A DNA stretch of 56,677 bases from a virus, in IMG/VR virus record IMGVR_UViG_3300001847_000386, positions 1 through 56,677 of that record; one strand, given 5' to 3'. This document shows positions 1 to 56,677 of this stretch, in pieces. Under the pieces are notes generated by a model. That model was given only the letters and a program-made list of their open reading frames with translations. It was not told where the DNA came from and did not search any database. Position 1 is the first letter of the stretch. Every line of letters begins with the position of its first letter. The position numbers and the translations under genes were made by a program.

Positions 1-111
1 GGAGGCTTCCAAATGAATGAAAGGCAAGCAAGGCCTATCACCAACCCTTTTACAGACCTACAGTTGAACCAAGACCTATGGCAGTTAGCCGAGGCCTTCG
101 AGAAGAACTAG
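1..111 (+). CDS. C-terminal end of a hypothetical protein, or complete 32-aa ORF
   Basis: The frame is open from base 1 to a TAG at 109-111. An ATG at 13 preceded by GGAGG at 1-5 would give a complete 32-residue protein with a rare Shine-Dalgarno-like sequence, but codons 1-12 are also open, so this may be the end of a gene cut by the window edge. It contains a short segment rich in Leu, Gln and Asp. No family recognised. Confidence 0.45.
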   Translation, partial: GGFQMNERQARPITNPFTDLQLNQDLWQLAEAFEKN

Positions 112-231
112 TAGTGCGCTAACGGTCACAGGCTCCCCACTAGCATGGTATTAGCAGTATGCCAAAGCCATAATTGTTGTAGATAGCAACTTGCTGGTGG
201 TAGGGGCCCCGTTGATCCGTCACTAACACCG

Positions 232-272
232 GGGAAATTTTCAACAATACTAATAAAATATTTACATAAATA
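232..272 (+). promoter_or_regulatory. Promoter-like leader, copy 1
   Basis: GGGAAATTTT, then 16 bases, then ATATTTACATAAATAC, ending 7 bases before the ATG at 280. The same two blocks with the same 16-base spacing recur at 991-1032. The two-block layout looks like an upstream element plus a -10-like element of an early or middle promoter. The preceding stretch 112-231 shows no convincing gene. Confidence 0.6.
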
Positions 273-279
273 CATTACA

Positions 280-519
280 ATGCAAAAGCAATTCAAAATA
301 GGAGAGTACGCCGTAGGTGGTATAATCAAGATCAGCAAGTCTCAAGATGTGATAACAGTTCAAGCGTTGGACTACAACAGTAAAAAGTGCATCATGGAAG
401 AGCGATTTCACACAGAGAGGCCAGGCTTCATTGCTCAGATAGATCATTTTCTAAACGATCTCACCACCAGTTATTACGCAGACAAAATTATTAATTATAT
501 AAAAACAAAACTCATATGA
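280..519 (+). CDS. Hypothetical protein, 79 aa
   Basis: First gene behind promoter-like leader copy 1. The start at 280 lies directly after the conserved leader. It is a small soluble protein with a beta-rich first half and a helical end, without signal peptide or membrane segment. Its stop overlaps the next start (ATGA at 516-519), so the two are probably translationally coupled. No family recognised. Confidence 0.75.
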   Translation: MQKQFKIGEYAVGGIIKISKSQDVITVQALDYNSKKCIMEERFHTERPGFIAQIDHFLNDLTTSYYADKIINYIKTKLI

Positions 520-701
520 CACAATTACAAATCAGAGAAACAGTATCCGAGCTAGTCAACAATTACGGCAATCGCACAAGTGTGGCAAAAATCAAAGCTT
601 TCTTCAAGCTCAATCACCCGACTGCAGATATATCTGTGGTGTCTCAAGAGGCGAAAGAGTTGATTGCAGAGTTCAGATCTGTCGTTAAGCGAGGCTACTA
701 A
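516..701 (+). CDS. Hypothetical protein, 61 aa
   Basis: Starts inside the stop of the upstream gene (ATGA overlap). It is predicted to be helical, with basic and acidic residues alternating and a basic C-terminus (VVKRGY). The context AAACTCATATGACA around its start is repeated at the next gene. No family recognised. Confidence 0.7.
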   Translation: MTQLQIRETVSELVNNYGNRTSVAKIKAFFKLNHPTADISVVSQEAKELIAEFRSVVKRGY

Positions 702-729
702 TTACATTATCAATCAAAATAAAACTCAT

Positions 730-975
730 ATGACAACAGCAGCAGTATTAATAGGAATATGCATAACAACAAGTTATTTTTTCTTTTTCAGAAATGAAAA
801 GGTGGCAGCATTCAGAAAAAGTATAATTGATCAAGCCTTCAATGGCGATCATTGGTCAGAGAAGATCGAGATCTATCGTGATGGTCCAGGCTATAGCGAA
901 ATGGTATTTAGTTTCAAGCCCCTCAAATTAGAATCATTTTACACACCAGAGGAAATAGAGGTATTAAATAAATAA
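730..975 (+). CDS. Small membrane-anchored hypothetical protein, 81 aa
   Basis: I chose the ATG at 730 rather than the in-frame ATG at 664. The later start avoids overlap with the upstream gene, copies that gene's start context (AAACTCATATGACA), and places a hydrophobic segment (about residues 4-20, ending in FFFF) right at the N-terminus. The remaining 60 residues are charged, suggesting a single-pass membrane protein with a cytoplasmic tail. Function unknown. Confidence 0.65.
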   Translation: MTTAAVLIGICITTSYFFFFRNEKVAAFRKSIIDQAFNGDHWSEKIEIYRDGPGYSEMVFSFKPLKLESFYTPEEIEVLNK

Positions 976-990
976 CCACTTGAAAACTAA

Positions 991-1032
991 GGGAAATTTT
1001 TTAACAAACATTAATTATATTTACATAAATAC
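991..1032 (+). promoter_or_regulatory. Promoter-like leader, copy 2
   Basis: GGGAAATTTT, 16 bases, ATATTTACATAAATAC, ending 5 bases before the ATG at 1038. It matches copy 1 (232-272) exactly in both blocks and in spacing, while the spacer differs, which argues for selection on the blocks rather than recent duplication. Confidence 0.6.
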
Positions 1033-1037
1033 AAGAT

Positions 1038-1478
1038 ATGAAACTCACAGACTTAAGATCAGGCATGATGGTGGTTACCAGAACAGGCAGAACAGGTATT
1101 GTTTTGCTAAACACAGATAGAGGAGATATAATTGCCTCAGACAGAGCAGACTATGAACGCAAAACATGGAACAGTTTAGAGAGTTACGATGCAGATTTGA
1201 ATTGTATACCAGGGGATTTGTATAGTAATTTCACACACAATGATATAGTAGAGGTGTGGAACTGTGCCAATTCAAACTGTTATGCTGTGAGCTTTGATAA
1301 ACGAGATCGTGAGTTGATATGGAGCAGATCAGTGGTTTCAGAGGTGATTGGAGACAATGTGATAGTAGAGATCAATCCAAAACAGGAAGAAGTGGAAATC
1401 CTAGATCTGAAATTTTCATTTGCCGATATAGAAAAATTGTACAACAAAATAAAAGACACATGCAAAGAGAAACAGTAA
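1038..1478 (+). CDS. Conserved-type phage hypothetical protein, 146 aa
   Basis: First gene behind promoter-like leader copy 2. The N-terminus (MKLTDLRSGMMVVTRTG) resembles the beta-barrel opening of many small phage proteins of unknown function that start by setting up an SH3-like strand pattern; that comparison is from memory. The C-terminus is helical and charged. It overlaps the next gene by 19 bases. Note that LTDL near the N-terminus is not followed by the L-x-E site of the capsid-targeting class, so I do not count it there. Confidence 0.75.
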   Translation: MKLTDLRSGMMVVTRTGRTGIVLLNTDRGDIIASDRADYERKTWNSLESYDADLNCIPGDLYSNFTHNDIVEVWNCANSNCYAVSFDKRDRELIWSRSVVSEVIGDNVIVEINPKQEEVEILDLKFSFADIEKLYNKIKDTCKEKQ

Positions 1479-1690
1479 ACACATACTCATGGGAAGTGAG
1501 ATGCGTAGACATAGATCCTGACACAGGGAAAGAAAGCAAACCTGTCACAGTGGCAATAGTGAAGCGTCGAGAGTACTTGAATGTGGTATTAGATGCTATC
1601 ACAAATGCAGATGACGAGCCAAACAGAGAGTATTTCGCTACACAAGTGGTTAACACAACAATAACAGATTATTTACCAAATAAATTATAA
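1460..1690 (+). CDS. Hypothetical protein, 76 aa
   Basis: The frame is open from 1319, but translation from there would run far inside the upstream gene and gives an implausible Arg/Cys-rich sequence. The ATG at 1460 overlaps the upstream gene by only 19 bases and starts a normal sequence (MQRETVNTYSWEVRCVDID). Small soluble alpha/beta protein, function unknown. Confidence 0.65.
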   Translation: MQRETVNTYSWEVRCVDIDPDTGKESKPVTVAIVKRREYLNVVLDAITNADDEPNREYFATQVVNTTITDYLPNKL

Positions 1691-1694
1691 AATT

Positions 1695-2063
1695 ATGGGA
1701 CTAGACATGTTCGCGTACAGAACGAAAAACAAATTAATAAACCAGGTGGATTTTGAAACCTCGGATGCCGATGTGGAGATTGCCTATTGGCGCAAGCACC
1801 CTGATCTACATGGTTGGATGGAAGAATTGTATTATGAACAGGGCGGTACCGAGGACACATTCAATTGTGTGCCTGTGCAACTAGAACTTGAAGATCTACA
1901 ATTGCTGAAAGCTGATATAGAAGCCGGAGCGCTGCCTAAGACCACAGGATTTTTCTTTGGTCTATCAGAGCCTGATCGCAAGCACAAGGATCTAGAATTT
2001 GTTGAGGCTGCAATGAAGGCTATTGCAGAAGGAGATCAAGTATATTACACCAGTTGGTGGTAA
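1695..2063 (+). CDS. Conserved phage protein of unknown function, 122 aa
   Basis: Begins MGLDMFAYR and contains the pattern YWRKHPDLHGWM near residue 32, ending in YYTSWW. This start, middle and end pattern is familiar from uncharacterised proteins in many phages of unrelated hosts; no activity is established to my knowledge. Its base composition is clearly more GC-rich than the structural genes further on. Start context AAAATTATGG lacks a Shine-Dalgarno. Confidence 0.8.
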   Translation: MGLDMFAYRTKNKLINQVDFETSDADVEIAYWRKHPDLHGWMEELYYEQGGTEDTFNCVPVQLELEDLQLLKADIEAGALPKTTGFFFGLSEPDRKHKDLEFVEAAMKAIAEGDQVYYTSWW

Positions 2064-2084
2064 ACAAAAACAAAAATTTTTTTT

Positions 2085-2387
2085 ATGGCAACAAGAGTTA
2101 AAGTCACATACGTGGCAATGGATGAGTACAAACCAATTATCACAGCCTCCACATTTGAGGAGCTGCGAGCAGGACTAGATGACTACTTTGGAGTGGGTTG
2201 GCCAGGGTCTGATTCTTTATGTATGGGATTTATACCCTATGAGACCAAATACCCTGACACCTACGAGGGTCACTACACCTATTCGTACACCACTAAAGAC
2301 ACCAGGACTGGCCTTATCAAGACAGAACTAGAAGTGATCAAAGTGTATTGCGTGGACTACCACCCTCACACCGTTTATGAAATTTAA
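2085..2387 (+). CDS. Hypothetical protein, 100 aa
   Basis: Soluble protein with many Tyr and Thr residues and alternating hydrophobic residues typical of beta strands. Lies 21 bases after the upstream stop behind an A/T run. No motif recognised. Confidence 0.7.
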   Translation: MATRVKVTYVAMDEYKPIITASTFEELRAGLDDYFGVGWPGSDSLCMGFIPYETKYPDTYEGHYTYSYTTKDTRTGLIKTELEVIKVYCVDYHPHTVYEI

Positions 2388-2397
2388 AACAACAACA

Positions 2398-2511
2398 ATG
2401 AAACACAAATTTGAAGATTTTTTATACTTTATGACCTTATGGTTTAGTGCGAGTGTGATAGTACTGTTTGCACTTGTCACTTTTGTTAAACTTTTAAAAC
2501 ACTTATCATGA
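2398..2511 (+). CDS. Tiny single-pass membrane protein, 37 aa
   Basis: ATG at 2398, stop TGA at 2509-2511, overlapping the next ATG at 2508 (ATGA), which supports translation of both. Residues about 9-32 form one hydrophobic stretch (LYFMTLWFSASVIVLFALVT) with a charged N-terminus and KLLKHLS at the end. Tiny membrane proteins of this kind are often used by phages to modify the host envelope, but nothing here shows a specific role. Confidence 0.6.
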   Translation: MKHKFEDFLYFMTLWFSASVIVLFALVTFVKLLKHLS

Positions 2512-2708
2512 TAACAGGTAAAGAAATAATAGAGAAATTCTACACAGGTCCTGCCAATTGTGTTCTAAGCCTTGAGGCTTTACAGGAATGCGAGGAATGT
2601 GAGGATCTAGAGAGCCTAATGCAAACAGTTTCCCGGCACATGGACTTCGATAACAAGGCTCAATGCGCGTTATTTATTATGGACCATTTGGATTGGGAAC
2701 TAGATTAG
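2508..2708 (+). CDS. Hypothetical acidic protein, 66 aa
   Basis: Starts in an ATGA overlap with the tiny membrane protein gene. Acidic, predicted helical, with four Cys residues, two of them as CEEC near residue 29. No family recognised. Confidence 0.7.
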   Translation: MITGKEIIEKFYTGPANCVLSLEALQECEECEDLESLMQTVSRHMDFDNKAQCALFIMDHLDWELD

Positions 2709-2813
2709 AGTGTATACAAGTACATAGATTTATACTGAGTGCCCGAACTCTACACTTTGGGTTTAAATTTTTATTCCTCAAATTACCGTTTTAAATTTAT
2801 AAAAAAACAAGTT

Positions 2814-3056
2814 ATGGATTATATTAGACACTGCCATGTATATGATGGCACTAAATGTAACTGCCCTGAAGGCACCTGTCGCAGACAGCAAGCAGATGAT
2901 GATGCTAAATTATACGAACAGAGAGCTCAAGAAGAGGAGTCAAGACTTATTGACTTGCTTATAGACTTTCAAATCTATTTGAAGGATGCAGGTTATATAA
3001 ATGACCATGACTGGACTTGGGAAGATGAAGCCACTACATTTTTAAGACAACGCTAA
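2814..3056 (+). CDS. Hypothetical Cys/His-rich protein, 80 aa
   Basis: I chose the ATG at 2814 (context ACAAGTTATGG, the usual pattern in this genome) over a GTG-type opening at 2739. Residues 6-23 contain His-Cys-His followed by Cys-x-Cys and another Cys (CNCPEGTC), a plausible small metal site. The rest is an acidic helix and a Trp-rich end (DHDWTWEDE). Function unknown. Confidence 0.65.
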   Translation: MDYIRHCHVYDGTKCNCPEGTCRRQQADDDAKLYEQRAQEEESRLIDLLIDFQIYLKDAGYINDHDWTWEDEATTFLRQR

Positions 3057-3072
3057 ACCTAATACTTATAAT

Positions 3073-3390
3073 ATGAGAGAAATTAAAGTTGGACCTGTTC
3101 CTGGGTATGAAAATATGAAGTTCTTAAAGAAGACAAAGCCTGAACCTAAAAGATTGAAATGGCATACTAGTTATGGAAGTCTTTATGTTTATGATGATCA
3201 AGGCAATTCTGTTACTATTGCCAGAGGAAATGGAGATGTGTGGGTTAGAGATATGTACTCAGATGGAGAATCATTAGACCTTTCTGAGTGTGATTATGAT
3301 TTCTTTAGCCACCCGCTTTGTCCATTCTCTTATGAAGACCTGAGAGATTTTATTGACAACTATCAAGATTACGTTGGCACAAGATATTAA
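3073..3390 (+). CDS. Hypothetical protein, 105 aa
   Basis: Soluble protein: basic Lys/Pro-rich N-terminus, then a beta-rich middle (GSLYVYDDQGNSVTIARGNG) and an acidic helical end. Unknown family. Confidence 0.7.
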   Translation: MREIKVGPVPGYENMKFLKKTKPEPKRLKWHTSYGSLYVYDDQGNSVTIARGNGDVWVRDMYSDGESLDLSECDYDFFSHPLCPFSYEDLRDFIDNYQDYVGTRY

Positions 3391-3412
3391 TTTAAAATAA
3401 AAAATAAAAGTT

Positions 3413-3610
3413 ATGATTTCAAAGACAATCTTATTAAAAGCAGAAAACAATTTTGGTGTAGATGTGGTATTAGAAGTGCAAGAATCAGTAGAGAAGGTAG
3501 GAATAAACAAATCATGGGAAACATTTGAACACTTAGAACAATACGATCATGTTCAGTGTCTAGAGTTCTTATATCCTGCTGATGAATTTGCTTCAGGATC
3601 TTTCTATTAA
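3413..3610 (+). CDS. Hypothetical protein, 65 aa
   Basis: Last small gene before the tRNA cluster, with the AAAAGTTATG start context. Short, acidic, unknown family. Confidence 0.65.
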   Translation: MISKTILLKAENNFGVDVVLEVQESVEKVGINKSWETFEHLEQYDHVQCLEFLYPADEFASGSFY

Positions 3611-3619
3611 GATTTAAAT

Positions 3620-3692
3620 TGATCCTTAGCTCAGTTGGTAGAGCAGCTGACTCATAATCAGCGGGTCACAGGTTCAAGTCCTGTAGGGTCAA
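3620..3692 (+). tRNA. tRNA with CAU anticodon (Met, or Ile if modified)
   Basis: Full cloverleaf: acceptor TGATCCT pairs with AGGGTCA (one G-T), D-arm GCTCAGTTGGTAGAGC, anticodon stem GCTGA/TCAGC around loop CTCATAA, T-loop TTCAAGT. CAU reads AUG, or AUA if the C is modified to lysidine. It lacks initiator features, so it is not a formyl-Met start tRNA. Confidence 0.92.
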
Positions 3693-3699
3693 CAAACAG

Positions 3700-3830
3700 C
3701 CCGTAGGCCGCGGGATCGAAAAACAGAGAGCGCCTCTCAGAATCGACTTCATGTCGTGCACAGGCGTACCAGTCTCTTCGAATCGTTCGTCGACAAAGTT
3801 GGCAACTCTTACATGAGGTTCAAAAGTTGC
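3700..3830 (+). other. Run of small hairpins inside the tRNA cluster, possible ncRNA
   Basis: Successive perfect stems: CCCG/CGGG (3700-3714), GAGAG/CTCTC with a 3-base loop (3726-3738), CGAC/GTCG (3744-3756) and GCAACT/AGTTGC (3802-3830). The stretch is GC-richer than its surroundings and has no supported gene. It could be part of a tRNA precursor, a degenerate tRNA, or an independent small RNA. Confidence 0.35.
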
Positions 3831-3835
3831 AAAAT

Positions 3836-3958
3836 AGTCAGGTGGCGGAATGTAGACGCATGTTTAGCGGGAGCACTGCAAGAAATACTTACCGTTAGCA
3901 TTATCCAACGCAGCGGCCTCAGTGCCGAGTATTGCTGGTTCAAGTCCAGTCCTGACTA
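3836..3958 (+). tRNA. tRNA-like element, Leu-type ends with abnormal 123-base length
   Basis: The ends are those of a tRNA: acceptor AGTCAGG pairs perfectly with CCTGACT, the D-stem GCG/CGC surrounds GAATGTAGA (close to the Leu-type GGCGGAA...TAGACGC but lacking one G), and the T-arm is GCTGG, loop TTCAAGT, CCAGT. The middle is about 35 bases longer than a class II tRNA and I cannot place a normal 7-base anticodon loop; instead it contains stems GCACTG/CAGTGC and AATACT/AGTATT. It could be an interrupted tRNA gene, a decayed tRNA, or a tRNA mimic. Confidence 0.45.
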
Positions 3959-4040
3959 CTTTAAACAGTCTAACAAATACCTGTGCTGAAATGTCGACTG
4001 CAATTCAGGGATATGTAGGTCGTGACTTACCACGAAATAT

Positions 4041-4113
4041 GCCGAGGTAGCTCAGTTGGTAGAGCAGCTGATTTGTAATCAGCAGGTCATGGGTTCGACT
4101 CCCTTTTTCGGCT
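4041..4113 (+). tRNA. tRNA-Thr (UGU anticodon)
   Basis: Acceptor GCCGAGG pairs with TTTCGGC using G-T wobbles; D-arm GCTCAGTTGGTAGAGC; anticodon stem CTGA/TCAG around loop TTTGTAA with TGT; T-loop TTCGACT. Confidence 0.92.
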
Positions 4114-4123
4114 CTAATAATAT

Positions 4124-4194
4124 TGCGACTTGATGTAACGGTAGCATCACAGATTTTGATTCTGTTCGTTCTGGTTCGAATCCAGGAGTCGTAA
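4124..4194 (+). tRNA. tRNA-Gln (UUG anticodon)
   Basis: Acceptor TGCGACT pairs with AGTCGTA (one wobble); D-arm with TAACGGTAG loop typical of Gln tRNAs; anticodon stem ACAGA/TCTGT around loop TTTTGAT with TTG; T-loop TTCGAAT. Confidence 0.92.
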
Positions 4195-4198
4195 CAAT

Positions 4199-4270
4199 GC
4201 CGCGTTGGTCAAGAGGTTAAGACGCCTCCCTTTCACGGAGGAATCACGGGTTCGAGTCCCGTACGTGGTA
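4199..4270 (+). tRNA. tRNA-Glu (UUC anticodon)
   Basis: Acceptor GCCGCGT pairs with ACGTGGT; D-arm GGTC...GACGC; anticodon stem CCTCC/GGAGG around loop CTTTCAC with TTC; T-arm CGGG, TTCGAGT, CCCG. Only four bases separate it from tRNA-Gln, so both probably come from one precursor. Confidence 0.92.
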
Positions 4271-4294
4271 CAAACTATTCCGAGGTAACAACGC

Positions 4295-4330
4295 TAGGGC
4301 TCCATGCCTTAGTACCGGTAGGGCTCTATG
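4295..4330 (+). repeat. Short direct repeat after the tRNA cluster
   Basis: TAGGGCTCCATG at 4295-4306 and TAGGGCTCTATG at 4319-4330 match at 11 of 12 positions, 24 bases apart. They lie in the gap 4271-4362, which holds no gene. Confidence 0.5.
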
Positions 4331-4362
4331 GCAGCTCAAAAGATTGTTTTTAAATTAAAGTT

Positions 4363-4566
4363 ATGGACACAGAATCTCTTAAAAACTCTTATAAAGACTA
4401 TCTACACTATTGTAAGAACAACACTTGGAATTGGGATATGATAACTAATCATCTTAAGAAGACAGAAGGCAGAGTAGAAAATTACTATTCAGAATTTAGT
4501 TTTGAAGAGTTTGTTAAAAAGTGTAAGGCGGATGAGTCATTTTCTGTAAGATGGTTTAAAAAATAA
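4363..4566 (+). CDS. Hypothetical protein, 67 aa
   Basis: Start context AAAGTTATGG. Small helical protein rich in Tyr, Lys and Asn (NTWNWDMITNHLKK). Unknown family. The 72 bases after it, up to the next gene, are A/T-rich and hold an ATATTTATT element just before the next start. Confidence 0.65.
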   Translation: MDTESLKNSYKDYLHYCKNNTWNWDMITNHLKKTEGRVENYYSEFSFEEFVKKCKADESFSVRWFKK

Positions 4567-4638
4567 TTGGCTAAAATAATAAAAGAGTCTTTATTAAATT
4601 AATCCAAAAATATACTAATTTAAGTCATATTTATTCAT

Positions 4639-4974
4639 ATGATAAGACTAACTGATATACTAAATGAAGTAGCACTATCAAATGGAATAGATGCCGATAC
4701 ACTAAAGTCGGACACTGATAAAAAGAAATTTGTAGAGCTAGGTTACATTTCGGAATACCCTGATGTTACAATAATATACATTAACAGCATATATTCAAAG
4801 ACGAGTAACTACATACTTGAGAAATCAAATAAACAGACATCAGCATACATTAAAGATATGGATAGGCAATTTCGTAAAGAATATGGAATAAGAATATACC
4901 TACATGAGTTAGGGATATCGGACTCAATTACTGCAAAGATAATGGCACAACCTGATAAATACAAAGCAATATAA
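4639..4974 (+). CDS. Unknown protein with capsid-targeting-type N-terminus, 111 aa
   Basis: N-terminus MIRLTDILNEV has the amphipathic pattern ending in L-N-E that fits a T4-type capsid targeting sequence with a prohead-protease site after residue 10 (inference). Its first 26 bases are identical to those of the next gene. The mature part is helical with several Tyr and Lys residues and no known motif. A motif ATATTTATT ends 3 bases before the start. Predicted to be packaged in the head as an internal protein. Confidence 0.7.
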   Translation: MIRLTDILNEVALSNGIDADTLKSDTDKKKFVELGYISEYPDVTIIYINSIYSKTSNYILEKSNKQTSAYIKDMDRQFRKEYGIRIYLHELGISDSITAKIMAQPDKYKAI

Positions 4975-4977
4975 GTA

Positions 4978-6387
4978 ATGATAAGACTAACTGATATACT
5001 AAAACAAGTTTTAATTAAAGAGTCTGGAATACGAGACATAAATAAACTTGCTAAAGAGAATAATAAAGCAGATCTGTATTTCCATATGGATCTTGACGGT
5101 GTCACAAGTGCTATTGGTATGAAAGCCTATTTAGAAAAATATGGCATTCAAGTAGTAAATGCAGAACATATACAGTATGGAGGTCGTGAATATTCTGCTC
5201 CTAAGCCAACACCAGGACATATGGTAGTTCTTGTTGACTTTGCTCATGGCAAACCTAATGTGACAATACATACAGATCATCATGAAGCGCAAAGCGGGGT
5301 AGAAAAAGGAACTGCCTCTAATTTTAAGAAAACTCCATCTAATGTAGCGACTATATCTCAAGAGATTTCTCCATCAGACATATTTCCAACAGAAGACATA
5401 CAAATAATATCTACAGTAGACTCTGCTGACTTTGCTAGACAGGGTATCAGTGTAGATCAAGTACTTAATACAGCATTTAAATATGATCCCAAAAGTTCAG
5501 TAAAAATGAACAGATTGACTATGGGATTAGTGACTAATAAAATAATATTAGCTTTTAAAGGTCAACCTAGATTTTTAGAGAACATAGTTATGGAAGCTGA
5601 GCCTTCTTTAACAAGTATCTATAATGTGGCTTTAAAGAATGCAAAAAAAGCTGGACTAAAACCAGAAGATTTAGCAAGTGCACAAGCGGGATATATTAAA
5701 GGACAAAGTCCTGAAATTAAAAAGAAAGTGTTATCTTCTCCTGCTGATATTGCAGATTTACATAATGGAGAATACGGTATGATTGGAAATGTATTAGTAC
5801 AATATGGATTAGGTTCACAAAAAGGTGGTGGATATGATAGATATGTTCCATTTAAAATGAATCCTACTGCTGATTATATGATTCTTGGTTATCCTATGGG
5901 ATTGATACAAGCAGCTAAAAATCCATTTAAAGAGGGCACAAATAAATTTAATCTTGGTGATATTGCGATGAAGATCTTGGATAAGTATAAACCTTATTTA
6001 GAAAAAAAGATACTTACTTTAAGAGATATAAAGAAAACAATGGAGTCTGATATAGAAAGATCTGGATCAGAAAAATCATTTGGCTTTACTCTAAAAGATA
6101 TGGTTGCACTATTTGGAGACAAGATTAAAGGTATGCCTCCTACAGAAAGAAGAGATTTATTAGATACTATAGCAAATAAACAGTATAGAAATTTAACTCC
6201 AGAAGAAAAAATACAATTAGAATCTATAAAAATTAATGCTTACGATTTAATAAAGAAACAATCAGGTGGTCATAAAGATATTACTAATATATCTGGTTTA
6301 AATTTCTTATTTGACGATACAGTAAAATTTACTAAACAAATAATGCAAGACTTAGCCGATGAGTTAAAAACTGCAAAATTATCATAA
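4978..6387 (+). CDS. DHH-family phosphoesterase with capsid-targeting-type N-terminus, 469 aa
   Basis: Residues 1-16 (MIRLTDILKQVLIKES) repeat the N-terminal peptide of the upstream gene, with an I-K-E cut-site candidate at 13-15. The catalytic domain follows: D38-x-D40-G (HMDLDGVTSA), VDFAHG near 86-91, the DHH motif D100-H101-H102 in HTDHHEA, and a further Asp in STVDSADF near 147. These are the metal-binding motifs of DHH phosphoesterases, which cut oligonucleotides, cyclic dinucleotides or single-stranded DNA. The long C-terminal half (about 170-469) is unassigned. Carrying a DHH enzyme in the virion would let it act at the moment of infection; a nucleotide-signal-degrading role is one possibility but is not shown. 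Confidence 0.8.
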   Translation: MIRLTDILKQVLIKESGIRDINKLAKENNKADLYFHMDLDGVTSAIGMKAYLEKYGIQVVNAEHIQYGGREYSAPKPTPGHMVVLVDFAHGKPNVTIHTDHHEAQSGVEKGTASNFKKTPSNVATISQEISPSDIFPTEDIQIISTVDSADFARQGISVDQVLNTAFKYDPKSSVKMNRLTMGLVTNKIILAFKGQPRFLENIVMEAEPSLTSIYNVALKNAKKAGLKPEDLASAQAGYIKGQSPEIKKKVLSSPADIADLHNGEYGMIGNVLVQYGLGSQKGGGYDRYVPFKMNPTADYMILGYPMGLIQAAKNPFKEGTNKFNLGDIAMKILDKYKPYLEKKILTLRDIKKTMESDIERSGSEKSFGFTLKDMVALFGDKIKGMPPTERRDLLDTIANKQYRNLTPEEKIQLESIKINAYDLIKKQSGGHKDITNISGLNFLFDDTVKFTKQIMQDLADELKTAKLS

Positions 6388-6390
6388 CAA

Positions 6391-6591
6391 ATGCTTGAAT
6401 TTAAAAATCCTATACCTGTAATTGTTGAAGATGGTATAGAAGGTTATGCAATCTATGTCACTAATAGTGGAACTTTTGAAAATGATATTTGGTGCGTGGT
6501 CCATTGTAATGGAGGAATTGTGAGGCATTATAGAACAGACCAAATAAAAATCTATAAAAATTTAACTTTTGATATAAATAAAACCAATTAA
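6391..6591 (+). CDS. Hypothetical protein, 66 aa
   Basis: Starts 3 bases after the DHH gene, so co-transcribed. Beta-rich small protein with KOW/SH3-like alternation (GYAIYVTNSGTFENDIWCVVHC). Lacks the targeting-type N-terminus. Unknown family. Confidence 0.65.
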   Translation: MLEFKNPIPVIVEDGIEGYAIYVTNSGTFENDIWCVVHCNGGIVRHYRTDQIKIYKNLTFDINKTN

Positions 6592-6631
6592 AATTTGGTG
6601 GTGTATATTTATGATTGAACTAATCTACACC

Positions 6632-6766
6632 ATGAAAAAAATAAAAAATCGTTGCAGAAAAATCAAAAGAAAGCACATAAAAAAGAAGTTATTAATTATG
6701 CTCCATAAAGGCTTAAAATCAAAAGGAGAGAGTATTTTATTATCACAAGGTCGCGGTTTATTATAG
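6632..6766 (+). CDS. Small highly basic protein, 44 aa
   Basis: ATG at 6632, TAG at 6764-6766. Nearly half of the first 35 residues are Lys or Arg (MKKIKNRCRKIKRKHIKKK), followed by KSKGESILLSQGRGLL. An in-frame ATG at 6611 could extend it by 7 residues, directly after a TATATTTATG element. A nucleic-acid-binding or internal head role is plausible from charge alone; no family recognised. Confidence 0.55.
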   Translation: MKKIKNRCRKIKRKHIKKKLLIMLHKGLKSKGESILLSQGRGLL

Positions 6767-7061
6767 TTTTAATTCTATACTTAGCGCGCATATTTTTAAT
6801 TTAATTAACTATTATAATTAGATTAGACTCTATTTATTAGTTATTATTCAAAAGCCTACCAAATCGAGCCTATTGCGGCTATATTGCATTTTAAGTATCA
6901 ATTAGTTATATATTATTTTTTTTAATATATATAACGTATTGATTCTCTATCAACTATTTTTAAAATAGTTATCAAAAAATTTTACCATGTCAATTATTTG
7001 TTGTACTTTTACAACAATCAGCCAATATTGGTTATGATATAATAAAAAAAATTAATAAGTT
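6767..7061 (+). other. AT-rich intergenic region with inverted repeats
   Basis: No gene seen. It contains GTTATATATTA facing TAATATATATAAC (6905-6935), a 9-base-arm palindrome AACTATTTT/AAAATAGTT (6952-6970) and an 8-base-arm inverted repeat TTGTTGTA/TACAACAA (6998-7017). The segment from 6863 shares ATCGAGCC and other pieces with 13553-13640. Candidate regulatory region or replication origin. Confidence 0.4.
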
Positions 7062-7796
7062 ATGGCACTTTCAAAACGCAGTTTAGATCAAGCAAAACAA
7101 GTATTAAAAGAAATTTATGACTCAGGAGTTGACGCAATTGTTACTAGAGCTACTTTAGACAAAAAAATTGAACAAGTAAAATTTCCATTTTTAAAAGTTA
7201 TTAGTGAAAAATTCTATAAAGAAAAGAATTTAACAGTTTATGCTAATCAACAATATAATCCAATTAGATATTGGTTAATCGATAATTGGTTTCTTACCTC
7301 AGAAAAAACTAATGGGATCTATACGTATTATGTGAATAGAAATAGAATACGTGAATATTTAATGGGTATTATAGAAATACCTAATAAAAACAAAAAAGCA
7401 GTAAAACAAAAAGTTGAACTTGAAATAGATAGAACTCTTGATGAAGTTTCAAATGAAGACTATGAAAAAATGTGTAATGTCTTAGCTAAGTATAATATCA
7501 CACCAGATCAATTTGATGCTAAAGCAACTAAGGAATTTTATTCAAAAAAAGAGACTACTGTTGGTGGCGCTTATAAGTCTGCTTATTATGATCTTTTGGA
7601 ACAATACAAAGAGTCAGAAGCTAAAAGCGAATCTAGTTATATAGTTACTAGCAAATTAGGTAACGAATATTTAGGTATTATGAGTTTTGGCAAATTAACA
7701 AAATTCTTTGAATCAAAGGATCCAGATCACTATTGCGTTTACGAAATTGCTAAAGAAGTTAAATTAACCAAAGAAACAACTATTAAAATTAAATAA
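7062..7796 (+). CDS. Hypothetical protein, 244 aa
   Basis: Start context AATAAGTTATGG. Lys- and Glu-rich soluble protein with a helical N-terminus (KRSLDQAKQVLKEIYDSG), a Tyr-rich middle and an acidic helical segment near 120-190. It follows the palindrome-rich region, which may control it. No motif that I recognise. Confidence 0.75.
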   Translation: MALSKRSLDQAKQVLKEIYDSGVDAIVTRATLDKKIEQVKFPFLKVISEKFYKEKNLTVYANQQYNPIRYWLIDNWFLTSEKTNGIYTYYVNRNRIREYLMGIIEIPNKNKKAVKQKVELEIDRTLDEVSNEDYEKMCNVLAKYNITPDQFDAKATKEFYSKKETTVGGAYKSAYYDLLEQYKESEAKSESSYIVTSKLGNEYLGIMSFGKLTKFFESKDPDHYCVYEIAKEVKLTKETTIKIK

Positions 7797-7802
7797 TAAG
7801 TT

Positions 7803-8024
7803 ATGAACAAAAACATTTATGTAAAAGACGAATACAGAACAAATCCACTGTCTCTTATTCCAGGCGGTCACGAAGTCACTATCACTTACGAAGACGGATT
7901 TTCACAAACATACGATAAGGTTAAAAGTCCAAAAGCATTTGTATCTAAACTTAGAGACCACAGAAAGCGTGGAACGAAGATAATTAGAGTTGTTGTGGAT
8001 GGATCTTTATTTACAGAGTATTAA
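7803..8024 (+). CDS. Hypothetical protein, 73 aa
   Basis: Six bases after the upstream stop, with the same AATAAGTTATG start context. Contains GGHEVTITYEDGFSQTYDKVKSP, a beta-hairpin-like segment, then a basic stretch (KLRDHRKRGTK). Unknown family. Confidence 0.7.
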   Translation: MNKNIYVKDEYRTNPLSLIPGGHEVTITYEDGFSQTYDKVKSPKAFVSKLRDHRKRGTKIIRVVVDGSLFTEY

Positions 8025-8025
8025 C

Positions 8026-8035
8026 ATATTTATTA
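8026..8035 (+). promoter_or_regulatory. ATATTTATTA start-upstream element
   Basis: Ten-base element, 15 bases before the start at 8051. See the finding on this recurrent motif. Confidence 0.5.
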
Positions 8036-8050
8036 ATAAAAAAATTATTC

Positions 8051-9100
8051 ATGAAAGATTTTAATTTAAAGAAATTCTTATTAGATAATCCTTTAACTAA
8101 TAAAGAATTAAAGTCGGGTAAAATAAACGAAGCATTTGAAGGAGTGGGTGGTGTTTTATCATTACGCCCTGTTAATGAAGCTCCTATGCAACCAAAATAT
8201 TTTGATACTAATGAAGATCCTTGGGGATGGGATAAGCATGTAAAACAAATGAGAGACGATGAAGAAGGCAGACCAAATAAATGGATAGCTGATATTGATC
8301 GTTTGCAACCAAGACATGGTGATTGGATGGCTACATGGGAATATCCAGGAATAATTACTTGGTCTCATCCAGATATTGATAATGCAGTTGTTGTTGCTAC
8401 TCCAGGTTGGGATGGCCCAGGCACTCCAGTAGAATTTCAAAGCGGTGGTGGTTCTAGTCAAATGTTAAAAGTTCTAGATCAAGATCAATTTCCAACTATA
8501 AAAGATTATATCGCTGCAGTTGCTCCTTATCTTGATATGGTAGCTGATGCTAATGATGTGAATGTTGGAGGTTATGAAGATGCGCCTGAAGCAGAATTTC
8601 AAGGAGTACACGAAGCTCACTCTGATCTTTCACAAGATGGAAAAGATTTAGATATTAAACCAGTAATTCATACTGATGATATGAAAGAAGGTCTTCCAAA
8701 TATGAAAACTCTTTTTGTAATGGACTATAGTTCAGGAAAAGTATTTTCTAAAATGGTTCCAGCAGATATGCAATCAGAAGAGATAGAGAGTATGTTAGCT
8801 GATGAATATGGAATGCTTCCTAATGATATTTACTATATGGTTACTAATTCAAGTGAGGTAGAAGATCTTGATGATGCAAATATGATGGAAGGCAGTATGG
8901 TATTTGACAAAGGTTGGCAATATGATGATGATGAAGAAGATTTAGATTTAACTAGAATTGATGGTCTTATAGATCAAAGAGAGCTTGCAAAATATTCAGA
9001 AGCTGTTTTAGCAATTGCACAAGATTTACAAGATCATGGATTTGAAATATATGATATTAAAGGTTTCTTGAAATCACAACTTGATAAAATTATCATGTAG
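8051..9100 (+). CDS. Unknown acidic protein with variant targeting-type N-terminus, 349 aa
   Basis: Residues 1-29 (MKDFNLKKFLLDNPLTNKEL...KINEA) match the second N-terminal class in this genome, shared with the protein at 51438 (FNLxK[FY]L[LI][DE]NxLT), with an I-N-E cut-site candidate near residue 27 and V-N-E further on. The rest is very acidic, with stretches such as DDDEEDLDL near 297 and Trp-rich loops (DPWGWDKH, GKWQYD-like). No catalytic motif seen. A terminator follows 30 bases after the stop. Predicted to be a virion-internal protein by its N-terminus. Confidence 0.7.
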   Translation: MKDFNLKKFLLDNPLTNKELKSGKINEAFEGVGGVLSLRPVNEAPMQPKYFDTNEDPWGWDKHVKQMRDDEEGRPNKWIADIDRLQPRHGDWMATWEYPGIITWSHPDIDNAVVVATPGWDGPGTPVEFQSGGGSSQMLKVLDQDQFPTIKDYIAAVAPYLDMVADANDVNVGGYEDAPEAEFQGVHEAHSDLSQDGKDLDIKPVIHTDDMKEGLPNMKTLFVMDYSSGKVFSKMVPADMQSEEIESMLADEYGMLPNDIYYMVTNSSEVEDLDDANMMEGSMVFDKGWQYDDDEEDLDLTRIDGLIDQRELAKYSEAVLAIAQDLQDHGFEIYDIKGFLKSQLDKIIM

Positions 9101-9130
9101 TTAATAAAAAATAATATATGCTAAATAAAT

Positions 9131-9155
9131 AAGCCCCTTTATTGGGGCTTTTTAT
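9131..9155 (+). terminator. Rho-independent terminator
   Basis: Stem AAGCCCC/GGGGCTT with a 6-base loop followed by TTTAT. Ends the transcript of the gene at 8051. Confidence 0.85.
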
Positions 9156-9165
9156 ATTTTTCAAA

Positions 9166-9175
9166 ATATTTATTA
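9166..9175 (+). promoter_or_regulatory. ATATTTATTA element before the holin-like gene
   Basis: Same ten-base element, here 53 bases before the start at 9229 and directly after a terminator, a position that fits a promoter better than a translation signal. Confidence 0.55.
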
Positions 9176-9228
9176 TAGGTAATTAGTGCTTTTAAAAAGC
9201 ATTATTTTTAACTAAAAACAAATAAAAA

Positions 9229-9390
9229 ATGAAAAGAGAACAAATCATGGGTATTATCCGCCACACTTTAACTTTTATTGGTGGTATCCTAGTAATCAAA
9301 GGTGTAACTACAGAAGCTGCTAGCCAAGAAGCAATCGGAGCAGTAATGACCGCAGTTGGTGCTGTATGGTCAGTTATCAGTAACAAGTAA
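9229..9390 (+). CDS. Small holin-like membrane protein, 53 aa
   Basis: ATG at 9229, TAA at 9388-9390. Sequence MKREQIMGIIRHTLTFIGG... has a hydrophobic helix at about residues 10-22, a short polar turn (KGVTTEAASQEA), and a second hydrophobic helix at about 31-47, ending in SNK. Length and the pattern 'Q-x-x-G-x-x-R-H-x-L-T-x-x-G-G' match, from memory, the Pam3-gp28-type small phage holin family. Holins open the inner membrane at lysis. The gene has its own upstream element and is bounded by terminators on both sides, so its expression can be set separately. Confidence 0.72.
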   Translation: MKREQIMGIIRHTLTFIGGILVIKGVTTEAASQEAIGAVMTAVGAVWSVISNK

Positions 9391-9414
9391 GAAAAAATTG
9401 TTTATACTTCAAAT

Positions 9415-9441
9415 TTAAAGCCCCCTTTTTGGGGGTTTTTT
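9415..9441 (+). terminator. Rho-independent terminator after the holin-like gene
   Basis: Stem AAAGCCCCC/GGGGGTTTT with a 5-base T loop and a T run. Isolates the holin-like gene from the next one. Confidence 0.85.
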
Positions 9442-9467
9442 AGTATATTATAAATAAAAAATAATCT

Positions 9468-10640
9468 ATGAGCCTACTTACAATGACAGAGTATTACCCA
9501 GAATTTTTGCGCTATTATAATTTAGCAAAAATCCAACAAGAAGAGTGCAATTTAGGACTTATTCCACATGCGGAGTCCTCTATTCAAGATGAACTTATGA
9601 AGCATGTAGAACTATATGATGTGGTTGAGCGTAAATATGCTGGATTCTCTCAGATAGTGAATGATATATTTTATGGTTGGACTGAGGAGCATCCTTATTG
9701 GCAGAGAATGGAAGCCGGTTTAGCATCAGAACCAAGAAAAAAGATTGCTCCTTTATGGACTGGTAAAAAAGCCAGACTAAATACTGAGGTATGGTTCTTT
9801 TTATTTCTAGTTCATCGTCTTACGGGATCCGCTATTAACTATGCTAAGAAGCCTAGTGGTTATCATAATAGTATTTTATTTGATCTACATGAGTGTGATA
9901 CTATTCCTCAAATGGTTGAAAAAATAAAAAATCGTATTTCTCCATTCTATACTTCTGTCGGTTATCAAATTGCTGCGTTTCCAAAACCTGAGGGAAATTA
10001 TAAAAGAGGTGGTGATTATTTTATATGTGAACATGTACCTCAATTAGCAGTTGATGTATTAGCATTCTTAGAAAAAGGAGGAACTAAAAAAGACTTTAGA
10101 CAAGTTGGTGAGTTCATGTTTGCTTGGAATAAAGAGAGAGGGTTTAAAGTATTTAGATTTCAATACTCAGCATTTATTGCAGATGTTGCAGATTGGTTTC
10201 CAGAATATATAAATAAAGAGAGTCCTTTTTATTATGGTACAAATGCTATTGAGTGTTTAAATTACCTAGCTAAAAAATATAAAGGCATTCCACAAGAAGC
10301 ATTTTTAGATCAAATAACAAGAAAGATTTATGAAGATACAGGCGCATTTCCATATAATAGTGAGGATGTGACTTGTGATTTTATTAGATACGTAGAAAAT
10401 TATGTAAAACCAGGGGATGACTACAGACACTTAGATTATGATAATCTTTGGAATAGTTGCGGAATTAAAAATCATCCTTATGGTAGACAAAAAGCTATGT
10501 TAGATCTTGCACTAGTTCCAACATTTAAAGATATAACAGATCATCCATCAGATAATAAAATATTGAAATCAGTGGGATTGACAGAGATTGAATATAAAGA
10601 GAAGGTAAATGTACTCTATAATTCAGGTATTTTTTTATAG
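9468..10640 (+). CDS. Unknown protein, 390 aa
   Basis: Start context TTATAAATAAAAAATAATCTATGAG; the coding strand here carries TATAAATA at 9450-9457, the T4 late-promoter octamer. The protein is mostly helical and Trp/Tyr-rich (ITKIYEDTGAFPY-like end, HRLTGSAINYAKKPSGYHN near 121-139, GFKVFRFQYSAFIADVADWFPEY near 227). The length and helical character weakly recall phage nucleobase-modification proteins of the thymine-hypermodification type, but I see no motif that settles this, so no function is assigned. It has no targeting-type N-terminus. Confidence 0.75.
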   Translation: MSLLTMTEYYPEFLRYYNLAKIQQEECNLGLIPHAESSIQDELMKHVELYDVVERKYAGFSQIVNDIFYGWTEEHPYWQRMEAGLASEPRKKIAPLWTGKKARLNTEVWFFLFLVHRLTGSAINYAKKPSGYHNSILFDLHECDTIPQMVEKIKNRISPFYTSVGYQIAAFPKPEGNYKRGGDYFICEHVPQLAVDVLAFLEKGGTKKDFRQVGEFMFAWNKERGFKVFRFQYSAFIADVADWFPEYINKESPFYYGTNAIECLNYLAKKYKGIPQEAFLDQITRKIYEDTGAFPYNSEDVTCDFIRYVENYVKPGDDYRHLDYDNLWNSCGIKNHPYGRQKAMLDLALVPTFKDITDHPSDNKILKSVGLTEIEYKEKVNVLYNSGIFL

Positions 10641-10646
10641 TAGAAA

Positions 10647-10656
10647 ATATTTATTA
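10647..10656 (+). promoter_or_regulatory. ATATTTATTA start-upstream element
   Basis: Ends 2 bases before the ATG at 10659. If it is a -10-type box, the transcript would be leaderless. Confidence 0.5.
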
Positions 10657-10658
10657 AT

Positions 10659-11057
10659 ATGAAACTACTAGAATTGTTACTAGAAAATAATAATGTAAAA
10701 TTACAACCTATTACGCCAAATAGATTTGTTTATCATAAATCAAATCCAATATTTAGAGACTCAATATCAAAACAAGGCATAATTCCAAAAGGAAAAAGTG
10801 ATGCTTGGCTATCAAATACTCCAATTAGTGGTAAAGTAATATTTGCTACTAATAGTGACAATGAAAAAGATTGGTTTGATTCAATGTATGATGATGATGT
10901 CTATAGAATAGATACACGGAAAATAAATAATATATGGTATATAGATCCTAATTTTCAAATACAAAACTATAACAAACACATAATTACTTTTGATAAAATA
11001 CCAGTTAGTGCAATAACATTATTATATAAAGGAACAGGAGATTCAATAGAAATTTAG
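10659..11057 (+). CDS. ADP-ribosyltransferase-like protein with capsid-targeting-type N-terminus, 132 aa
   Basis: Residues 1-9 (MKLLELLLE) give a targeting-type peptide with an L-L-E site. The body reads like a compact ADP-ribosyltransferase-fold domain: VYHKSNPIFRDSISKQGIIP at 24-43 (the 'Y-H-x-S ... I-x-x-x-G-I-x-P' opening of DarT, KptA and related folds, His26), a strand VIFAT near 60-64, DVYRIDTRKI near 80-89, and a closing IITFDKIPVSAI near 108-119. The catalytic Glu is not certain. T4 packages the ADP-ribosyltransferase Alt with a targeting sequence, so a head-packaged transferase here would be a functional parallel. Fold assignment is by pattern only. Confidence 0.6.
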   Translation: MKLLELLLENNNVKLQPITPNRFVYHKSNPIFRDSISKQGIIPKGKSDAWLSNTPISGKVIFATNSDNEKDWFDSMYDDDVYRIDTRKINNIWYIDPNFQIQNYNKHIITFDKIPVSAITLLYKGTGDSIEI

Positions 11058-11067
11058 ATATTTATAA
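11058..11067 (+). promoter_or_regulatory. ATATTTATAA start-upstream element
   Basis: Ends 2 bases before the ATG at 11070, overlapping the end of the upstream gene's 3' side. Confidence 0.5.
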
Positions 11068-11069
11068 GT

Positions 11070-11627
11070 ATGAAATTAATGAACCTACTTTTAGAAGCTG
11101 AAGCTGAGAAGCAAGAAGCTGATATTATGGCTCAACTAAAGGGTCAAATGAATGATCTAGTTAAAAATATAGATACTACATTACAAAATCAATCTGAGGA
11201 ACAAAATGAGAGCTTATTAACTGCAGCAGGAATAGCGGTGGCAATGCCAGCAATTTTAGGTTTAGTATCTAAATTTGGAAAATCTGCCTCTTCAGTAATA
11301 AATAAAATAATGGGTAAAAAACCCACAGAGAAAGAACAAGAAGAAAATTGGTTTAATAAACTTGGTAAAATTGCAGATGATCTACATCATTTATATCAAG
11401 CTCCAATAGAAAAACTTATATCTAAATTTGTTAAAGATCCAACTAAAGCAAAAAAAGTATCTCATTTTTTATTCCATGTAATAGTTGCTATAATGCTTAT
11501 TGCATCAGGAGTTACAGCTGTAAAAGCTTTAAAATCAAAAGAGGTGTCTATAGCAACTTTAGAAACTGCTATTGCCACAATAAAAAGTGGTGAAATTAAA
11601 AAGTATATATCTAAATTATTAGTATAA
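11070..11627 (+). CDS. Membrane-active-type protein with capsid-targeting-type N-terminus, 185 aa
   Basis: Residues 1-9 (MKLMNLLLE) are the targeting-type peptide. An acidic, helical segment follows (about 10-48), then two hydrophobic segments: about 49-66 (LLTAAGIAVAMPAILGLV) and about 132-151 (FLFHVIVAIMLIASGVTAVK). A membrane-inserting protein carried inside the head could help DNA or protein passage through the host inner membrane; that is inference. Stop and next start overlap by one base (TAATG). Confidence 0.7.
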   Translation: MKLMNLLLEAEAEKQEADIMAQLKGQMNDLVKNIDTTLQNQSEEQNESLLTAAGIAVAMPAILGLVSKFGKSASSVINKIMGKKPTEKEQEENWFNKLGKIADDLHHLYQAPIEKLISKFVKDPTKAKKVSHFLFHVIVAIMLIASGVTAVKALKSKEVSIATLETAIATIKSGEIKKYISKLLV

Positions 11628-12433
11628 TGATCTGTTTAACAGATATATTATTTGAAGTACTAAAAGAAAAGCGCACTGGCGCAAAAAATAAAGCACCACA
11701 AGGAGTATTATTCTTGACATCTAAAAAAATATTAGTGGGAGATAATCACTTTGATCCTGTAGAATTATCTGAAGAATTATTTAATACTATTTTATCCGTT
11801 GGTAAAACATATGGTTATTATGGTGAAGGTATAGGTATAGAATATAACAAAGGAGTTATGAGTTCAGATATATATAAAGCTTTAAAAGACAGCGGTGCTA
11901 AATATAAAGGTTCTTGGGATGATAAAGTCAAAATACCTAAAGAAGAAAAATACGCGTATATAGCAACTTACTTTTCTAATCCCTCAGAAAACCATAGAGT
12001 GCCAACTTTAATGTCTAAAGTAAAAGACGGTGATACTATTTTTAGCCTGTTATCTAGAACATTCGATGACTATACTCAACCTGGCTTAAATTTAACTTCA
12101 GAAGACCTGAAGAGGTTCTTACAGGAAATGAGTGAAAAGGGTATTGACTTTCTGGAACTATCTAAGCAACCAGTAACAAAAGAAGCATTACAAGACTTCA
12201 CTGACAAGGGTGAAGCCTTAATGTGGCCAGATAACTGGGAAGAATATCCAAACAAAGCAGGTAAATTAGCTAGAAGAGAAACTATTATAAGAGATACATG
12301 GCTTATAGAAAAAGCACCATCAGGTATCTATTTTATAGGTTCTGGACATTTAAAAGACATTTCAAAAATGTCTAAAATAAAAATTATAGATGGAAGCAAA
12401 ATAGGAAGTAGATCTTCAGCTGATATAAAATAA
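11627..12433 (+). CDS. Unknown protein with capsid-targeting-type N-terminus, 268 aa
   Basis: N-terminus MICLTDILFEVLKEK closely resembles the peptides at 4639 and 4978 (xxLTDIL) with L-F-E at 8-10 and a second L-K-E at 12-14. The body is soluble, with GDNHFDPVELSEELF near 38-52, a Gly/Tyr-rich segment (YGYYGEGIGIEYNKG), and a C-terminal Trp/Pro region. No known motif. It is coupled to the upstream gene by a TAATG overlap. Confidence 0.7.
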   Translation: MICLTDILFEVLKEKRTGAKNKAPQGVLFLTSKKILVGDNHFDPVELSEELFNTILSVGKTYGYYGEGIGIEYNKGVMSSDIYKALKDSGAKYKGSWDDKVKIPKEEKYAYIATYFSNPSENHRVPTLMSKVKDGDTIFSLLSRTFDDYTQPGLNLTSEDLKRFLQEMSEKGIDFLELSKQPVTKEALQDFTDKGEALMWPDNWEEYPNKAGKLARRETIIRDTWLIEKAPSGIYFIGSGHLKDISKMSKIKIIDGSKIGSRSSADIK

Positions 12434-12466
12434 ACTATAATTAAATTAACAGATATAAATTATTAA

Positions 12467-12476
12467 ATATTTATTA
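12467..12476 (+). promoter_or_regulatory. ATATTTATTA start-upstream element
   Basis: Ten bases before the ATG at 12487, in a 53-base gap. Confidence 0.5.
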
Positions 12477-12490
12477 AAAAAACACAATGA
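12467..12490 (+). other. Typical Shine-Dalgarno-free start region
   Basis: Example of the common start context: an ATATTTATTA element, then A-rich sequence and ATG without any GGAGG. The same lack of Shine-Dalgarno holds for most genes here, a trait of Bacteroidetes and their phages. Confidence 0.5.
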
Positions 12491-13458
12491 AGAAAAACAT
12501 AGCGCTTTTAAAAATGATTCTTGAAAACATTAAAGAAGCAGAATTAGATACTCCAATAGGTAAAGTAGATACAGATATATTTAAAGGTAAATTATCTGCT
12601 GTAGATCCAGCTAAAGCAAAAGCTGCTGTAAAAGCAGGTAAAAAAGACGGATCTGAAAAAGACGATAAAGCAATCGCATCGAAAATTACAAAAAATTTCT
12701 CAGTTGCTGCATCTAGCTTAAAACCAGGACAAACAGAAGTTATTCCTGAAAAAGCTGCTGCAATTGCAATTGGCATGTTAAATTCAGGAAAAGTTGGAGG
12801 TCCATTAGGAGCTATCATTTCTGGAGATATGCATATCATGGATGGTCACCATCGTTGGGCAGCTACAGTATTAGTTAATCCTGGAGCAAGCGTTAGTGGT
12901 CTAAAAATTGATGTTCCTGGTGAAGCTTTAGTTGGTATTTTAAATGTATATACTAAAGGAGCCTTAGGAAGACAAAAAGGAAATCCTGGTAAAGGAAATG
13001 TAAAAGAATTTACTAAAGATAAAATAGCAGCTGTATTAGATGGCTATATGAAAAATGGATGCAAGATTGGTGTAGTAGACGATAAAGGTGGATACAGTGA
13101 AAAAGATATTGATGGAGAAGAGGTTAAAAAGATCTTAGGTAAAATGAAAGGAGCTAATGGAGATGCAAACAAAGGAAAAGATTTAATGTCTAGTAATGCA
13201 GATAAATTAAATAAACAAATTCCTAGTTGGGCACCACCAAGAGTTGATATGCCGGTAATTAATTCAGACGAATTGAATACTTTGGTTAAAAAATTAGAGA
13301 GTGGTGAATTTGATATTGTTGCTCCATACTCAAAAGATGTTAAAAATGCAAAAGCTCCAGAAGGAGGTGAAGAAGAAAAAACAGACGTAAAAGAATTTAG
13401 ACAATCGCTTCAAGAGGTACTCAGAATGAAAAAATTAGCAGGTATTAATAAGAAATAA
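12487..13458 (+). CDS. ParB/sulfiredoxin-like protein with capsid-targeting-type N-terminus, 323 aa
   Basis: The N-terminus MKKNIALLKMILENIKEAE has an amphipathic helix with I-L-E and I-K-E sites. A Lys/Ala-rich linker (about 35-75) leads to a domain with the motif IMDGHHRWAA at 117-126, the signature of ParB-like nucleotidase/nuclease and sulfiredoxin folds (CTP/ATP or nucleic-acid substrates). A Gly/Lys-rich middle and an acidic end (FRQSLQEVLRMKKLAG) follow. The active family member in phages is uncertain; the packaged location is inferred from the N-terminus. A terminator follows. Confidence 0.72.
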   Translation: MKKNIALLKMILENIKEAELDTPIGKVDTDIFKGKLSAVDPAKAKAAVKAGKKDGSEKDDKAIASKITKNFSVAASSLKPGQTEVIPEKAAAIAIGMLNSGKVGGPLGAIISGDMHIMDGHHRWAATVLVNPGASVSGLKIDVPGEALVGILNVYTKGALGRQKGNPGKGNVKEFTKDKIAAVLDGYMKNGCKIGVVDDKGGYSEKDIDGEEVKKILGKMKGANGDANKGKDLMSSNADKLNKQIPSWAPPRVDMPVINSDELNTLVKKLESGEFDIVAPYSKDVKNAKAPEGGEEEKTDVKEFRQSLQEVLRMKKLAGINKK

Positions 13459-13483
13459 GATTAAAACATTCTATAAATGAATT

Positions 13484-13509
13484 GGGAGCTTGTGGTAGCT
13501 CCCTTTTTT
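13484..13509 (+). terminator. Rho-independent terminator
   Basis: Stem GGGAGCT/AGCTCCC with loop TGTGGT and a T run; ends the transcript of the ParB-like gene and the plus-strand block. Confidence 0.88.
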
Positions 13510-13552
13510 ATTTTCCAATGGTTTGCATTCCAACTAGATTTGGATGCGCAGG

Positions 13553-13640
13553 ATCGAGCCCAATACGGCCACAAATAGCTTTATAAGTGATTGATTATCA
13601 ACTAGTTATAACTTATTGATTTTCAACAAGTTGTATAACA
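13553..13640 (+). other. Intergenic segment related to 6863-6970
   Basis: Shares ATCGAGCC with 6863-6870, followed by a similar AxxCGGC block and TTGAT/ATCAA-type palindromes (ACTAGTT, GTTATAAC, TTGATTATCAA). No gene seen in 13510-13690. Confidence 0.35.
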
Positions 13641-13691
13641 TCTTTTCTATAATATATTTAATAAAATTTAGCTAATATATTGACAGTCTGT

Positions 13692-13701
13692 ATATTTATA
13701 A
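13692..13701 (+). promoter_or_regulatory. ATATTTATAA start-upstream element
   Basis: Seven bases before the ATG of the HNH endonuclease gene at 13709. Confidence 0.5.
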
Positions 13702-13708
13702 TAAAAAT

Positions 13709-14425
13709 ATGAATTATAAAAAAATATATGATCAAATAATTGAAAGAGGAAAAAATAGATCTTTAAACGGATATAAAGAATGCCATCATATTATTCCAAA
13801 ATGTTTAGGTGGGAATAATGATAAAAATAACTTAGTAGATTTAACTGCAAGAGAACATTTTTTATGTCATTGGTTATTACATGAAATATATCCTGATAAT
13901 AAGAAATTATTTGTTGCGTTTCATATGATGTGTCAAATAAATAACTATCATAAATTATATTTTACACCTAGCTCTAGATTAGTCGATTATTGTAGAAAAC
14001 AACATGCAAATAATTTATCAGGAATAAAGAAACCTGATCACTCAATTAAAATGAGTGGTATTAATAATCCAATGTATGGGAAAAAGGGAAATCTTAATCC
14101 TAATTATGGCAAAAAAAGACCTGATTTTAGTAAAAAAATGAAAGGTAAAAAAAGACCTCCATTTTCACAAGAGTGGAAGAAAAAAATGAGTTTAAGTAAA
14201 ATAGGAAAAAACTTAGGTGATCAGAATCCTATGAATAATGAATCTGTAAAAGAAAAGTTTTATAAAAAAATAAATCAATATGATTTAAATGGAAATTATA
14301 TTAAATCATGGAATAGTATTAAAGAAGCAGGTATTACTTTAAATATACATAGAAGTAACATAACATTGTGTTGCCAAGGAAAATATAAAAAAGCTGGGAA
14401 TTATATTTGGAAATATATTAATTAA
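13709..14425 (+). CDS. HNH homing endonuclease with NUMOD domains, 238 aa
   Basis: Order of domains: HNH nuclease at about 22-52 (ECHHIIPKCLGGNNDKNNLV, then LTAREHFLCHWLL), NUMOD3-type repeats at about 112-135 (NNPMYGKKGNLNPNYGKK), a basic linker, and a NUMOD1/helix-turn-helix type end at about 190-236 (INQYDLNGNYIKSWNSIKEA ... KAGNYIWKYI). This is the usual layout of mobile phage homing endonucleases that cut an allele lacking them and spread by repair. It has no intron or intein around it, so it is free-standing. Its stop overlaps the stop of the minus-strand gene by three bases. Confidence 0.92.
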   Translation: MNYKKIYDQIIERGKNRSLNGYKECHHIIPKCLGGNNDKNNLVDLTAREHFLCHWLLHEIYPDNKKLFVAFHMMCQINNYHKLYFTPSSRLVDYCRKQHANNLSGIKKPDHSIKMSGINNPMYGKKGNLNPNYGKKRPDFSKKMKGKKRPPFSQEWKKKMSLSKIGKNLGDQNPMNNESVKEKFYKKINQYDLNGNYIKSWNSIKEAGITLNIHRSNITLCCQGKYKKAGNYIWKYIN

Positions 14426-14862
14426 ACTGCATCCTTTTTAAAAAAGCGACCTAAAATAGTCTCATTATAACTATCGCATCTTAAAACATCATATTTGAAT
14501 TGATAGTATACTTCCCAATATGTTAGTGATTTCTTACTAAAGCAAAATTGAATAATCTCTCTTGTAAATTTATGAGGACCTAATGCCTTGACATCAGCAA
14601 GCAATAATTTAGAACTGCCATAATAAGTAGACCAATTACTCTCTTTTATTTCTTTCTTTTTAGTGGGAACTTTACCTGGTTTTTCCCAAGCTTCTCTTTC
14701 CTTAATTGTGAGTTTTTTTGTGAGTAGATTTCTAAGGATCTTTTTACCTATATACATTTTTCCTGTCTCTATATTAGAGATCTTGTATATAAATCCTATG
14801 CAGTCTTGAGGGAACTGTTGTATTGAGATATAATCATCTCCATTATATAACCAATTTGTCAT
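14422..14862 (-). CDS. GIY-YIG-type putative nuclease, 146 aa
   Basis: The motif GFIYKISNIETGKMYIGKK at about 23-41 is a GIY-YIG opening (here F-I-Y ... Y-I-G), and a later YGSSKLL and YWEVYYQFKYDVL match the second half of the fold, with Glu in WEVYYQ as metal ligand candidate. GIY-YIG nucleases in phages are homing enzymes or repair nucleases. Lies in inverted orientation against the HNH gene. A minus-strand ATATTTATAA element lies 8 bases upstream of the start. Confidence 0.75.
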   Translation of the reverse strand: MTNWLYNGDDYISIQQFPQDCIGFIYKISNIETGKMYIGKKILRNLLTKKLTIKEREAWEKPGKVPTKKKEIKESNWSTYYGSSKLLLADVKALGPHKFTREIIQFCFSKKSLTYWEVYYQFKYDVLRCDSYNETILGRFFKKDAV

Positions 14863-14870
14863 AAACTTTA

Positions 14871-14880
14871 TTATAAATAT
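14871..14880 (-). promoter_or_regulatory. ATATTTATAA start-upstream element (minus strand)
   Basis: Reads ATATTTATAA on the minus strand, 8 bases before the start of the GIY-YIG gene. Confidence 0.5.
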
Positions 14881-15096
14881 CTAGCTATCCCATCTCACAA
14901 CAAATGTAATATCTGTGTTTGCAGGAATAGGATATGGTTGAGCTAATTTCCCAACAACTAGCAATTCATTTCTTTCATTATATAAACCAATGCATGTGGC
15001 ATAAGGTTTGAAATCAGATCCAGTTAAATTATCTTTTAAAACACCTGATAGATTAGGTGTAGATCCTCCTTGGAATTGTCCTACTATTATATCCAT
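14881..15096 (-). CDS. Small structural-type protein, 71 aa, paralogue of a tail-protein C-terminus
   Basis: The second half (CIGLYNERNELLVVGKLAQP, then a beta strand ending VVRWDS) matches the last 40 residues of the 347-aa protein encoded at 20783-21826 (TVGMYNNANELLAVAKLSKP ... IRVKLDW). The start is Gly-rich and flexible. It is probably a virion or fibre-associated domain expressed on its own, last in the minus-strand tail operon. Confidence 0.7.
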   Translation of the reverse strand: MDIIVGQFQGGSTPNLSGVLKDNLTGSDFKPYATCIGLYNERNELLVVGKLAQPYPIPANTDITFVVRWDS

Positions 15097-15107
15097 GATT
15101 AATTATT

Positions 15108-16307
15108 TTATGCTTTCCAAACTATCCAATCAATACCTAAATTTTGAACAGCCCCAGTCCACTCATTAAAATATACAGTAGCTGATGTTGCGGTTTTTGA
15201 TGTAATACAATATCCCATTGCTGCTGTTTGGCCTATATGAGTACCATCTTGACATATAAATGAAAGAGTCAATATATAATTAGTAGTTCCTATATTTGTA
15301 TTAAAATTAATAGTAGTAGATCCTGGTGCAATATCTCCAACAGATTTATATCCATGATCCACAGGTTTTAAAGCTGGTATATCATTAGTTAGCGCTATAG
15401 TACCATCTTTATCAGGTAAGGTATAGAAGCGATTTCCTGTTAAACTATCTGGTACTAAAAGTCCTGTATTTAAAGTGCCATTTCTATTTACTCCAAACCA
15501 GCCTTGAGCCCAAACAAATCCAGGAGTGTTAGCTTTTAAACTAAAATTACCAGTTCCCACATTTTGGATAGATAATTCTCCATTCGTGCCTGGACCTCTT
15601 ATGACTCTAGCTTCAAAGTCTGTTCCAGCTTTTGAGTGAAAATCTATAAATGAGTAACCATCGCCCGTTCTTGATTGTCCTAATTCTATACTTGCATCAC
15701 CAGTTGTTACTCCAGTTCCTGTTATTATACTTGGCCCTACAAGTAAATTACCTACTACATTTCCTTCTCCATTAATAGTGGCATTTCCAGTCACAGTGGC
15801 ATTTCCTAATACTTTTGCAGATCCTGTTACAGAGGTATCACCATTAATACGTAAACTTCCAGTTATAGATTGGTTACTTGATGAACTACCAGTAGTGATA
15901 TATTTACTAGCATCTAAAGTTGTTATTTTATTATCTACATAGGTTTTAACAGCATTTTGAGAAGGAGCTACAGCATTGCTAGTACCTAAAGCAGTACTAG
16001 TATTTATTTTTCCATCAACATATACTTTAGCAGCATTCTGAGAAGGGGCTACTGTATTACTAGTGCCTAAAGCAGTATTAGTATCAATTTTAGCATCAAC
16101 ATAAGTTTTAACTGCATTTTGAGATGATATTTCAGTGTTGCTGGTACCTAAATTGGTATCAGTGGAAATGTTATCTAAATTAATTTTACTGTCTATTATA
16201 TCATAGAGCATAGTACCAACTCTATCTGCAGTATTAGCATTAGCTATAGTTTCATTTTTTATTACTCCTGCCTCTGTTGTTAATTGAATATCTGTTAATT
16301 GTGCCAT
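15108..16307 (-). CDS. Tail fibre protein, 399 aa
   Basis: The N-terminus MAQLTDIQLTTEAGVIKNET is a fibre-type opening. Three 27-residue repeats (53-133) of the form LGTSNTxxxSQNAVKTYVDxKI follow, a repeat widespread in phage fibres and side tail proteins. After that come Gly/Thr/Val/Asn repeats with a triple-beta-helix look (about 145-185) and a C-terminal region with receptor-binding-type loops. Not a targeting-type protein despite LTDI, since no L-x-E follows in the right place. Late minus-strand gene. Confidence 0.85.
   Translation of the reverse strand: MAQLTDIQLTTEAGVIKNETIANANTADRVGTMLYDIIDSKINLDNISTDTNLGTSNTEISSQNAVKTYVDAKIDTNTALGTSNTVAPSQNAAKVYVDGKINTSTALGTSNAVAPSQNAVKTYVDNKITTLDASKYITTGSSSSNQSITGSLRINGDTSVTGSAKVLGNATVTGNATINGEGNVVGNLLVGPSIITGTGVTTGDASIELGQSRTGDGYSFIDFHSKAGTDFEARVIRGPGTNGELSIQNVGTGNFSLKANTPGFVWAQGWFGVNRNGTLNTGLLVPDSLTGNRFYTLPDKDGTIALTNDIPALKPVDHGYKSVGDIAPGSTTINFNTNIGTTNYILTLSFICQDGTHIGQTAAMGYCITSKTATSATVYFNEWTGAVQNLGIDWIVWKA
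15909..16151 (-). repeat. Three 81-base units encoding fibre repeats
   Basis: Codes for residues 53-133 of the fibre: three 27-residue units beginning LGTSN. Units differ at several positions, so they are old or diversifying repeats. Confidence 0.8.
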
Positions 16308-16313
16308 ATTATA

Positions 16314-16781
16314 TTAATTAAATGTTATATCAAATGTGTCATCAAATACTGGGTCTGGATATGTTACTACCACTATAATTCTAGTTCCACCATTAATAGA
16401 AGCTCCCAGTCCCTCTCTAGCTTCAATTGTTATTAAATTATTTGCCACTGTTACTATATAACCATAACTATTAGCAGCTAACACTAATTGCAGTGCTGAT
16501 GCTATTTGTGATGTTGTTTGTAGCGCACTCAATACAGTGTATGATCCTAAAGATAGCATTCCTAAATCAGGATCATCAATAGAAACATCTATAATTGCAT
16601 GTTGAGGAAGATTATTATTTATACATATTGTTCCTTTTGCATTTGCATATTTCGTAGTTCCGTAAACAGCACTAGGATTTGTTGTATAATTAAAATCATT
16701 CTCACTAACATGACACCTATATTCTTTTTGGTATATAGTTGTTTCCGTTTGGAAAGACACTGTAAAATATTGTGATGCCAT
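16314..16781 (-). CDS. Putative virion structural protein, 155 aa
   Basis: Contains HVSENDFNYTTNPSAVYG near 24-41, related to the NYTSNPS segment of the 347-aa protein at 20783 and to a signature common in T4-like baseplate and tail proteins. The rest is beta-rich with a Thr/Ile/Val pattern. Probably a fibre attachment or baseplate accessory protein; the exact role is unclear. An ATATTTATAA element lies 3 bases upstream of its start on the minus strand. Confidence 0.65.
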   Translation of the reverse strand: MASQYFTVSFQTETTIYQKEYRCHVSENDFNYTTNPSAVYGTTKYANAKGTICINNNLPQHAIIDVSIDDPDLGMLSLGSYTVLSALQTTSQIASALQLVLAANSYGYIVTVANNLITIEAREGLGASINGGTRIIVVVTYPDPVFDDTFDITFN

Positions 16782-16784
16782 ATA

Positions 16785-16794
16785 TTATAAATAT
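16785..16794 (-). promoter_or_regulatory. ATATTTATAA start-upstream element (minus strand)
   Basis: Three bases before the start of the gene at 16314-16781, reading ATATTTATAA on the minus strand. Confidence 0.5.
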
Positions 16795-16809
16795 AACTTA
16801 CTCAATTTT

Positions 16810-19800
16810 TTAAGGATCTATCAGAACAGTTAATGTTCTAGAAGTTGCAACACCAAGATTTGCATTAGACTCTAATGAATTTTTAATAGAAATTTCTGCA
16901 GTACTTAGTGTTCCTATAGTGTAAGTTCCTGGAGATCCAATAACAGGAATAGCTAAACCACTTCTAGAATAATAAATTCCTCTAAATCTTTCTGAGTCTC
17001 TATAAGGTAGAACCCCTCCAGGATATACTACATCTAAATCTTTCCATACTACTTTATATATTATATCAAGATTAATATCATTAGGTTGATATAAATCAGT
17101 TAAAAGTCTTTGCGCAGAACTAATTGTAGTTATTCCATTAAGAGTATATGGAGCTGTATATGTAACTGCGTTTGTGTGAGATACAACAGGTGAATTTCTA
17201 CTAAATCCATGAGGTCCGACTATTGAATAAGTTGTTGGTGGAGTAGTACTAAATGTTTTTGGATTAATATTAAATCTAAACATTGGACTTTTCCATGGAC
17301 GAATTTCAGAAACGGTATTAGTTGCTGCCACTGTTAATCTTGGCGCAGTTTTTCCAACTAATTCCAGCCATTGAACATTTGGGGGCGCATCATAAATACC
17401 TCCACCAATTTCGCTATTTCCACCTAATGATAAATAAGAACAACTTACGGCATCAATACCAAATTTTTGAGCATTAGCACCTAATTTATTATATGCCATA
17501 TATCCAAATATTTCATTTTGTCCATGTACATGTATTTTTTGAATAGATCCGGATGGAGAAAAAAGACCGAGAGGTCCAGTTATTAAATTACCTCCCCAAG
17601 CATTACCAGATTGTAAAGTATATGTTATATCTTGTCCTACTGGATCATGATTAACTTTACCACCATTTAATGTGATTCCATCTACAATTGATGGAGTTGA
17701 TGTGACTTTTCCATCATGCTCAAACACTTGTAAAGTCTCTGGTAATACTCCTACATTTCCTTGAAGAGCACTAAATCCATTTATTTGTCTCCAGATTTTT
17801 AATGGTCTAGTTTTAAAATTTGGTATACCAGGATTAACTCCTCCTGGATAAAATTGGAGATAAGTTCCCCAATTTCCTATTAAAATAGATGTGGGATCAG
17901 AATTTAATGCTGGATTTGGGCCTCCTAATACGAATGTTTCTAGACTTGTCCAACCACTTGCAGCAGGAGTTCCTGTTAATTGCGGTTGCGTTTCCATAGC
18001 ATTTATATCAGCATAAATAGTAGTATTTCCTAATACTTGAAAATGCACTATATTTGCTAAATGTTTAACCCTTGCTAAATAACCAGAAAGTGTATTAACC
18101 CCATTTACAATAAATGTAGTACATTGACTAGGTATATATTCTATATTACCTCCAATAGAATTACCACCTGAATCAAATCCATCAGTATCTACTATTTCAC
18201 TTTCAGTATTTAATATTAAACTAGTTAAATTTTGAGGTAAAGCTCCATAATATAAGTTAGTGTTATTATCAAATCTAACCAAATCTCCTGATATAGTGGT
18301 CAGATAATTTAATCTTAATTCAGTTAATCCAGTATTTCCATTTACGTTTTGGGGTAAATCAATAATATCTCCAGATAAATTTGACCATTGACATCTAAAT
18401 ATTTCTAAAGTTCTAGCTAATTGAGTAGTTGTTATATCAGTAAGGATTCCAGTATACATGTAAGAATCATCCATTACAAATTTTTTCAATCCTGATAATT
18501 TAACAAATTCACTACCCTTAATAGAGTATATATAATTGTTTGGATCTCTTTTTGTAGATTCTGGTATAGCACCAACTATAATTTGTGATGTTGGTATTGT
18601 TGGTGGTGTAGTCGCTCTTCCACTTAATGTAGTCACATCCCCTTCATTAATTACCATTCCTGTAATATTCACTAAACGACGAGTTTGTACTATAATATCT
18701 CCTCTGTATGTGTGATAGTTTGTCGGATAGTAGTTAGGATCATAACTATATGATATATTTGAATAATTCCCAGCTAAATAATTAACTTGTGTTCCAGGCC
18801 TATTAGTATCCCAAATTATACTGAAATCTGCTGATGAAGAGAGTTCGGAAAATTTAAATGAGTGAACATAGTTTGCATTTATTTTAAACTGCTCGATTGG
18901 GTGTATTACTTGAGTTGTTTGAGATGCTGAATAGAAACAAACTCCTGTTGAGTAATTAAGATCTATAGTGTATGTTCCCTCTCCTATAGTTGGATCAAAA
19001 GTTGCAGTTCCATTACCATAATCAGTAATACCAGGACCACTAAATATTCCATTTGGAGCTATGCTACTAGTTAAAGATACTAGAGGATCATCATCTTCAT
19101 AAGATGAACTTAATGTGGTAAATGTCAAAGTAAGAGGCGCACAATAATAACTTAATGCTGTTGACCCAGTATAACTATATGTACAGAATAAATGTCTGTA
19201 TTCATATGTAATATCATAAGTACCTGGTGTTAGCACAGTCATATCAAACACCGCTGTACCATCATTATTATCTGTTACACTAGTACCATTAAATATTCCT
19301 GATGGTGCTTGTGATCCTACTAAAGTAGCTGGTGAATCCACGTTAATATAATAACTTGAACTCAAACCAGTGAAATTCACAGAAATATTTGGACAAACAA
19401 CGTTAGTGCTTTGATTAGTTGATGATACACAACCACAATTATCAACAAGATAATTTATAGTGTGAGTTCCTAAGCCTGCTGATAAAGGATCAAATTGAGC
19501 AGTACCGCTAGTAATAGAAGATAGTCCAGGTCCAGTAAATGTACCAGATGGTTGTTCACTTCCACTTAATATAGTCGACGGATCAGTTATATCATAGCTT
19601 GCATTTAATGTCCCAAATGTAACTGGTATAGTTTGGCATAATAAATTAACATAAATAGTACCATAATTGCTTTCAGATAAACAACCACCATCAGTAACAT
19701 TAAATATAGAATAGGTAAAACTATAATTACCCATTAATACATCATTATGCATTGTAACTGTACCATCTAAATTATTAGTAAAATAAACTGTATCAGGGCC

Positions 19801-20751
19801 AAATATACTTGTTGCAGATAAATCTATTGGATTAGATCCAGGATCAGATCCAACTAAAAGATCTATTGTTCTAACTGATTGGGTTGAATAAAATGTGTAT
19901 GTCTGATCAATTACTGTTGGAGCAACAGGAAAATATTTTTGATAATCTTGATTTGTTATTATTGCTACTCCTTGACTATATATAATATTACCGACATGGG
20001 TAAATTTACCAGTCAATTCATACTTGTTAATATATATAGGTTCAGTAATTACTTCATTAATTAAATCTGTTTTAACTTTAAGTCTTATTTTATTTCCATT
20101 AGGAGTAATATTGATTATCTCAGCATATTTAATATCATTATATGAACTATTAACAACAGATATAATATCTCCTATATTAAAATTATCTTCATAGGCATTA
20201 GAAATTTGTATCGAATCTAAACTACCACCATAAAATCTAGCAACGCTTATTGGAAAAGAAGCTATTTGAGAATATTCTGGCGATAATTTATCAATTAAGT
20301 TACCATTTGAGTCATCTACAATTGATGCTGTACTTAAAAAACAATTACCATTTATTTCTAAATTAAATGTTCCTTTTGCTATATTTTCACCAAAAAGTAT
20401 AGGTGGAATAGCAATTGAATTAATTTTACTATCTAATTCTATTGGAAAATACCTGTCTTCAAAATTTGTTGATCCTGAATATGCTGTTGATTGTTGGTTG
20501 GAGTTCCAAGAACCTGTTGATTTTAATATAGAACCAGTTATATAATCTTGATAATATAGTTGTTTTATACCTCTGTAATTAACAATAGGTTGGTAAATAG
20601 GATCAGAATCATTTAGTGGTCTATTAATCCCATAATGTATACCAATCCCGTTATCTTGAAAATCTTCATAATCATAACTAGAAGAGTATTTTAATTTTAT
20701 AGGAGTAGTAGATATATCTGAAGCTTTTAATGTATTTGAAGCTCTACTCAT
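16810..20751 (-). CDS. Large tail fibre/adhesin with Bacteroidetes-type Ig-like repeats, 1313 aa
   Basis: Parts in order: a fibre-type N-terminus (about 1-270); an array of at least three, perhaps four, Ig-like units of about 85 residues (about 280-615), each with 'SSY/ASY...TL.GS..PSGTF.GPG...GTA.FDP...GTYTI.Y'; a region with leucine-rich-repeat character (about 750-950: LKKFVMDDSYMYTG ... LSGDIIDL); and a long beta-rich C-terminus. The Ig-like pattern is typical of adhesins on the surface of Bacteroidetes (gliding bacteria), so this protein probably binds host surface structures. It is the largest probable receptor-binding candidate here. I see no chaperone gene next to it. Confidence 0.85.
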   Translation of the reverse strand: MSRASNTLKASDISTTPIKLKYSSSYDYEDFQDNGIGIHYGINRPLNDSDPIYQPIVNYRGIKQLYYQDYITGSILKSTGSWNSNQQSTAYSGSTNFEDRYFPIELDSKINSIAIPPILFGENIAKGTFNLEINGNCFLSTASIVDDSNGNLIDKLSPEYSQIASFPISVARFYGGSLDSIQISNAYEDNFNIGDIISVVNSSYNDIKYAEIINITPNGNKIRLKVKTDLINEVITEPIYINKYELTGKFTHVGNIIYSQGVAIITNQDYQKYFPVAPTVIDQTYTFYSTQSVRTIDLLVGSDPGSNPIDLSATSIFGPDTVYFTNNLDGTVTMHNDVLMGNYSFTYSIFNVTDGGCLSESNYGTIYVNLLCQTIPVTFGTLNASYDITDPSTILSGSEQPSGTFTGPGLSSITSGTAQFDPLSAGLGTHTINYLVDNCGCVSSTNQSTNVVCPNISVNFTGLSSSYYINVDSPATLVGSQAPSGIFNGTSVTDNNDGTAVFDMTVLTPGTYDITYEYRHLFCTYSYTGSTALSYYCAPLTLTFTTLSSSYEDDDPLVSLTSSIAPNGIFSGPGITDYGNGTATFDPTIGEGTYTIDLNYSTGVCFYSASQTTQVIHPIEQFKINANYVHSFKFSELSSSADFSIIWDTNRPGTQVNYLAGNYSNISYSYDPNYYPTNYHTYRGDIIVQTRRLVNITGMVINEGDVTTLSGRATTPPTIPTSQIIVGAIPESTKRDPNNYIYSIKGSEFVKLSGLKKFVMDDSYMYTGILTDITTTQLARTLEIFRCQWSNLSGDIIDLPQNVNGNTGLTELRLNYLTTISGDLVRFDNNTNLYYGALPQNLTSLILNTESEIVDTDGFDSGGNSIGGNIEYIPSQCTTFIVNGVNTLSGYLARVKHLANIVHFQVLGNTTIYADINAMETQPQLTGTPAASGWTSLETFVLGGPNPALNSDPTSILIGNWGTYLQFYPGGVNPGIPNFKTRPLKIWRQINGFSALQGNVGVLPETLQVFEHDGKVTSTPSIVDGITLNGGKVNHDPVGQDITYTLQSGNAWGGNLITGPLGLFSPSGSIQKIHVHGQNEIFGYMAYNKLGANAQKFGIDAVSCSYLSLGGNSEIGGGIYDAPPNVQWLELVGKTAPRLTVAATNTVSEIRPWKSPMFRFNINPKTFSTTPPTTYSIVGPHGFSRNSPVVSHTNAVTYTAPYTLNGITTISSAQRLLTDLYQPNDINLDIIYKVVWKDLDVVYPGGVLPYRDSERFRGIYYSRSGLAIPVIGSPGTYTIGTLSTAEISIKNSLESNANLGVATSRTLTVLIDP
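18890..19680 (-). repeat. Ig-like repeat array in the 1313-aa fibre
   Basis: Codes for the Ig-like units with the recurring PSGTF/PSGIF/PNGIF segment, spaced about 85 residues apart. Confidence 0.7.
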
Positions 20752-20782
20752 TTTTAAATTATTATTTTTATCTAGTTAAATA

Positions 20783-21826
20783 CTACCAATCTAATTTTAC
20801 TCTTATTAAAGCCTCTTTTGTAAAGTCTTTTACTAGGGGTTTAGAAAGTTTTGCAACAGCTAATAATTCATTAGCATTATTATACATACCAACTGTAGTA
20901 ATATACGTTTGTGGTGAATTAATAAAATTTGAATAGATTAAATTACCAGATCCTGTTATGAATGAAGGATTTGATGTATAATTATATTCTGTATTTTTTA
21001 TTCTAACAAATATGTAATCTGAAGATATTGTTTCTTGAGAATTTAATTGGAAATTACTCCCTGATTGGAATAAAGTTAGTATTTCTAAGTTATTAGTATA
21101 ATCCTGAGCTGCTGGTCCATTTCCTGTATAGTATGAAAATCCTAAACCACCTTGTCCTGATGGACACGCTAGTGCAGATGGATTAAGTAAAATTAATCCA
21201 ACATCAGGTAAAAATAATCCATAAGATCCTGATGGTGAGTAACCTCTAGCAGAAGCCCCCGTAACTAGTGGTGAACTTTGAGCTGATCCATCTGATCCAG
21301 AAACTATATCAAATACTCTTCCACAATCCAAGTAAGATATACTAGTAACATCATTTGAATTATCAGTTAATTTTAATTCATTTGATACAGTACCATATGA
21401 TAGAGTGAGATTAAATGTTCCTGGGAATAAACCTTCTTTATATCTATTCCTATCTATTTGAATTGCTATCATATCTTGAGATCCTGTATTACCAGTACCA
21501 AAATTAAAATATCCTTCATTATCTCCGTAAATTATATTTCTATATTGACTATAATTAATTTTTGTTGGAGTATAATCAGGCACACTATTATTAAATGGAG
21601 CTGATCCAGATCCATCCATTCTACCATATGCAATAGAAAATTGCACAGCAGAATTAATTACATTTGTTGGTGCATTATATACATCAACATAGAAACTACT
21701 AGTTATAGTTCCTGCAGAAGCTGTATAAAAAGAAGTTAGTATTGGTAAATTACTACTCCATGCAGGAGCAGTTACTGAATCTGAAGATACTACTAAATCT
21801 GTTGAATCGAATTTTGTAAAAGACAT
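20783..21826 (-). CDS. T4-type virion structural protein, 347 aa
   Basis: Middle region near 65-130 (FSIAYGRMDGSGS ... YSQYRNIIYGDNEGYFNFG ... IDRNRYKEGLFPGTFNLTL) matches, from memory, structural proteins next to baseplate genes of T4-like phages, where 'I.YG....GS', 'YSQYRN.' and 'R.RYKE.L.PG.' recur. The C-terminus holds an NYTSNPSF motif and the MYNNANELLAVAKL segment found alone in the 71-aa protein at 14881. Probably a baseplate or fibre-junction component. Confidence 0.75.
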   Translation of the reverse strand: MSFTKFDSTDLVVSSDSVTAPAWSSNLPILTSFYTASAGTITSSFYVDVYNAPTNVINSAVQFSIAYGRMDGSGSAPFNNSVPDYTPTKINYSQYRNIIYGDNEGYFNFGTGNTGSQDMIAIQIDRNRYKEGLFPGTFNLTLSYGTVSNELKLTDNSNDVTSISYLDCGRVFDIVSGSDGSAQSSPLVTGASARGYSPSGSYGLFLPDVGLILLNPSALACPSGQGGLGFSYYTGNGPAAQDYTNNLEILTLFQSGSNFQLNSQETISSDYIFVRIKNTEYNYTSNPSFITGSGNLIYSNFINSPQTYITTVGMYNNANELLAVAKLSKPLVKDFTKEALIRVKLDW

Positions 21827-21832
21827 ATTTTA

Positions 21833-22492
21833 TTATTGTGTTACTTTAATAATTTGTACTGGTATTGATAATCTAGCTCCTGAATCTCTTCCTGTTACTG
21901 TTAGAGTGGTGTATAAAGAACTGTTTGTTCCAAATAAAGAATTCACAGTGGTGGCTGTTAAGTTAATTGTTGTTCCTATAACAGTTTTACTTACATTAGT
22001 TCCAATTGTTTGAGTGCTGTTTAATGCAGTGGCTTCAGATGTATTAACACCAACACCATTAAATGTAGACATAGTTCTAACATCGCCTATAGTTGCCACA
22101 TATCCAGATTGTTCAAATGTAGTTGTAGCTCCTAAATAATTTAGTGTTTGTGGAGTAACTGATATAGATGATCCTTGTTTTATAACAATATTATTATATC
22201 CTAAATCTAATACTGGTAGTTTTGCTGTTCCTCTTGGTAAAGTTACTAACTTATATTTCATAATCTCTTGATCATTTGGATATGCTTGTAAAATTGGCAT
22301 TTTTTCTATTGCCTCTCCATAAAATGCAGATCCTGATGGGTGATTAGGATTATATAAACCATAATCAACTTCATCATCAGATAAAGAAAATTGTGTTATT
22401 TGAAATGATCCATCATTTCTTGATAATAGTTCTCTACCTTTTTTTGTTAGAATAGCATCTACTACTACAGATGTGTTACTTAAATATGACAT
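21833..22492 (-). CDS. Virion structural protein, 219 aa
   Basis: Opens MSYLSNTSVVVDAILTKKGR and continues with a LLSRNDGSFQITQFSLSDDE segment; this N-terminus is shared by a conserved structural protein in many phages with contractile tails (recalled, not searched). The C-terminal half is beta-rich, with a VTGRDSGARLSIPVQI strand pattern. Role within the baseplate or fibre not determined. An ATATTTATTA element lies upstream on the minus strand. Confidence 0.78.
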   Translation of the reverse strand: MSYLSNTSVVVDAILTKKGRELLSRNDGSFQITQFSLSDDEVDYGLYNPNHPSGSAFYGEAIEKMPILQAYPNDQEIMKYKLVTLPRGTAKLPVLDLGYNNIVIKQGSSISVTPQTLNYLGATTTFEQSGYVATIGDVRTMSTFNGVGVNTSEATALNSTQTIGTNVSKTVIGTTINLTATTVNSLFGTNSSLYTTLTVTGRDSGARLSIPVQIIKVTQ

Positions 22493-22514
22493 ATTTTAAT
22501 TTAATTTTTTCTAT

Positions 22515-22524
22515 TAATAAATAT
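22515..22524 (-). promoter_or_regulatory. ATATTTATTA start-upstream element (minus strand)
   Basis: Reads ATATTTATTA on the minus strand, 22 bases before the start of the gene at 21833-22492. Confidence 0.5.
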
Positions 22525-22558
22525 AATGATTTGATGTTTTAAAATATAATATTAGTTT

Positions 22559-25500
22559 TTAGTGATTAACTCCTACATACCATCCTTTACTTTTTAAAGA
22601 GGCAGTATATAATAACCCTGTTGCAGAAGGTATAGCATTTCCTGTACCATTTAAAAACACCTGGCCATTTAATCCACCTGCTACATCTAAATCATGTAAG
22701 AAACCATCTACAGCAGCTTGAGTAAGTAAATTATTTCCAGCTGATATATCTAATAAATAAGGTGATATTGTTCCTACTGATGCTGTTGTATACCCAGTTA
22801 ATTTATTATTATCAAGTCCTAAATAAGTTAATTGCTGGTTATTTGCTAAATCAGGTATACTTCCAGTTATTTTATTTCCACTTACATCAAAATAAGATAG
22901 TGATACACAACTATTTAAACTTGGAATGCTTCCTGTTAACTCATTTTCTAAACAATCAAAATGAACTAGATTAATGCATCCTGATAGGCTTAATATACTA
23001 CCAGATAATTCATTATATCCAGCCATAAATGTGTCTAAATCTGATAACCCGGTTAAATCTATTCCACCAGATAAGTTGTTATTTTCACAATTAAAATATT
23101 GTAAATTAGATAATAAAGACGCATTTGGTATACTTCCAGTTAAATAATTATTAGAACAATCAAATGTTTGTATAAATCTACCTAAAGAGTTAATACCGCC
23201 ATCTAAATTATTATTATTACAAATAAAAGTTGTTAAATTATTATTATTAGTTGTATCTGGTATAGAACCTGTTAAATTATTATTAGAGCAATTAAAATAT
23301 TCTAATTTAGAATAGTCTGAAATACTTGGTATAGTTCCTATTAAATAATTATAACTACAATCAAAATATTTTAAACTACCTGATCCACCTATATTAATAA
23401 TAGATCCATCTAAATTATTTACACTACAATCAAATAATTGTATATTCACGTTACCTATATCAATACTACCAGTTATATTATTATTATTGCATCTAAAATA
23501 TACTAGTTTTTGATTATTTAATAAATTAGGAATTGATCCTGTAATAAAATTATATCCGCAATTAAAATTAGTTAAATTAATATTATTATCTAAATTAGGA
23601 ATGCCAGCACCTAAACTATTATTAGAACAATCAAAATTAGATAAGTTAATTGTAGATGATAAATCAGGAATAGATCCTGTTAATAAATTATATGAACAAT
23701 TAAAATTTATAAAACTACTACAACTAATTAAATTATTTATACCACCATCTAATAAATTATTAGAGCAATCAAAATTTACAATTTGTGTATTAGATAAATC
23801 AGGAATAGATCCAGTTAATATATTATTTTGACAATAAAAATCTTGTAAAAAATATAAATTACTTAAATTTGAAATACTACCAGATAAATTATTATTAGAG
23901 CAATTAAAATATTGTAGACTATTAGCCCCAGTTAAATCCTCTAATCCACCAGATAATTGATTATTACTAAAATTTAGATAAGTAACACCATAAGATGATG
24001 ATAAATTTAATGTGCTTCCTGTAATAAAATTGTATGAACAATCTAATTTTGATAAATATGGTAAATATAATAGCCCAGAAAGACTTCCTGATATTTTGTT
24101 ATTTGAACATATTATTGTTGATATTGTATTAGCATGAGTAAAATCAGGTATACTTCCTGTTATATTGTTATTACCACAATCATAATAAACTAAATTAGGA
24201 GCTTCATCTAAATTTATAAAACTAGATAATAGATTTCCATTTATATTAATTGAATTTAAATTAGTAAATCCAAATAAATTACATGTATTTATATTTTGTG
24301 ATAGCAAATTTAATTGCTGTTGATTAGCTAAACCACTACCTGCAAAATATAAATTAGTATCGCTACTAGATGATATTATTGTTATTTGAGATTGTAAATA
24401 ATCACTCCATTCGGATAAACTGCCTGTATTACTATATGGCATAGATCCTGTATCTACCCAAGATAATTGTAGGCTTGGTAAAACACCAGTACTAACCTCT
24501 ATAGTTCTTTCTACGGAAGTTAATGGATAAAAACTTGCTGTTAAATATTGATTTGATGCCGTTGCATATAATTCAACAACTCTAGTAGCAGTATTAGTAA
24601 CTATAATACTTGAGGTATAAAATTGACCGCTTCCGGAAACTATAATATTATATGATTCACCAGATACTAAAGATATAGTGCCATTAAAAATTGAAGTGGA
24701 TGCTGATATTATACTTTCTGTTGTATATACTTCTGGAAGAAAGTCTGTTCCACCTGATAGTTGTAAAATTTTATTTTGAAAATAATAATCGATTGAAGAT
24801 GCGCTTTTAAAGTTGCTAGGAATTTTATAACTATATAAACTAATATCATTTCCTAATGTTCCAGGATAAGAACTAGATAATATTAAAGTACCTCCAGAAG
24901 CAGATGCCATTAATAGATCTAAACTAGAACTAGAATTTGATCCAGATAATACTAAATTTATTGCTTGTGCAAGATTTTCAGCAGCAGATATTCCATTAGA
25001 TCCAGAATCAACTAATTTTCCTTTATTTCTTTCTCTCATATTAATAAAACCATCTAAATTAAAATCATAAAATAGATTATTATATACTTCATGAGATTCA
25101 GTAAGCCCTACAAAAAAAATAAAATTTTCAAAATACCTTCTATCAATAATGTTATTTATGAATTGAGTATTATTTTTTATTAATATTAAGGTATTTGCGT
25201 CAAAAGAAGCAGTTAGTAATAAACTACCAGTTGCATAAGTATCTCCAGAAGAGGATAAGACATTCTTTGTTATCAGAACAGTATCTAAAGATGAAGTATT
25301 TATTAAACTTGGGGAAAAAATAAAATTTATTGGAAAAATTCCAGCTTTTTCTAAATTATATGGACTCTGTGACATTGATACAGAGCTTGTAACTTGATTG
25401 ACAAAATTTACATCTGTATAATATAAATTTGTTTCTGCTATTGGAAATGAAGCATATCTTGATCCATTTTTAAAAGCTACTATTTCTTGTAAACTAGAAC

Positions 25501-25618
25501 ATGGAATTAATTCTGTAATATTTGAATAATCAAATCTTTGGGTATATGACCCTGTTATATCTGATCCTAATAAATGTGTCAATCCAAAAGATCCTGTATT
25601 ATAATATAGAGCTTGCAT
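22559..25618 (-). CDS. Leucine-rich-repeat tail protein, 1019 aa
   Basis: The N-terminal part (about 1-450) is structural-type, rich in Ser/Thr/Gly. The C-terminal half (about 470-960) is an array of about 21 leucine-rich repeats of 21-23 residues with the pattern 'L.xF.CSNNxLTGSIP.L', with Cys at the same position in most units, giving a ladder of Cys on one face. The L-x-CSNNxLT core is the Bacteroidetes type of leucine-rich repeat, while GSIP adds a plant-like step. Such solenoids bind proteins or glycans, so this is a strong candidate receptor-binding or glycan-binding tail protein. It overlaps the next gene by one base. Confidence 0.88.
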   Translation of the reverse strand: MQALYYNTGSFGLTHLLGSDITGSYTQRFDYSNITELIPCSSLQEIVAFKNGSRYASFPIAETNLYYTDVNFVNQVTSSVSMSQSPYNLEKAGIFPINFIFSPSLINTSSLDTVLITKNVLSSSGDTYATGSLLLTASFDANTLILIKNNTQFINNIIDRRYFENFIFFVGLTESHEVYNNLFYDFNLDGFINMRERNKGKLVDSGSNGISAAENLAQAINLVLSGSNSSSSLDLLMASASGGTLILSSSYPGTLGNDISLYSYKIPSNFKSASSIDYYFQNKILQLSGGTDFLPEVYTTESIISASTSIFNGTISLVSGESYNIIVSGSGQFYTSSIIVTNTATRVVELYATASNQYLTASFYPLTSVERTIEVSTGVLPSLQLSWVDTGSMPYSNTGSLSEWSDYLQSQITIISSSSDTNLYFAGSGLANQQQLNLLSQNINTCNLFGFTNLNSININGNLLSSFINLDEAPNLVYYDCGNNNITGSIPDFTHANTISTIICSNNKISGSLSGLLYLPYLSKLDCSYNFITGSTLNLSSSYGVTYLNFSNNQLSGGLEDLTGANSLQYFNCSNNNLSGSISNLSNLYFLQDFYCQNNILTGSIPDLSNTQIVNFDCSNNLLDGGINNLISCSSFINFNCSYNLLTGSIPDLSSTINLSNFDCSNNSLGAGIPNLDNNINLTNFNCGYNFITGSIPNLLNNQKLVYFRCNNNNITGSIDIGNVNIQLFDCSVNNLDGSIINIGGSGSLKYFDCSYNYLIGTIPSISDYSKLEYFNCSNNNLTGSIPDTTNNNNLTTFICNNNNLDGGINSLGRFIQTFDCSNNYLTGSIPNASLLSNLQYFNCENNNLSGGIDLTGLSDLDTFMAGYNELSGSILSLSGCINLVHFDCLENELTGSIPSLNSCVSLSYFDVSGNKITGSIPDLANNQQLTYLGLDNNKLTGYTTASVGTISPYLLDISAGNNLLTQAAVDGFLHDLDVAGGLNGQVFLNGTGNAIPSATGLLYTASLKSKGWYVGVNH
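22739..24200 (-). repeat. Leucine-rich repeat array, about 21 units
   Basis: Coding repeats of 63-69 bases in the 1019-aa tail protein; recognisable by repeated CSNN/CSYN codons. Boundaries approximate. Confidence 0.8.
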
Positions 25619-28600
25619 TATTGATTAATTTGTGTATTTTGGTTAGATAAATCAACATTTAAATTTTGGAATATTTCACCAACTTTATTTTTTAAATTAT
25701 CACTAGCATCTTGTGGAATAAGAATAGTTTGAGAAACATCACCTAATTGTTTATGAAAATCAATAATTACTGATGTCTCATTAGGAACTGGTCTCAATAT
25801 TGCAAAATTTTGACTGCTTATACTAGAATAATTTTTAAATGGTGGATCTACAGATATAGAAAATCTATTAGATAAACTTGATGATACCGGTGTAAATATT
25901 ACTTGTGAATTATTAGAAAGGGGAATTTGAGTATTTATAGTTTGCGGATTGCCAGGTATATTTAGATTATAGGATACTGGTACATATATATTAACAACAC
26001 TTCCTTGAATAGTTCTATAAGGAGATAAATTACTTGGTATTGTAAATGCCATATTTTCATTAGTTCCTATATCACTTGTAATACCTGAAACTGTTGCTCC
26101 ATTAGTAATAAATGTGCTACCATATGTAGTTGATGGTATTATTGCAGTGCCAGTACCAACTGTAAAACCGGCCCAATAGTGATCATAAATTGATCCAGCA
26201 GTAGTTATTAATTGTATAGTGCTGTAATTTTCACCAGGTCTACCCAAATTATTCCATGATAAATTAGGAATAAATGATACTATATTATTAACTCCTTGCC
26301 ATGTTAATCTTGACAAAGATGGATTAATTGGCTTATAATTTAAAGTTTGATTTTTGCCAGCTGTTAAAATAGTATAATATTCTGGTTTGGGACTTGTTAT
26401 TGATCCTATTCTTAATAGATCAAATGGTTTTATTAAAGATTCTTCAATAACAGGAGAATAGTATGCTGTAGTATTTGAATTTGGATCGGGTATAAATTTT
26501 GATCCTGTTACTAATACTGGTGTCATTTCATCAGAAAATACTATCCCATTACTAGAACTAACTGTAAAAATTGAACTTCCAGATACGGTTGTTTCACTAG
26601 TATATCTGACACTAGTTACTAAAGGGTCATTTATTTCAAAAAATGGGCTTGTTATATTATTATACACACCAGCAGTCATTATTTTACTATCAGAAATTGT
26701 TGGTTTTCCTATTTCAAATGCTAAATATCTACCGAATTCTAATTGCGCTGATGAATCAACTAAATAAAATACCAATCTTAAACAATCTCCATAATTAAAT
26801 GTTTTTTGTATTCCATTATTTTTATAATAATTAAAATTTTGATTAGCATTATTTGGATTATAATTCAAATCATCAACTAAAACATGTTCTGTCAATGCGT
26901 GCGATACCCCTCTTTTTAATCCTGGCATATAGATTGTATTCGTCCAACCGTTTGTTTGAGTACCATTGATATTATCACCAATATTTGGATTCATTCTAGT
27001 ACTAGCAACATATTCCCAACTTGTATCAATATTAGGAGTTGTAGTTTTTTCTAAGACCCCTACCAATTTGTAATGTGCACCAGTTCCCTGACGATAGCGT
27101 GTTCCACCATCATCCTGCCTAAATGGTCTTGTAATGTAGTTATTATTGTTAAATGCTTCATAGCGGCCATCACACAAAGAGCAACCGCAGCAACAACAAT
27201 CGCCTTCTGTATGGTGACAATCAACATACCCGTTTTCTCCATTCGATTCATTCTCATAACAAAATGCCATACCTACAGTAAAATAAGCTTTTAAATTATA
27301 CGTAGCAGGCCTTTGTACTTTATATGCATATAATCCAGCTGGATCTTGTATAGTATTAACATCAAAATTTTCAGTATAGTATCCACCAGAAACAAAACTA
27401 TTAAATTTAAATAAATTAAATGCATATATTTTTCTAGACCAATGATCTAGATCAAATGAATTATTAGGAAATCCACCAAGCTGATCTATGTTTAGCCAAT
27501 CTTTTTCATAATAGTGCCATAGAGTATTTCCTTGCGCATCTAATGCAACTTTATTTTGCCATTGCGCTTTAGTTAAAGCTGTTGCCATAGGCAATGTCTC
27601 AAATGGTTGTGCACTATTAACGCCGGGTAATCCATTATAATTAGTACTAAATACATATCCTATATTAGATGTTGTATTTTGTGGAGGTAAATCTGGAAAA
27701 TCTTGATCCTGATTCCATAAAACTGTCCCAGTATTTTGATAAAAATAAGAATTTCTATCATATCCTTTTATACCAGCACCTAAAACAGTTTCTCCTTGGG
27801 GATTATCATTTTGAAATTTCAATACTTCATTAGACTGTCTAAAAATAACGGGTTCATATGAATAACCACCTTTAAAAATACTTTTATTTCCATCAAGAGT
27901 TGTTTGAAGAGACGGTCTAATAGTATCAGATAAAGATAATTTTACAATATCACCAGTTTTAAATGTATTTTGAACTTCAAATAAATTATCATTTCTTAAT
28001 GATAAATCTAATACATTTGAATTTTCATCTACTAAATATTTTAGATATATTGTAGTTTTGTCATAAAAATTTAAAGATTGACTTGGGATATTTTTAACCC
28101 AGCCAATTTTATAAGAATTATGATTAATTACAGGTTCTTTACCATATGATTTATCTCCATTATATATTTCAATTGGATATTGTTGTAAAGATATTTTTGC
28201 ATAAGGATTTCCTTGTGAATTTATACCTACAAAAGTATTAATTGTTTGTGGATTTGAAGTTCCATTTAATTTTTCAGATACTGCTAAAAGAACATAGTCT
28301 GTAGGTAAATTATTATCTACTAATCTATAAGCAAAATTTAATTTAAACACTTGACCATTATTAGTCCCTATATTATCAGGACCTGCTTGATAAACAATAA
28401 ATTCTTTATTTGCACTATTAATTAGCGGTGTTAAAAATTTAATTGTTATATCATCTAATGGTGGAGCATATATCTGTATAGTACTAAATGTATCTGTAGA
28501 TCTTGGAGAAGATTTATTCCAACTTTGCCAATCAAATGAAGGTAAAAACTCTCCTACTGAATATACTATATCGTAGTAAGATACTTTTGTATATTCATTA

Positions 28601-31338
28601 TATTTTTTTCCAACCATTTTCGATCCATAATATCTAGGTATCGTACTTCTTTGAGTAAAATAATTATAATCTTGTAATTCAGCATATGGACTATTAGGAT
28701 CAGTATATGTTGAATAATTATTTGATATTGATTTATTAATTGATTGCGTAATTATTCCTAAATTCACAGGAGTATTTAGATTATTAGAATAATCAAGATC
28801 TAAATATCTTTGCGATCTAATTGAGCTTGTTATATTTTGAAATAAAGGACCATAATTAATAGGATAGGTATTTGTTATAGTTTTCGACAAATCATTTTGA
28901 TTACCTATTGTATCTATATTAACTCCTAATAAATCTGTTCCTTGATATTCCCCAGTATAGTTTTCAAACCCAAAGGAGTTTGTTACTGGAATATATCCCA
29001 TTGATGATGTAACTAAATTATATGTTGTTGTTGGTATATTAAATTGATTTGCATATGATCCAGAAATATCAGCCGTGTCTATTGATTCACTTAAATTATT
29101 AAAAAATTCTGTATCTGGTTCATTCCTTGCATACTTATTTCTTTCTAATATATGCGGTTTTATAATTATTCCTGTTGACAAATCAGTTCTTGCAGGAACA
29201 AAATCCTTCAACATTTTAAATAATGAATTATTATAAAACTTTATAAGTCTTATATATTCCCAAACATTATGATTATATGCATAATTTTGAAAATAATTAT
29301 TTTTATAAATGTCTAATGCCTCATATGAAGATGAGTATAAATATCCAGGGCTTGATATATAATTATCAATTCTAAAATTAGGATCAGATCCAGTTATATC
29401 AGCATTTATAATATCTGCTGGTGAAAATCCTATTTCTAAACTAACACTATTTTTTCTATAATTACTATATTCTGGTATTTGTAGAGTTGCATCTTTTGAC
29501 AAAACAGATTCAGATAATTCATTTAGCTGAAAAATATTTATTTTATTATTATTTAACTGCTCTAAATCATAAGATCCAGAAATTAGCTCTCCACCAAATT
29601 CATTCACTCTTAATATAGTATCTGGTATACCATAACAAGATATAAGGGCTTTTATACCTCTCTCAGTACCTCTTGTTTTTAATAAATAGGGTAAGTTATG
29701 ATATAATCTTTTATATATTTCTTTTTGAATTTGATCATATGGTAACGTTTGTATACTAGAAGTTACATAACTAATAGGATATGTTGGAGATCCTTCAGAG
29801 CCTGTTGGTGGAAGATTACTTCCATTTTGATCAAAACCAAATAAACTATAAAAAACATTATCTGATAGATTTGTGTTTGTATATAGTTGTACACCAAATC
29901 CTTTTAACGCATCAGCAACTAGATCAAGTGAAATACCAGTGTTTGGATTGTTAGTACCATTATATCTATTTGTTACATCTTTATAATAAATCCAAACATT
30001 ATCAAAATGTTGGCCAATCATATCAAGAAATACTGTATATGGCTCATTTTGTGGATCATCTAAAATATATTGAGGAATAATTGATTTTAATAAATCTTTA
30101 TTTGTTTGATCATAAAAAGATGCTGAATATAACATTGATACCCCTAACACAGAAGGTAAGGTTGATTCAGACCCTAACCAGTTATATGCCTCAGAAGATG
30201 TTACAGAATATAAAGTATATGGTTTAGTTATATTACTTTTTGGCCAAGCAAATGATTCAGAAGCATAATATAAATAATACTCATAGGTATCAAATTTTTG
30301 TATAATGTTATCAATACTATTTTGTATAATTTGTATTGATGCAGATGTTATGCTTTGATTGCCAGGTATTAGTGATTGAGATAGGATTTGTTCATTATAT
30401 GATTCTATTAATCCTAACTTATACACAAAGTTGTTTATTCTTTCAGTCGCACTAGAAAAATGAATAAAATTATTGAAATTAGTATAATCTACATTTATTG
30501 ATACCGCTTTATCGTCATAATAAGACATCAACTGTTGTAAAGATGATGAAACTGTAGACGAAAATAATGTTGAATAAGAATAATATGGTGTAGTTTGTCC
30601 TATTTTCTCTGTTACTTCTACTTTAAAATTAGGACCTCTTAATCTATTATCGACTACTACCTGCTCTGCTTGAACTTGTATATCAACTTTAAAACTTGTA
30701 GACTCTGCTATTTTATCAACTATCCATAATGTAGACTTTAAATCAAATTCAACAGGTAGAGGTTCATATAATTTAATTAAAACATAATTTTCACCATTTT
30801 GATTAACATATGCCGCATTTACAGCTATAATTAATTTATTGTTACCAAAATTTAAATAAAAATCACCAAAATAATTTTTTTGAGCTGTATAAGTTTGAAA
30901 TTGAGAAACTCCTTTTCTCATTGATTCTCCACTAATAGCTTGTGAAGAGAGTTTTAATTCTAATCTACTATTTGAAATCTCTTTAATCCAATAAGTACTA
31001 TTAAAACTAGAATTAAGTATATTCTTTAAGAAGTTATATTGTATATTAACAACACCTCTATTTATACCCTTTGATTTGACATCTTTTTCAGGATCGACTA
31101 TTACAGCTGTTGATTTATCTGATACTGCACTTATCTCTCCTGCAACATAATAATTTTTAGAATTGTAACTATAATCTAATAAATTAGAATTTTCATCAGT
31201 AATAAAAAATTCTATATAATCATTTGTATCACCGAATGAATTATTTATGAAATTACTATTTATTAAGGCTAAATCTTTACTAGAATATGTTTGCTCATTA
31301 ATACCTGAACCATTATATAGTATATTAACTACTTCCAT
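25618..31338 (-). CDS. Giant tail/baseplate structural protein, 1906 aa
   Basis: Several structural regions: a beta-rich N-terminus (about 1-270); a helical region around 270-480; a segment near 540-610 (YKRLYHNLPYLLKTRGTERG, then IKALISCYGIPDTILRVNEF) that resembles the tail-protein-I-like domain seen in large T4-like structural proteins; a beta-rich C-terminal half; and a remarkable Cys/His cluster near 1374-1389 (CHHTEGDCCCCGCSLC). The size exceeds T4 gp7 (about 1030 residues), so this is probably a wedge or fibre-linked protein of this lineage. Next to DNRLRE-like and gp6-like genes in one operon. Confidence 0.8.
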   Translation of the reverse strand: MEVVNILYNGSGINEQTYSSKDLALINSNFINNSFGDTNDYIEFFITDENSNLLDYSYNSKNYYVAGEISAVSDKSTAVIVDPEKDVKSKGINRGVVNIQYNFLKNILNSSFNSTYWIKEISNSRLELKLSSQAISGESMRKGVSQFQTYTAQKNYFGDFYLNFGNNKLIIAVNAAYVNQNGENYVLIKLYEPLPVEFDLKSTLWIVDKIAESTSFKVDIQVQAEQVVVDNRLRGPNFKVEVTEKIGQTTPYYSYSTLFSSTVSSSLQQLMSYYDDKAVSINVDYTNFNNFIHFSSATERINNFVYKLGLIESYNEQILSQSLIPGNQSITSASIQIIQNSIDNIIQKFDTYEYYLYYASESFAWPKSNITKPYTLYSVTSSEAYNWLGSESTLPSVLGVSMLYSASFYDQTNKDLLKSIIPQYILDDPQNEPYTVFLDMIGQHFDNVWIYYKDVTNRYNGTNNPNTGISLDLVADALKGFGVQLYTNTNLSDNVFYSLFGFDQNGSNLPPTGSEGSPTYPISYVTSSIQTLPYDQIQKEIYKRLYHNLPYLLKTRGTERGIKALISCYGIPDTILRVNEFGGELISGSYDLEQLNNNKINIFQLNELSESVLSKDATLQIPEYSNYRKNSVSLEIGFSPADIINADITGSDPNFRIDNYISSPGYLYSSSYEALDIYKNNYFQNYAYNHNVWEYIRLIKFYNNSLFKMLKDFVPARTDLSTGIIIKPHILERNKYARNEPDTEFFNNLSESIDTADISGSYANQFNIPTTTYNLVTSSMGYIPVTNSFGFENYTGEYQGTDLLGVNIDTIGNQNDLSKTITNTYPINYGPLFQNITSSIRSQRYLDLDYSNNLNTPVNLGIITQSINKSISNNYSTYTDPNSPYAELQDYNYFTQRSTIPRYYGSKMVGKKYNEYTKVSYYDIVYSVGEFLPSFDWQSWNKSSPRSTDTFSTIQIYAPPLDDITIKFLTPLINSANKEFIVYQAGPDNIGTNNGQVFKLNFAYRLVDNNLPTDYVLLAVSEKLNGTSNPQTINTFVGINSQGNPYAKISLQQYPIEIYNGDKSYGKEPVINHNSYKIGWVKNIPSQSLNFYDKTTIYLKYLVDENSNVLDLSLRNDNLFEVQNTFKTGDIVKLSLSDTIRPSLQTTLDGNKSIFKGGYSYEPVIFRQSNEVLKFQNDNPQGETVLGAGIKGYDRNSYFYQNTGTVLWNQDQDFPDLPPQNTTSNIGYVFSTNYNGLPGVNSAQPFETLPMATALTKAQWQNKVALDAQGNTLWHYYEKDWLNIDQLGGFPNNSFDLDHWSRKIYAFNLFKFNSFVSGGYYTENFDVNTIQDPAGLYAYKVQRPATYNLKAYFTVGMAFCYENESNGENGYVDCHHTEGDCCCCGCSLCDGRYEAFNNNNYITRPFRQDDGGTRYRQGTGAHYKLVGVLEKTTTPNIDTSWEYVASTRMNPNIGDNINGTQTNGWTNTIYMPGLKRGVSHALTEHVLVDDLNYNPNNANQNFNYYKNNGIQKTFNYGDCLRLVFYLVDSSAQLEFGRYLAFEIGKPTISDSKIMTAGVYNNITSPFFEINDPLVTSVRYTSETTVSGSSIFTVSSSNGIVFSDEMTPVLVTGSKFIPDPNSNTTAYYSPVIEESLIKPFDLLRIGSITSPKPEYYTILTAGKNQTLNYKPINPSLSRLTWQGVNNIVSFIPNLSWNNLGRPGENYSTIQLITTAGSIYDHYWAGFTVGTGTAIIPSTTYGSTFITNGATVSGITSDIGTNENMAFTIPSNLSPYRTIQGSVVNIYVPVSYNLNIPGNPQTINTQIPLSNNSQVIFTPVSSSLSNRFSISVDPPFKNYSSISSQNFAILRPVPNETSVIIDFHKQLGDVSQTILIPQDASDNLKNKVGEIFQNLNVDLSNQNTQINQ

Positions 31339-31351
31339 TAATTTTTATTTA

Positions 31352-31687
31352 TTATGTTAAGTTAGATATTGTCAAATATGTATCACTTAAATCTATTATC
31401 TGTTGTTTTAGTGAATTGATTTCCTCTATTAGAGCTGCTTTTTCTGCATCCTCTACTGCACCGCCAATATATTGTTGACTTCTTTTCACTAAAAGTTCGT
31501 GAGAATTATCACCTGTTACTGGTATATCATAAAATAATTGATCATAATAAGAGAAAAAACTTTCAACTGTAACTGTTGGAGTTTGAACAGGTTGGGGAGC
31601 GCTAATAAATTCATGAAAATTAGTATCTATTACATTTTTATATGTGCTAATACCTTTTACATCTTTGATTAAGTCTACTTTTGGCAT
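31352..31687 (-). CDS. Small baseplate-associated protein, 111 aa
   Basis: Soluble, with a central FFSYYDQLFYDIP segment and a C-terminal coiled coil (about 75-105). One-base overlap with the upstream gene's stop and 13 bases before the giant structural gene. Probably an adaptor in the baseplate or fibre base; no family recognised. Confidence 0.65.
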   Translation of the reverse strand: MPKVDLIKDVKGISTYKNVIDTNFHEFISAPQPVQTPTVTVESFFSYYDQLFYDIPVTGDNSHELLVKRSQQYIGGAVEDAEKAALIEEINSLKQQIIDLSDTYLTISNLT

Positions 31688-32748
31688 TATCTAATTATTT
31701 TAAAAATATTATTATTATCGACAATATAAGATTCCCCAGAATCTAATACAATTTTTATTAATATTTTATAATATCTTTCTAGTTCTAATCCATTTGTAAA
31801 AATATTTATAAAACTTCCTTGTTCATCACAACTAATCTTTGTGTAATCTTCATCAAAATCAAATATTATATCCTCTGTTTTCACATCCTGAATTGACCAA
31901 TATGATGTTTCAGGAAGAGCTTTATTTACAGTATAAATTGAAGCTGTAGAGAAAGTTCTAACTGGGTATTTATCTCTTGCAGAAACTCTAAATTGATATT
32001 TACCATCATTGGCTTTAATTTTATATGGATTATTAGCTATAGTTATTATAGTATTAGAATTATCTATAATTGCTAAATCTCCATTATTATAAGTACTATC
32101 ATCCCATCTTATTTCTAAACAAGGAGGAAATATTGTATGAGTATCAACACTAAAATAACTTAGTGTTATAAAACTATCTTGATTATTTTCAATAGCAGTT
32201 TCATGTTTTATAATAATACCATAGTTATTATCTCCATTAAACCAATTCTGGACTATTTGTGTTATATCAGCATTAATATCCTTATCATCTTTATAATCAA
32301 ATGATTGAACCACCCCATTTGACCAGGAACCACCTCCAGGAGTGATATAATATGATGGATTAGACCATGTATTTGAACCTCCTATGTATGATCCGGTACT
32401 ATACCAACTAACACCATTTGTAGTCTGTGGACTGTCTAAAAATTTACCTGTGCCCATTAACCAATCATCTGTTATTTGATTAAATTCCAAAGTATATGGA
32501 ATAGATAATCCTTCAGCATTTGCTAAATATAATTTTAAATTAGCTTGCCAAGAGTATTCAGATTTTAGATTATTTATTATTTCAAGATCAGAGTCACTAA
32601 ATTTAATTAGAGCTCTTCTTATATCATCTTGAGATATTCCATTATTTTTTACAGACACCTCTAAAATTTCATCGAGCCCTGTATTTTTTATAGGCGCTGA
32701 TGAATATATTGTGGAGTCTGCTGAGGGGAATATTTTATATATTGCCAT
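31687..32748 (-). CDS. DNRLRE-type structural protein, 353 aa
   Basis: N-terminus MAIYKIFPSADSTIYSSAPIKNTGLDEILEV is the typical opening of DNRLRE/carbohydrate-binding-like beta-sandwich proteins, in which a 'D-x-T-I-Y ... N-x-G' start is followed by a jelly-roll. T4-like phages of various hosts encode such proteins beside the baseplate wedge genes. Here it lies between the gp6-like and the giant structural genes. Likely part of the baseplate periphery. Confidence 0.78.
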   Translation of the reverse strand: MAIYKIFPSADSTIYSSAPIKNTGLDEILEVSVKNNGISQDDIRRALIKFSDSDLEIINNLKSEYSWQANLKLYLANAEGLSIPYTLEFNQITDDWLMGTGKFLDSPQTTNGVSWYSTGSYIGGSNTWSNPSYYITPGGGSWSNGVVQSFDYKDDKDINADITQIVQNWFNGDNNYGIIIKHETAIENNQDSFITLSYFSVDTHTIFPPCLEIRWDDSTYNNGDLAIIDNSNTIITIANNPYKIKANDGKYQFRVSARDKYPVRTFSTASIYTVNKALPETSYWSIQDVKTEDIIFDFDEDYTKISCDEQGSFINIFTNGLELERYYKILIKIVLDSGESYIVDNNNIFKIIR

Positions 32749-32760
32749 TTTTTATTTCAA

Positions 32761-34617
32761 TTAAAAAGTTACTATTCTTCCTTGAATATCTATATCTGGA
32801 TTCTTTAATTCAAAGATACATGGATCTAATGATGGATATATAACTCCATTTATAGTTGCTCCAGGAATATCATAAGAATATTTAGAATATCCGCTTGATT
32901 CGCCAACATTATTAACAATTTCTACTTTTTTTACAGTTTGTACTCCAGCAACTTGATCTAGTAAAGAATATATATTTGATAGTATAATTGGTTCATTAAT
33001 CTGCCAATTTTTAATATCAAAATATTCTTTTAATACTAATATACATCTAGCTAATACATCTTGTCCTGAATAATTAGGTCTAATTACTATTTGGAAATTA
33101 CAACCAATATTAACTATATATGCAGACTTTATATCTACAGCGTCAGTTAATAATCTATAATCAGATAAATAAGATTGCAAATTTTCTAGTAAAGGTTGTG
33201 TTGGTTTTGATAGTTTTCCATTAACATCTAATCCAAGAACATATAAACTAACTAATACTTGATCTCTTTGTGTTAAATCTTTTCCAATATAATTTATAAA
33301 AGTTGAATCATCTTTAGTTATAAAGATTTTAGATATTTTTCCAAATCTAGATGGCATACTCAATGCTCTTGCCATATAATCCTCTTGAGTAACTGCCCTT
33401 AATTGAGATGGAAATTGTGCTAATGTATTTAGTCTTAATTCCTCAATAGTATCACCATCTCCTCCTCCATTAGCAGGACCAGGATTGTTTGTAGCTATAG
33501 TCGTTTTAAATGTATCAAATAAACCAGTAGCTTTAAAACTTACTGGTATTGTTAATTCATTTGATAAAGCATTTGCACTTGCACCTCCACCTGCTAAATA
33601 CTGAATTGTTAATGTTGTATTTCTAGGAGCTAATCCGTATGTTTGCGTTGTTACAAAATTTGTTGGATCAAATGATGCAGTAAATGAATCACCTCCAACA
33701 GTCATACCCATACTTATTGAACTAGGATTAGGTAATATAGATTCATCTGGTATAAATTGATTTGCAACAGTATTTATACCAGGTCCAAATTCCAAAACTA
33801 AAGATTCATTAGATAAAAACCTACTTGTAAAACGTCTAGGAACTTTTATTCTATCTAATAGATATGGTACTTGATTATTTGTATTTGGATCTGTATTTTG
33901 TATAGCATCTATTATAGTGTCTTGAGCTAAATAGGGGACTTCATACCATTTATTTCCATCACTATCAGTTACATCTAAAATATTAATTATATTAGAATCT
34001 TGTATTGTTATACTAGGGAATCTTTGTGCAGCACCAAATGAGAAAGTTGCTGTTTTTACTTCTCCTGAAATAGCTCTTGCTTTTTTTGTAAATAAATAGC
34101 TATTTGGATTACCTCCTGCTGTAGTCAATATGTTTATTGTAGTAGGATCGTATGATGATGATGTAGTAAAGTCAATTTTATTTGGTATATAAAAAAAACT
34201 AGAATTATTAACATTAGATTTTATTTGCATTCCAGGTTCCACTATTAATGCATATTGAAAATCTGGTATATACTCAAATGAAATTGGGTCTATTGTAGCT
34301 GGCACAGTTTGATAAACATCTAAATCAACAATTGCTGCAGACGTTACTTTTGGTCTATAACCTAACATATATGCCATTGTATATAAATTATTAGGTTGTT
34401 TAGCATATTGTAAGAAGGTCTCCTGTAATTGATTATCTAAATAAAATGATAGAACATCACCTACATAAGCCGCCATTTCAATAAACATTGATCCTGGTGA
34501 TGCTTGGCTAAAATCATTATATACTGTCGGATAATAAGATTTAGCGTATTCTATCAAGTCAGACTTGAAGGTAGAAAAATCTTTATTTAAATATTTTATG
34601 TCTTTTTCTTCTGCCAT
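32761..34617 (-). CDS. 6: Baseplate wedge protein, T4 gp6-like, 618 aa
   Basis: N-terminus IKYLNKDFSTFKSDLIEYAK, then YNDFSQASPGSMFIEMAAYV with GDVLSFYLDNQLQETFL following, is the J-like/gp6 wedge signature: LNKDF start, then 'P.G..FIE..AY.GD.L.FY.D...QE.FL'. Length is close to T4 gp6 (660). gp6 forms the core ring of the T4 baseplate wedge and binds gp25 and gp53. The neighbour gp25-like gene (34620-35045) is three bases away, the usual order. Confidence 0.93.
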   Translation of the reverse strand: MAEEKDIKYLNKDFSTFKSDLIEYAKSYYPTVYNDFSQASPGSMFIEMAAYVGDVLSFYLDNQLQETFLQYAKQPNNLYTMAYMLGYRPKVTSAAIVDLDVYQTVPATIDPISFEYIPDFQYALIVEPGMQIKSNVNNSSFFYIPNKIDFTTSSSYDPTTINILTTAGGNPNSYLFTKKARAISGEVKTATFSFGAAQRFPSITIQDSNIINILDVTDSDGNKWYEVPYLAQDTIIDAIQNTDPNTNNQVPYLLDRIKVPRRFTSRFLSNESLVLEFGPGINTVANQFIPDESILPNPSSISMGMTVGGDSFTASFDPTNFVTTQTYGLAPRNTTLTIQYLAGGGASANALSNELTIPVSFKATGLFDTFKTTIATNNPGPANGGGDGDTIEELRLNTLAQFPSQLRAVTQEDYMARALSMPSRFGKISKIFITKDDSTFINYIGKDLTQRDQVLVSLYVLGLDVNGKLSKPTQPLLENLQSYLSDYRLLTDAVDIKSAYIVNIGCNFQIVIRPNYSGQDVLARCILVLKEYFDIKNWQINEPIILSNIYSLLDQVAGVQTVKKVEIVNNVGESSGYSKYSYDIPGATINGVIYPSLDPCIFELKNPDIDIQGRIVTF

Positions 34618-34619
34618 TT

Positions 34620-35045
34620 TTATCCATTTTGAACTACTATAGTAGCTGTATCAGTTTGTGATGTGTTTATTATTTTGTAACTAAATTTTATTGTTATAGA
34701 ATTATAGTTTGGTTGACCAACCACTTTTAATTCAGTAACTTCTATATTAGGAAAATTTGATTCTATTTGTTTTGAAAGAGTATCCTCTAGATTAGAAATA
34801 GACTCTTGAGTTATTTGTTCAAATAATCTTGATCTTAATCCAGCCCCAAAAGAGGGATTAAAAGGTCTTTCTCTTTTATCTGTTAATAAATAGTTTATTA
34901 TATTAAATTTAGTTTGCTCTTTAGTAGTATATACTGAAGTAAATACAGATGGGGATGAAAATGGGATTTGTACTCCAATTGCAGTTGAAGGTTTTAAATC
35001 AAGAGGTGATATTTGTTTTAATCCGTATGCCATTTTATATTGCAC
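34620..35045 (-). CDS. 25: Baseplate wedge protein, T4 gp25-like, 141 aa
   Basis: Contains GVQIPFSSPSVFTSVYTTKE then NIINYLLTDKRERPFNPSFG and AGLRSRLFEQITQ, the gp25 'L.T..GERPF.P.FG..LR..LFE' signature of the gp25-like wedge family. Length matches T4 gp25 (132). It forms part of the inner baseplate wedge with gp6 and gp53. Overlaps the next gene by 11 bases. Confidence 0.95.
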   Translation of the reverse strand: MQYKMAYGLKQISPLDLKPSTAIGVQIPFSSPSVFTSVYTTKEQTKFNIINYLLTDKRERPFNPSFGAGLRSRLFEQITQESISNLEDTLSKQIESNFPNIEVTELKVVGQPNYNSITIKFSYKIINTSQTDTATIVVQNG

Positions 35046-35493
35046 CTTTTGCCATTAAATTTTTCATAAGACCTGAGTAATCTGGAACTTCATTTATTTG
35101 TACCATTGAAATATCAGAACTAGGTCTTGCACTTGATAACATTCCATTTATATCACCAACTGATGCCTCAGTGGGTTGAAAAAATGATGTTGGATTAATA
35201 TTATCTGTTGAAAAACTTAATGTTTCTATATCATCACTTCCCATTGATTGTGCTGTTTCATTTAACAAATCATTTAGAGGTGATGATTTTGAAAAAATCA
35301 TTTCAGGTTTTTTCTTATATGTTTCTGCTGTATTTAATGTTAAAGGAACTTGCGTTTTTTTCATTTCCTTTATTATATTTTCTTTACCAGCAGGTCTTTG
35401 TTGTATTTCTGATATAACTTTAGGTAGTTCTTGCCTTAAAGCTATTATAAGCTCTTCTCTAATAATTTTCCTAAGTAAGTCTATTTTTGCCAT
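35035..35493 (-). CDS. Hypothetical baseplate-region protein, 152 aa
   Basis: N-terminus MAKIDLLRKIIREELIIALR is an amphipathic helix, followed by a Pro/Lys-rich flexible region and a C-terminus ending SGLMKNLMAKGAI. Sits between the gp25-like and the 647-aa genes. The N-terminus only superficially resembles the targeting peptides. An ATATTTATAA element lies 3 bases before the start on the minus strand. Role unknown. Confidence 0.65.
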   Translation of the reverse strand: MAKIDLLRKIIREELIIALRQELPKVISEIQQRPAGKENIIKEMKKTQVPLTLNTAETYKKKPEMIFSKSSPLNDLLNETAQSMGSDDIETLSFSTDNINPTSFFQPTEASVGDINGMLSSARPSSDISMVQINEVPDYSGLMKNLMAKGAI

Positions 35494-35496
35494 TTT

Positions 35497-35506
35497 TTAT
35501 AAATAT
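35497..35506 (-). promoter_or_regulatory. ATATTTATAA start-upstream element (minus strand)
   Basis: Reads ATATTTATAA on the minus strand, 3 bases before the start of the gene at 35035-35493. Confidence 0.5.
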
Positions 35507-35515
35507 TGTTTTTGT

Positions 35516-37459
35516 TTATTTTTTTAATCCGCTTAAAGATTTTGATAGTTTGTTTTTATTACTCTTTAAAGCAGTTTTTGTTTTATTTTTTAATGCAGTA
35601 GATCCCCTCTGATTATTGAGAAATCCAGATAAATTTAATCCATTTACTGAAAATCCATTATCAAATGTGGTTTTTTGAGATGCACCAATTGATGGAGCTG
35701 AAGATAAGAAATTAGCAGCTGATTGTATTAATTGTGAGTCTTTATCTATACCAATTTTTCTAGATAGTAATGATTTTACTTCATTTATTATGATATTATC
35801 ATCTGAAGCAAATGTAGGAGTTGTTTTAACTACTTCTACTTGACTACTATCTAATGCAACACCATATCTTCTTTTTCTTATTATACCTTCATCGGTTAAT
35901 TCCTCTGATAAAATACTTATTGTATAATCTCCTAAAGTTGTATCTGATTTTTTCTTTTTTTCATTGTAATTAGATAGGAATTGCTCAATTTTTTTATTAG
36001 TATCCTCTAATTTTTTTGTTGCTTTTTTTGTTTTCTCTGCTAAATTAGGATCTAAATTTTCACAATTTTCTAAATTTAGAATTACTAATCCAAATTTTTG
36101 TATTAGACTTTGTAATTTAAAAGAAATATCTTGTAATAAATTAACTATATTTCCAAGTATAGCACTAAACTCTTCTAATCTTTTTTTAAATGCGTCTAAT
36201 ACATCTTTAATACCGGCATATAAATCAGCAAAAAGTGTTGATATTCCTATAGTAGTCACCATATTTGGTATCGGTAAAGCATAAATAAATTTAAGAACTA
36301 TTTGGAATATATTAATTAAGGTTATTAATAATTCTATTATAGTTGCGGCTAAATTTACAAAATTTAATAAAATATCTATGATAGATTGTACTTTTTGACA
36401 AGCATCTACCATTTGTTTTACTACAGGCGCTATCTTTTTAGGATCTATTAATTTATTTAATTTAGCTATTTGTTGTGCAATTGCACCTCCAAGAAAAGAA
36501 TCTGCTAATGCAATCAAATCTGCAGGATTAGTTAATGATTGTATAGCTATACAAGTGTCTCTAGTCTTATCTATAAAAGAAATAACTCTTTGTAATTCTG
36601 CATCAGGAATATTTCTTAAATCTGTATAATTATTAAACATTCCCAAACAGTTTTCAAAAAGATTGTCCATTACAGAAGATGCTGGAAATGCTTTTTTAAA
36701 TTCAGGATTCTTTAATAAATTATCTGATGATGGACCTACTATTTGTCCTAAAGCATTAGTAAGCTGCGTAATTAGTGGTTGTAATGCAGTTTTACTTAGG
36801 GGTGTATCTGGTCCTCCATTACTTGTATAATATGCATCTATATAAGTTTGAATTTTATATGCAGAATATTGTATATTATATTTTATTTTTCCTAATGGAG
36901 TATTAGTTTCTGATTTATCTTTAGGATCAAATTTTTTAGCTCCAGGGATTTGGTTTAAAGCGTAATTAGCAATTGCGCATAAATCTACTGATGCTAATAA
37001 ATCTGCAACATTTACTAATCCATAGTCTAATGGATTTTGGTGTTTTGAATTAGCATCTGGTTGTTTTCCATAATATATTTTATTTATTGCATCTTGTGTT
37101 TTACTAATACTATCATTAATAGTTGTTGTAATTTTATTAAATCCTGATGAAGTATTAGATTGTAAATTTACTGGTGTTTCAGGATCTACTTCTATTTTAG
37201 GAACAGAAGAAAAGCTAGCACCAATATTAGATTGCGATGCTTTTTCAGCTACTGATTGAGCAGGACTTGGCATAGGAGGAGCTGGTTGTTCAGACATTGT
37301 GTCTACAGCTGAACCCTCAGATGGTCTAAGTTCGTATCTAGCATTTTCTAATAATGATTTTTCATCACTACCTGTATTATAATATACACGAGTACCATCT
37401 TTTAATACGTGTATTGTCTTAAATAGACCATTATTGCTTATATAATAACTTAATGCCAT
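35516..37459 (-). CDS. Large helical virion protein in the hub region, 647 aa
   Basis: Three regions: an N-terminal beta-type segment with VLKDGTRVYYNTGSDEKSLL (about 18-37) and a Pro-rich linker near 55-75; a long central part (about 110-480) of alternating amphipathic and hydrophobic helices (for example IIDILLNFVNLAATIIELLI near 359-378); and a basic C-terminus (ALKSNKNKLSKSLSGLKK). It could be a hub-associated or tape-measure-related protein; I see no decisive motif. One base separates it from the next gene, consistent with an operon. Confidence 0.65.
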   Translation of the reverse strand: MALSYYISNNGLFKTIHVLKDGTRVYYNTGSDEKSLLENARYELRPSEGSAVDTMSEQPAPPMPSPAQSVAEKASQSNIGASFSSVPKIEVDPETPVNLQSNTSSGFNKITTTINDSISKTQDAINKIYYGKQPDANSKHQNPLDYGLVNVADLLASVDLCAIANYALNQIPGAKKFDPKDKSETNTPLGKIKYNIQYSAYKIQTYIDAYYTSNGGPDTPLSKTALQPLITQLTNALGQIVGPSSDNLLKNPEFKKAFPASSVMDNLFENCLGMFNNYTDLRNIPDAELQRVISFIDKTRDTCIAIQSLTNPADLIALADSFLGGAIAQQIAKLNKLIDPKKIAPVVKQMVDACQKVQSIIDILLNFVNLAATIIELLITLINIFQIVLKFIYALPIPNMVTTIGISTLFADLYAGIKDVLDAFKKRLEEFSAILGNIVNLLQDISFKLQSLIQKFGLVILNLENCENLDPNLAEKTKKATKKLEDTNKKIEQFLSNYNEKKKKSDTTLGDYTISILSEELTDEGIIRKRRYGVALDSSQVEVVKTTPTFASDDNIIINEVKSLLSRKIGIDKDSQLIQSAANFLSSAPSIGASQKTTFDNGFSVNGLNLSGFLNNQRGSTALKNKTKTALKSNKNKLSKSLSGLKK

Positions 37460-37903
37460 CTATCTTGTATATGTATTTTTTGATAAAGGATTTTGTGGAT
37501 GATTCATATCTTTTAATATATTACTAAGAACATTACAAGCATTATATAATCTTAATCCACCTGATTGTATATTAATCCATGATTTAGCATCGCCAGTACT
37601 AGAAACAGTTTGTAACATATTACCTAAGAATTTTAGTTCTTTAACTAATAATTTTAATTGATCTATCATTTTATTTCCTAAAATAACAGGCTCTCCTAAA
37701 ATTTCTGCTTGATGCCCTAATTCTATTTTATCGCAATCTATTAATATCTTTTCTTTAGCATCTAAGTTAATAGTTTCAGTAGATGATAAAGCCACCATTC
37801 TTTTACCAAATAAAAAAATACCATCTGATTTTGAATTTAATAAAACTCTATTAGATGATAATATAATCTGATTGTCTTTATATGGAAAATCTGGTACTAA
37901 CAT
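37460..37903 (-). CDS. Possible baseplate spike/hub protein, 147 aa
   Basis: The N-terminal half is a run of short strands (IILSSNRVLLNSKSDGIFLF, then ETINLDAKEKILIDCDKIEL), the pattern of a beta-helix like the C-terminal needle of gp5. The C-terminal half is helical. It lies immediately after the gp5-like gene. A spike or needle subunit is plausible; confidence is limited. Confidence 0.6.
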   Translation of the reverse strand: MLVPDFPYKDNQIILSSNRVLLNSKSDGIFLFGKRMVALSSTETINLDAKEKILIDCDKIELGHQAEILGEPVILGNKMIDQLKLLVKELKFLGNMLQTVSSTGDAKSWINIQSGGLRLYNACNVLSNILKDMNHPQNPLSKNTYTR

Positions 37904-37917
37904 TAGATATAAATTAT

Positions 37918-38796
37918 TTAAGCAAATGAATTATTATCTTGATTTGCTGGTGGTACAAAATCATTTATTATTGGTAATTGTTCTATTATAATAACCTGAT
38001 CTACTTGAGGATTGATAGAGTTTGTATTTCCATAAGATCTATTAGGAAAATTATTTAAATCAACCATAGTAATTTCTTGTCCAGAAGTTAAATAGATTGA
38101 AGATCCGTCTCTATTAATATTTTCAATAGTTGTTGGAGATTCAGATTCAACTTTATTTGGAATTTTTTGAGAATTAACAATCATTGTAATTGGCTTACCA
38201 TTAACACTATTATTTGACCAATTATTAACATCTTTTAAATCTGAAACTGTTGAACCAAATCTAATTGATTGACCAAATCTTCCTTGTATAATAGTGTCTC
38301 CTTCAAATGGTCTTAGTGTTTTTATATTATCATTCTCTTGGAATGTATATCCTTGAGGTATAGAAGTGGATTCTTGATTACTTTTAATATATTTAGCATA
38401 TTCTTCCATATTTGGAAAAACATTAGAATTAGGTGAGTTCCAAATACCAAAAGGAGGCATATACCATAAATCTTGTCTATCAGTTCCATCATTTAAATCT
38501 GATGATGGTCCTGGGAATATTAAAACGATCTCTCCAATTGTGGGGTATTGTCTTACAAATGAATGAATAGGGTATGCCGGTCTTGATGTTGAAGATGTAC
38601 CTTTTACTCCAGATTTATTACTGTAAAGAGTTTCAAAATATACAGCACCTAAATCTTTTTCATGGTTATAGTCAGGATTGGGTTGACCACTTTTTAGATT
38701 TGCACCTAATACAATTCTTTTAACTCTACCAATAATATAATAGTGTCCTGTAGATTTTCCATAAGAGCCTTCATATTTGTCAAAAAAGCCTGCCAT
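37918..38796 (-). CDS. 5: Baseplate hub protein with gp5-like OB fold, 292 aa
   Basis: Strand-rich N-terminal domain: YYIIGRVKRIVLGANLKSG, then DLGAVYFETLYSN, then YPTIGEIVLIFPGPSSD and a DLWYMPPFGIWN segment, the OB-fold layout of the gp5/VgrG-type hub. T4 gp5 (575 residues) also has a lysozyme domain and a triple-stranded needle; here the lysozyme is absent and the needle may be the neighbouring 147-aa protein, so the functions may be split over genes. Confidence 0.75.
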   Translation of the reverse strand: MAGFFDKYEGSYGKSTGHYYIIGRVKRIVLGANLKSGQPNPDYNHEKDLGAVYFETLYSNKSGVKGTSSTSRPAYPIHSFVRQYPTIGEIVLIFPGPSSDLNDGTDRQDLWYMPPFGIWNSPNSNVFPNMEEYAKYIKSNQESTSIPQGYTFQENDNIKTLRPFEGDTIIQGRFGQSIRFGSTVSDLKDVNNWSNNSVNGKPITMIVNSQKIPNKVESESPTTIENINRDGSSIYLTSGQEITMVDLNNFPNRSYGNTNSINPQVDQVIIIEQLPIINDFVPPANQDNNSFA

Positions 38797-38798
38797 TA

Positions 38799-39155
38799 TT
38801 ATCCAATAAGTTTTTCTTGATCTTTAGTAATAACTGTATTAACATCACTAAATAATTGTGCTAAATCCTTTTCAGATAAAATACTAGAATCAGCATCACC
38901 ACCTTGACTTTTCTCAGCAGCTTTTTGGAACAATTGGAGTATTTTCATTAAAACCTCATCATTTTTTAGGCTAGAATCAAAAAATCCTTTTAGTAAAGGG
39001 ACAATAATAATTGCATCGCCAGGAGATGATATTAATTCAGATAGTCTTTCAATCTCTCCAGTTATCCTACTATCTTGGTTTTTTTGTTTATCATAAACCT
39101 CTTTAACAAGATCTGATATTTTTTTTCCTTTGAATATTTCCTTATCTAAATCCAT
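38799..39155 (-). CDS. Hypothetical protein, 118 aa
   Basis: Helical, acidic protein (MDLDKEIFKGKKISDLVKEV; later GDADSSILSEKDLAQLFSDV). Located at the border of the tail and sigma-factor genes with an upstream ATATTTATTT-like element (39163-39172, minus strand). Could be a tail accessory or assembly factor; unknown. Confidence 0.6.
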   Translation of the reverse strand: MDLDKEIFKGKKISDLVKEVYDKQKNQDSRITGEIERLSELISSPGDAIIIVPLLKGFFDSSLKNDEVLMKILQLFQKAAEKSQGGDADSSILSEKDLAQLFSDVNTVITKDQEKLIG

Positions 39156-39171
39156 TGTTTTTAAATAAATA

Positions 39172-39933
39172 TCAATTATCCATATTTTCTATATGGTGAG
39201 ATAGCATCTTCTTATAGATAGTCTTGAGCTTTTTAATAACTTTGGTTATTGTAGCTGATTGTACATCTGCAATTTCTTTAACATAGATAAAAATTGCTTT
39301 CTTATTAAATATATCAATATTGTCTCTTTTTCTGAAGATTTCTAATATAGCATCAGCTGTTTTAATGTCTTCAGGTTTATCAAATAATTCTAATAAGTTA
39401 TTGTCAATTTCTTTTATAAATGCATCCACAATATCATATCTATCATACTCTTCTGGTTCTGGTTGTTCTATAAGTTTATCAATAGTTTTTTCATCATTAT
39501 GAATCTCGCTAAAGTCTGTTTTTGATAAAACTCTTTTATAATTTTTTTGGTTGTAAAGAATTAAATACCTTTTAACTATAGTTCCAAAATAAGAATAAGC
39601 CTTACCTTTTGATTGATCGTATAAATCTATTTTCTGTAAAAGAAAAGAAATCACTTCATACTTTAAATCTTCTATATTATCAACATCAGTATAGTAGAAT
39701 TTAAATGTGTGAATAATATTCTCAGCTAATTTATAAAACGCATTATGAATTTTCTCATTATATAATCGATTTCTTTCAGAAAATGTTGTAGCATTTCTAT
39801 ATTGTAAAATAGCATCTTCAGTTTCCTCTGTGAAATAAACATTTTTTGTTTTTGGCTTTCTTTTTCTAGGAGATCCTTTTTTAGTTAGCGCAACTTCTTG
39901 AGTAGTTTCAATTTCTATTATATTATTCTCCAT
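39172..39933 (-). CDS. 55: Late-transcription sigma factor, T4 gp55-like, 253 aa
   Basis: The central region (about 60-125) reads NAFYKLAENIIHTFKFYYTD, then LKYEVISFLLQKIDLYDQSK and AYSYFGTIVKRYLI, the region-2-like core of gp55-type phage sigma factors, which act with a sliding clamp to read late promoters. A basic N-terminus (KKGSPRKRKPK) and an acidic middle (EQPEPEEYDRYDI) differ from T4 gp55 (185 residues). Sigma gp55 recognises TATAAATA in T4; which sequence this one reads is unknown, but the recurrent ATATTTAT(A/T)A element is the natural candidate. Confidence 0.88.
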   Translation of the reverse strand: MENNIIEIETTQEVALTKKGSPRKRKPKTKNVYFTEETEDAILQYRNATTFSERNRLYNEKIHNAFYKLAENIIHTFKFYYTDVDNIEDLKYEVISFLLQKIDLYDQSKGKAYSYFGTIVKRYLILYNQKNYKRVLSKTDFSEIHNDEKTIDKLIEQPEPEEYDRYDIVDAFIKEIDNNLLELFDKPEDIKTADAILEIFRKRDNIDIFNKKAIFIYVKEIADVQSATITKVIKKLKTIYKKMLSHHIENMDN

Positions 39934-40195
39934 CTATAAAGTCTTGAATTTGTGATTGGATTTGTTTTACAGAATCAAATAATGCAAGTAATTCTGGATC
40001 TGATTGAACCCAAATGGTAGAATCTATTTTTTCAACAGTTTTATCCATATCTTTCATTGTGGAAAGTAGCAAACTTATAAAATTTGATTGCCTAATTATA
40101 CTTTTTTCTAATTTTATATTTTTACTATATAAATTGTATATTACCCACCCTATTATTGTTGCTGGCCATAATATAACCATGATTGTTGTTAACAT
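39923..40195 (-). CDS. Small membrane protein, 90 aa
   Basis: A hydrophobic segment at about residues 2-22 (LTTIMVILWPATIIGWVIYN) is followed by a charged, helical C-terminal part, so it is an N-terminally anchored protein. It overlaps the sigma factor gene by 11 bases. No family recognised. Confidence 0.7.
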   Translation of the reverse strand: MLTTIMVILWPATIIGWVIYNLYSKNIKLEKSIIRQSNFISLLLSTMKDMDKTVEKIDSTIWVQSDPELLALFDSVKQIQSQIQDFIDGE

Positions 40196-40198
40196 ATA

Positions 40199-40834
40199 TT
40201 ATTTATTTTGGTTTTCAATTTTTGAAGCTGCTAAATCTGCTTGATGTACTATATATGGTAGATTTGTTTTTAATTCTGTGTCAGGTGAATATGTTACATA
40301 GTACGATTTGTTTGATTCTTCATACAATCCATCATGCAATTTAATTGTTAAAAATTCATTTTCTGAGATAGAAATACCTGCTTTTTGTAAATCAAAAAGA
40401 CTTCTATCAGAAATTCTCATATGAGACATTTTAGTATTATACTTATAATGAGCTCCTTGATTTTTAATATGCCATTCTGAATCATTAGGAATATAAAATG
40501 GTTCATCATTTGTACCTAATTTACCTAGATCATGATTGAGACAAGAAAATACAAGCTCTTCTAAAGTATAATTCTTTTTCTGATTAAATTTATCCCAAAC
40601 CCTATCAATAACTAAAGCCATTTCAGTAACTCTAAGAACATGATCTAAATAACCACCTGGGAAACAATTATGGTGCGCTTCTTTTGTTGAGGCCGGTGAA
40701 GTTGCAAGCGTCTCCTCTATTGATTTGTAGAATTTTAATAGATCATCTTTACGCGTGCCAGTAATATATTTTTCAATATACTCGTAGAATTTACTCACAT
40801 TACCAGCAATCTCATCAATTGTTAATTTTTTCAT
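40199..40834 (-). CDS. HD-domain phosphohydrolase, 211 aa
   Basis: Conserved metal-binding motifs: H65 in GGYLDHVLRV, H101-D102 in NHDLGK, a later His in KLHDGLY near 165, and an Asp in HQADLAA near 199. HD-domain proteins hydrolyse phosphate esters such as dNTPs or signal nucleotides. In T4-like phages a comparable HD protein is sometimes encoded beside the late genes; the substrate here cannot be read from sequence. Confidence 0.85.
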   Translation of the reverse strand: MKKLTIDEIAGNVSKFYEYIEKYITGTRKDDLLKFYKSIEETLATSPASTKEAHHNCFPGGYLDHVLRVTEMALVIDRVWDKFNQKKNYTLEELVFSCLNHDLGKLGTNDEPFYIPNDSEWHIKNQGAHYKYNTKMSHMRISDRSLFDLQKAGISISENEFLTIKLHDGLYEESNKSYYVTYSPDTELKTNLPYIVHQADLAASKIENQNK

Positions 40835-40843
40835 AATTTATTT

Positions 40844-41170
40844 TTAAAATATTATTTTTTTAATAATTTCTATTATTGCACTCATATTTGTAGCATAATA
40901 AATTTCATAGTCATCAACAATTTTAGGATTTCCTTCAAGGAAACTAATATTATTTGTTGGAGATATTATTATTTTATTATCAATAATAATTTTTGGACTA
41001 ATTTTATTTTTTGATATAGATTCAAATTTATCAAATATGTGATCATTATTAGTATTATCTATTGAACTTTCGTATTCTATATATTTTTTATTATTAGAAT
41101 TTAAAAAGTCTTTTAATTCTAAACATGAATTACATCCTTTAATTGTTAAAATTTCAATTTTTTTATTCAT
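40844..41170 (-). CDS. Thioredoxin-fold/glutaredoxin-like protein, 108 aa
   Basis: IEILTIKGCNSCLELKDFL at 4-22 shows a strand, a C-N-S-C redox pair and a following helix, the opening of glutaredoxin-like folds. Later ISPKIIIDNKIIISPT resembles the cis-Pro strand. Such proteins support phage ribonucleotide reductase or thiol repair; no reductase gene is in this window. Confidence 0.72.
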   Translation of the reverse strand: MNKKIEILTIKGCNSCLELKDFLNSNNKKYIEYESSIDNTNNDHIFDKFESISKNKISPKIIIDNKIIISPTNNISFLEGNPKIVDDYEIYYATNMSAIIEIIKKIIF

Positions 41171-41175
41171 AAGTT

Positions 41176-41328
41176 TTAATTTTCTTTTTCAAAATCCGGA
41201 TCGACTTTACTTAATATATTATACCAAAAATCTTTTTCTTCTTCACTCATTTTTTCAATCATTAATCCTAAATAATCATATATTGCATTCAATTCTTCTT
41301 CTGTTGCAACAATTTTATTTTCTTCCAT
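41176..41328 (-). CDS. Small acidic protein, 50 aa
   Basis: ATG at 41328 down to TAA at 41176; the stop lies 6 bases before the next start. Sequence opens MEENKIVATEEELNAIYDYL and is acidic and helical, with a Trp-Tyr in KDFWYNILSKV. It looks like a real gene from amino-acid composition and close operon spacing. Unknown family. Confidence 0.6.
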   Translation of the reverse strand: MEENKIVATEEELNAIYDYLGLMIEKMSEEEKDFWYNILSKVDPDFEKEN

Positions 41329-41715
41329 ATTACAAATATAATAAAAATTTTTAACAGGGTATCTGTTAATCTTTTAAGTGTTTGATTTTATTTTTCCTAA
41401 TCTAATTATTACTGTAGCCCTGTCGGAATTTTCTTACCGTTGGATTGAACCAATATTCAACAGTTTTTTTTAAATTATTATGTTTATATACCTGAAGCAT
41501 TGTTGCCTTGATCTTAGCTCCTGGTAGTAAAGTTATTCTTTAATCTAAGACGCGCTCATGGAATCACACCAAGCTACGGTATAGAGCTTAAAGCTTTACA
41601 TTATACTACTAATATACAAAAAAGTTTCATAATAAAAAAATCTTTTTTAAAGTATTTTAAATTACACATTAAAAATAAATTTTTATAAGTCAAAATATAT
41701 TAGTATGTTTATATT
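41329..41715. other. Divergent intergenic region between minus-strand and plus-strand gene blocks
   Basis: Transcription diverges here: all genes to the left are on the minus strand, those to the right on the plus strand. It is likely to hold promoters for both. A possible short minus-strand gene lies inside (41402-41500). A TTGG/CCAA hairpin is at about 41440-41453. AATATATTAGTATGTTTATATTATGG directly precedes the primase start and contains ATGTTTATAT, a near match to the recurrent element. Confidence 0.6.
41402..41500 (-). CDS. Possible small gene or gene remnant, 32 aa
   Basis: Minus-strand ATG at 41500, TAG at 41402-41404. The sequence MLQVYKHNNLKKTVEYWFNP, then TVRKFRQGYSNN, has the composition of a real protein. 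The frame stays open upstream to a stop at about 41552, giving a protein-like extension (ITLLPGAKIKAT) without an ATG, so either a rare start is used or this is the 3' remnant of a longer gene. No family recognised. Confidence 0.35.
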   Translation of the reverse strand: MLQVYKHNNLKKTVEYWFNPTVRKFRQGYSNN

Positions 41716-42651
41716 ATGGATAATAGCAAATATATACTTGGATTATTAGAATCTGTATTAGGAACTGGTAAAGCAGATAAGAATGGCAAAGATTACTCAT
41801 TCCATTGCCCTATTTGTAAACATAAGAATCCTAAGCTTATTATTAATGTGGTATCTGGTCAATATAATTGTTGGACGTGTCACCCACCTACAAAGGGTAA
41901 AACCCCAGTAACATTATTAAAAAAACTAGGAGTTAGCACAGATAAGATATTAGAAATGAAAAAATATTTCAAATCTGATAAAACATCTATTGAAAATCAT
42001 AAACCAACAACAGTAACACTACCAGAAGAGTTTATATCATTAAATATCACACCAAAAAAGAATCAGTTAGAATTCAGACATGCTATGGCATATCTTAAAA
42101 AAAGAAATATAACTGATTGTGATATAAAAAAATATAATATAGGATATTGTGCATCAGGCAGATTTAAAAATAGAATAATAATTCCATCATATGATAAAAA
42201 TGGAAGTATAAATTATTTTATTGCAAGATCTTTTGAGAAAGAGGCTAGCTTAAAATACGATGCACCTAGTGTTTCTAAAACAGATATTATAGGATTTGAA
42301 TATTTTATTAATTGGAAGATTCCAGTTGTTCTTTGTGAAGGATCATTTGATGCCATAGCCATAAAAAGAAACGCAATTCCTCTATTTGGTAAGACAATTC
42401 CAAAAGCTCTAATGATGAAATTAGTAGAATCTGAAGTAAAAACTGTTTATTTAGCTCTAGATAAAGATGCTATTAAAGAATCTATGACTTATGCAGAGAA
42501 TTTGATTAATATGGGTAAAGAAGTCTATTTAGTGGAGTTAGAAGGAAAAGATCCTTCTGATTTGGGATTTGAGAATATAACAAAATTATTACATAAAGCA
42601 ACACAATTAACTTTCACCGATCTTTTGATCAAAAAAATGCAACTAGTATGA
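41716..42651 (+). CDS. 61: DnaG-type DNA primase, T4 gp61-like, 311 aa
   Basis: Zinc-binding domain at 31-57 (C31-P-I-C34 ... C52-W-T-C55), then a Toprim domain with the catalytic Glu at about 208 (VVLCEGSFDAIA) and D249-K-D251 (LALDKDA). Length matches T4 gp61 (342 residues). It makes RNA primers on the lagging strand, together with a gp41-type helicase that is outside the window. Opens the plus-strand block; coupled to the next gene by an ATGA overlap. Confidence 0.88.
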   Translation: MDNSKYILGLLESVLGTGKADKNGKDYSFHCPICKHKNPKLIINVVSGQYNCWTCHPPTKGKTPVTLLKKLGVSTDKILEMKKYFKSDKTSIENHKPTTVTLPEEFISLNITPKKNQLEFRHAMAYLKKRNITDCDIKKYNIGYCASGRFKNRIIIPSYDKNGSINYFIARSFEKEASLKYDAPSVSKTDIIGFEYFINWKIPVVLCEGSFDAIAIKRNAIPLFGKTIPKALMMKLVESEVKTVYLALDKDAIKESMTYAENLINMGKEVYLVELEGKDPSDLGFENITKLLHKATQLTFTDLLIKKMQLV

Positions 42652-43439
42652 TAGAAAAAACAAACAATATCTACAATAATAAATCTCTTAAAAGAGTAGT
42701 AGAAACAGACCCAGAATTAAGACAGATCACTTTACACGATTCTAGATATTATCAGAGATCTCCAGGAGTATTTTATCCTTCAGTAACAACTATCTTATCT
42801 TATTTTCCCAAAGGAGCTTTCTTTGAAACTTGGTTAAAAGACACAGGGCATAATGCAGATTATATTATGAGAAGAGCCGGTGATGAAGGCACACAAGTTC
42901 ATGAAGCAGTAGAGAAAATATTAAAAGGGGAAGAGATTAGGTGGATTGAGTCAGATGGTAGAGTCAATTATAATACGCATGTTTGGAAAATGATTCTAGG
43001 TTTTTATGAATTTTGGTCTACTTATAAACCCACTTTAATTTTATCTGAGGAATTTATGTTTTCTGATGAGTATAAATACTCTGGAACTCTAGATCTACTT
43101 ATTGAATTAAATGGTCAAAAATGGTTAATAGATATAAAAACATCTACTGCTGTCCATACTAGTTATTTTTTACAAATGGCGGCCTATTCTAATGCGTATA
43201 CAGAACGTTTTGGTGAAAAGATAGACAAATCAGCAGTTTTGTGGTTAAAGTCCAGTAAACGCGGTCCAGACAAGTATGGTAAAAGGATTCAGGGCTCTGG
43301 CTGGGAACTAAAAGAGGGTGATAAGACTCAAGAGGAGTATTTCAATATGTTTTTACACACATATAACACATATAAAATAATGCATCCTGAAGAGGAAATT
43401 GAGTTAACAACCCTCCCAAATACTATAAAATTAGTTTAA
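42648..43439 (+). CDS. RecB/Cas4-like PD-(D/E)XK nuclease, 263 aa
   Basis: Motifs in order: GTQVHEAVEKILKG near 83-96 (the His/Glu helix of the family), YKYSGTLDLLIELNGQ with D149, and DIKTST with D162-I-K164, the catalytic D ... D-x-K core. The later FLQMAAYSNAY matches the QxxxY motif. Such nucleases are exonucleases in phage recombination, genome processing or host DNA breakdown. Overlaps the primase gene by 4 bases. Confidence 0.85.
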   Translation: MIEKTNNIYNNKSLKRVVETDPELRQITLHDSRYYQRSPGVFYPSVTTILSYFPKGAFFETWLKDTGHNADYIMRRAGDEGTQVHEAVEKILKGEEIRWIESDGRVNYNTHVWKMILGFYEFWSTYKPTLILSEEFMFSDEYKYSGTLDLLIELNGQKWLIDIKTSTAVHTSYFLQMAAYSNAYTERFGEKIDKSAVLWLKSSKRGPDKYGKRIQGSGWELKEGDKTQEEYFNMFLHTYNTYKIMHPEEEIELTTLPNTIKLV

Positions 43440-43447
43440 TAATACTA

Positions 43448-43457
43448 ATATTTATAA
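43448..43457 (+). promoter_or_regulatory. ATATTTATAA start-upstream element
   Basis: Three bases before the start at 43461 and 9 bases after the nuclease stop. Confidence 0.5.
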
Positions 43458-43460
43458 GAT

Positions 43461-44261
43461 ATGATTAAACTGTCTAAACTTTTATTGGAAGTAACATCAA
43501 GTCCAATAGCCATATTCTTAGCGGGATCGGCAGGAGCTGGGAAATCAACATTTAGAACCGAGTTTTTAGATCCTGTAGCAGATTTTACTGTATTAAATGT
43601 AGATGATGAATATGAACCACTACTTCAAAAAGCCGGTTTACCATTAGATTTTAGAAAATTTCAAGGTCCTGAGGATTTATCTGCGGCAGGAAGTGCAATG
43701 GCCCAGGCTCAAAAGATACATAGATCAAAATATGAGAAATCAAAAGTAGATATGTCTCATATTATTATAGACGGAACTGGTGGATCTTCTAGAGAAATAT
43801 TAAAAAAGAAAAAAGAACTAGAAGAGTTAGGATATAAAACTGCAATGGTGCTAATATTTGTACCACCAGATATATCTCTTAGTAGAAATATCAAAAGAGG
43901 TGATGAGGGTGGTAGAACTCTTATGCCGTCTATTATATTGAGAAGTTGGTCTAATATGTTTAGTAATATAGATTTGTATAAAAAAGAATTTGGAGATAGT
44001 TTTATATTATATAAAGCATATGATGAAAAAGATGTGGTATTTCCTAAATTTGATCCAACAGATCCTGAAGTAAGAAAACAATTTTTTGATCCATTCAAGG
44101 TAAAAGGTAAAGAAAAATCTCCTGAAGAGATGGCAAAAGGACTTCAAAAATTTAAAGATTTAAATAATCAAATAGCTATACAAATTAGCAAAATAAATGA
44201 TTTACATTTTGATGATCCGACTGAAATAAAAACAAAAATAAATAGATTGGTAAATGCGTGA
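43461..44261 (+). CDS. Zeta-type P-loop kinase with capsid-targeting-type N-terminus, 266 aa
   Basis: MIKLSKLLLEV is the targeting peptide with L-L-E at 8-10. A strand and Walker A follow (IAIFLAGSAGAGKST, G22-S29) and LNVDDEYEPLL near 46-56. IIIDGTGGSSREIL near 97-110 is the D-G-T segment of the zeta toxin and related small-molecule kinases. An acidic, helical C-terminus follows. Zeta-type kinases phosphorylate UDP-N-acetylglucosamine and can act as toxins, but phage relatives vary. The next gene starts 8 bases before this stop. Confidence 0.78.
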   Translation: MIKLSKLLLEVTSSPIAIFLAGSAGAGKSTFRTEFLDPVADFTVLNVDDEYEPLLQKAGLPLDFRKFQGPEDLSAAGSAMAQAQKIHRSKYEKSKVDMSHIIIDGTGGSSREILKKKKELEELGYKTAMVLIFVPPDISLSRNIKRGDEGGRTLMPSIILRSWSNMFSNIDLYKKEFGDSFILYKAYDEKDVVFPKFDPTDPEVRKQFFDPFKVKGKEKSPEEMAKGLQKFKDLNNQIAIQISKINDLHFDDPTEIKTKINRLVNA

Positions 44262-44844
44262 TTATAGTCAAATAGGTAAAATTATAATGCAGCAAATACT
44301 ATATGAAGTAGATGCTAATACAGGCCCATGTTTTTATCCTGGTAAATTTAAACCTCCACATAAAGGACATTTTGAGGCAGCAAAATATTTAGCTAGTCAA
44401 ACCTATGTAAATAAAGTTTATGTTATTATAAGTAATGTAACAAAATTTGGTATAACTCCTGATGATAGTGTGCTTATTTGGAATGATTATTTAGAAGCAG
44501 AACCAAATTCAAAAATTGTTATACAAAAATCAACTGAATCAACTCCTATAAAAGATATTTTTAGATACGCATCTCAAAATCCAGACTTAAAAAGTATATA
44601 TGTGGGTGCAGCAAAAGAAGAGTCTGATGAATTAGGATATTTTGATAAATTAAAAGAGAAATTTCCTGGGGTTATTAAACCAATTGAAATACCAGATCAA
44701 TTTGGTAGAATTTCAGCAACACAAATGAGGCAGGCAATAAAAGATGGAAACTTTGATGAATTTTCCAAGTTTGTTCCTGTTGCAGCATATAATAAAGGAA
44801 TAACAAAAGATGTTTTCGGATTGTTAACAAAGATTATAAAATAA
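44254..44844 (+). CDS. HIGH-family nucleotidyltransferase with targeting-type N-terminus, 196 aa
   Basis: Core motif YPGKFKPPHKGHFEAAKYLA at 28-47 with H36-x-G-H39 (HxGH), plus a C-terminal ISATQMRQAI segment that is the ISxTxxR nucleotide-binding motif. Enzymes of this fold transfer nucleotides, for example in NAD or CoA synthesis (NMNAT, PPAT) or cytidylyl transfer. The N-terminus contains MQQILYEVD at 12-20 with a possible L-Y-E site; the internal ATG at 44287 would start exactly there. Sits between a kinase and a HAD/protease gene, all with targeting-like peptides. Confidence 0.8.
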   Translation: MRDYSQIGKIIMQQILYEVDANTGPCFYPGKFKPPHKGHFEAAKYLASQTYVNKVYVIISNVTKFGITPDDSVLIWNDYLEAEPNSKIVIQKSTESTPIKDIFRYASQNPDLKSIYVGAAKEESDELGYFDKLKEKFPGVIKPIEIPDQFGRISATQMRQAIKDGNFDEFSKFVPVAAYNKGITKDVFGLLTKIIK

Positions 44845-44846
44845 AA

Positions 44847-45740
44847 ATGACAATAGAACAAAAAATAGGTATTGTAAAAGATTTTATAAAATTTTGTGAA
44901 TACAGTTTACAGATTGAAAATCTACCTAAAATTGAATTTACAAAAGATAAAGACTGGGTATTAAGTATACACAGTTTTGGTCAATATAAAAATGACTCTA
45001 AAAGTTTAAAAGTCTATATAGGAAATAGAAATCTTGCTGATACATTAAGAACATTATCACACGAATTAGTTCACCATAGACAAAATGAGTTAGGCCTATT
45101 ACATCCAGATTCAGGAAAAGCTGGATCTGATATTGAGAATCAAGCAAATTCAATATCTGGAGTAATTATGAGAAATTATGGTAAAAAAAATGAATTGATA
45201 TATGAATCAAAACTTCATAAAATACTAAATGAAGTAATATCAAATACATATACCATTTATTCTGATATGGATGGAGTTTTAACTGATTTTGATGGTCAAT
45301 TTGAACATTATTATGGTATGACTCCTAGAGAATATACAAATGAGAAAGGTCCAGTAATATTTAAAAAAGCTGTTGATGATATTGGAGTGACTTTTTGGTC
45401 AAAAATGCCACTTTTCCCTGGAGCTTTAGATCTATGGTCTTATATATCTCAATACAATCCTATTATTTTATCAAGTCCTAGTAGTTTTAAATACGCTGAA
45501 AAAGGTAAATTAATCTGGATAAAAGAAAACTTAAGACCAGGTCCTAGCAATATTATTTTTAAACAAACAGGACATAAAGAAGATGCTATAAGTAATTTAC
45601 CAGAGTCTGAAATTAAAAAATCTATATTAATAGATGATTATTACAGAAATATAATGCCTTGGAAAGCGATTGGTGCAATTGGAATTGTACATAAAAGTGC
45701 TGAAAATACTATAAATATTTTACAAAAATTTAGATTATGA
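44847..45740 (+). CDS. Two-domain protein: HExxH metalloprotease-like plus HAD phosphatase-like, with an internal targeting-type peptide, 297 aa
   Basis: N-terminal part: H72-E-L-V-H76 zinc motif (LSHELVHHRQNELG) with a possible third ligand E97 in ENQAN, typical of small metallopeptidases. Around 117-130 the chain reads LIYESKLHKILNEV, resembling the N-terminal peptides of other genes, with an L-N-E site at 127-129. Directly after this comes a HAD motif I (SDMDGVLTDFDG, D140-x-D142), a long cap, and later SILIDDYYRNI. The HAD family includes 5'-nucleotidases. I infer that the prohead protease may split the chain into two proteins. Coupled to the next gene by a 4-base overlap. Confidence 0.75.
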   Translation: MTIEQKIGIVKDFIKFCEYSLQIENLPKIEFTKDKDWVLSIHSFGQYKNDSKSLKVYIGNRNLADTLRTLSHELVHHRQNELGLLHPDSGKAGSDIENQANSISGVIMRNYGKKNELIYESKLHKILNEVISNTYTIYSDMDGVLTDFDGQFEHYYGMTPREYTNEKGPVIFKKAVDDIGVTFWSKMPLFPGALDLWSYISQYNPIILSSPSSFKYAEKGKLIWIKENLRPGPSNIIFKQTGHKEDAISNLPESEIKKSILIDDYYRNIMPWKAIGAIGIVHKSAENTINILQKFRL

Positions 45741-46153
45741 TTAAGTTATTAAACATACTAAAAGAATCAGCTTATCCATTTTCAGAACATGATGTTCTAT
45801 ATGATGATGAGGATAATAGTTTATTAGTAGTTGAATATACTTTTAATACAAAACAAAATAAATACAAAGTCATTTTTGATTCTAAACAAAAAGAAAAAGA
45901 ATTTGAACTATCATTTGGAGTAGATACTGGAGAATTGAATAAAATAGATACATTTCAAATGACAGGAGAAGGAGATGCTAGAAATATTTTAGAAACAATA
46001 GCTGAAATAATTAATGATTTTTACTATCAATATGAAGAAGAAGTAGATAAGATTATTATTGATGGCACGAATGAAAAACGTAGGAGAATATATAAATTAT
46101 TTTTCCCTAAATTTATTAATCCTGAAGCCTTAAAAGTAGTACAAATAATATAA
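45737..46153 (+). CDS. Unknown protein with capsid-targeting-type N-terminus, 138 aa
   Basis: MIKLLNILKES at 1-11 with an L-K-E site. The body includes a beta-rich N-terminal half (VEYTFNTKQNKYKVIFDSK) and a helical half ending with GTNEKRRRIYKLFFPKF, a C-terminal pattern that I recall from uncharacterised T4-like phage proteins. No catalytic motif. Confidence 0.7.
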   Translation: MIKLLNILKESAYPFSEHDVLYDDEDNSLLVVEYTFNTKQNKYKVIFDSKQKEKEFELSFGVDTGELNKIDTFQMTGEGDARNILETIAEIINDFYYQYEEEVDKIIIDGTNEKRRRIYKLFFPKFINPEALKVVQII

Positions 46154-46172
46154 ATAAATTAAAATAATTGTT

Positions 46173-46742
46173 ATGAGCCAATCAAATTTAAAAAAAGAGT
46201 TTTCGAAAAGTACAGTACAAAGAATGAGGAATATTATTACAGGTAATGCTGGTGATAGAACTCAAATTCAATCAGGTTGGGAAAAGAAAAACACAGATTA
46301 TTCAGAAGGAGACATTTGGGAAGAAAATGGAAAACAGTGGACTATAAAGAATGGTATTAAGCAGACAATTACTAAATTAGATGGTATAAAAAGATTAGCT
46401 GTATTGCCTTTAACATGTCCTTGTTGTAATAAACCTATGAAAATACATGATTTGAATAAAAAAATGTATACTCTACATAACATGTGTTTTGATTGTGTTA
46501 TTGACATGGAAACAAAAATTAGAATAGATGGAAAGTGGGATGAGTACGTTTCTAAACAAAGAAATGCAAGTAAAAATGCTTCTTTAGAAGATTTTGAAAA
46601 TGCAGTTGAGTCTTGGATGAATCAAAATGATTCTTTTATAACTGAAAATGGAGATATCGAGAGCTGGAGTAAAGTAGATAAGACTAAAATATATAACGAA
46701 TTAAAATCAAATATAGAAAATTTAAAAAAGATTCAAATTTAA
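46173..46742 (+). CDS. Zinc-ribbon hypothetical protein, 189 aa
   Basis: A Cys cluster CPCCNKPMKIH near 80-90 and a later MCFDCV near 104 form a likely four-Cys zinc ribbon. Other parts: GDIWEENGKQWTIKNGIKQT near 46-65 and a helical acidic C-terminus. No targeting-type N-terminus. Function unknown; this type recurs in T4-like phages. Confidence 0.72.
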   Translation: MSQSNLKKEFSKSTVQRMRNIITGNAGDRTQIQSGWEKKNTDYSEGDIWEENGKQWTIKNGIKQTITKLDGIKRLAVLPLTCPCCNKPMKIHDLNKKMYTLHNMCFDCVIDMETKIRIDGKWDEYVSKQRNASKNASLEDFENAVESWMNQNDSFITENGDIESWSKVDKTKIYNELKSNIENLKKIQI

Positions 46743-46743
46743 A

Positions 46744-46753
46744 ATATTTATTA
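46744..46753 (+). promoter_or_regulatory. ATATTTATTA start-upstream element
   Basis: Ten bases before the ATG at 46764. Confidence 0.5.
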
Positions 46754-46763
46754 AAAACAAATT

Positions 46764-47399
46764 ATGCCGTATTCTATAGACTATAAAAATAAGTGCGTAT
46801 ATAAGAAAATTAAAAAAGTAAAAGACGGTAAGAAGATAACAGTAAGAGGAGAAAAAGTAGGATGTACAAAAGGAAGTCTAGATGATTATATAGCGGCATT
46901 ACAAATACATGCAGAAAACAAGATGAAAACTAAAAAAACTATAAAAGAAGCTGCTGACATGTCTTTATCAAATGTATATGCAGTACAAAATCCTTATTCA
47001 GGATGCCAAGTAACTGATCTTGTTAAACCAGTTGATCCATTAGTAGGTCTTCAACAAATACAACCTGATCAAATTCACTCAGTTTATGCTGACCAACCAA
47101 TGGCTCAGTCAGTAGCTGATAATCTATTTCAAGAGTATTCTAAAAAACAAGCCGCTTTAGAAGAGAAAAAAGAAGAAACTAGTAAAAAAGTTAAAACTGT
47201 ACTAGATACTCTAGAGAAAAAGAGAAAAGAGTATATGGATATGGCTAAAGAAGATCCAAAAAATGCTTCTAAACATAGAGAACAAATAGCATTAATAACA
47301 TCTAAGATAGATGATTTAATGACTAAGTTAGAAAAAATAGAAAAATCAAAAAAAGAAATAGAAAAAGAATCTGATAAAGACAAAAAAGATAAAAAATAA
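46764..47399 (+). CDS. Coiled-coil protein, possible head-internal component, 211 aa
   Basis: Basic N-terminal region with two Cys (SIDYKNKCVYKKIKK ... GEKVGCTK), then at about 53-64 the segment KMKTKKTIKEAA with an I-K-E site, and a long Lys/Glu-rich coiled coil (about 120-211) ending KDKKDKK. The stop and the next ATG overlap by one base. The coiled coil suggests an elongated or scaffold-like role; unproven. Confidence 0.65.
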   Translation: MPYSIDYKNKCVYKKIKKVKDGKKITVRGEKVGCTKGSLDDYIAALQIHAENKMKTKKTIKEAADMSLSNVYAVQNPYSGCQVTDLVKPVDPLVGLQQIQPDQIHSVYADQPMAQSVADNLFQEYSKKQAALEEKKEETSKKVKTVLDTLEKKRKEYMDMAKEDPKNASKHREQIALITSKIDDLMTKLEKIEKSKKEIEKESDKDKKDKK

Positions 47400-47770
47400 T
47401 GGAACAATACGCAAAATTTATATCAACATTATTTTCTAGTCGTACTCAAGCTCATATATTCCATTTACAGACAACTGGAGAAGGATCATATGCTGCTCAT
47501 AAAGCTCTAAATGAGTACTATGATGAAATTGTAGAATTAGCTGATGGACTTGTAGAAAGTTTTCAAGGTAGATATGGAATTATCTATGGATATACAAGCC
47601 CAGCACAGTTTAAAGAAGATAATCAGCCATTAATATATTTTGAAGCACTATGTCAATATGTAGAAAGTGTAAGAAAAACACTACCTCAAGATAGCTATAT
47701 TCAAAATGAAATAGACAATGTAGTTGCTTTAATAGAATCTACTAAATATAAACTTAAGTTTTTACATTAA
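47399..47770 (+). CDS. Four-helix, ferritin-like phage protein (DUF5856 type), 123 aa
   Basis: The sequence ISTLFSSRTQAHIFHLQT, then a SYAAHKALNEYYDEIVELAD segment and GLVESFQGRYG, matches in my memory the DUF5856 family of phage proteins, thought to be Dps/ferritin-like four-helix bundles. The His/Glu/Asp positions in AHIFHLQ and HKALNEYYDE could bind iron. The real activity is not known. Confidence 0.65.
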   Translation: MEQYAKFISTLFSSRTQAHIFHLQTTGEGSYAAHKALNEYYDEIVELADGLVESFQGRYGIIYGYTSPAQFKEDNQPLIYFEALCQYVESVRKTLPQDSYIQNEIDNVVALIESTKYKLKFLH

Positions 47771-47773
47771 TAT

Positions 47774-48100
47774 ATGCATAAACATGAATTAAATGAGGGT
47801 GAATTCTGTCCGATGTGCTTAAAAGAGTATATTTTAGAGCACTATAATAAATTAGAAGAGGCAGAATATAAAGGTAGAACAGTGCAGTTAGGAAAACCTA
47901 TGGCTGGTGATGTAAAAAAATTCAAAGTGTATGTTAAAAACAATAAAGGGAATGTGGTTAAAGTTAATTTCGGCCAAAAAGGTGTTAAAATTAAAAAAAG
48001 CAATCCTAAAAGGAGAAAAAGCTTCAGAGCAAGACATCATTGTGATACAAATCCAGGACCAAGATGGAAAGCACGTTATTGGTCTTGTAGAAAATGGTAA
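47774..48100 (+). CDS. Conserved T4-like phage protein, basic, 108 aa
   Basis: LGKPMAGDVKKFKVYVKNNK near 39-58 followed by FGQKGVKIKK and then RRKSFRARHHCDTNPGPRWK with the end ARYWSCRKW match a widespread conserved protein of T4-like marine phages; its function is not known to me. The N-terminus has a CPMC pair. The C-terminus is strongly basic, consistent with DNA or head association. Confidence 0.78.
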   Translation: MHKHELNEGEFCPMCLKEYILEHYNKLEEAEYKGRTVQLGKPMAGDVKKFKVYVKNNKGNVVKVNFGQKGVKIKKSNPKRRKSFRARHHCDTNPGPRWKARYWSCRKW

Positions 48101-48102
48101 AT

Positions 48103-48399
48103 ATGAAAAAAATGTATAAATTAATTGATCTTTTAGAGATAGGAGATTATACTGCGGCTACAACAACCCAAACAGATGTTAATCCAGAGACTGGTAAAAT
48201 AACTTGGGATGTTAAATACAAACCAGATTTTAATGTTATATTTAAAAAACTTGATGATATTATCCATAATATACAAGATGCAGAAGATGATGAACATTTA
48301 TCTGATCCAGTTATAAATCAAAGTATTAAAGCTCTAAAAGCTGCTAAAAAAGCAATGCAAGATAGAGTATTAGAAAAATATCCAGAATTTTTAAAATAA
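48103..48399 (+). CDS. Unknown protein with possible targeting-type N-terminus, 98 aa
   Basis: I chose ATG 48103 over the in-frame 48094 ATG, because the latter lies inside the upstream gene and the later start gives MKKMYKLIDLLEIGDY, with L-L-E and a helical opening like the targeting class. The rest is acidic and helical (KKLDDIIHNIQDAEDDEHLS). No motif recognised. Confidence 0.6.
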   Translation: MKKMYKLIDLLEIGDYTAATTTQTDVNPETGKITWDVKYKPDFNVIFKKLDDIIHNIQDAEDDEHLSDPVINQSIKALKAAKKAMQDRVLEKYPEFLK

Positions 48400-48403
48400 A
48401 AAA

Positions 48404-49099
48404 ATGATAAAATTAAAACATTTACTCAACGAAGTTTCTTATGATAAATCAGGATTAAAAAATCCAAAGCTGGCTGATAGAGATAAAGACAATAAAATCT
48501 CTTCTTGGGAGAAAAAAGTTGGTCAAAATATAGAAAAAAATATAGATGAGTCAATCCCTGAGGATCAGTATAATATTGGAATGAAAAAGTATAGTGTAAC
48601 AAAACCTAAATTATCACAAAATGAAACTGAAAAAATAAAAGGTGGTGATGGTAAAGGTTGTTGGAAAGGATATAGATATGCTGGCACAGAAAATGGAAAA
48701 GATAAGTGTATTCGCATAAAAGAAGCAGAAGAAACATGTCAATGTGGTGCTAAAATGGAAAATAAATTGTGTACAGAGTGCGGATATATGCAAGAAGGCA
48801 TTGATGTATTAGGAAAACCATCTAGCGATCATGAGGCTTCAATGGCAAAAGCGGAATTAAGAGATATGATTGAAAATTCTCAAGATATTTACGAAATGAT
48901 TGAAGTAGGAACTGAATTACCTGCTTGGATTAGTTCATATATAACTTTAGCATCCGATTATATGCATTCTGTTAAAGAATATATGGCAGAAAAAACAGCT
49001 GAAATGGATTTAGAAGCGCCAGATGATGAAGATAGTTATGATTATGATCAAGAAGATTATGATGATTATAGTGATAGCGAGGAGGATTTTGATCGTTAA
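48404..49099 (+). CDS. Unknown multi-motif protein with capsid-targeting-type N-terminus, 231 aa
   Basis: MIKLKHLLNEV with an L-N-E site at 8-10. Then a calcium-loop-like DRDKDNKISSWE near 26-37, a GKGCWKGYRYAGTENGKDKC segment near 84-103 known from marine phage proteins, a zinc-ribbon CQCGAKMENKLCTECGY near 114-130, then a helical segment AELRDMIENSQDIYEMIEVG (conserved in T4-like phage virion proteins), and a strongly acidic Tyr/Asp-rich end. Appears to be a string of small phage modules behind a targeting peptide. Confidence 0.72.
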   Translation: MIKLKHLLNEVSYDKSGLKNPKLADRDKDNKISSWEKKVGQNIEKNIDESIPEDQYNIGMKKYSVTKPKLSQNETEKIKGGDGKGCWKGYRYAGTENGKDKCIRIKEAEETCQCGAKMENKLCTECGYMQEGIDVLGKPSSDHEASMAKAELRDMIENSQDIYEMIEVGTELPAWISSYITLASDYMHSVKEYMAEKTAEMDLEAPDDEDSYDYDQEDYDDYSDSEEDFDR

Positions 49100-49116
49100 T
49101 ATTAGAATATAAAATT

Positions 49117-51426
49117 ATGAATAATTTAGAAATATTAAAATTTTTATTGACAGAGGAAGAGGCCGATCGAATGGAACCAGCCCCAAAAACATTTGAGGAT
49201 GATCCAATGCATTTTATTTTAAACAAATATGTAAGTTTAAAAGAGATTTTAATTGAATTAATGTCTGAAAATTTTGAAGAATATTTAACTGGAATTTATA
49301 TTATAGCAGATAAACCTACAGAATTTAAAATAGTTTTGCATAATGGTCAATATTTCTTTTTAACATTCATGGGAGAGGCTTACGAAGCCACAGTTGCAGG
49401 CAAAAGATATTTTTTATTAACTACTGGTGAGAAGCAGAGATGCATGCTAGCTATTAAAAAGTTATTAAGATGGGGAAGCCCTCTTAAAACTAAAGGAGCT
49501 GAAGGTGCAGAGCAATCTGGTACAGAAGGTGGAGAGACTCCTGAAACACCACCAGCTGAAAGTTCAGAAACGGGAGGAGAAGAAACATCAGGAGGTGAAG
49601 AAGAAAAATTAGCAGAATCAAAATTAATAGATTTAAATATATTAGCTGAAGTTATAAAAAAATCTGATTCAACAGCTTTTCATAATTGGTATGAAACTAT
49701 AGACGCTACTAACATAACTCCATTTTTAGAAACTCCACCAATAGTTGAAGCACTAATAGATAAAAAAGTAACTGCACAAAATTTAATATCAACAGTATTA
49801 GGAAATCCATCTTATGATTGGAATCCAGTAGCAGTAGAAAGAATAAAAGAATTACAAAAAATAGTTAATAAAGATAAAAAAAGCGTTGATTTTATAAATA
49901 ATAGTTATTTAATGGGGAAAGAGGATTCATCTCCTATAGCTAATTCAAAAAATAATTTAAGATCATTAAATAATAATAAAACTATTAGTTCATTTATACA
50001 TGGAAAAATAAAAGATTTTTATAAAATTATTGAAGCAGCTGATAAAAATAAATCAGCAAATAAAGTATTTACAGCAGACGTAGTAGTATTTTGGGGACCT
50101 GTTCCCAATGATCCATTATCTGATTCAAAAATAGTGGATGCTATTAAAAAATCAGTAAATAATCCAAAAATAAAAAAAGGAACAACATCAGTTGTAGATT
50201 TGGGAAATGGAATATCTATGGCTTGCGTTAGTTTAAAAGCCAACACAGGAAGAATCGGAAAATTAACAAAGTATTTTGGTGGAGCATATGGTGTAGCAAC
50301 TGAAAGCTATATTCACGAAAAATCCGAAATCACAGAAAGTTTAATTAATGATTTTATAGAAAAATTAAAAAATTCCTCAGTAGGAAAAACTGTAATATCA
50401 TTATATAATAAAGCAAAATCTTTTTTTGATGATTTAGTTAATAGCATTAAAACAATATTTTCTAAAAATAACCAAAATGTAAAAGATTGGGAAAAAGCTA
50501 ATGAAGAGTTTTCTAAATTAGAAAATGAATTTAATCAAGGAGACTTACAAGAAGCAGACTCTTCAAATATTATATGTACTACTTGTCATCGTGATGTTGT
50601 AAAATCAATAAAACCATATTTGGACTCAGCAATTAGTGGGACTGCATTAGATGATTTTTTCTCTTTTATGGAAAAATATAGTAAGGGTTCATATTTAAAA
50701 ACTAGATTTGATAATGGAAGAAACATTTTTAGTAGTGAAGCAAAAAAACAATTAAAAATAGTAGAAGATAAAATTTTAAAAGGTAAAGAGTCTTCAAATA
50801 CTCCGCCAAAAAAAGGCAGATGTAGTGTAATTGTAGATTCAAAAGGATCTCCAATATCTTTTACAAGAGATGAAATTAAAAACTTATTATTTAATTATTC
50901 AAATGCATTATCACTAACTCTTTTAGACAGAATGTTTAAAGATGTACTAAAAAATGTGAAAATAAAAGATGCTCAAAAAATGAGGGATTCTTTATTACAA
51001 TTATCAGTAACTATTTCTGCAGAAGCAACTTATGGAAAATCTGGAAATTTACCATTAGTTAAATATACAGGTACTAGTTTAAAAAATTATGGTAAAAAAG
51101 AAGAGTACATAGAAAAAACAAAAAAAGATTTAGGGTCAATGATAAAATCAACAGAAACAAAATCTCAAGTTCCAATAATAGGTCTTAGGATAGAGCCATC
51201 TCAAGGAAAATCATCTGCTTCAGGTATTAAACCGTATTATTATGCAATGACTATGTATACATTATCGTCAATAAATCCTTCTGAAACTGGCGCTACAACA
51301 TTAAAGGATCTTAATTATACACAAGTAGCATTTAAGTGTAATAGTGGATCAGATTTTGCTTTTGTGGCAGAAGGAGATTCTATAATTAATGGAGAAAGTT
51401 TATCAAAAGTTTTTATAAATAGATAA
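49117..51426 (+). CDS. Large unknown protein with N-terminal and internal targeting-type peptides, 769 aa
   Basis: MNNLEILKFLLTEEE shows a targeting-type start with L-T-E. Residues about 130-165 are a Glu/Gly/Thr-rich flexible linker (EGAEQSGTEGGETPETPP-like). Directly after it comes KLIDLNILAEVIKKS at 169-183, which again looks like the N-terminal peptides, with an L-A-E site at 176-178. A long helical and mixed C-terminal region with a Cys-x-x-Cys (ICTTCHRD near 488) follows. A protease cut at both sites would release a domain of about 590 residues. Function unknown. Confidence 0.7.
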   Translation: MNNLEILKFLLTEEEADRMEPAPKTFEDDPMHFILNKYVSLKEILIELMSENFEEYLTGIYIIADKPTEFKIVLHNGQYFFLTFMGEAYEATVAGKRYFLLTTGEKQRCMLAIKKLLRWGSPLKTKGAEGAEQSGTEGGETPETPPAESSETGGEETSGGEEEKLAESKLIDLNILAEVIKKSDSTAFHNWYETIDATNITPFLETPPIVEALIDKKVTAQNLISTVLGNPSYDWNPVAVERIKELQKIVNKDKKSVDFINNSYLMGKEDSSPIANSKNNLRSLNNNKTISSFIHGKIKDFYKIIEAADKNKSANKVFTADVVVFWGPVPNDPLSDSKIVDAIKKSVNNPKIKKGTTSVVDLGNGISMACVSLKANTGRIGKLTKYFGGAYGVATESYIHEKSEITESLINDFIEKLKNSSVGKTVISLYNKAKSFFDDLVNSIKTIFSKNNQNVKDWEKANEEFSKLENEFNQGDLQEADSSNIICTTCHRDVVKSIKPYLDSAISGTALDDFFSFMEKYSKGSYLKTRFDNGRNIFSSEAKKQLKIVEDKILKGKESSNTPPKKGRCSVIVDSKGSPISFTRDEIKNLLFNYSNALSLTLLDRMFKDVLKNVKIKDAQKMRDSLLQLSVTISAEATYGKSGNLPLVKYTGTSLKNYGKKEEYIEKTKKDLGSMIKSTETKSQVPIIGLRIEPSQGKSSASGIKPYYYAMTMYTLSSINPSETGATTLKDLNYTQVAFKCNSGSDFAFVAEGDSIINGESLSKVFINR

Positions 51427-51437
51427 AATAATATTGT

Positions 51438-51791
51438 ATGTCATTTAATTTACAAAAATATTTAATAGAAAACAGTTTAACTTTAACTGGTAAAAGAAGA
51501 CTATCAGAAGATGTAGATCCTGATGAAACACCAGAACCTACAAAAGCTGATATGAAGCAGACTGATAAAGAGATGCGTGATCTTCAAAAAAACAAAAAAG
51601 AATTAGCTCAATTACAAGCTAAAGTGAAAGATGTAATAATGAAATTTACAAAAGATACACCTAAAGGAAAAGAACTAACTGACGTAGAAGGTTACAAAAA
51701 AGCAATAGGTGATATTCCAAATAAAATTAAACAATTAAAAAAGAAAATAGATGCAGTCGAAAATCCAAAAGTCGATGATAGTGAAGATTAA
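51438..51791 (+). CDS. Coiled-coil protein with variant targeting-type N-terminus, 117 aa
   Basis: MSFNLQKYLIENSLTLTGKR resembles the N-terminus of the 8051 protein (FNLxK[FY]L[LI][DE]NxLT), with L-I-E at 9-11 and L-S-E at about 22-24. A Lys/Glu-rich helix (about 35-110) follows. Possibly a head-internal or scaffolding-related protein. Overlaps the next gene by 17 bases. Confidence 0.65.
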   Translation: MSFNLQKYLIENSLTLTGKRRLSEDVDPDETPEPTKADMKQTDKEMRDLQKNKKELAQLQAKVKDVIMKFTKDTPKGKELTDVEGYKKAIGDIPNKIKQLKKKIDAVENPKVDDSED

Positions 51792-52128
51792 AAAAAATTA
51801 TAAGCCTATATTATATGTTATACTAGGTTTATTTTTATTATATGGTATTATCTGGATTACAACTAGAAAATCCCAAATGCCTGCAGATCTTAAAGCTACA
51901 ATTGATTCACTAACAAATGTTAATAAACAATTAATAGAACACCAAAAACAAATTGATAGCACAATATCTGTTTATGAAACAGAAGTTAAACAAGTGGATC
52001 ATCAAATAGATAATATAAAAGAAAAAACTGTAGTAATAAAAGAGTATTATCATGAAATAAATGATAAGGTCACTCATTATAATGCAGCTCAAATTGACTC
52101 ATTTTTTAAATCAAGATATAACTACTAA
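51775..52128 (+). CDS. Inner-membrane-anchored coiled-coil protein, possible spanin-like component, 117 aa
   Basis: I chose the ATG at 51775, which gives MIVKIKKNYKPILYVILGLF and one N-terminal membrane helix (about 11-28), rather than the in-frame ATG at 51751. The rest is a coiled coil (about 45-105). N-terminal anchor plus periplasmic coiled coil resembles an inner-membrane spanin (Rz) layout. The stop overlaps the next ATG by one base. Confidence 0.55.
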   Translation: MIVKIKKNYKPILYVILGLFLLYGIIWITTRKSQMPADLKATIDSLTNVNKQLIEHQKQIDSTISVYETEVKQVDHQIDNIKEKTVVIKEYYHEINDKVTHYNAAQIDSFFKSRYNY

Positions 52129-52562
52129 TGAAATACTTATTAATCATAATAATATCAATCCTACCAATAGTATCAAAATCACAAACAATTGCAACTTATG
52201 ATAGTTTAGGCAATGTTTATTATAGTGACACAATTAAATTACCTTATTCAGTAGCTAAAACAGTGGCTAAAGAATTAGTATCTTGTGATAGTTTAAAAGA
52301 GATACATGAGTTAACAAAAGAGCAATTATTTTTGACTGAGCAAAAGGTAGCTTTAAAAGATAGTATAATTTCTCAACATATCCAAAAAGGAATTTTATAT
52401 GAAGAGCGCATTAAAAATGAGCAACTTAAATTTGAAACTCAAGGCAAGTGGGTTGATGAATTACGTAAACAAAATAAAAAACTTAAAGTAAAATTAATAT
52501 TTACTAAGATAAGTTTGAGCGCTATTATAGGAGGACTAACTTATTTATATATCACAAAATAA
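52128..52562 (+). CDS. Exported/membrane protein with signal peptide and C-terminal helix, 144 aa
   Basis: The N-terminus MKYLLIIIISILPIVSKSQT is a typical signal sequence (cleavage possible after SKS). The middle is a charged coiled coil (about 60-115), and the last 20 residues (ISLSAIIGGLTYLYITK) are hydrophobic. It has no lipobox Cys directly after the signal, so it is not a classical outer-membrane spanin. Together with the upstream gene it may form an envelope-spanning pair. Confidence 0.55.
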   Translation: MKYLLIIIISILPIVSKSQTIATYDSLGNVYYSDTIKLPYSVAKTVAKELVSCDSLKEIHELTKEQLFLTEQKVALKDSIISQHIQKGILYEERIKNEQLKFETQGKWVDELRKQNKKLKVKLIFTKISLSAIIGGLTYLYITK

Positions 52563-52573
52563 AAAAATAAAGA

Positions 52574-53431
52574 ATGTTTTTAGTAAATGACCCAGGCCCT
52601 TGGCAATATTATATAAATAGAGTAGATAATATAGGATTATCCACTGATGCTATGAGACGTAAGTATTTAGCAGAGGCTAATCAATATACACAGCAAATGT
52701 TAATGATGCAATCAATGCAGGCTATTGCCTCAGCTGGTGGCTCAGTAGCAGATACTGTAGAGGAATTTCCTGGTGGTGGTAGTGGTGCATTAACATTTAA
52801 TGGAACATCACAATATTTTACTGCATTAAATTCTGATGTGATAAATTGGTTACCTGGCACTGGAGATTTTACCATTGAGTTTTTTATTAAAAACGGAACA
52901 CAATCGGTTGGAGCTCCTAGAGTATTCTCATTAGGATTTGATACTGGTGCAACTATTGGAATTTCAATTGAAGGCGGTTATGTTTATGTATGGCCTTATG
53001 GAAGCGATTTAAGAGGAACAACACCGGCCTCTTACAATAATGGAAGTGCTTGGATGCATGTTGCAATTTCTAGAAGCGGAACAACTACAAAATTATTTAT
53101 GAACGGAGTATTGAAAGCTACTAAGACTGGAGATACTAGAGATATTACAGATTCAATCAATCCTGGCTTTGACTTAAATGTTGGTGTTGATAATCCAGCA
53201 GCATTTGCACCAAACTGGTGGGCTGGTAAATTAACTAATTTCCGTTGGGATAACTCGGCACTATATACGGGTAGTTCATTAACAGTACCAACTTCTCCAT
53301 TAACTAAAACAGCAACTACTAAATTATTAATGTTAGGTGGTGGTGTTACTAACCCTGTATATGATGCAACAAAAACAAATAACTTGGTAAATCATAGTGC
53401 TGGATGGACAGCTGATACACCATTTACATAA
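52574..53431 (+). CDS. LamG-like beta-sandwich protein, 285 aa
   Basis: N-terminal helix region (about 1-60) with DPGPWQYYINRVDNIG, then GALTFNGTSQYFTALNSDV, then TGDFTIEFFIKNG, WMHVAISRSGTTTKLFMNG and KLTNFRWDNSALYTG: the strand order of LamG/concanavalin-type domains that bind glycans. Lies just before the terminase. Candidate head decoration or glycan-binding virion protein. Confidence 0.75.
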   Translation: MFLVNDPGPWQYYINRVDNIGLSTDAMRRKYLAEANQYTQQMLMMQSMQAIASAGGSVADTVEEFPGGGSGALTFNGTSQYFTALNSDVINWLPGTGDFTIEFFIKNGTQSVGAPRVFSLGFDTGATIGISIEGGYVYVWPYGSDLRGTTPASYNNGSAWMHVAISRSGTTTKLFMNGVLKATKTGDTRDITDSINPGFDLNVGVDNPAAFAPNWWAGKLTNFRWDNSALYTGSSLTVPTSPLTKTATTKLLMLGGGVTNPVYDATKTNNLVNHSAGWTADTPFT

Positions 53432-53489
53432 ATCTATACAATTATATAGCACTAGATAGATATATGATAATAATGACCGAATAGTATAT

Positions 53490-53499
53490 ATATTTATAA
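53490..53499 (+). promoter_or_regulatory. ATATTTATAA element before the terminase gene
   Basis: Thirteen bases before the GTG start of the large terminase at 53513, in an 81-base gap that holds no gene. Confidence 0.55.
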
Positions 53500-53512
53500 A
53501 TTAAAGAGATTC

Positions 53513-55111
53513 GTGTCAGAACAAATAAATATAAAAGAGAGAATAAAAGAAGAGTTTATTAAATGCTCTCAAGATCCTGTGTACTTTATGAGAAAGTATT
53601 ACATGATCCAACATCCACAAAGAGGTCGACAATTATTTGATCTCTATCCTTTTCAAGAAAAAGTTTTAAGATTATTTCAAAAATATCCTGACTCTGTGAT
53701 TAATAAATCAAGGCAGTTAGGTATCTCTACACTAGTATCTGCGTATTCTTTATGGCTAATGGTTTTTAATAAGGATAAAAATATTCTTGTTATTGCAACC
53801 AAGCAAGATACGGCAAAGAACATGGTAACTAAAGTACGCTTTGCATACGATAATTTACCAGTCTGGCTAAAAATAGGAACCACAGCAATTGAAAATAATA
53901 GACTTAGTTTAAGATTATCGAATGGATCTCAGATCAAAGCTGTTTCTGCAGCTGGTGACTCAGGTCGTTCTGAAGCCGTGTCTCTACTAGTAATAGATGA
54001 GGCTGCATTTATTGATAAAATTGAAGAGATTTATACAGCCGCAAAAATGACATTGGCTACCGGTGGTGGTTGTATAGCTTTATCTACTCCCAACGGCGTT
54101 GGTAACTGGTTCCATAAAACATATTCAGATGCTCAAAAGCAAGATAATAACTTTATTCCTATCTCATTACCATGGACAGTGCATCCAGAAAGAGATCAAA
54201 GCTGGAGAGATAAACAGGATATAGATTTAGGAAAAAGAAATGCTGCTCAAGAGTGTGATTGTTCATTCCTAAGCTCAGGTAATACAGTTATTGAGCCTGA
54301 GATTTTAACTTGGTACGAACAAAATATGATTACAGATCCATTAGAGAAGCGTGGCTTTGATAAAGCTTATTGGATATGGGAATATCCCGATCCACAAAAA
54401 TACTATGTTCTTGTGGCTGATGTGGCTCGTGGTGATGGTTCTGACTTTTCTGCATTCCACGTTATAGATATAGACACTATGACTCAAGTTGCAGAATATA
54501 AATCTCAAATTGGAACTAGAGAATACGCAAATGTTTTAGTGGCAGCAGCAACTGAATATAATCAAGCTTTACTTGTAGTAGAAAATGCAAATATAGGTTG
54601 GGACGTGGTACAATCTATTTTAGAAACTGGTTATTCTAATATGTATTATAGCATGAGATCTGAAGGAAATTCAGATTTTAATACATATCTAACTAGATCT
54701 GAAAGAACTGATGGATTAGTTCCAGGATTTACTACCTCTCAAAAAACTAGACCTAATGTCATAGAAAAAATGAGAGACGTTATTGAAAATAAAGTAGCTA
54801 CAATAAAGTCTATAAGACTTTTAGAAGAGTTGAGGGTGTTTATTTGGAAAAATAATAAACAACAAGCAATGAATGGTTACAATGATGATTTAGTAATGTC
54901 TTTTGCAATTTCTATGTATTTAAGAGAAACCTCTTTTAGGTATAAAAAAACTGCTGAAAGTCTAACTTATAGTGCATTAAGTAATTTTTCTAAAACATCA
55001 CAAGATAATCAATTTTATAATTCAAATAGTACATTTAATAAAAATCCATGGAATATTCAAATCCCAACAAATAATGGTGAACAAAATATGGATATAACTT
55101 GGTTAATATAA
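53513..55111 (+). CDS. 17: Large terminase subunit, T4 gp17-like, 532 aa
   Basis: ATPase: NKSRQLGISTL at 64-74 (Walker A region, without the classic GKS/T lysine), LLVIDEAAFI with D162-E163 (Walker B) and LSTPNG near 190 (coupling motif). Nuclease: VADVARGDGSDFSAF near 302-316, VVENANIGWDVV near 360, and NDDLVMSFAISMYL near 461, giving the acidic residues of the RNase H-like headful nuclease. Slightly shorter than T4 gp17 (610). The start is GTG (MSEQI), preceded by an ATATTTATAA element. The motor packs DNA into proheads. Confidence 0.95.
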   Translation: MSEQINIKERIKEEFIKCSQDPVYFMRKYYMIQHPQRGRQLFDLYPFQEKVLRLFQKYPDSVINKSRQLGISTLVSAYSLWLMVFNKDKNILVIATKQDTAKNMVTKVRFAYDNLPVWLKIGTTAIENNRLSLRLSNGSQIKAVSAAGDSGRSEAVSLLVIDEAAFIDKIEEIYTAAKMTLATGGGCIALSTPNGVGNWFHKTYSDAQKQDNNFIPISLPWTVHPERDQSWRDKQDIDLGKRNAAQECDCSFLSSGNTVIEPEILTWYEQNMITDPLEKRGFDKAYWIWEYPDPQKYYVLVADVARGDGSDFSAFHVIDIDTMTQVAEYKSQIGTREYANVLVAAATEYNQALLVVENANIGWDVVQSILETGYSNMYYSMRSEGNSDFNTYLTRSERTDGLVPGFTTSQKTRPNVIEKMRDVIENKVATIKSIRLLEELRVFIWKNNKQQAMNGYNDDLVMSFAISMYLRETSFRYKKTAESLTYSALSNFSKTSQDNQFYNSNSTFNKNPWNIQIPTNNGEQNMDITWLI

Positions 55112-55124
55112 TAAAAAAATAAAC

Positions 55125-56677
55125 ATGGCAGAAGAGCAAAAACAACAACCTAGAAACAATTTATTCTCTACATTAAGAAGATTGTTTTCCACTGATGTTA
55201 TTATAAGAAATGACGGTGATGGCATGCTTAAAGTAATGGATATAGATCGTATCCAAAACAATGGTGTAGTTCAAAATAATTCATTAGTAGATAGGTTCCA
55301 TAAAATATATACTACATCAACAGCTTATGGAGTAAATCTAAACTTAGCGCAAAACTACCAATCAGCTCGTATTCAAATTTATGCAGATTATGATGCTATG
55401 GATACTGATGCAATTGTATCTTCTGCTTTAGATATTATTGCTGATGAGTGTACTTTAAAAAATGAACAAGGAGAGGTATTGCAAATCAGATCTTCAGATG
55501 AAAATATCCAAAAACTATTATATAATCTATTCTATTCAGTACTAAATATTGAATTTACTTTATGGGGATGGATTAGAAACATGTGTAAATACGGTGATTT
55601 CTATTTAAAATTAGAGATTGCAGAAAAATATGGTGTTTATAATGTAATTCCTTTCTCAGCCTATAATATTATTAGGCAAGAAGGATATAATCCAGAAAAT
55701 CCTAATGAAGTGAGATTCAAATATGATCCATTAGGAGCATTAGGAACTACTTCAGGATTCTCATCTGCATATAATAATGAAGATCCAGGTGTTTATTTTG
55801 ATAATTATGAAATGGCGCATCTTAGATTAACTGGAGACGTTAACTATTTGCCTTATGGAAGATCTTATTTAGAGCCAGGAAGAAAATTATTTAAACAATA
55901 TACACTTATTGAGGATGCGATGTTAATTCACCGTATTACAAGAGCCCCAGAACGTAGAACATTCTATGTAAATGTAGGAGCCATTCCTCCAAATGAAGTT
56001 GAGAATTATATCCAGAGGATGATTGGTAAAATGAAGAAAACACCACTAATAGATCCACAAACTGGTCAATATAATTTGAAATATAACCAACAGAATTTAT
56101 TAGAAGATTTCTTTATTCCTGTAAGAGGCAATGATCAATCAACTCGTATTGATACAGCAAAAGGATTAGAATATAACGCAATTGAAGACGTTCAGTATTT
56201 TAGAGAGAAATTATTTGCGGCGTTAAAAATACCAAAAGCTTTCATGGGATATGAGAAAGATTTAACTGGTAAAGCTACATTAGCCGCAGAAGATATTCGT
56301 TTCGCAAGAACTATTGAGAGAATTCAAAGAATTATTATATCTGAATTAACAAAAGTAGCTCTAGTACATTTATATGCTCATGGTTACACAAATGAATCAG
56401 CAGCAAACTTTGCATTATCATTAACTAATCCTTCAATTATATACGAGCAAGAGAGAATTGCTTTATTTAAAGAAAAAGTTGCTTTGGCTAAAGATGCGAT
56501 GGAAGGAAATTTATTACCCAAAGATTTTATTTATGATAAAATATTCCAATTCTCTGAAGATCAATACTCTGAGATGGAAGATTTAATTGCCGAAGATAAG
56601 AAAAAAGCCTTTAGATTAAAACAAATTGAAGAGGAAGGAAATGATCCATCAGAAACAGGTCAAGTATTTGGAACACC
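55125..56677 (+). CDS. 20: Portal protein, T4 gp20-like, partial at the right edge
   Basis: ATG at 55125, 13 bases after the terminase stop; 517 codons are present and the gene continues past the window. Shows the portal signatures: SARIQIYADYDAMDTDAIVS, then ALDIIADECTLKNE, RAPERRTFYVNVGAIPPNEV, EDFFIPVRGNDQSTRIDTAK and FAALKIPKAFMGYEKDLTGK, all strongly T4/cyanophage-like. It forms the 12-fold ring at one head vertex through which DNA and, by analogy, internal proteins leave. Confidence 0.96.
   Translation, partial: MAEEQKQQPRNNLFSTLRRLFSTDVIIRNDGDGMLKVMDIDRIQNNGVVQNNSLVDRFHKIYTTSTAYGVNLNLAQNYQSARIQIYADYDAMDTDAIVSSALDIIADECTLKNEQGEVLQIRSSDENIQKLLYNLFYSVLNIEFTLWGWIRNMCKYGDFYLKLEIAEKYGVYNVIPFSAYNIIRQEGYNPENPNEVRFKYDPLGALGTTSGFSSAYNNEDPGVYFDNYEMAHLRLTGDVNYLPYGRSYLEPGRKLFKQYTLIEDAMLIHRITRAPERRTFYVNVGAIPPNEVENYIQRMIGKMKKTPLIDPQTGQYNLKYNQQNLLEDFFIPVRGNDQSTRIDTAKGLEYNAIEDVQYFREKLFAALKIPKAFMGYEKDLTGKATLAAEDIRFARTIERIQRIIISELTKVALVHLYAHGYTNESAANFALSLTNPSIIYEQERIALFKEKVALAKDAMEGNLLPKDFIYDKIFQFSEDQYSEMEDLIAEDKKKAFRLKQIEEEGNDPSETGQVFGT

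Follow-up and report, generated by a model that had tools for sequence, protein, structure and literature searches.

A DHH-DHHA1 superfamily protein of uncultured T4-like phages, predicted to be a phosphodiesterase and likely packaged in the head through a T4-type leader

The whole stretch of DNA analysed here, referred to as the window, is virus record IMGVR_UViG_3300001847_000386 of IMG/VR (56.7 kb). Judging by their translations, its genes include those for the terminase, portal, baseplate and tail of a T4-like myovirus. Open reading frames (ORFs) were called mechanically. The gene under study and the features around it are as follows; in all protein sequences a slash marks the cut position, which is a predicted one in the window proteins and their relatives.

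4627..4634, + strand: ATATTTAT box upstream of the 4639-4978 operon, a putative late-promoter element
4639..4974, + strand: upstream operon partner, 111 aa, leader MIRLTDILNE/V with the exact 4/7/8/10 pattern
4978-6387, + strand: DHH gene, ATG start, 469 aa, ORF bounds exact
4978..5022, + strand: leader of residues 1-15 (MIRLTDILKQVLIKE), predicted to target the capsid and to be cut after E15
5083..5430, + strand: DHH catalytic motifs HMDLDG (residues 36-41), VDFAHG (86-91), DHH (100-102) and VDSAD (147-151)
5560..6384, + strand: connector and DHHA1-type domain with helical insertions; DRY (287-289), NPF (315-317) and SGGH (429-432)

A preliminary description of this DNA had claimed a full set of DHH motifs at 4978-6387, and this was confirmed: motif I (H36-x-D38-x-D40-G), D87 of motif II, D100-H101-H102 of motif III and D148 of motif IV are all present and invariant among 29 non-redundant relatives (alignment A2). 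G430-G431-H432 near the C-terminus is likewise invariant in these relatives. The Pfam DHH model PF01368 matched the protein at E=1.1e-4 with 23 bits, under its curated threshold of 28.1 bits, and PHROG 4771, 'DHH phosphoesterase', matched it at E=0.0055. The doubt raised by the below-threshold Pfam match was removed by an AlphaFold model built on the 29-row alignment (mean pLDDT 83.8, pTM 0.81) and by a fold search on that model with VIA; Foldseek was also run. The nearest folds were the PAP phosphatase 8a8k (VIA Z 15.7) and the pGpG phosphodiesterase PggH 7d62 (Z 15.6), both over residues 30-467, followed by RecJ (up to 12.6), TM1595 (11.6), the NrN-SAH-AMP structure 9lqc (11.4) and DhhP (10.7); nanoRNases scored Z 8-11.6. 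The modelled fold matches the DHH-DHHA1 class of PAP phosphatase, pGpG phosphodiesterase, DhhP, NrN and RecJ, and its two-domain arrangement is also that of the NrnA, nanoRNase and pGpG phosphodiesterase class (Z 15.6-15.7 for PggH and PAP phosphatase). Judged from its motifs and its modelled fold, the product of 4978-6387 is a member of the DHH/DHHA1 superfamily and a predicted metal-dependent phosphodiesterase.

Because the model matches DHH-DHHA1 enzymes along the whole chain, the C-terminal 300 residues, which the same description had left unassigned, are instead a connector and a DHHA1 domain that has the GGH motif and carries helical insertions. The Pfam search gave no direct match of DHHA1 (PF02272) to the window protein itself. 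A profile comparison with Falkowbacteria DHH proteins reached an hhalign probability of 97.6 overall, with the window's NPF ... SGGH segment corresponding to NPW ... GGGGH (the GGH correspondence was made by eye), and one of these matched proteins has PF02272 at E=3.3e-4. PDB sequence searches with the window protein (P0001) and with alignments A1, A2 and A3 returned nothing significant; LuxR-type PDB matches to the GGH segment were judged to be chance. Some members of the family are extended at the C-terminus (up to 965 aa), and Pfam found no partner domain in these members. The small-nucleotide DHH-DHHA1 phosphodiesterases (PggH 7d62, archaeal PAP phosphatase 8a8k, DhhP 9r7o, TM1595 5o1u and NrN 9lqc) have the same domain order, the common catalytic DHH residues and the GGH motif in the second domain. 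However, identity to these cellular enzymes is 10-15% in structural alignments, and the window protein adds helical insertions and a leader. Phage DHH proteins in BFVD (PhiEaH1, Y3 and PaBG; 283-347 aa) matched the window protein weakly, at 11-13% identity.

T4 gp21 cuts after L/I-x-E, and in IPIII the first 10 residues suffice for targeting, with positions 4 and 7 serving targeting and positions 8 and 10 serving processing (PMC9026906). The T4 leaders read MKTYQEFIAE/A in IPII and IPIII and MAKINELLRE/S in gp24. In the DHH leader, L4, I7 and L8 are hydrophobic, which is the register of T4 IPIII and gp24. Position 10 is Q in the window protein and E in its two closest relatives, L012 (MIKLKDLLVE...ILE/S) and L013 (MIKLSNLLNE...LTE/S), with which it groups in the tree and which carry E at both 10 and 15. 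Since the window protein has Q and not E at position 10, we predicted the cut after E15, where the leader ends in the [LI]xE motif (I13-K14-E15/S16) and the sequence reads MIRLTDILKQVLIKE/SGIRDI. The site could be anchored in 51 of 53 representatives; P1 is Glu in 51/51, P3 is L or I in 45/51, and P2 varies freely. Four of the six rows with another P3 residue are of the megaphage type (NEE), in which the site reads one residue earlier, and by eye the two unanchored representatives also have LxE or IxE ahead of the domain. Model confidence is low at the leader and cut site (pLDDT under 50 for residues 1-3 and 7-16), and canonical DHH structures begin aligning at residue 14-15 of the window protein. 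The conservation of E15-x-G17 could reflect something other than cleavage.

The leader differs among relatives. Two Falkowbacteria relatives start directly at the domain without a leader, while megaphage relatives have T4-like leaders of other sequence (MISKYNQFINE/E and MLRKYGQFINE/E), and the leader of the largest clade (L107-L182) is only about 7 residues long (MKKILKE/SG). The T4 4/7/8/10 pattern is absent from the gene neighbours in this largest clade and is not significant among the neighbours of megaphage DHH genes. Head targeting is less certain in the largest clade because of its short leader and its neighbours without the T4 register; the case for it is strongest in the window's own clade.

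A plain count of [LI]xE gave a moderate signal (19/50 vs 17%), for which reason the stricter T4 register was adopted: hydrophobic residues at 4 and 7, L or I at 8 and E at 10. In a T4 control of 63 ORFs (49 kb) this pattern selected IPII, IPIII and gp24 only, and in an E. coli control it selected 0/41 ORFs. It occurred in 5/62 ORFs of the window, with 0.05 expected (p=1.6e-9), the DHH protein itself not being among the five, and in 6/106 ORFs of close relatives. Near the DHH gene of other phages, about a third of the ORFs (203/562) have [LI]xE near the N-terminus, and the pooled-locus p-values for this motif are too small because loci of one clade are not independent. Further leader-bearing genes of the window are listed below.

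10659..11057, + strand: ART/Tpt1-like protein, leader MKLLELLLE/N; phrog_5470 RNA 2'-phosphotransferase, E=8.5e-4
11627..12433, + strand: protein with leader MICLTDILFE/V, exact 4/7/8/10 pattern
43461..44261, + strand: zeta-toxin-like kinase with leader MIKLSKLLLE/V, exact pattern; Pfam PF06414, E=2.3e-9
45737..46153, + strand: DUF6934 protein with leader MIKLLNILKE/S, exact pattern; PF22028, E=6.5e-11
48404..49099, + strand: protein with leader MIKLKHLLNE/V, exact pattern

The DHH leader resembles those of non-homologous window genes (MIRLTDIL at 4639 and MICLTDIL at 11627), and 0/500 permutations were as good. This permutation result was clear for the window and for locus L062, but at many loci, where close kin contribute to the same pool, it was not. 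Gene 4639 ends 3 nt ahead of the DHH start codon, and the first 26 coding bases of the two genes are identical, as if the leader had been copied between them. In a 177-kb relative (G004), leader-bearing ORFs include some that resemble HAD, ART-like, kinase and nucleotidyltransferase enzymes, as judged from N-terminal sequence.

Several further observations concern these leaders. The ART/Tpt1-like protein at 10659-11057 is a possible functional analogue of T4 Alt. ORF 44847-45740 contains an internal leader-like segment, SKLHKILNE/V, at residues 121-130 (window 45207-45236), which follows an N-terminal part with an HExxH motif and precedes a 5'-nucleotidase-like HAD domain (phrog_2643, E=2.4e-22); it looks as if two genes had been fused with the second gene's leader retained. 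A free-standing selfish gene for an HNH/NUMOD homing endonuclease (phrog_655, E=8.9e-44) adjoins the leader-gene cluster at window 13709-14425. In another locus (L067, 12645-14479) four consecutive small genes have a different common leader (MKELIRHILKEE and kin), which is also found on the DHH protein of that locus. Other N-terminal leader types (MKxxITExQ... and xNESExxRILxxH...) occur on many unrelated ORFs of L031, L074 and L076 and are perhaps further head-targeting classes.

A gp21-type prohead protease (PF03420) is encoded by the phage of locus L003 (E=1.8e-31), in 9/18 and 3/12 other DHH-bearing records, and in all six DHH-bearing IMG/VR records longer than 200 kb. No head-protease gene was found in the window, which is a fragment, and several DHH-bearing records of 137-194 kb had no PF03420 match and may be fragments as well; because the records are unfinished, such absence is weak evidence. 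Upstream of the genes, the 7-mer ATATTTA was found in 15 upstream regions with 1.3 expected. The ATATTTAT box lies 10-30 nt ahead of many starts, including those of the terminase (53513), tail and baseplate genes and leader-bearing genes.

4627, 8026, 10647, 11058, 12467, 13692, 43448, 46744 and 53490, + strand: ATATTTAT boxes, with several more on the - strand

This distribution suggests that ATATTTAT is a candidate late promoter and that the DHH operon may be expressed late. The box resembles the reverse complement of T4's TATAAATA. A sigma-factor family (phrog_1740) matched window 39172-39933 (- strand) weakly, at E=0.005; the product may be a late sigma factor like gp55.

The targeting-type peptide noted earlier in this protein proved to be real, being common to non-homologous window genes and in the register of T4 IPIII and gp24. 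Several independent lines, namely this register with its positive and negative controls, the cut motif, the gp21-type protease of relatives, the sharing of the leader with unrelated neighbours and the shared promoter motif, make it likely that the DHH enzyme is packaged in the head, which supports the initial proposal that it is carried there. The resemblance to T4 IPI-IPIII and gp24 extends to leader length, the hydrophobic positions 4, 7 and 8, the [LI]xE cut motif, the presence of the protease in relatives, and the use of a common leader by proteins that are otherwise unrelated. The Ip1-3 proteins that T4 packages counter defence by blocking type IV restriction (PMC12373910); unlike these small inhibitors, the predicted cargo here is a DHH-superfamily enzyme.

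In the reading that we prefer, the DHH gene would be expressed late in infection, and its 15-residue T4-type leader would bring the enzyme into the prohead core. A gp21-type protease would remove the leader after E15 (I-K-E/S), the mature enzyme would begin SGIRDI, and it would be packed with the DNA and enter the next host alongside it. There it would most likely hydrolyse small nucleotides (dinucleotides, short linear oligonucleotides or nucleotide second messengers), and it would do so before phage gene expression. We place this reading as a whole, a late-made DHH-DHHA1 phosphodiesterase that is leader-targeted, cut by a gp21-type protease, injected and active on small nucleotides, just on the probable side. 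It is unlikely, in our estimate, that the leader is not head-targeting at all, the enzyme being cytoplasmic and the shared N-termini serving another assembly or localisation role. Such a role would suit the 203 of 562 neighbouring ORFs with [LI]xE, which are many for an internal proteome, and the very short leader of the dominant clade. However, the exact T4 register selects only known processed head proteins in T4, and [LI]xE is the cut motif of gp21 itself, a protease that DHH-bearing phages encode.

In IMG/VR, at least 596 stretches encode relatives of the DHH protein. Among deposited phage genomes (INPHARED, 50,697 records, searched with four diverse members as queries), only four metagenomic megaphages and no isolate were found, and a scan of genome contigs gave 4 loci only. 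In uncultured phages this is a very large family, but deposited phage genomes almost entirely lack it. The Falkowbacteria proteins (L098 and L099) and a protein of a Myxococcales MAG (L097) share the DHH core and the NPW/NPF and GGH motifs with the window protein. The insertions are missing from the short forms; L098 and L099 have no leader, and L097 has a signal-peptide-like start. The Myxococcales gene (L097, 5719-7491) encodes a full-length relative in which this start stands in place of the leader. It falls within the phage tree on a long branch, and it may have been acquired from a phage and then redirected to export.

Whether the enzyme is packaged and what it cuts are two separate issues, so the probabilities that we attach to the alternatives on each overlap. 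Small nucleotides are the substrates of the enzymes nearest in fold, but what the window protein acts on does not follow from its predicted fold, and RecJ ranks close behind. The fold class comprises signal-degrading phosphodiesterases (NrN acting on SAM-AMP, PggH on pGpG, and DhhP) as well as RecJ and PAP phosphatase. The packaged enzyme might specifically destroy CBASS, type III CRISPR (cOA or SAM-AMP) or similar second messengers on entry. In Bacteroides, the DHH enzyme NrN has been tied to SAM-AMP, the signal of a type III CRISPR system (PMC10600005), and the NrN structure is among the fold matches of the window protein. For jumbo-phage DHH phosphodiesterases (e.g. ALN97901.1), which belong to the same superfamily, the same anti-signal role has been proposed, directed at SMODS and CRISPR signals (Iyer et al. 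2021, PMC7824862); head targeting is not a point discussed in the available part of that paper. The packaged Ip1-3 of T4 likewise act against defence. A counter-defence role of the DHH enzyme is plausible and has these precedents. On the other hand, one enzyme with an invariant active site is kept by hundreds of phages, whereas the Ip inhibitors are specific and variable, and no defence or anti-defence gene was seen beside the DHH gene, nor was any genomic link to a defence system found. We consider this specific role rather improbable.

About the same low probability applies to a housekeeping function like that of nanoRNase or pAp phosphatase, in which the enzyme would recycle short oligonucleotides or small nucleotides during takeover and have no part in defence. 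The best VIA matches, PAP phosphatase and PggH, cover the whole DHH-DHHA1 core and nanoRNases also match, broad conservation suits a core role, and leader-bearing nucleotide-handling enzymes occur in the window. Nevertheless, a recycling enzyme has no need to be injected, and sequence similarity to NrnA is negligible: the curated NCBIfam NrnA model gave no match for the window protein and matched L099 only, at 12.6 bits against a cut-off of 350.

Slightly less likely still is a role in processing DNA ends, as a RecJ-like exonuclease acting on single-strand DNA. RecJ and archaeal RecJ/Cdc45 align with the model over residues 14-469 (Z 9-12.6), sharing the core fold, and motif I is HxDxDG as in RecJ, with weak matches to RecJ HMMs. 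These matches, however, scored far under the curated cut-offs (14.9 bits where 360 are required, and 13.6 where 396.9 are), and bacterial RecJ aligned only through about residue 430 of its about 700, its C-terminal region having no counterpart in the window protein. Altogether, the sequence data do not favour counter-defence over a nanoRNase-like or exonuclease role.

A broader proposal is that a very common lineage of uncultured large T4-like phages loads its heads with a set of enzymes for delivery (the DHH phosphodiesterase, ART-like, kinase and nucleotide-handling proteins) through T4-type leaders and that nucleotide signals of the host are removed by the DHH enzyme on entry, ahead of all phage gene expression; we regard this combination as doubtful, on a par with the RecJ-like role. 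That phage DHH enzymes counter nucleotide signalling has already been published as a proposal (PMC7824862). New here, relative to the open-licence PMC literature, are the evidence for head targeting, the fold assignment and the extent of the family. If the preferred reading is right, a very abundant group of uncultured phages would inject a conserved phosphodiesterase, and nucleotide signals or oligonucleotides would be cleared at the very start of infection. Since it was exact on the known processed head proteins of the T4 control, the leader rule offers a cheap predictor of the enzymes that large phages may deliver with their DNA.

Follow-up and report, generated by a model that had tools for sequence, protein, structure and literature searches.

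The capsid-targeting sequence (CTS) of phage T4 is a ten-residue peptide in which positions 4 and 7 serve targeting and positions 8 and 10 serve processing, with cleavage by gp21 after L/I-x-E (PMC9026906). In phiKZ and SPN3US, the prohead protease cuts head cargo after x-x-E, at several sites per protein (PMC5694885). CTS-tagged cargo, processing by gp21 and injected polyvalent proteins carrying multiple enzymes are each already known. Our literature search found no description of internal CTSs or of effector polyproteins processed by a prohead protease, and no report of a targeting/cleavage peptide kept between two enzymes whose modules are separately tagged in sister phages; this absence is no proof of novelty.

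The window, by which we mean the whole stretch of DNA analysed (56,677 nt, positions 1 to 56,677 of IMG/VR record IMGVR_UViG_3300001847_000386), contains a real open reading frame on its plus strand at 44847-45740, encoding a fused protein of 297 aa, here called P0001. Full-length relatives are present in many IMG/VR contigs (L001-L011, L019 and others; L numbers denote related loci). Residues 1-120 (44847-45206, +) form a metallopeptidase-like domain, putatively of the zincin, minigluzincin-like type, with a HELVH motif at residues 72-76 (45060-45074, +) and a conserved IYE at its end. Residues 130-297 (45234-45737, +) are identified by sequence profile and fold as a HAD 5'(3')-deoxyribonucleotidase domain of predicted enzymatic activity, with the DxD motif at residues 140-142 (45264-45272, +). 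Between the two lies an internal CTS-like peptide, SKLHKILNE (residues 121-129; 45207-45233, +), with a predicted prohead-protease cut after E129 and a possible second one after E120. The initial annotation had reported HELVH at 72-76, a peptide at 117-130 (LIYESKLHKILNEV) and D140-x-D142 in the 297-aa protein, and all three were located as claimed; from V130, the HAD part reads VISNTYTIYSDMDGVL.

The placement of the peptide between a metalloprotease-like and a HAD-like domain also held in the structural model. The alignment for AlphaFold2 (40 relatives) was built from window and related-locus proteins only, with rows from annotated phage records left out. Both domains were modelled with confidence, and the lowest confidence fell exactly on residues 121-130 (block mean 50, with residues 127-129 below 50), which separate the two modelled domains. 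Given this low confidence and a pTM of 0.58 for the model, the two domains are connected by a loose linker, helical in part and without a fixed position.

Thirteen of the 58 window proteins fit the pattern phi-x-x-phi-[LI]-x-E with the Glu at residue 9-22, twelve of them with the Glu at 9-18. Training on 41 N-terminal peptides, P0001 excluded, yielded a position-specific score by which E129 ranked first among the 844 internal Glu sites of these 58 proteins, at 12.8 bits; clear N-terminal CTSs scored 9.7-19.7. The peptide ESKLHKILNE/V (a slash marks the predicted cut) matches the register of MIRLTDILNE/V, with L/I-x-E and hydrophobic residues at positions 4 and 7 of a ten-residue peptide, and E120 sits in the register of the start Met of a stand-alone CTS. 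The score test and the homologues described below rule out chance resemblance. Of the segment 117-130 that had been likened to the N-terminal peptides of neighbouring genes, the geometry and score bear out approximately S121-E129/V130. The first four residues, LIYE (117-120), are instead where the metallo domain finishes in a conserved C-terminus, since its stand-alone relatives often stop at IYE (...NPRIYE followed by a stop codon), and the CTS-like unit therefore spans approximately S121-E129/V130. Unlike the T4 CTS, which is N-terminal, the peptide is internal in P0001; it is N-terminal in homologues of the HAD part.

The HAD domain matches phrog_2643 (5'-3' deoxyribonucleotidase, E=2.4e-22), human cytosolic 5'(3')-deoxyribonucleotidase by Foldseek (2i7d, E=2.6e-5) and 4mum in a PDB profile search (E=4e-5); its Pfam NT5C score of 14.1 bits is below the cut-off of 24.8. 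Among 51 stand-alone HAD relatives, 48 carry [LI]xE just ahead of the fold. L153, for example, reads MIKLTDILNE/IKTNYTIYCDMDG where the window reads SKLHKILNE/VISNTYTIYSDMDG. Stand-alone HADs start with the peptide (L153, MIKLTDILNEIKTNYTIYCDMDG; L087, MIKLLDILKEAEEQQYKIYCDMDG, MIKLLDILKE/AEEQQYKIYCDMDG), as does that of an isolate, Flavobacterium phage immuto (MKKVMGNLADLLLEES), whose HAD gene is in the syntenic position, following the genes for exonuclease and NMN adenylyltransferase. Immuto, with Flavobacterium sp. LMO8 as its laboratory host, is the closest isolate that has the modules, and the mature N-terminus of its HAD is predicted to lie directly behind LLLE or LLLEE. Six HADs of other phages (Cr30, RHph_N34, phiXF1, XacN1, CcrRogue and Atu_ph07) begin at the catalytic strand without the peptide, which is therefore a module added to the fold from outside. 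A tree of the HADs places the fused proteins within the stand-alone ones that bear a CTS: most form a main clade, and L009 lies near L153. We did not adopt a single fusion event, as there are two in the tree, yet an AU test does not reject one (p=0.20). These comparisons strongly support the reading that the LNE/CTS peptide at the junction stems from the N-terminus of a HAD gene.

Another way to obtain a CTS-tagged HAD from the P0001 gene would be an internal start at L117. Its codon is TTG and would give MIYESKLHKILNE followed by V, but relatives have TTA, CTT, ACT, CAC or ATA at this position. Since the start-like codon is not conserved, we rejected this reading and give it almost no credence.

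The metallo domain matches no Pfam family, the known polyvalent metallopeptidase families included, and P0001 had no Pfam match at E<1. H72, E73, H76, H77 and E97 are invariant across 35 relatives (HExxHH plus Glu97), and Glu97 is presumably the third metal ligand. The domain is modelled as a compact HExxHH domain (pLDDT 92.7). Its best structural neighbours are the minigluzincins abylysin and jannalysin and the IrrE/CapP-type zincins, with weak E-values of 0.025 and above (Foldseek to abylysin 4jiu, E=0.025, probability 1.0). When the metallo alignment was searched as a profile against solved structures, all matches had E>=0.2 and were disregarded.

Like the HAD domain, the metallo domain occurs as separate genes, many with an N-terminal CTS of their own (L013, MLKYKQYLKEQ; L088, MKKFREYLKEQ; L241, MKLKLLLEQ), and the proteins so tagged terminate at IYE or shortly beyond. 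The initial annotation had proposed that a HAD gene with its own targeting peptide was fused behind a protease-like domain, and had named separate copies of the two domains in related phages as a check; these genes and the HAD genes starting at the peptide supply both. N- and C-terminal CTSs occurred together in none of 74 single-metallo proteins (Fisher P=8.5e-11; an I-P-E that begins L115 by chance was manually excluded), a tally that is phylogenetically clumped into only two or three independent contrasts on the tree and is suggestive only; we dropped it as a proof of exclusivity. The metallo-only genes L028-L045 (e.g. L042:1655-2062), in the same genomic place, carry a CTS-like tail past IYE without a HAD domain (IYESESLKLGNILKEIKRK followed by a stop codon). 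This tail could be a targeting tag at the C-terminus or what is left of a HAD that was lost.

A HExxH...E domain with a zincin-like fold adjoins the linker, and the N-terminal zincin might itself cut it, as has been proposed for polyvalent proteins with metallopeptidase domains (PMC5512222). We consider such self-processing highly improbable, given the stand-alone metallo genes that have their own CTS and no fused partner, and a junction motif that is of the S77 protease type and recurs at the N-terminal sites of proteins that have no zincin.

Among the fused proteins, 18 of 24 distinct linkers have [LI]xE after IYE, whereas shuffled linkers would give 7.4 (P~1e-6, uncorrected for shared ancestry). 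Fused relatives without the peptide, which the initial annotation had counted as evidence against its reading, do exist: three of the 24 distinct linkers (L027, L004 and L009, the last also in identical copies) have no [LIM]xE after IYE. The linkers of L002, L003 and L026 have only MAE/S. All six retain IYE, which itself fits L/I-x-E and, judged by this motif, could be a second cut site. Because the site is weakened or lost among the closest relatives, it is not strictly required, unless IYE/S serves there. In a sister clade of 13, the codons of LK[QE]IYE change almost only synonymously and neighbouring codons vary freely.

This pattern bears on whether the peptide has a function in the fused protein at all. 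It could be a decaying relic of the HAD N-terminus, a mere linker in a protein that does its work inside the infected host and forms no part of the virion. That the nearest relatives (L002, L003, L026, L027 and L004) have weakened or lost it, the lack of any other CTS within the fused protein and the service that nucleotidases can render to ordinary phage nucleotide metabolism would all fit such a relic. We nevertheless think it quite unlikely: [LI]xE is kept in most of the distinct linkers, change in the sister clade is nearly synonymous only, the gene sits in a CTS-tagged run upstream of the terminase and portal genes, and the metallo-only L028-L045 keep their CTS-like C-terminal tail without a HAD domain.

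If the peptide does target the fusion to the head, the Glu site could still go unused, with the two domains staying joined and being injected as one bifunctional protein. The selection on LK[QE]IYE in the sister clade and the flexible linker at the site speak against this, as does a junction to a further gene in L032, described below, where [LI]xE is likewise preserved in the homologous place. The linkers of L009, L027 and L004 that lack [LIM]xE are in its favour, and transfer without cutting is possible for polyvalent proteins that contain metallopeptidase domains (PMC5512222). On balance, an uncut bifunctional protein appears unlikely.

In L032, a homologue of the next gene of the window (45737-46153, +; CTS MIKLLNILKE/S and DUF6934) is fused behind the HAD domain, with 62% identity over 130 aa. 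INE/ISYPSSKHDV of L032 aligns exactly over LKE/SAYPFSEHDV of the window gene (MIKLLNILKE/SAYPFSEHDV). Where the metallo domain is fused to a ParB-like or LYHFT (ART-like) domain, the junction contains LxE, IxE or MxE. Ahead of the LYHFT (ART-like) domain, LxE/xKQ[VI]G[TN]LYHFT was seen in four fusions and ISE/RKQLGTVYHFT at an N-terminus (L083, L194, L208, L078, L143).

Some relatives are larger, with three to six domains (L032, L089, L133, L147 and L277), and their sequences make them look like polyproteins. The 795-aa protein of L277 (L277:270-2657) has the order NMNAT ... KLNE/N ... SINE/N, metallo domain, SILNE/A, zinc ribbon, QLNE/K, HAD, with a middle domain after NMNAT; its contig, in a metagenome-assembled bacterial bin, is probably phage. 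The proteins of L133, L147 and L089 and a 907-aa protein of immuto, an NMNAT-metallo fusion with a predicted cut at TLAE/A, resemble this layout of four or more modules. In 10 larger fusions, [LI]xE occurs 1.83 times per 100 aa outside recognised domains and 0.69 times inside (2.7 times, P=4.6e-5), whereas Glu density is equal (8.4 outside and 8.3 inside); this test, like that on the linkers, uses related sequences. We used these 10 fusions instead of the M-HAD enrichment (P=5e-28), which includes the invariant IYE and related rows.

The P0001 gene lies within one of two runs of CTS-tagged genes in the window (4639-13458 and 43461-51791), upstream of the terminase and portal genes. Members of the runs include genes for a DHH phosphoesterase (4978), an RNA 2'-phosphotransferase-like protein (10659), a ParB-like protein (12487), a kinase (43461), an NMNAT-like protein (44254) and the DUF6934 protein (45737), among others, and from their sequences they look like a large set of virion-borne enzymes. 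The P-loop kinase (zeta-toxin-like; 43461-44261, +) has the N-terminal CTS MIKLSKLLLE/V. The nucleotidyltransferase of the NMN adenylyltransferase type (44254-44844, +) has ...IIMQQILYE/V, and this module is fused to the metallo domain in relatives. Another neighbour (48404-49099, +) begins MIKLKHLLNE/V. A 769-aa protein (49117-51426, +) has an N-terminal CTS-like peptide and an internal LIDLNILAE/V at E178, and may be a second polyprotein of the window. The neighbouring cargo (NMN adenylyltransferase-like, kinase, DHH phosphoesterase and RNA 2'-phosphotransferase-like proteins) suggests that infection opens with nucleotide or NAD chemistry. A tail-region protein (35035-35493, -) also contains several CTS-like sites (E13, E29, E79 and E135), which is unexpected beside baseplate genes.

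Maturation of one polyprotein into two injected enzymes by a prohead protease, the second idea of the initial annotation, needs such a protease, and one is present in the same phage. The window ends inside the portal gene, but a contig identical to it over 12,891 b around the P0001 gene and over the last 1,163 b of the window (100%) runs on into the core genes. Just past the end of the window, this contig encodes a 217-aa Peptidase_S77 (L187:1137-1787, -; PF03420, E=3.9e-22; phrog_207 head maturation protease, E=4e-49), by these matches a prohead protease of the T4 gp21 type. It has LLIE near its own N-terminus, as T4 gp21 has LIE-9 (PMC9026906).

Fusion and polyprotein had been offered as alternatives; the evidence supports both together, the cleavage being the predicted part. 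We think it likely that P0001 is a fusion with a kept CTS that is packaged through this internal CTS and cut after LNE129, perhaps also after IYE120, so that two enzymes are injected. In its origin, a small metallopeptidase-like gene was followed in frame by a HAD deoxyribonucleotidase gene with a CTS, and this ten-residue CTS was kept at the junction. The comparisons above show the fusion, where the peptide came from, its geometry and its retention, and that the protease is present. For targeting from an internal position, cleavage and injection, we infer the following course. P0001 would be made alongside the other CTS cargo, and its internal CTS helix would most likely dock the whole chain on the prohead core. 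The S77 protease would then cut after LNE129, and perhaps also after IYE120, so that the head would contain the metallo domain (about 14-15 kDa) and the HAD enzyme (19 kDa) as separate products, both of which would enter the host with the DNA. The calculated masses are 14.9 and 19.2 kDa for a cut after E129, with 13.8 kDa for the metallo domain if the cut is after E120, and 34.1 kDa for the uncut protein.

The same may apply more widely, and here we see the chances as about even: effector polyproteins would be processed by the prohead protease throughout this large group of T4-like phages from aquatic habitats. CTS-tagged genes for NMN adenylyltransferase, metallopeptidase, deoxyribonucleotidase, ART-like, ParB-like and DUF6934 proteins would have been strung together in frame repeatedly, each joint keeping a targeting/cleavage peptide. 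Their product would enter the head as a single chain and be separated there into the individual enzymes ahead of injection. If so, the CTS/gp21 system would extend from the trimming of N-terminal tags to the maturation of multi-enzyme polyproteins, a logic comparable to that of RNA-virus polyproteins but in a tailed dsDNA phage. It would also provide a simple sequence rule by which a CTS, either N-terminal or at a junction, predicts virion-carried enzymes in uncultured T4-like phages. It further points to enzymes of nucleotide and NAD chemistry that reach the host as soon as infection begins, and we speculate that these could act against defences based on nucleotides or NAD.

The HAD part of P0001 is like the 5'(3')-deoxyribonucleotidases (NT5C, phrog_2643) in fold and in the DxDG and DD motifs, with the human cytosolic and mitochondrial enzymes as best matches. 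The metallo domain appears to share a small HExxH fold with the minigluzincins (abylysin, jannalysin and selecase) and ImmA/IrrE-type zincins, its best Foldseek matches, but differs in having no sequence match to them. The junction peptide is like the gp21-processed CTSs of T4 (IPI-IPIII and Alt) in its ten-residue geometry, with hydrophobic residues at 4 and 7, L/I at 8 and E at 10, and the system is also alike in its enzyme cargo and in an S77 protease encoded by the same phage. T4 CTSs act N-terminally, however, whereas the P0001 peptide lies inside a two-enzyme chain whose presence in the virion and cleavage are predicted from sequence. In phiKZ and SPN3US, long N-terminal propeptides are removed, whereas the cut predicted in P0001 parts two folded enzymes. 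Polyvalent proteins (Iyer et al. 2017, PMC5512222) likewise combine unrelated enzymatic domains, one of them zincin-like, in one predicted injected polypeptide; P0001 differs from them in that each of its modules also occurs as a separate CTS-tagged gene and that the junctions carry gp21-type sites.
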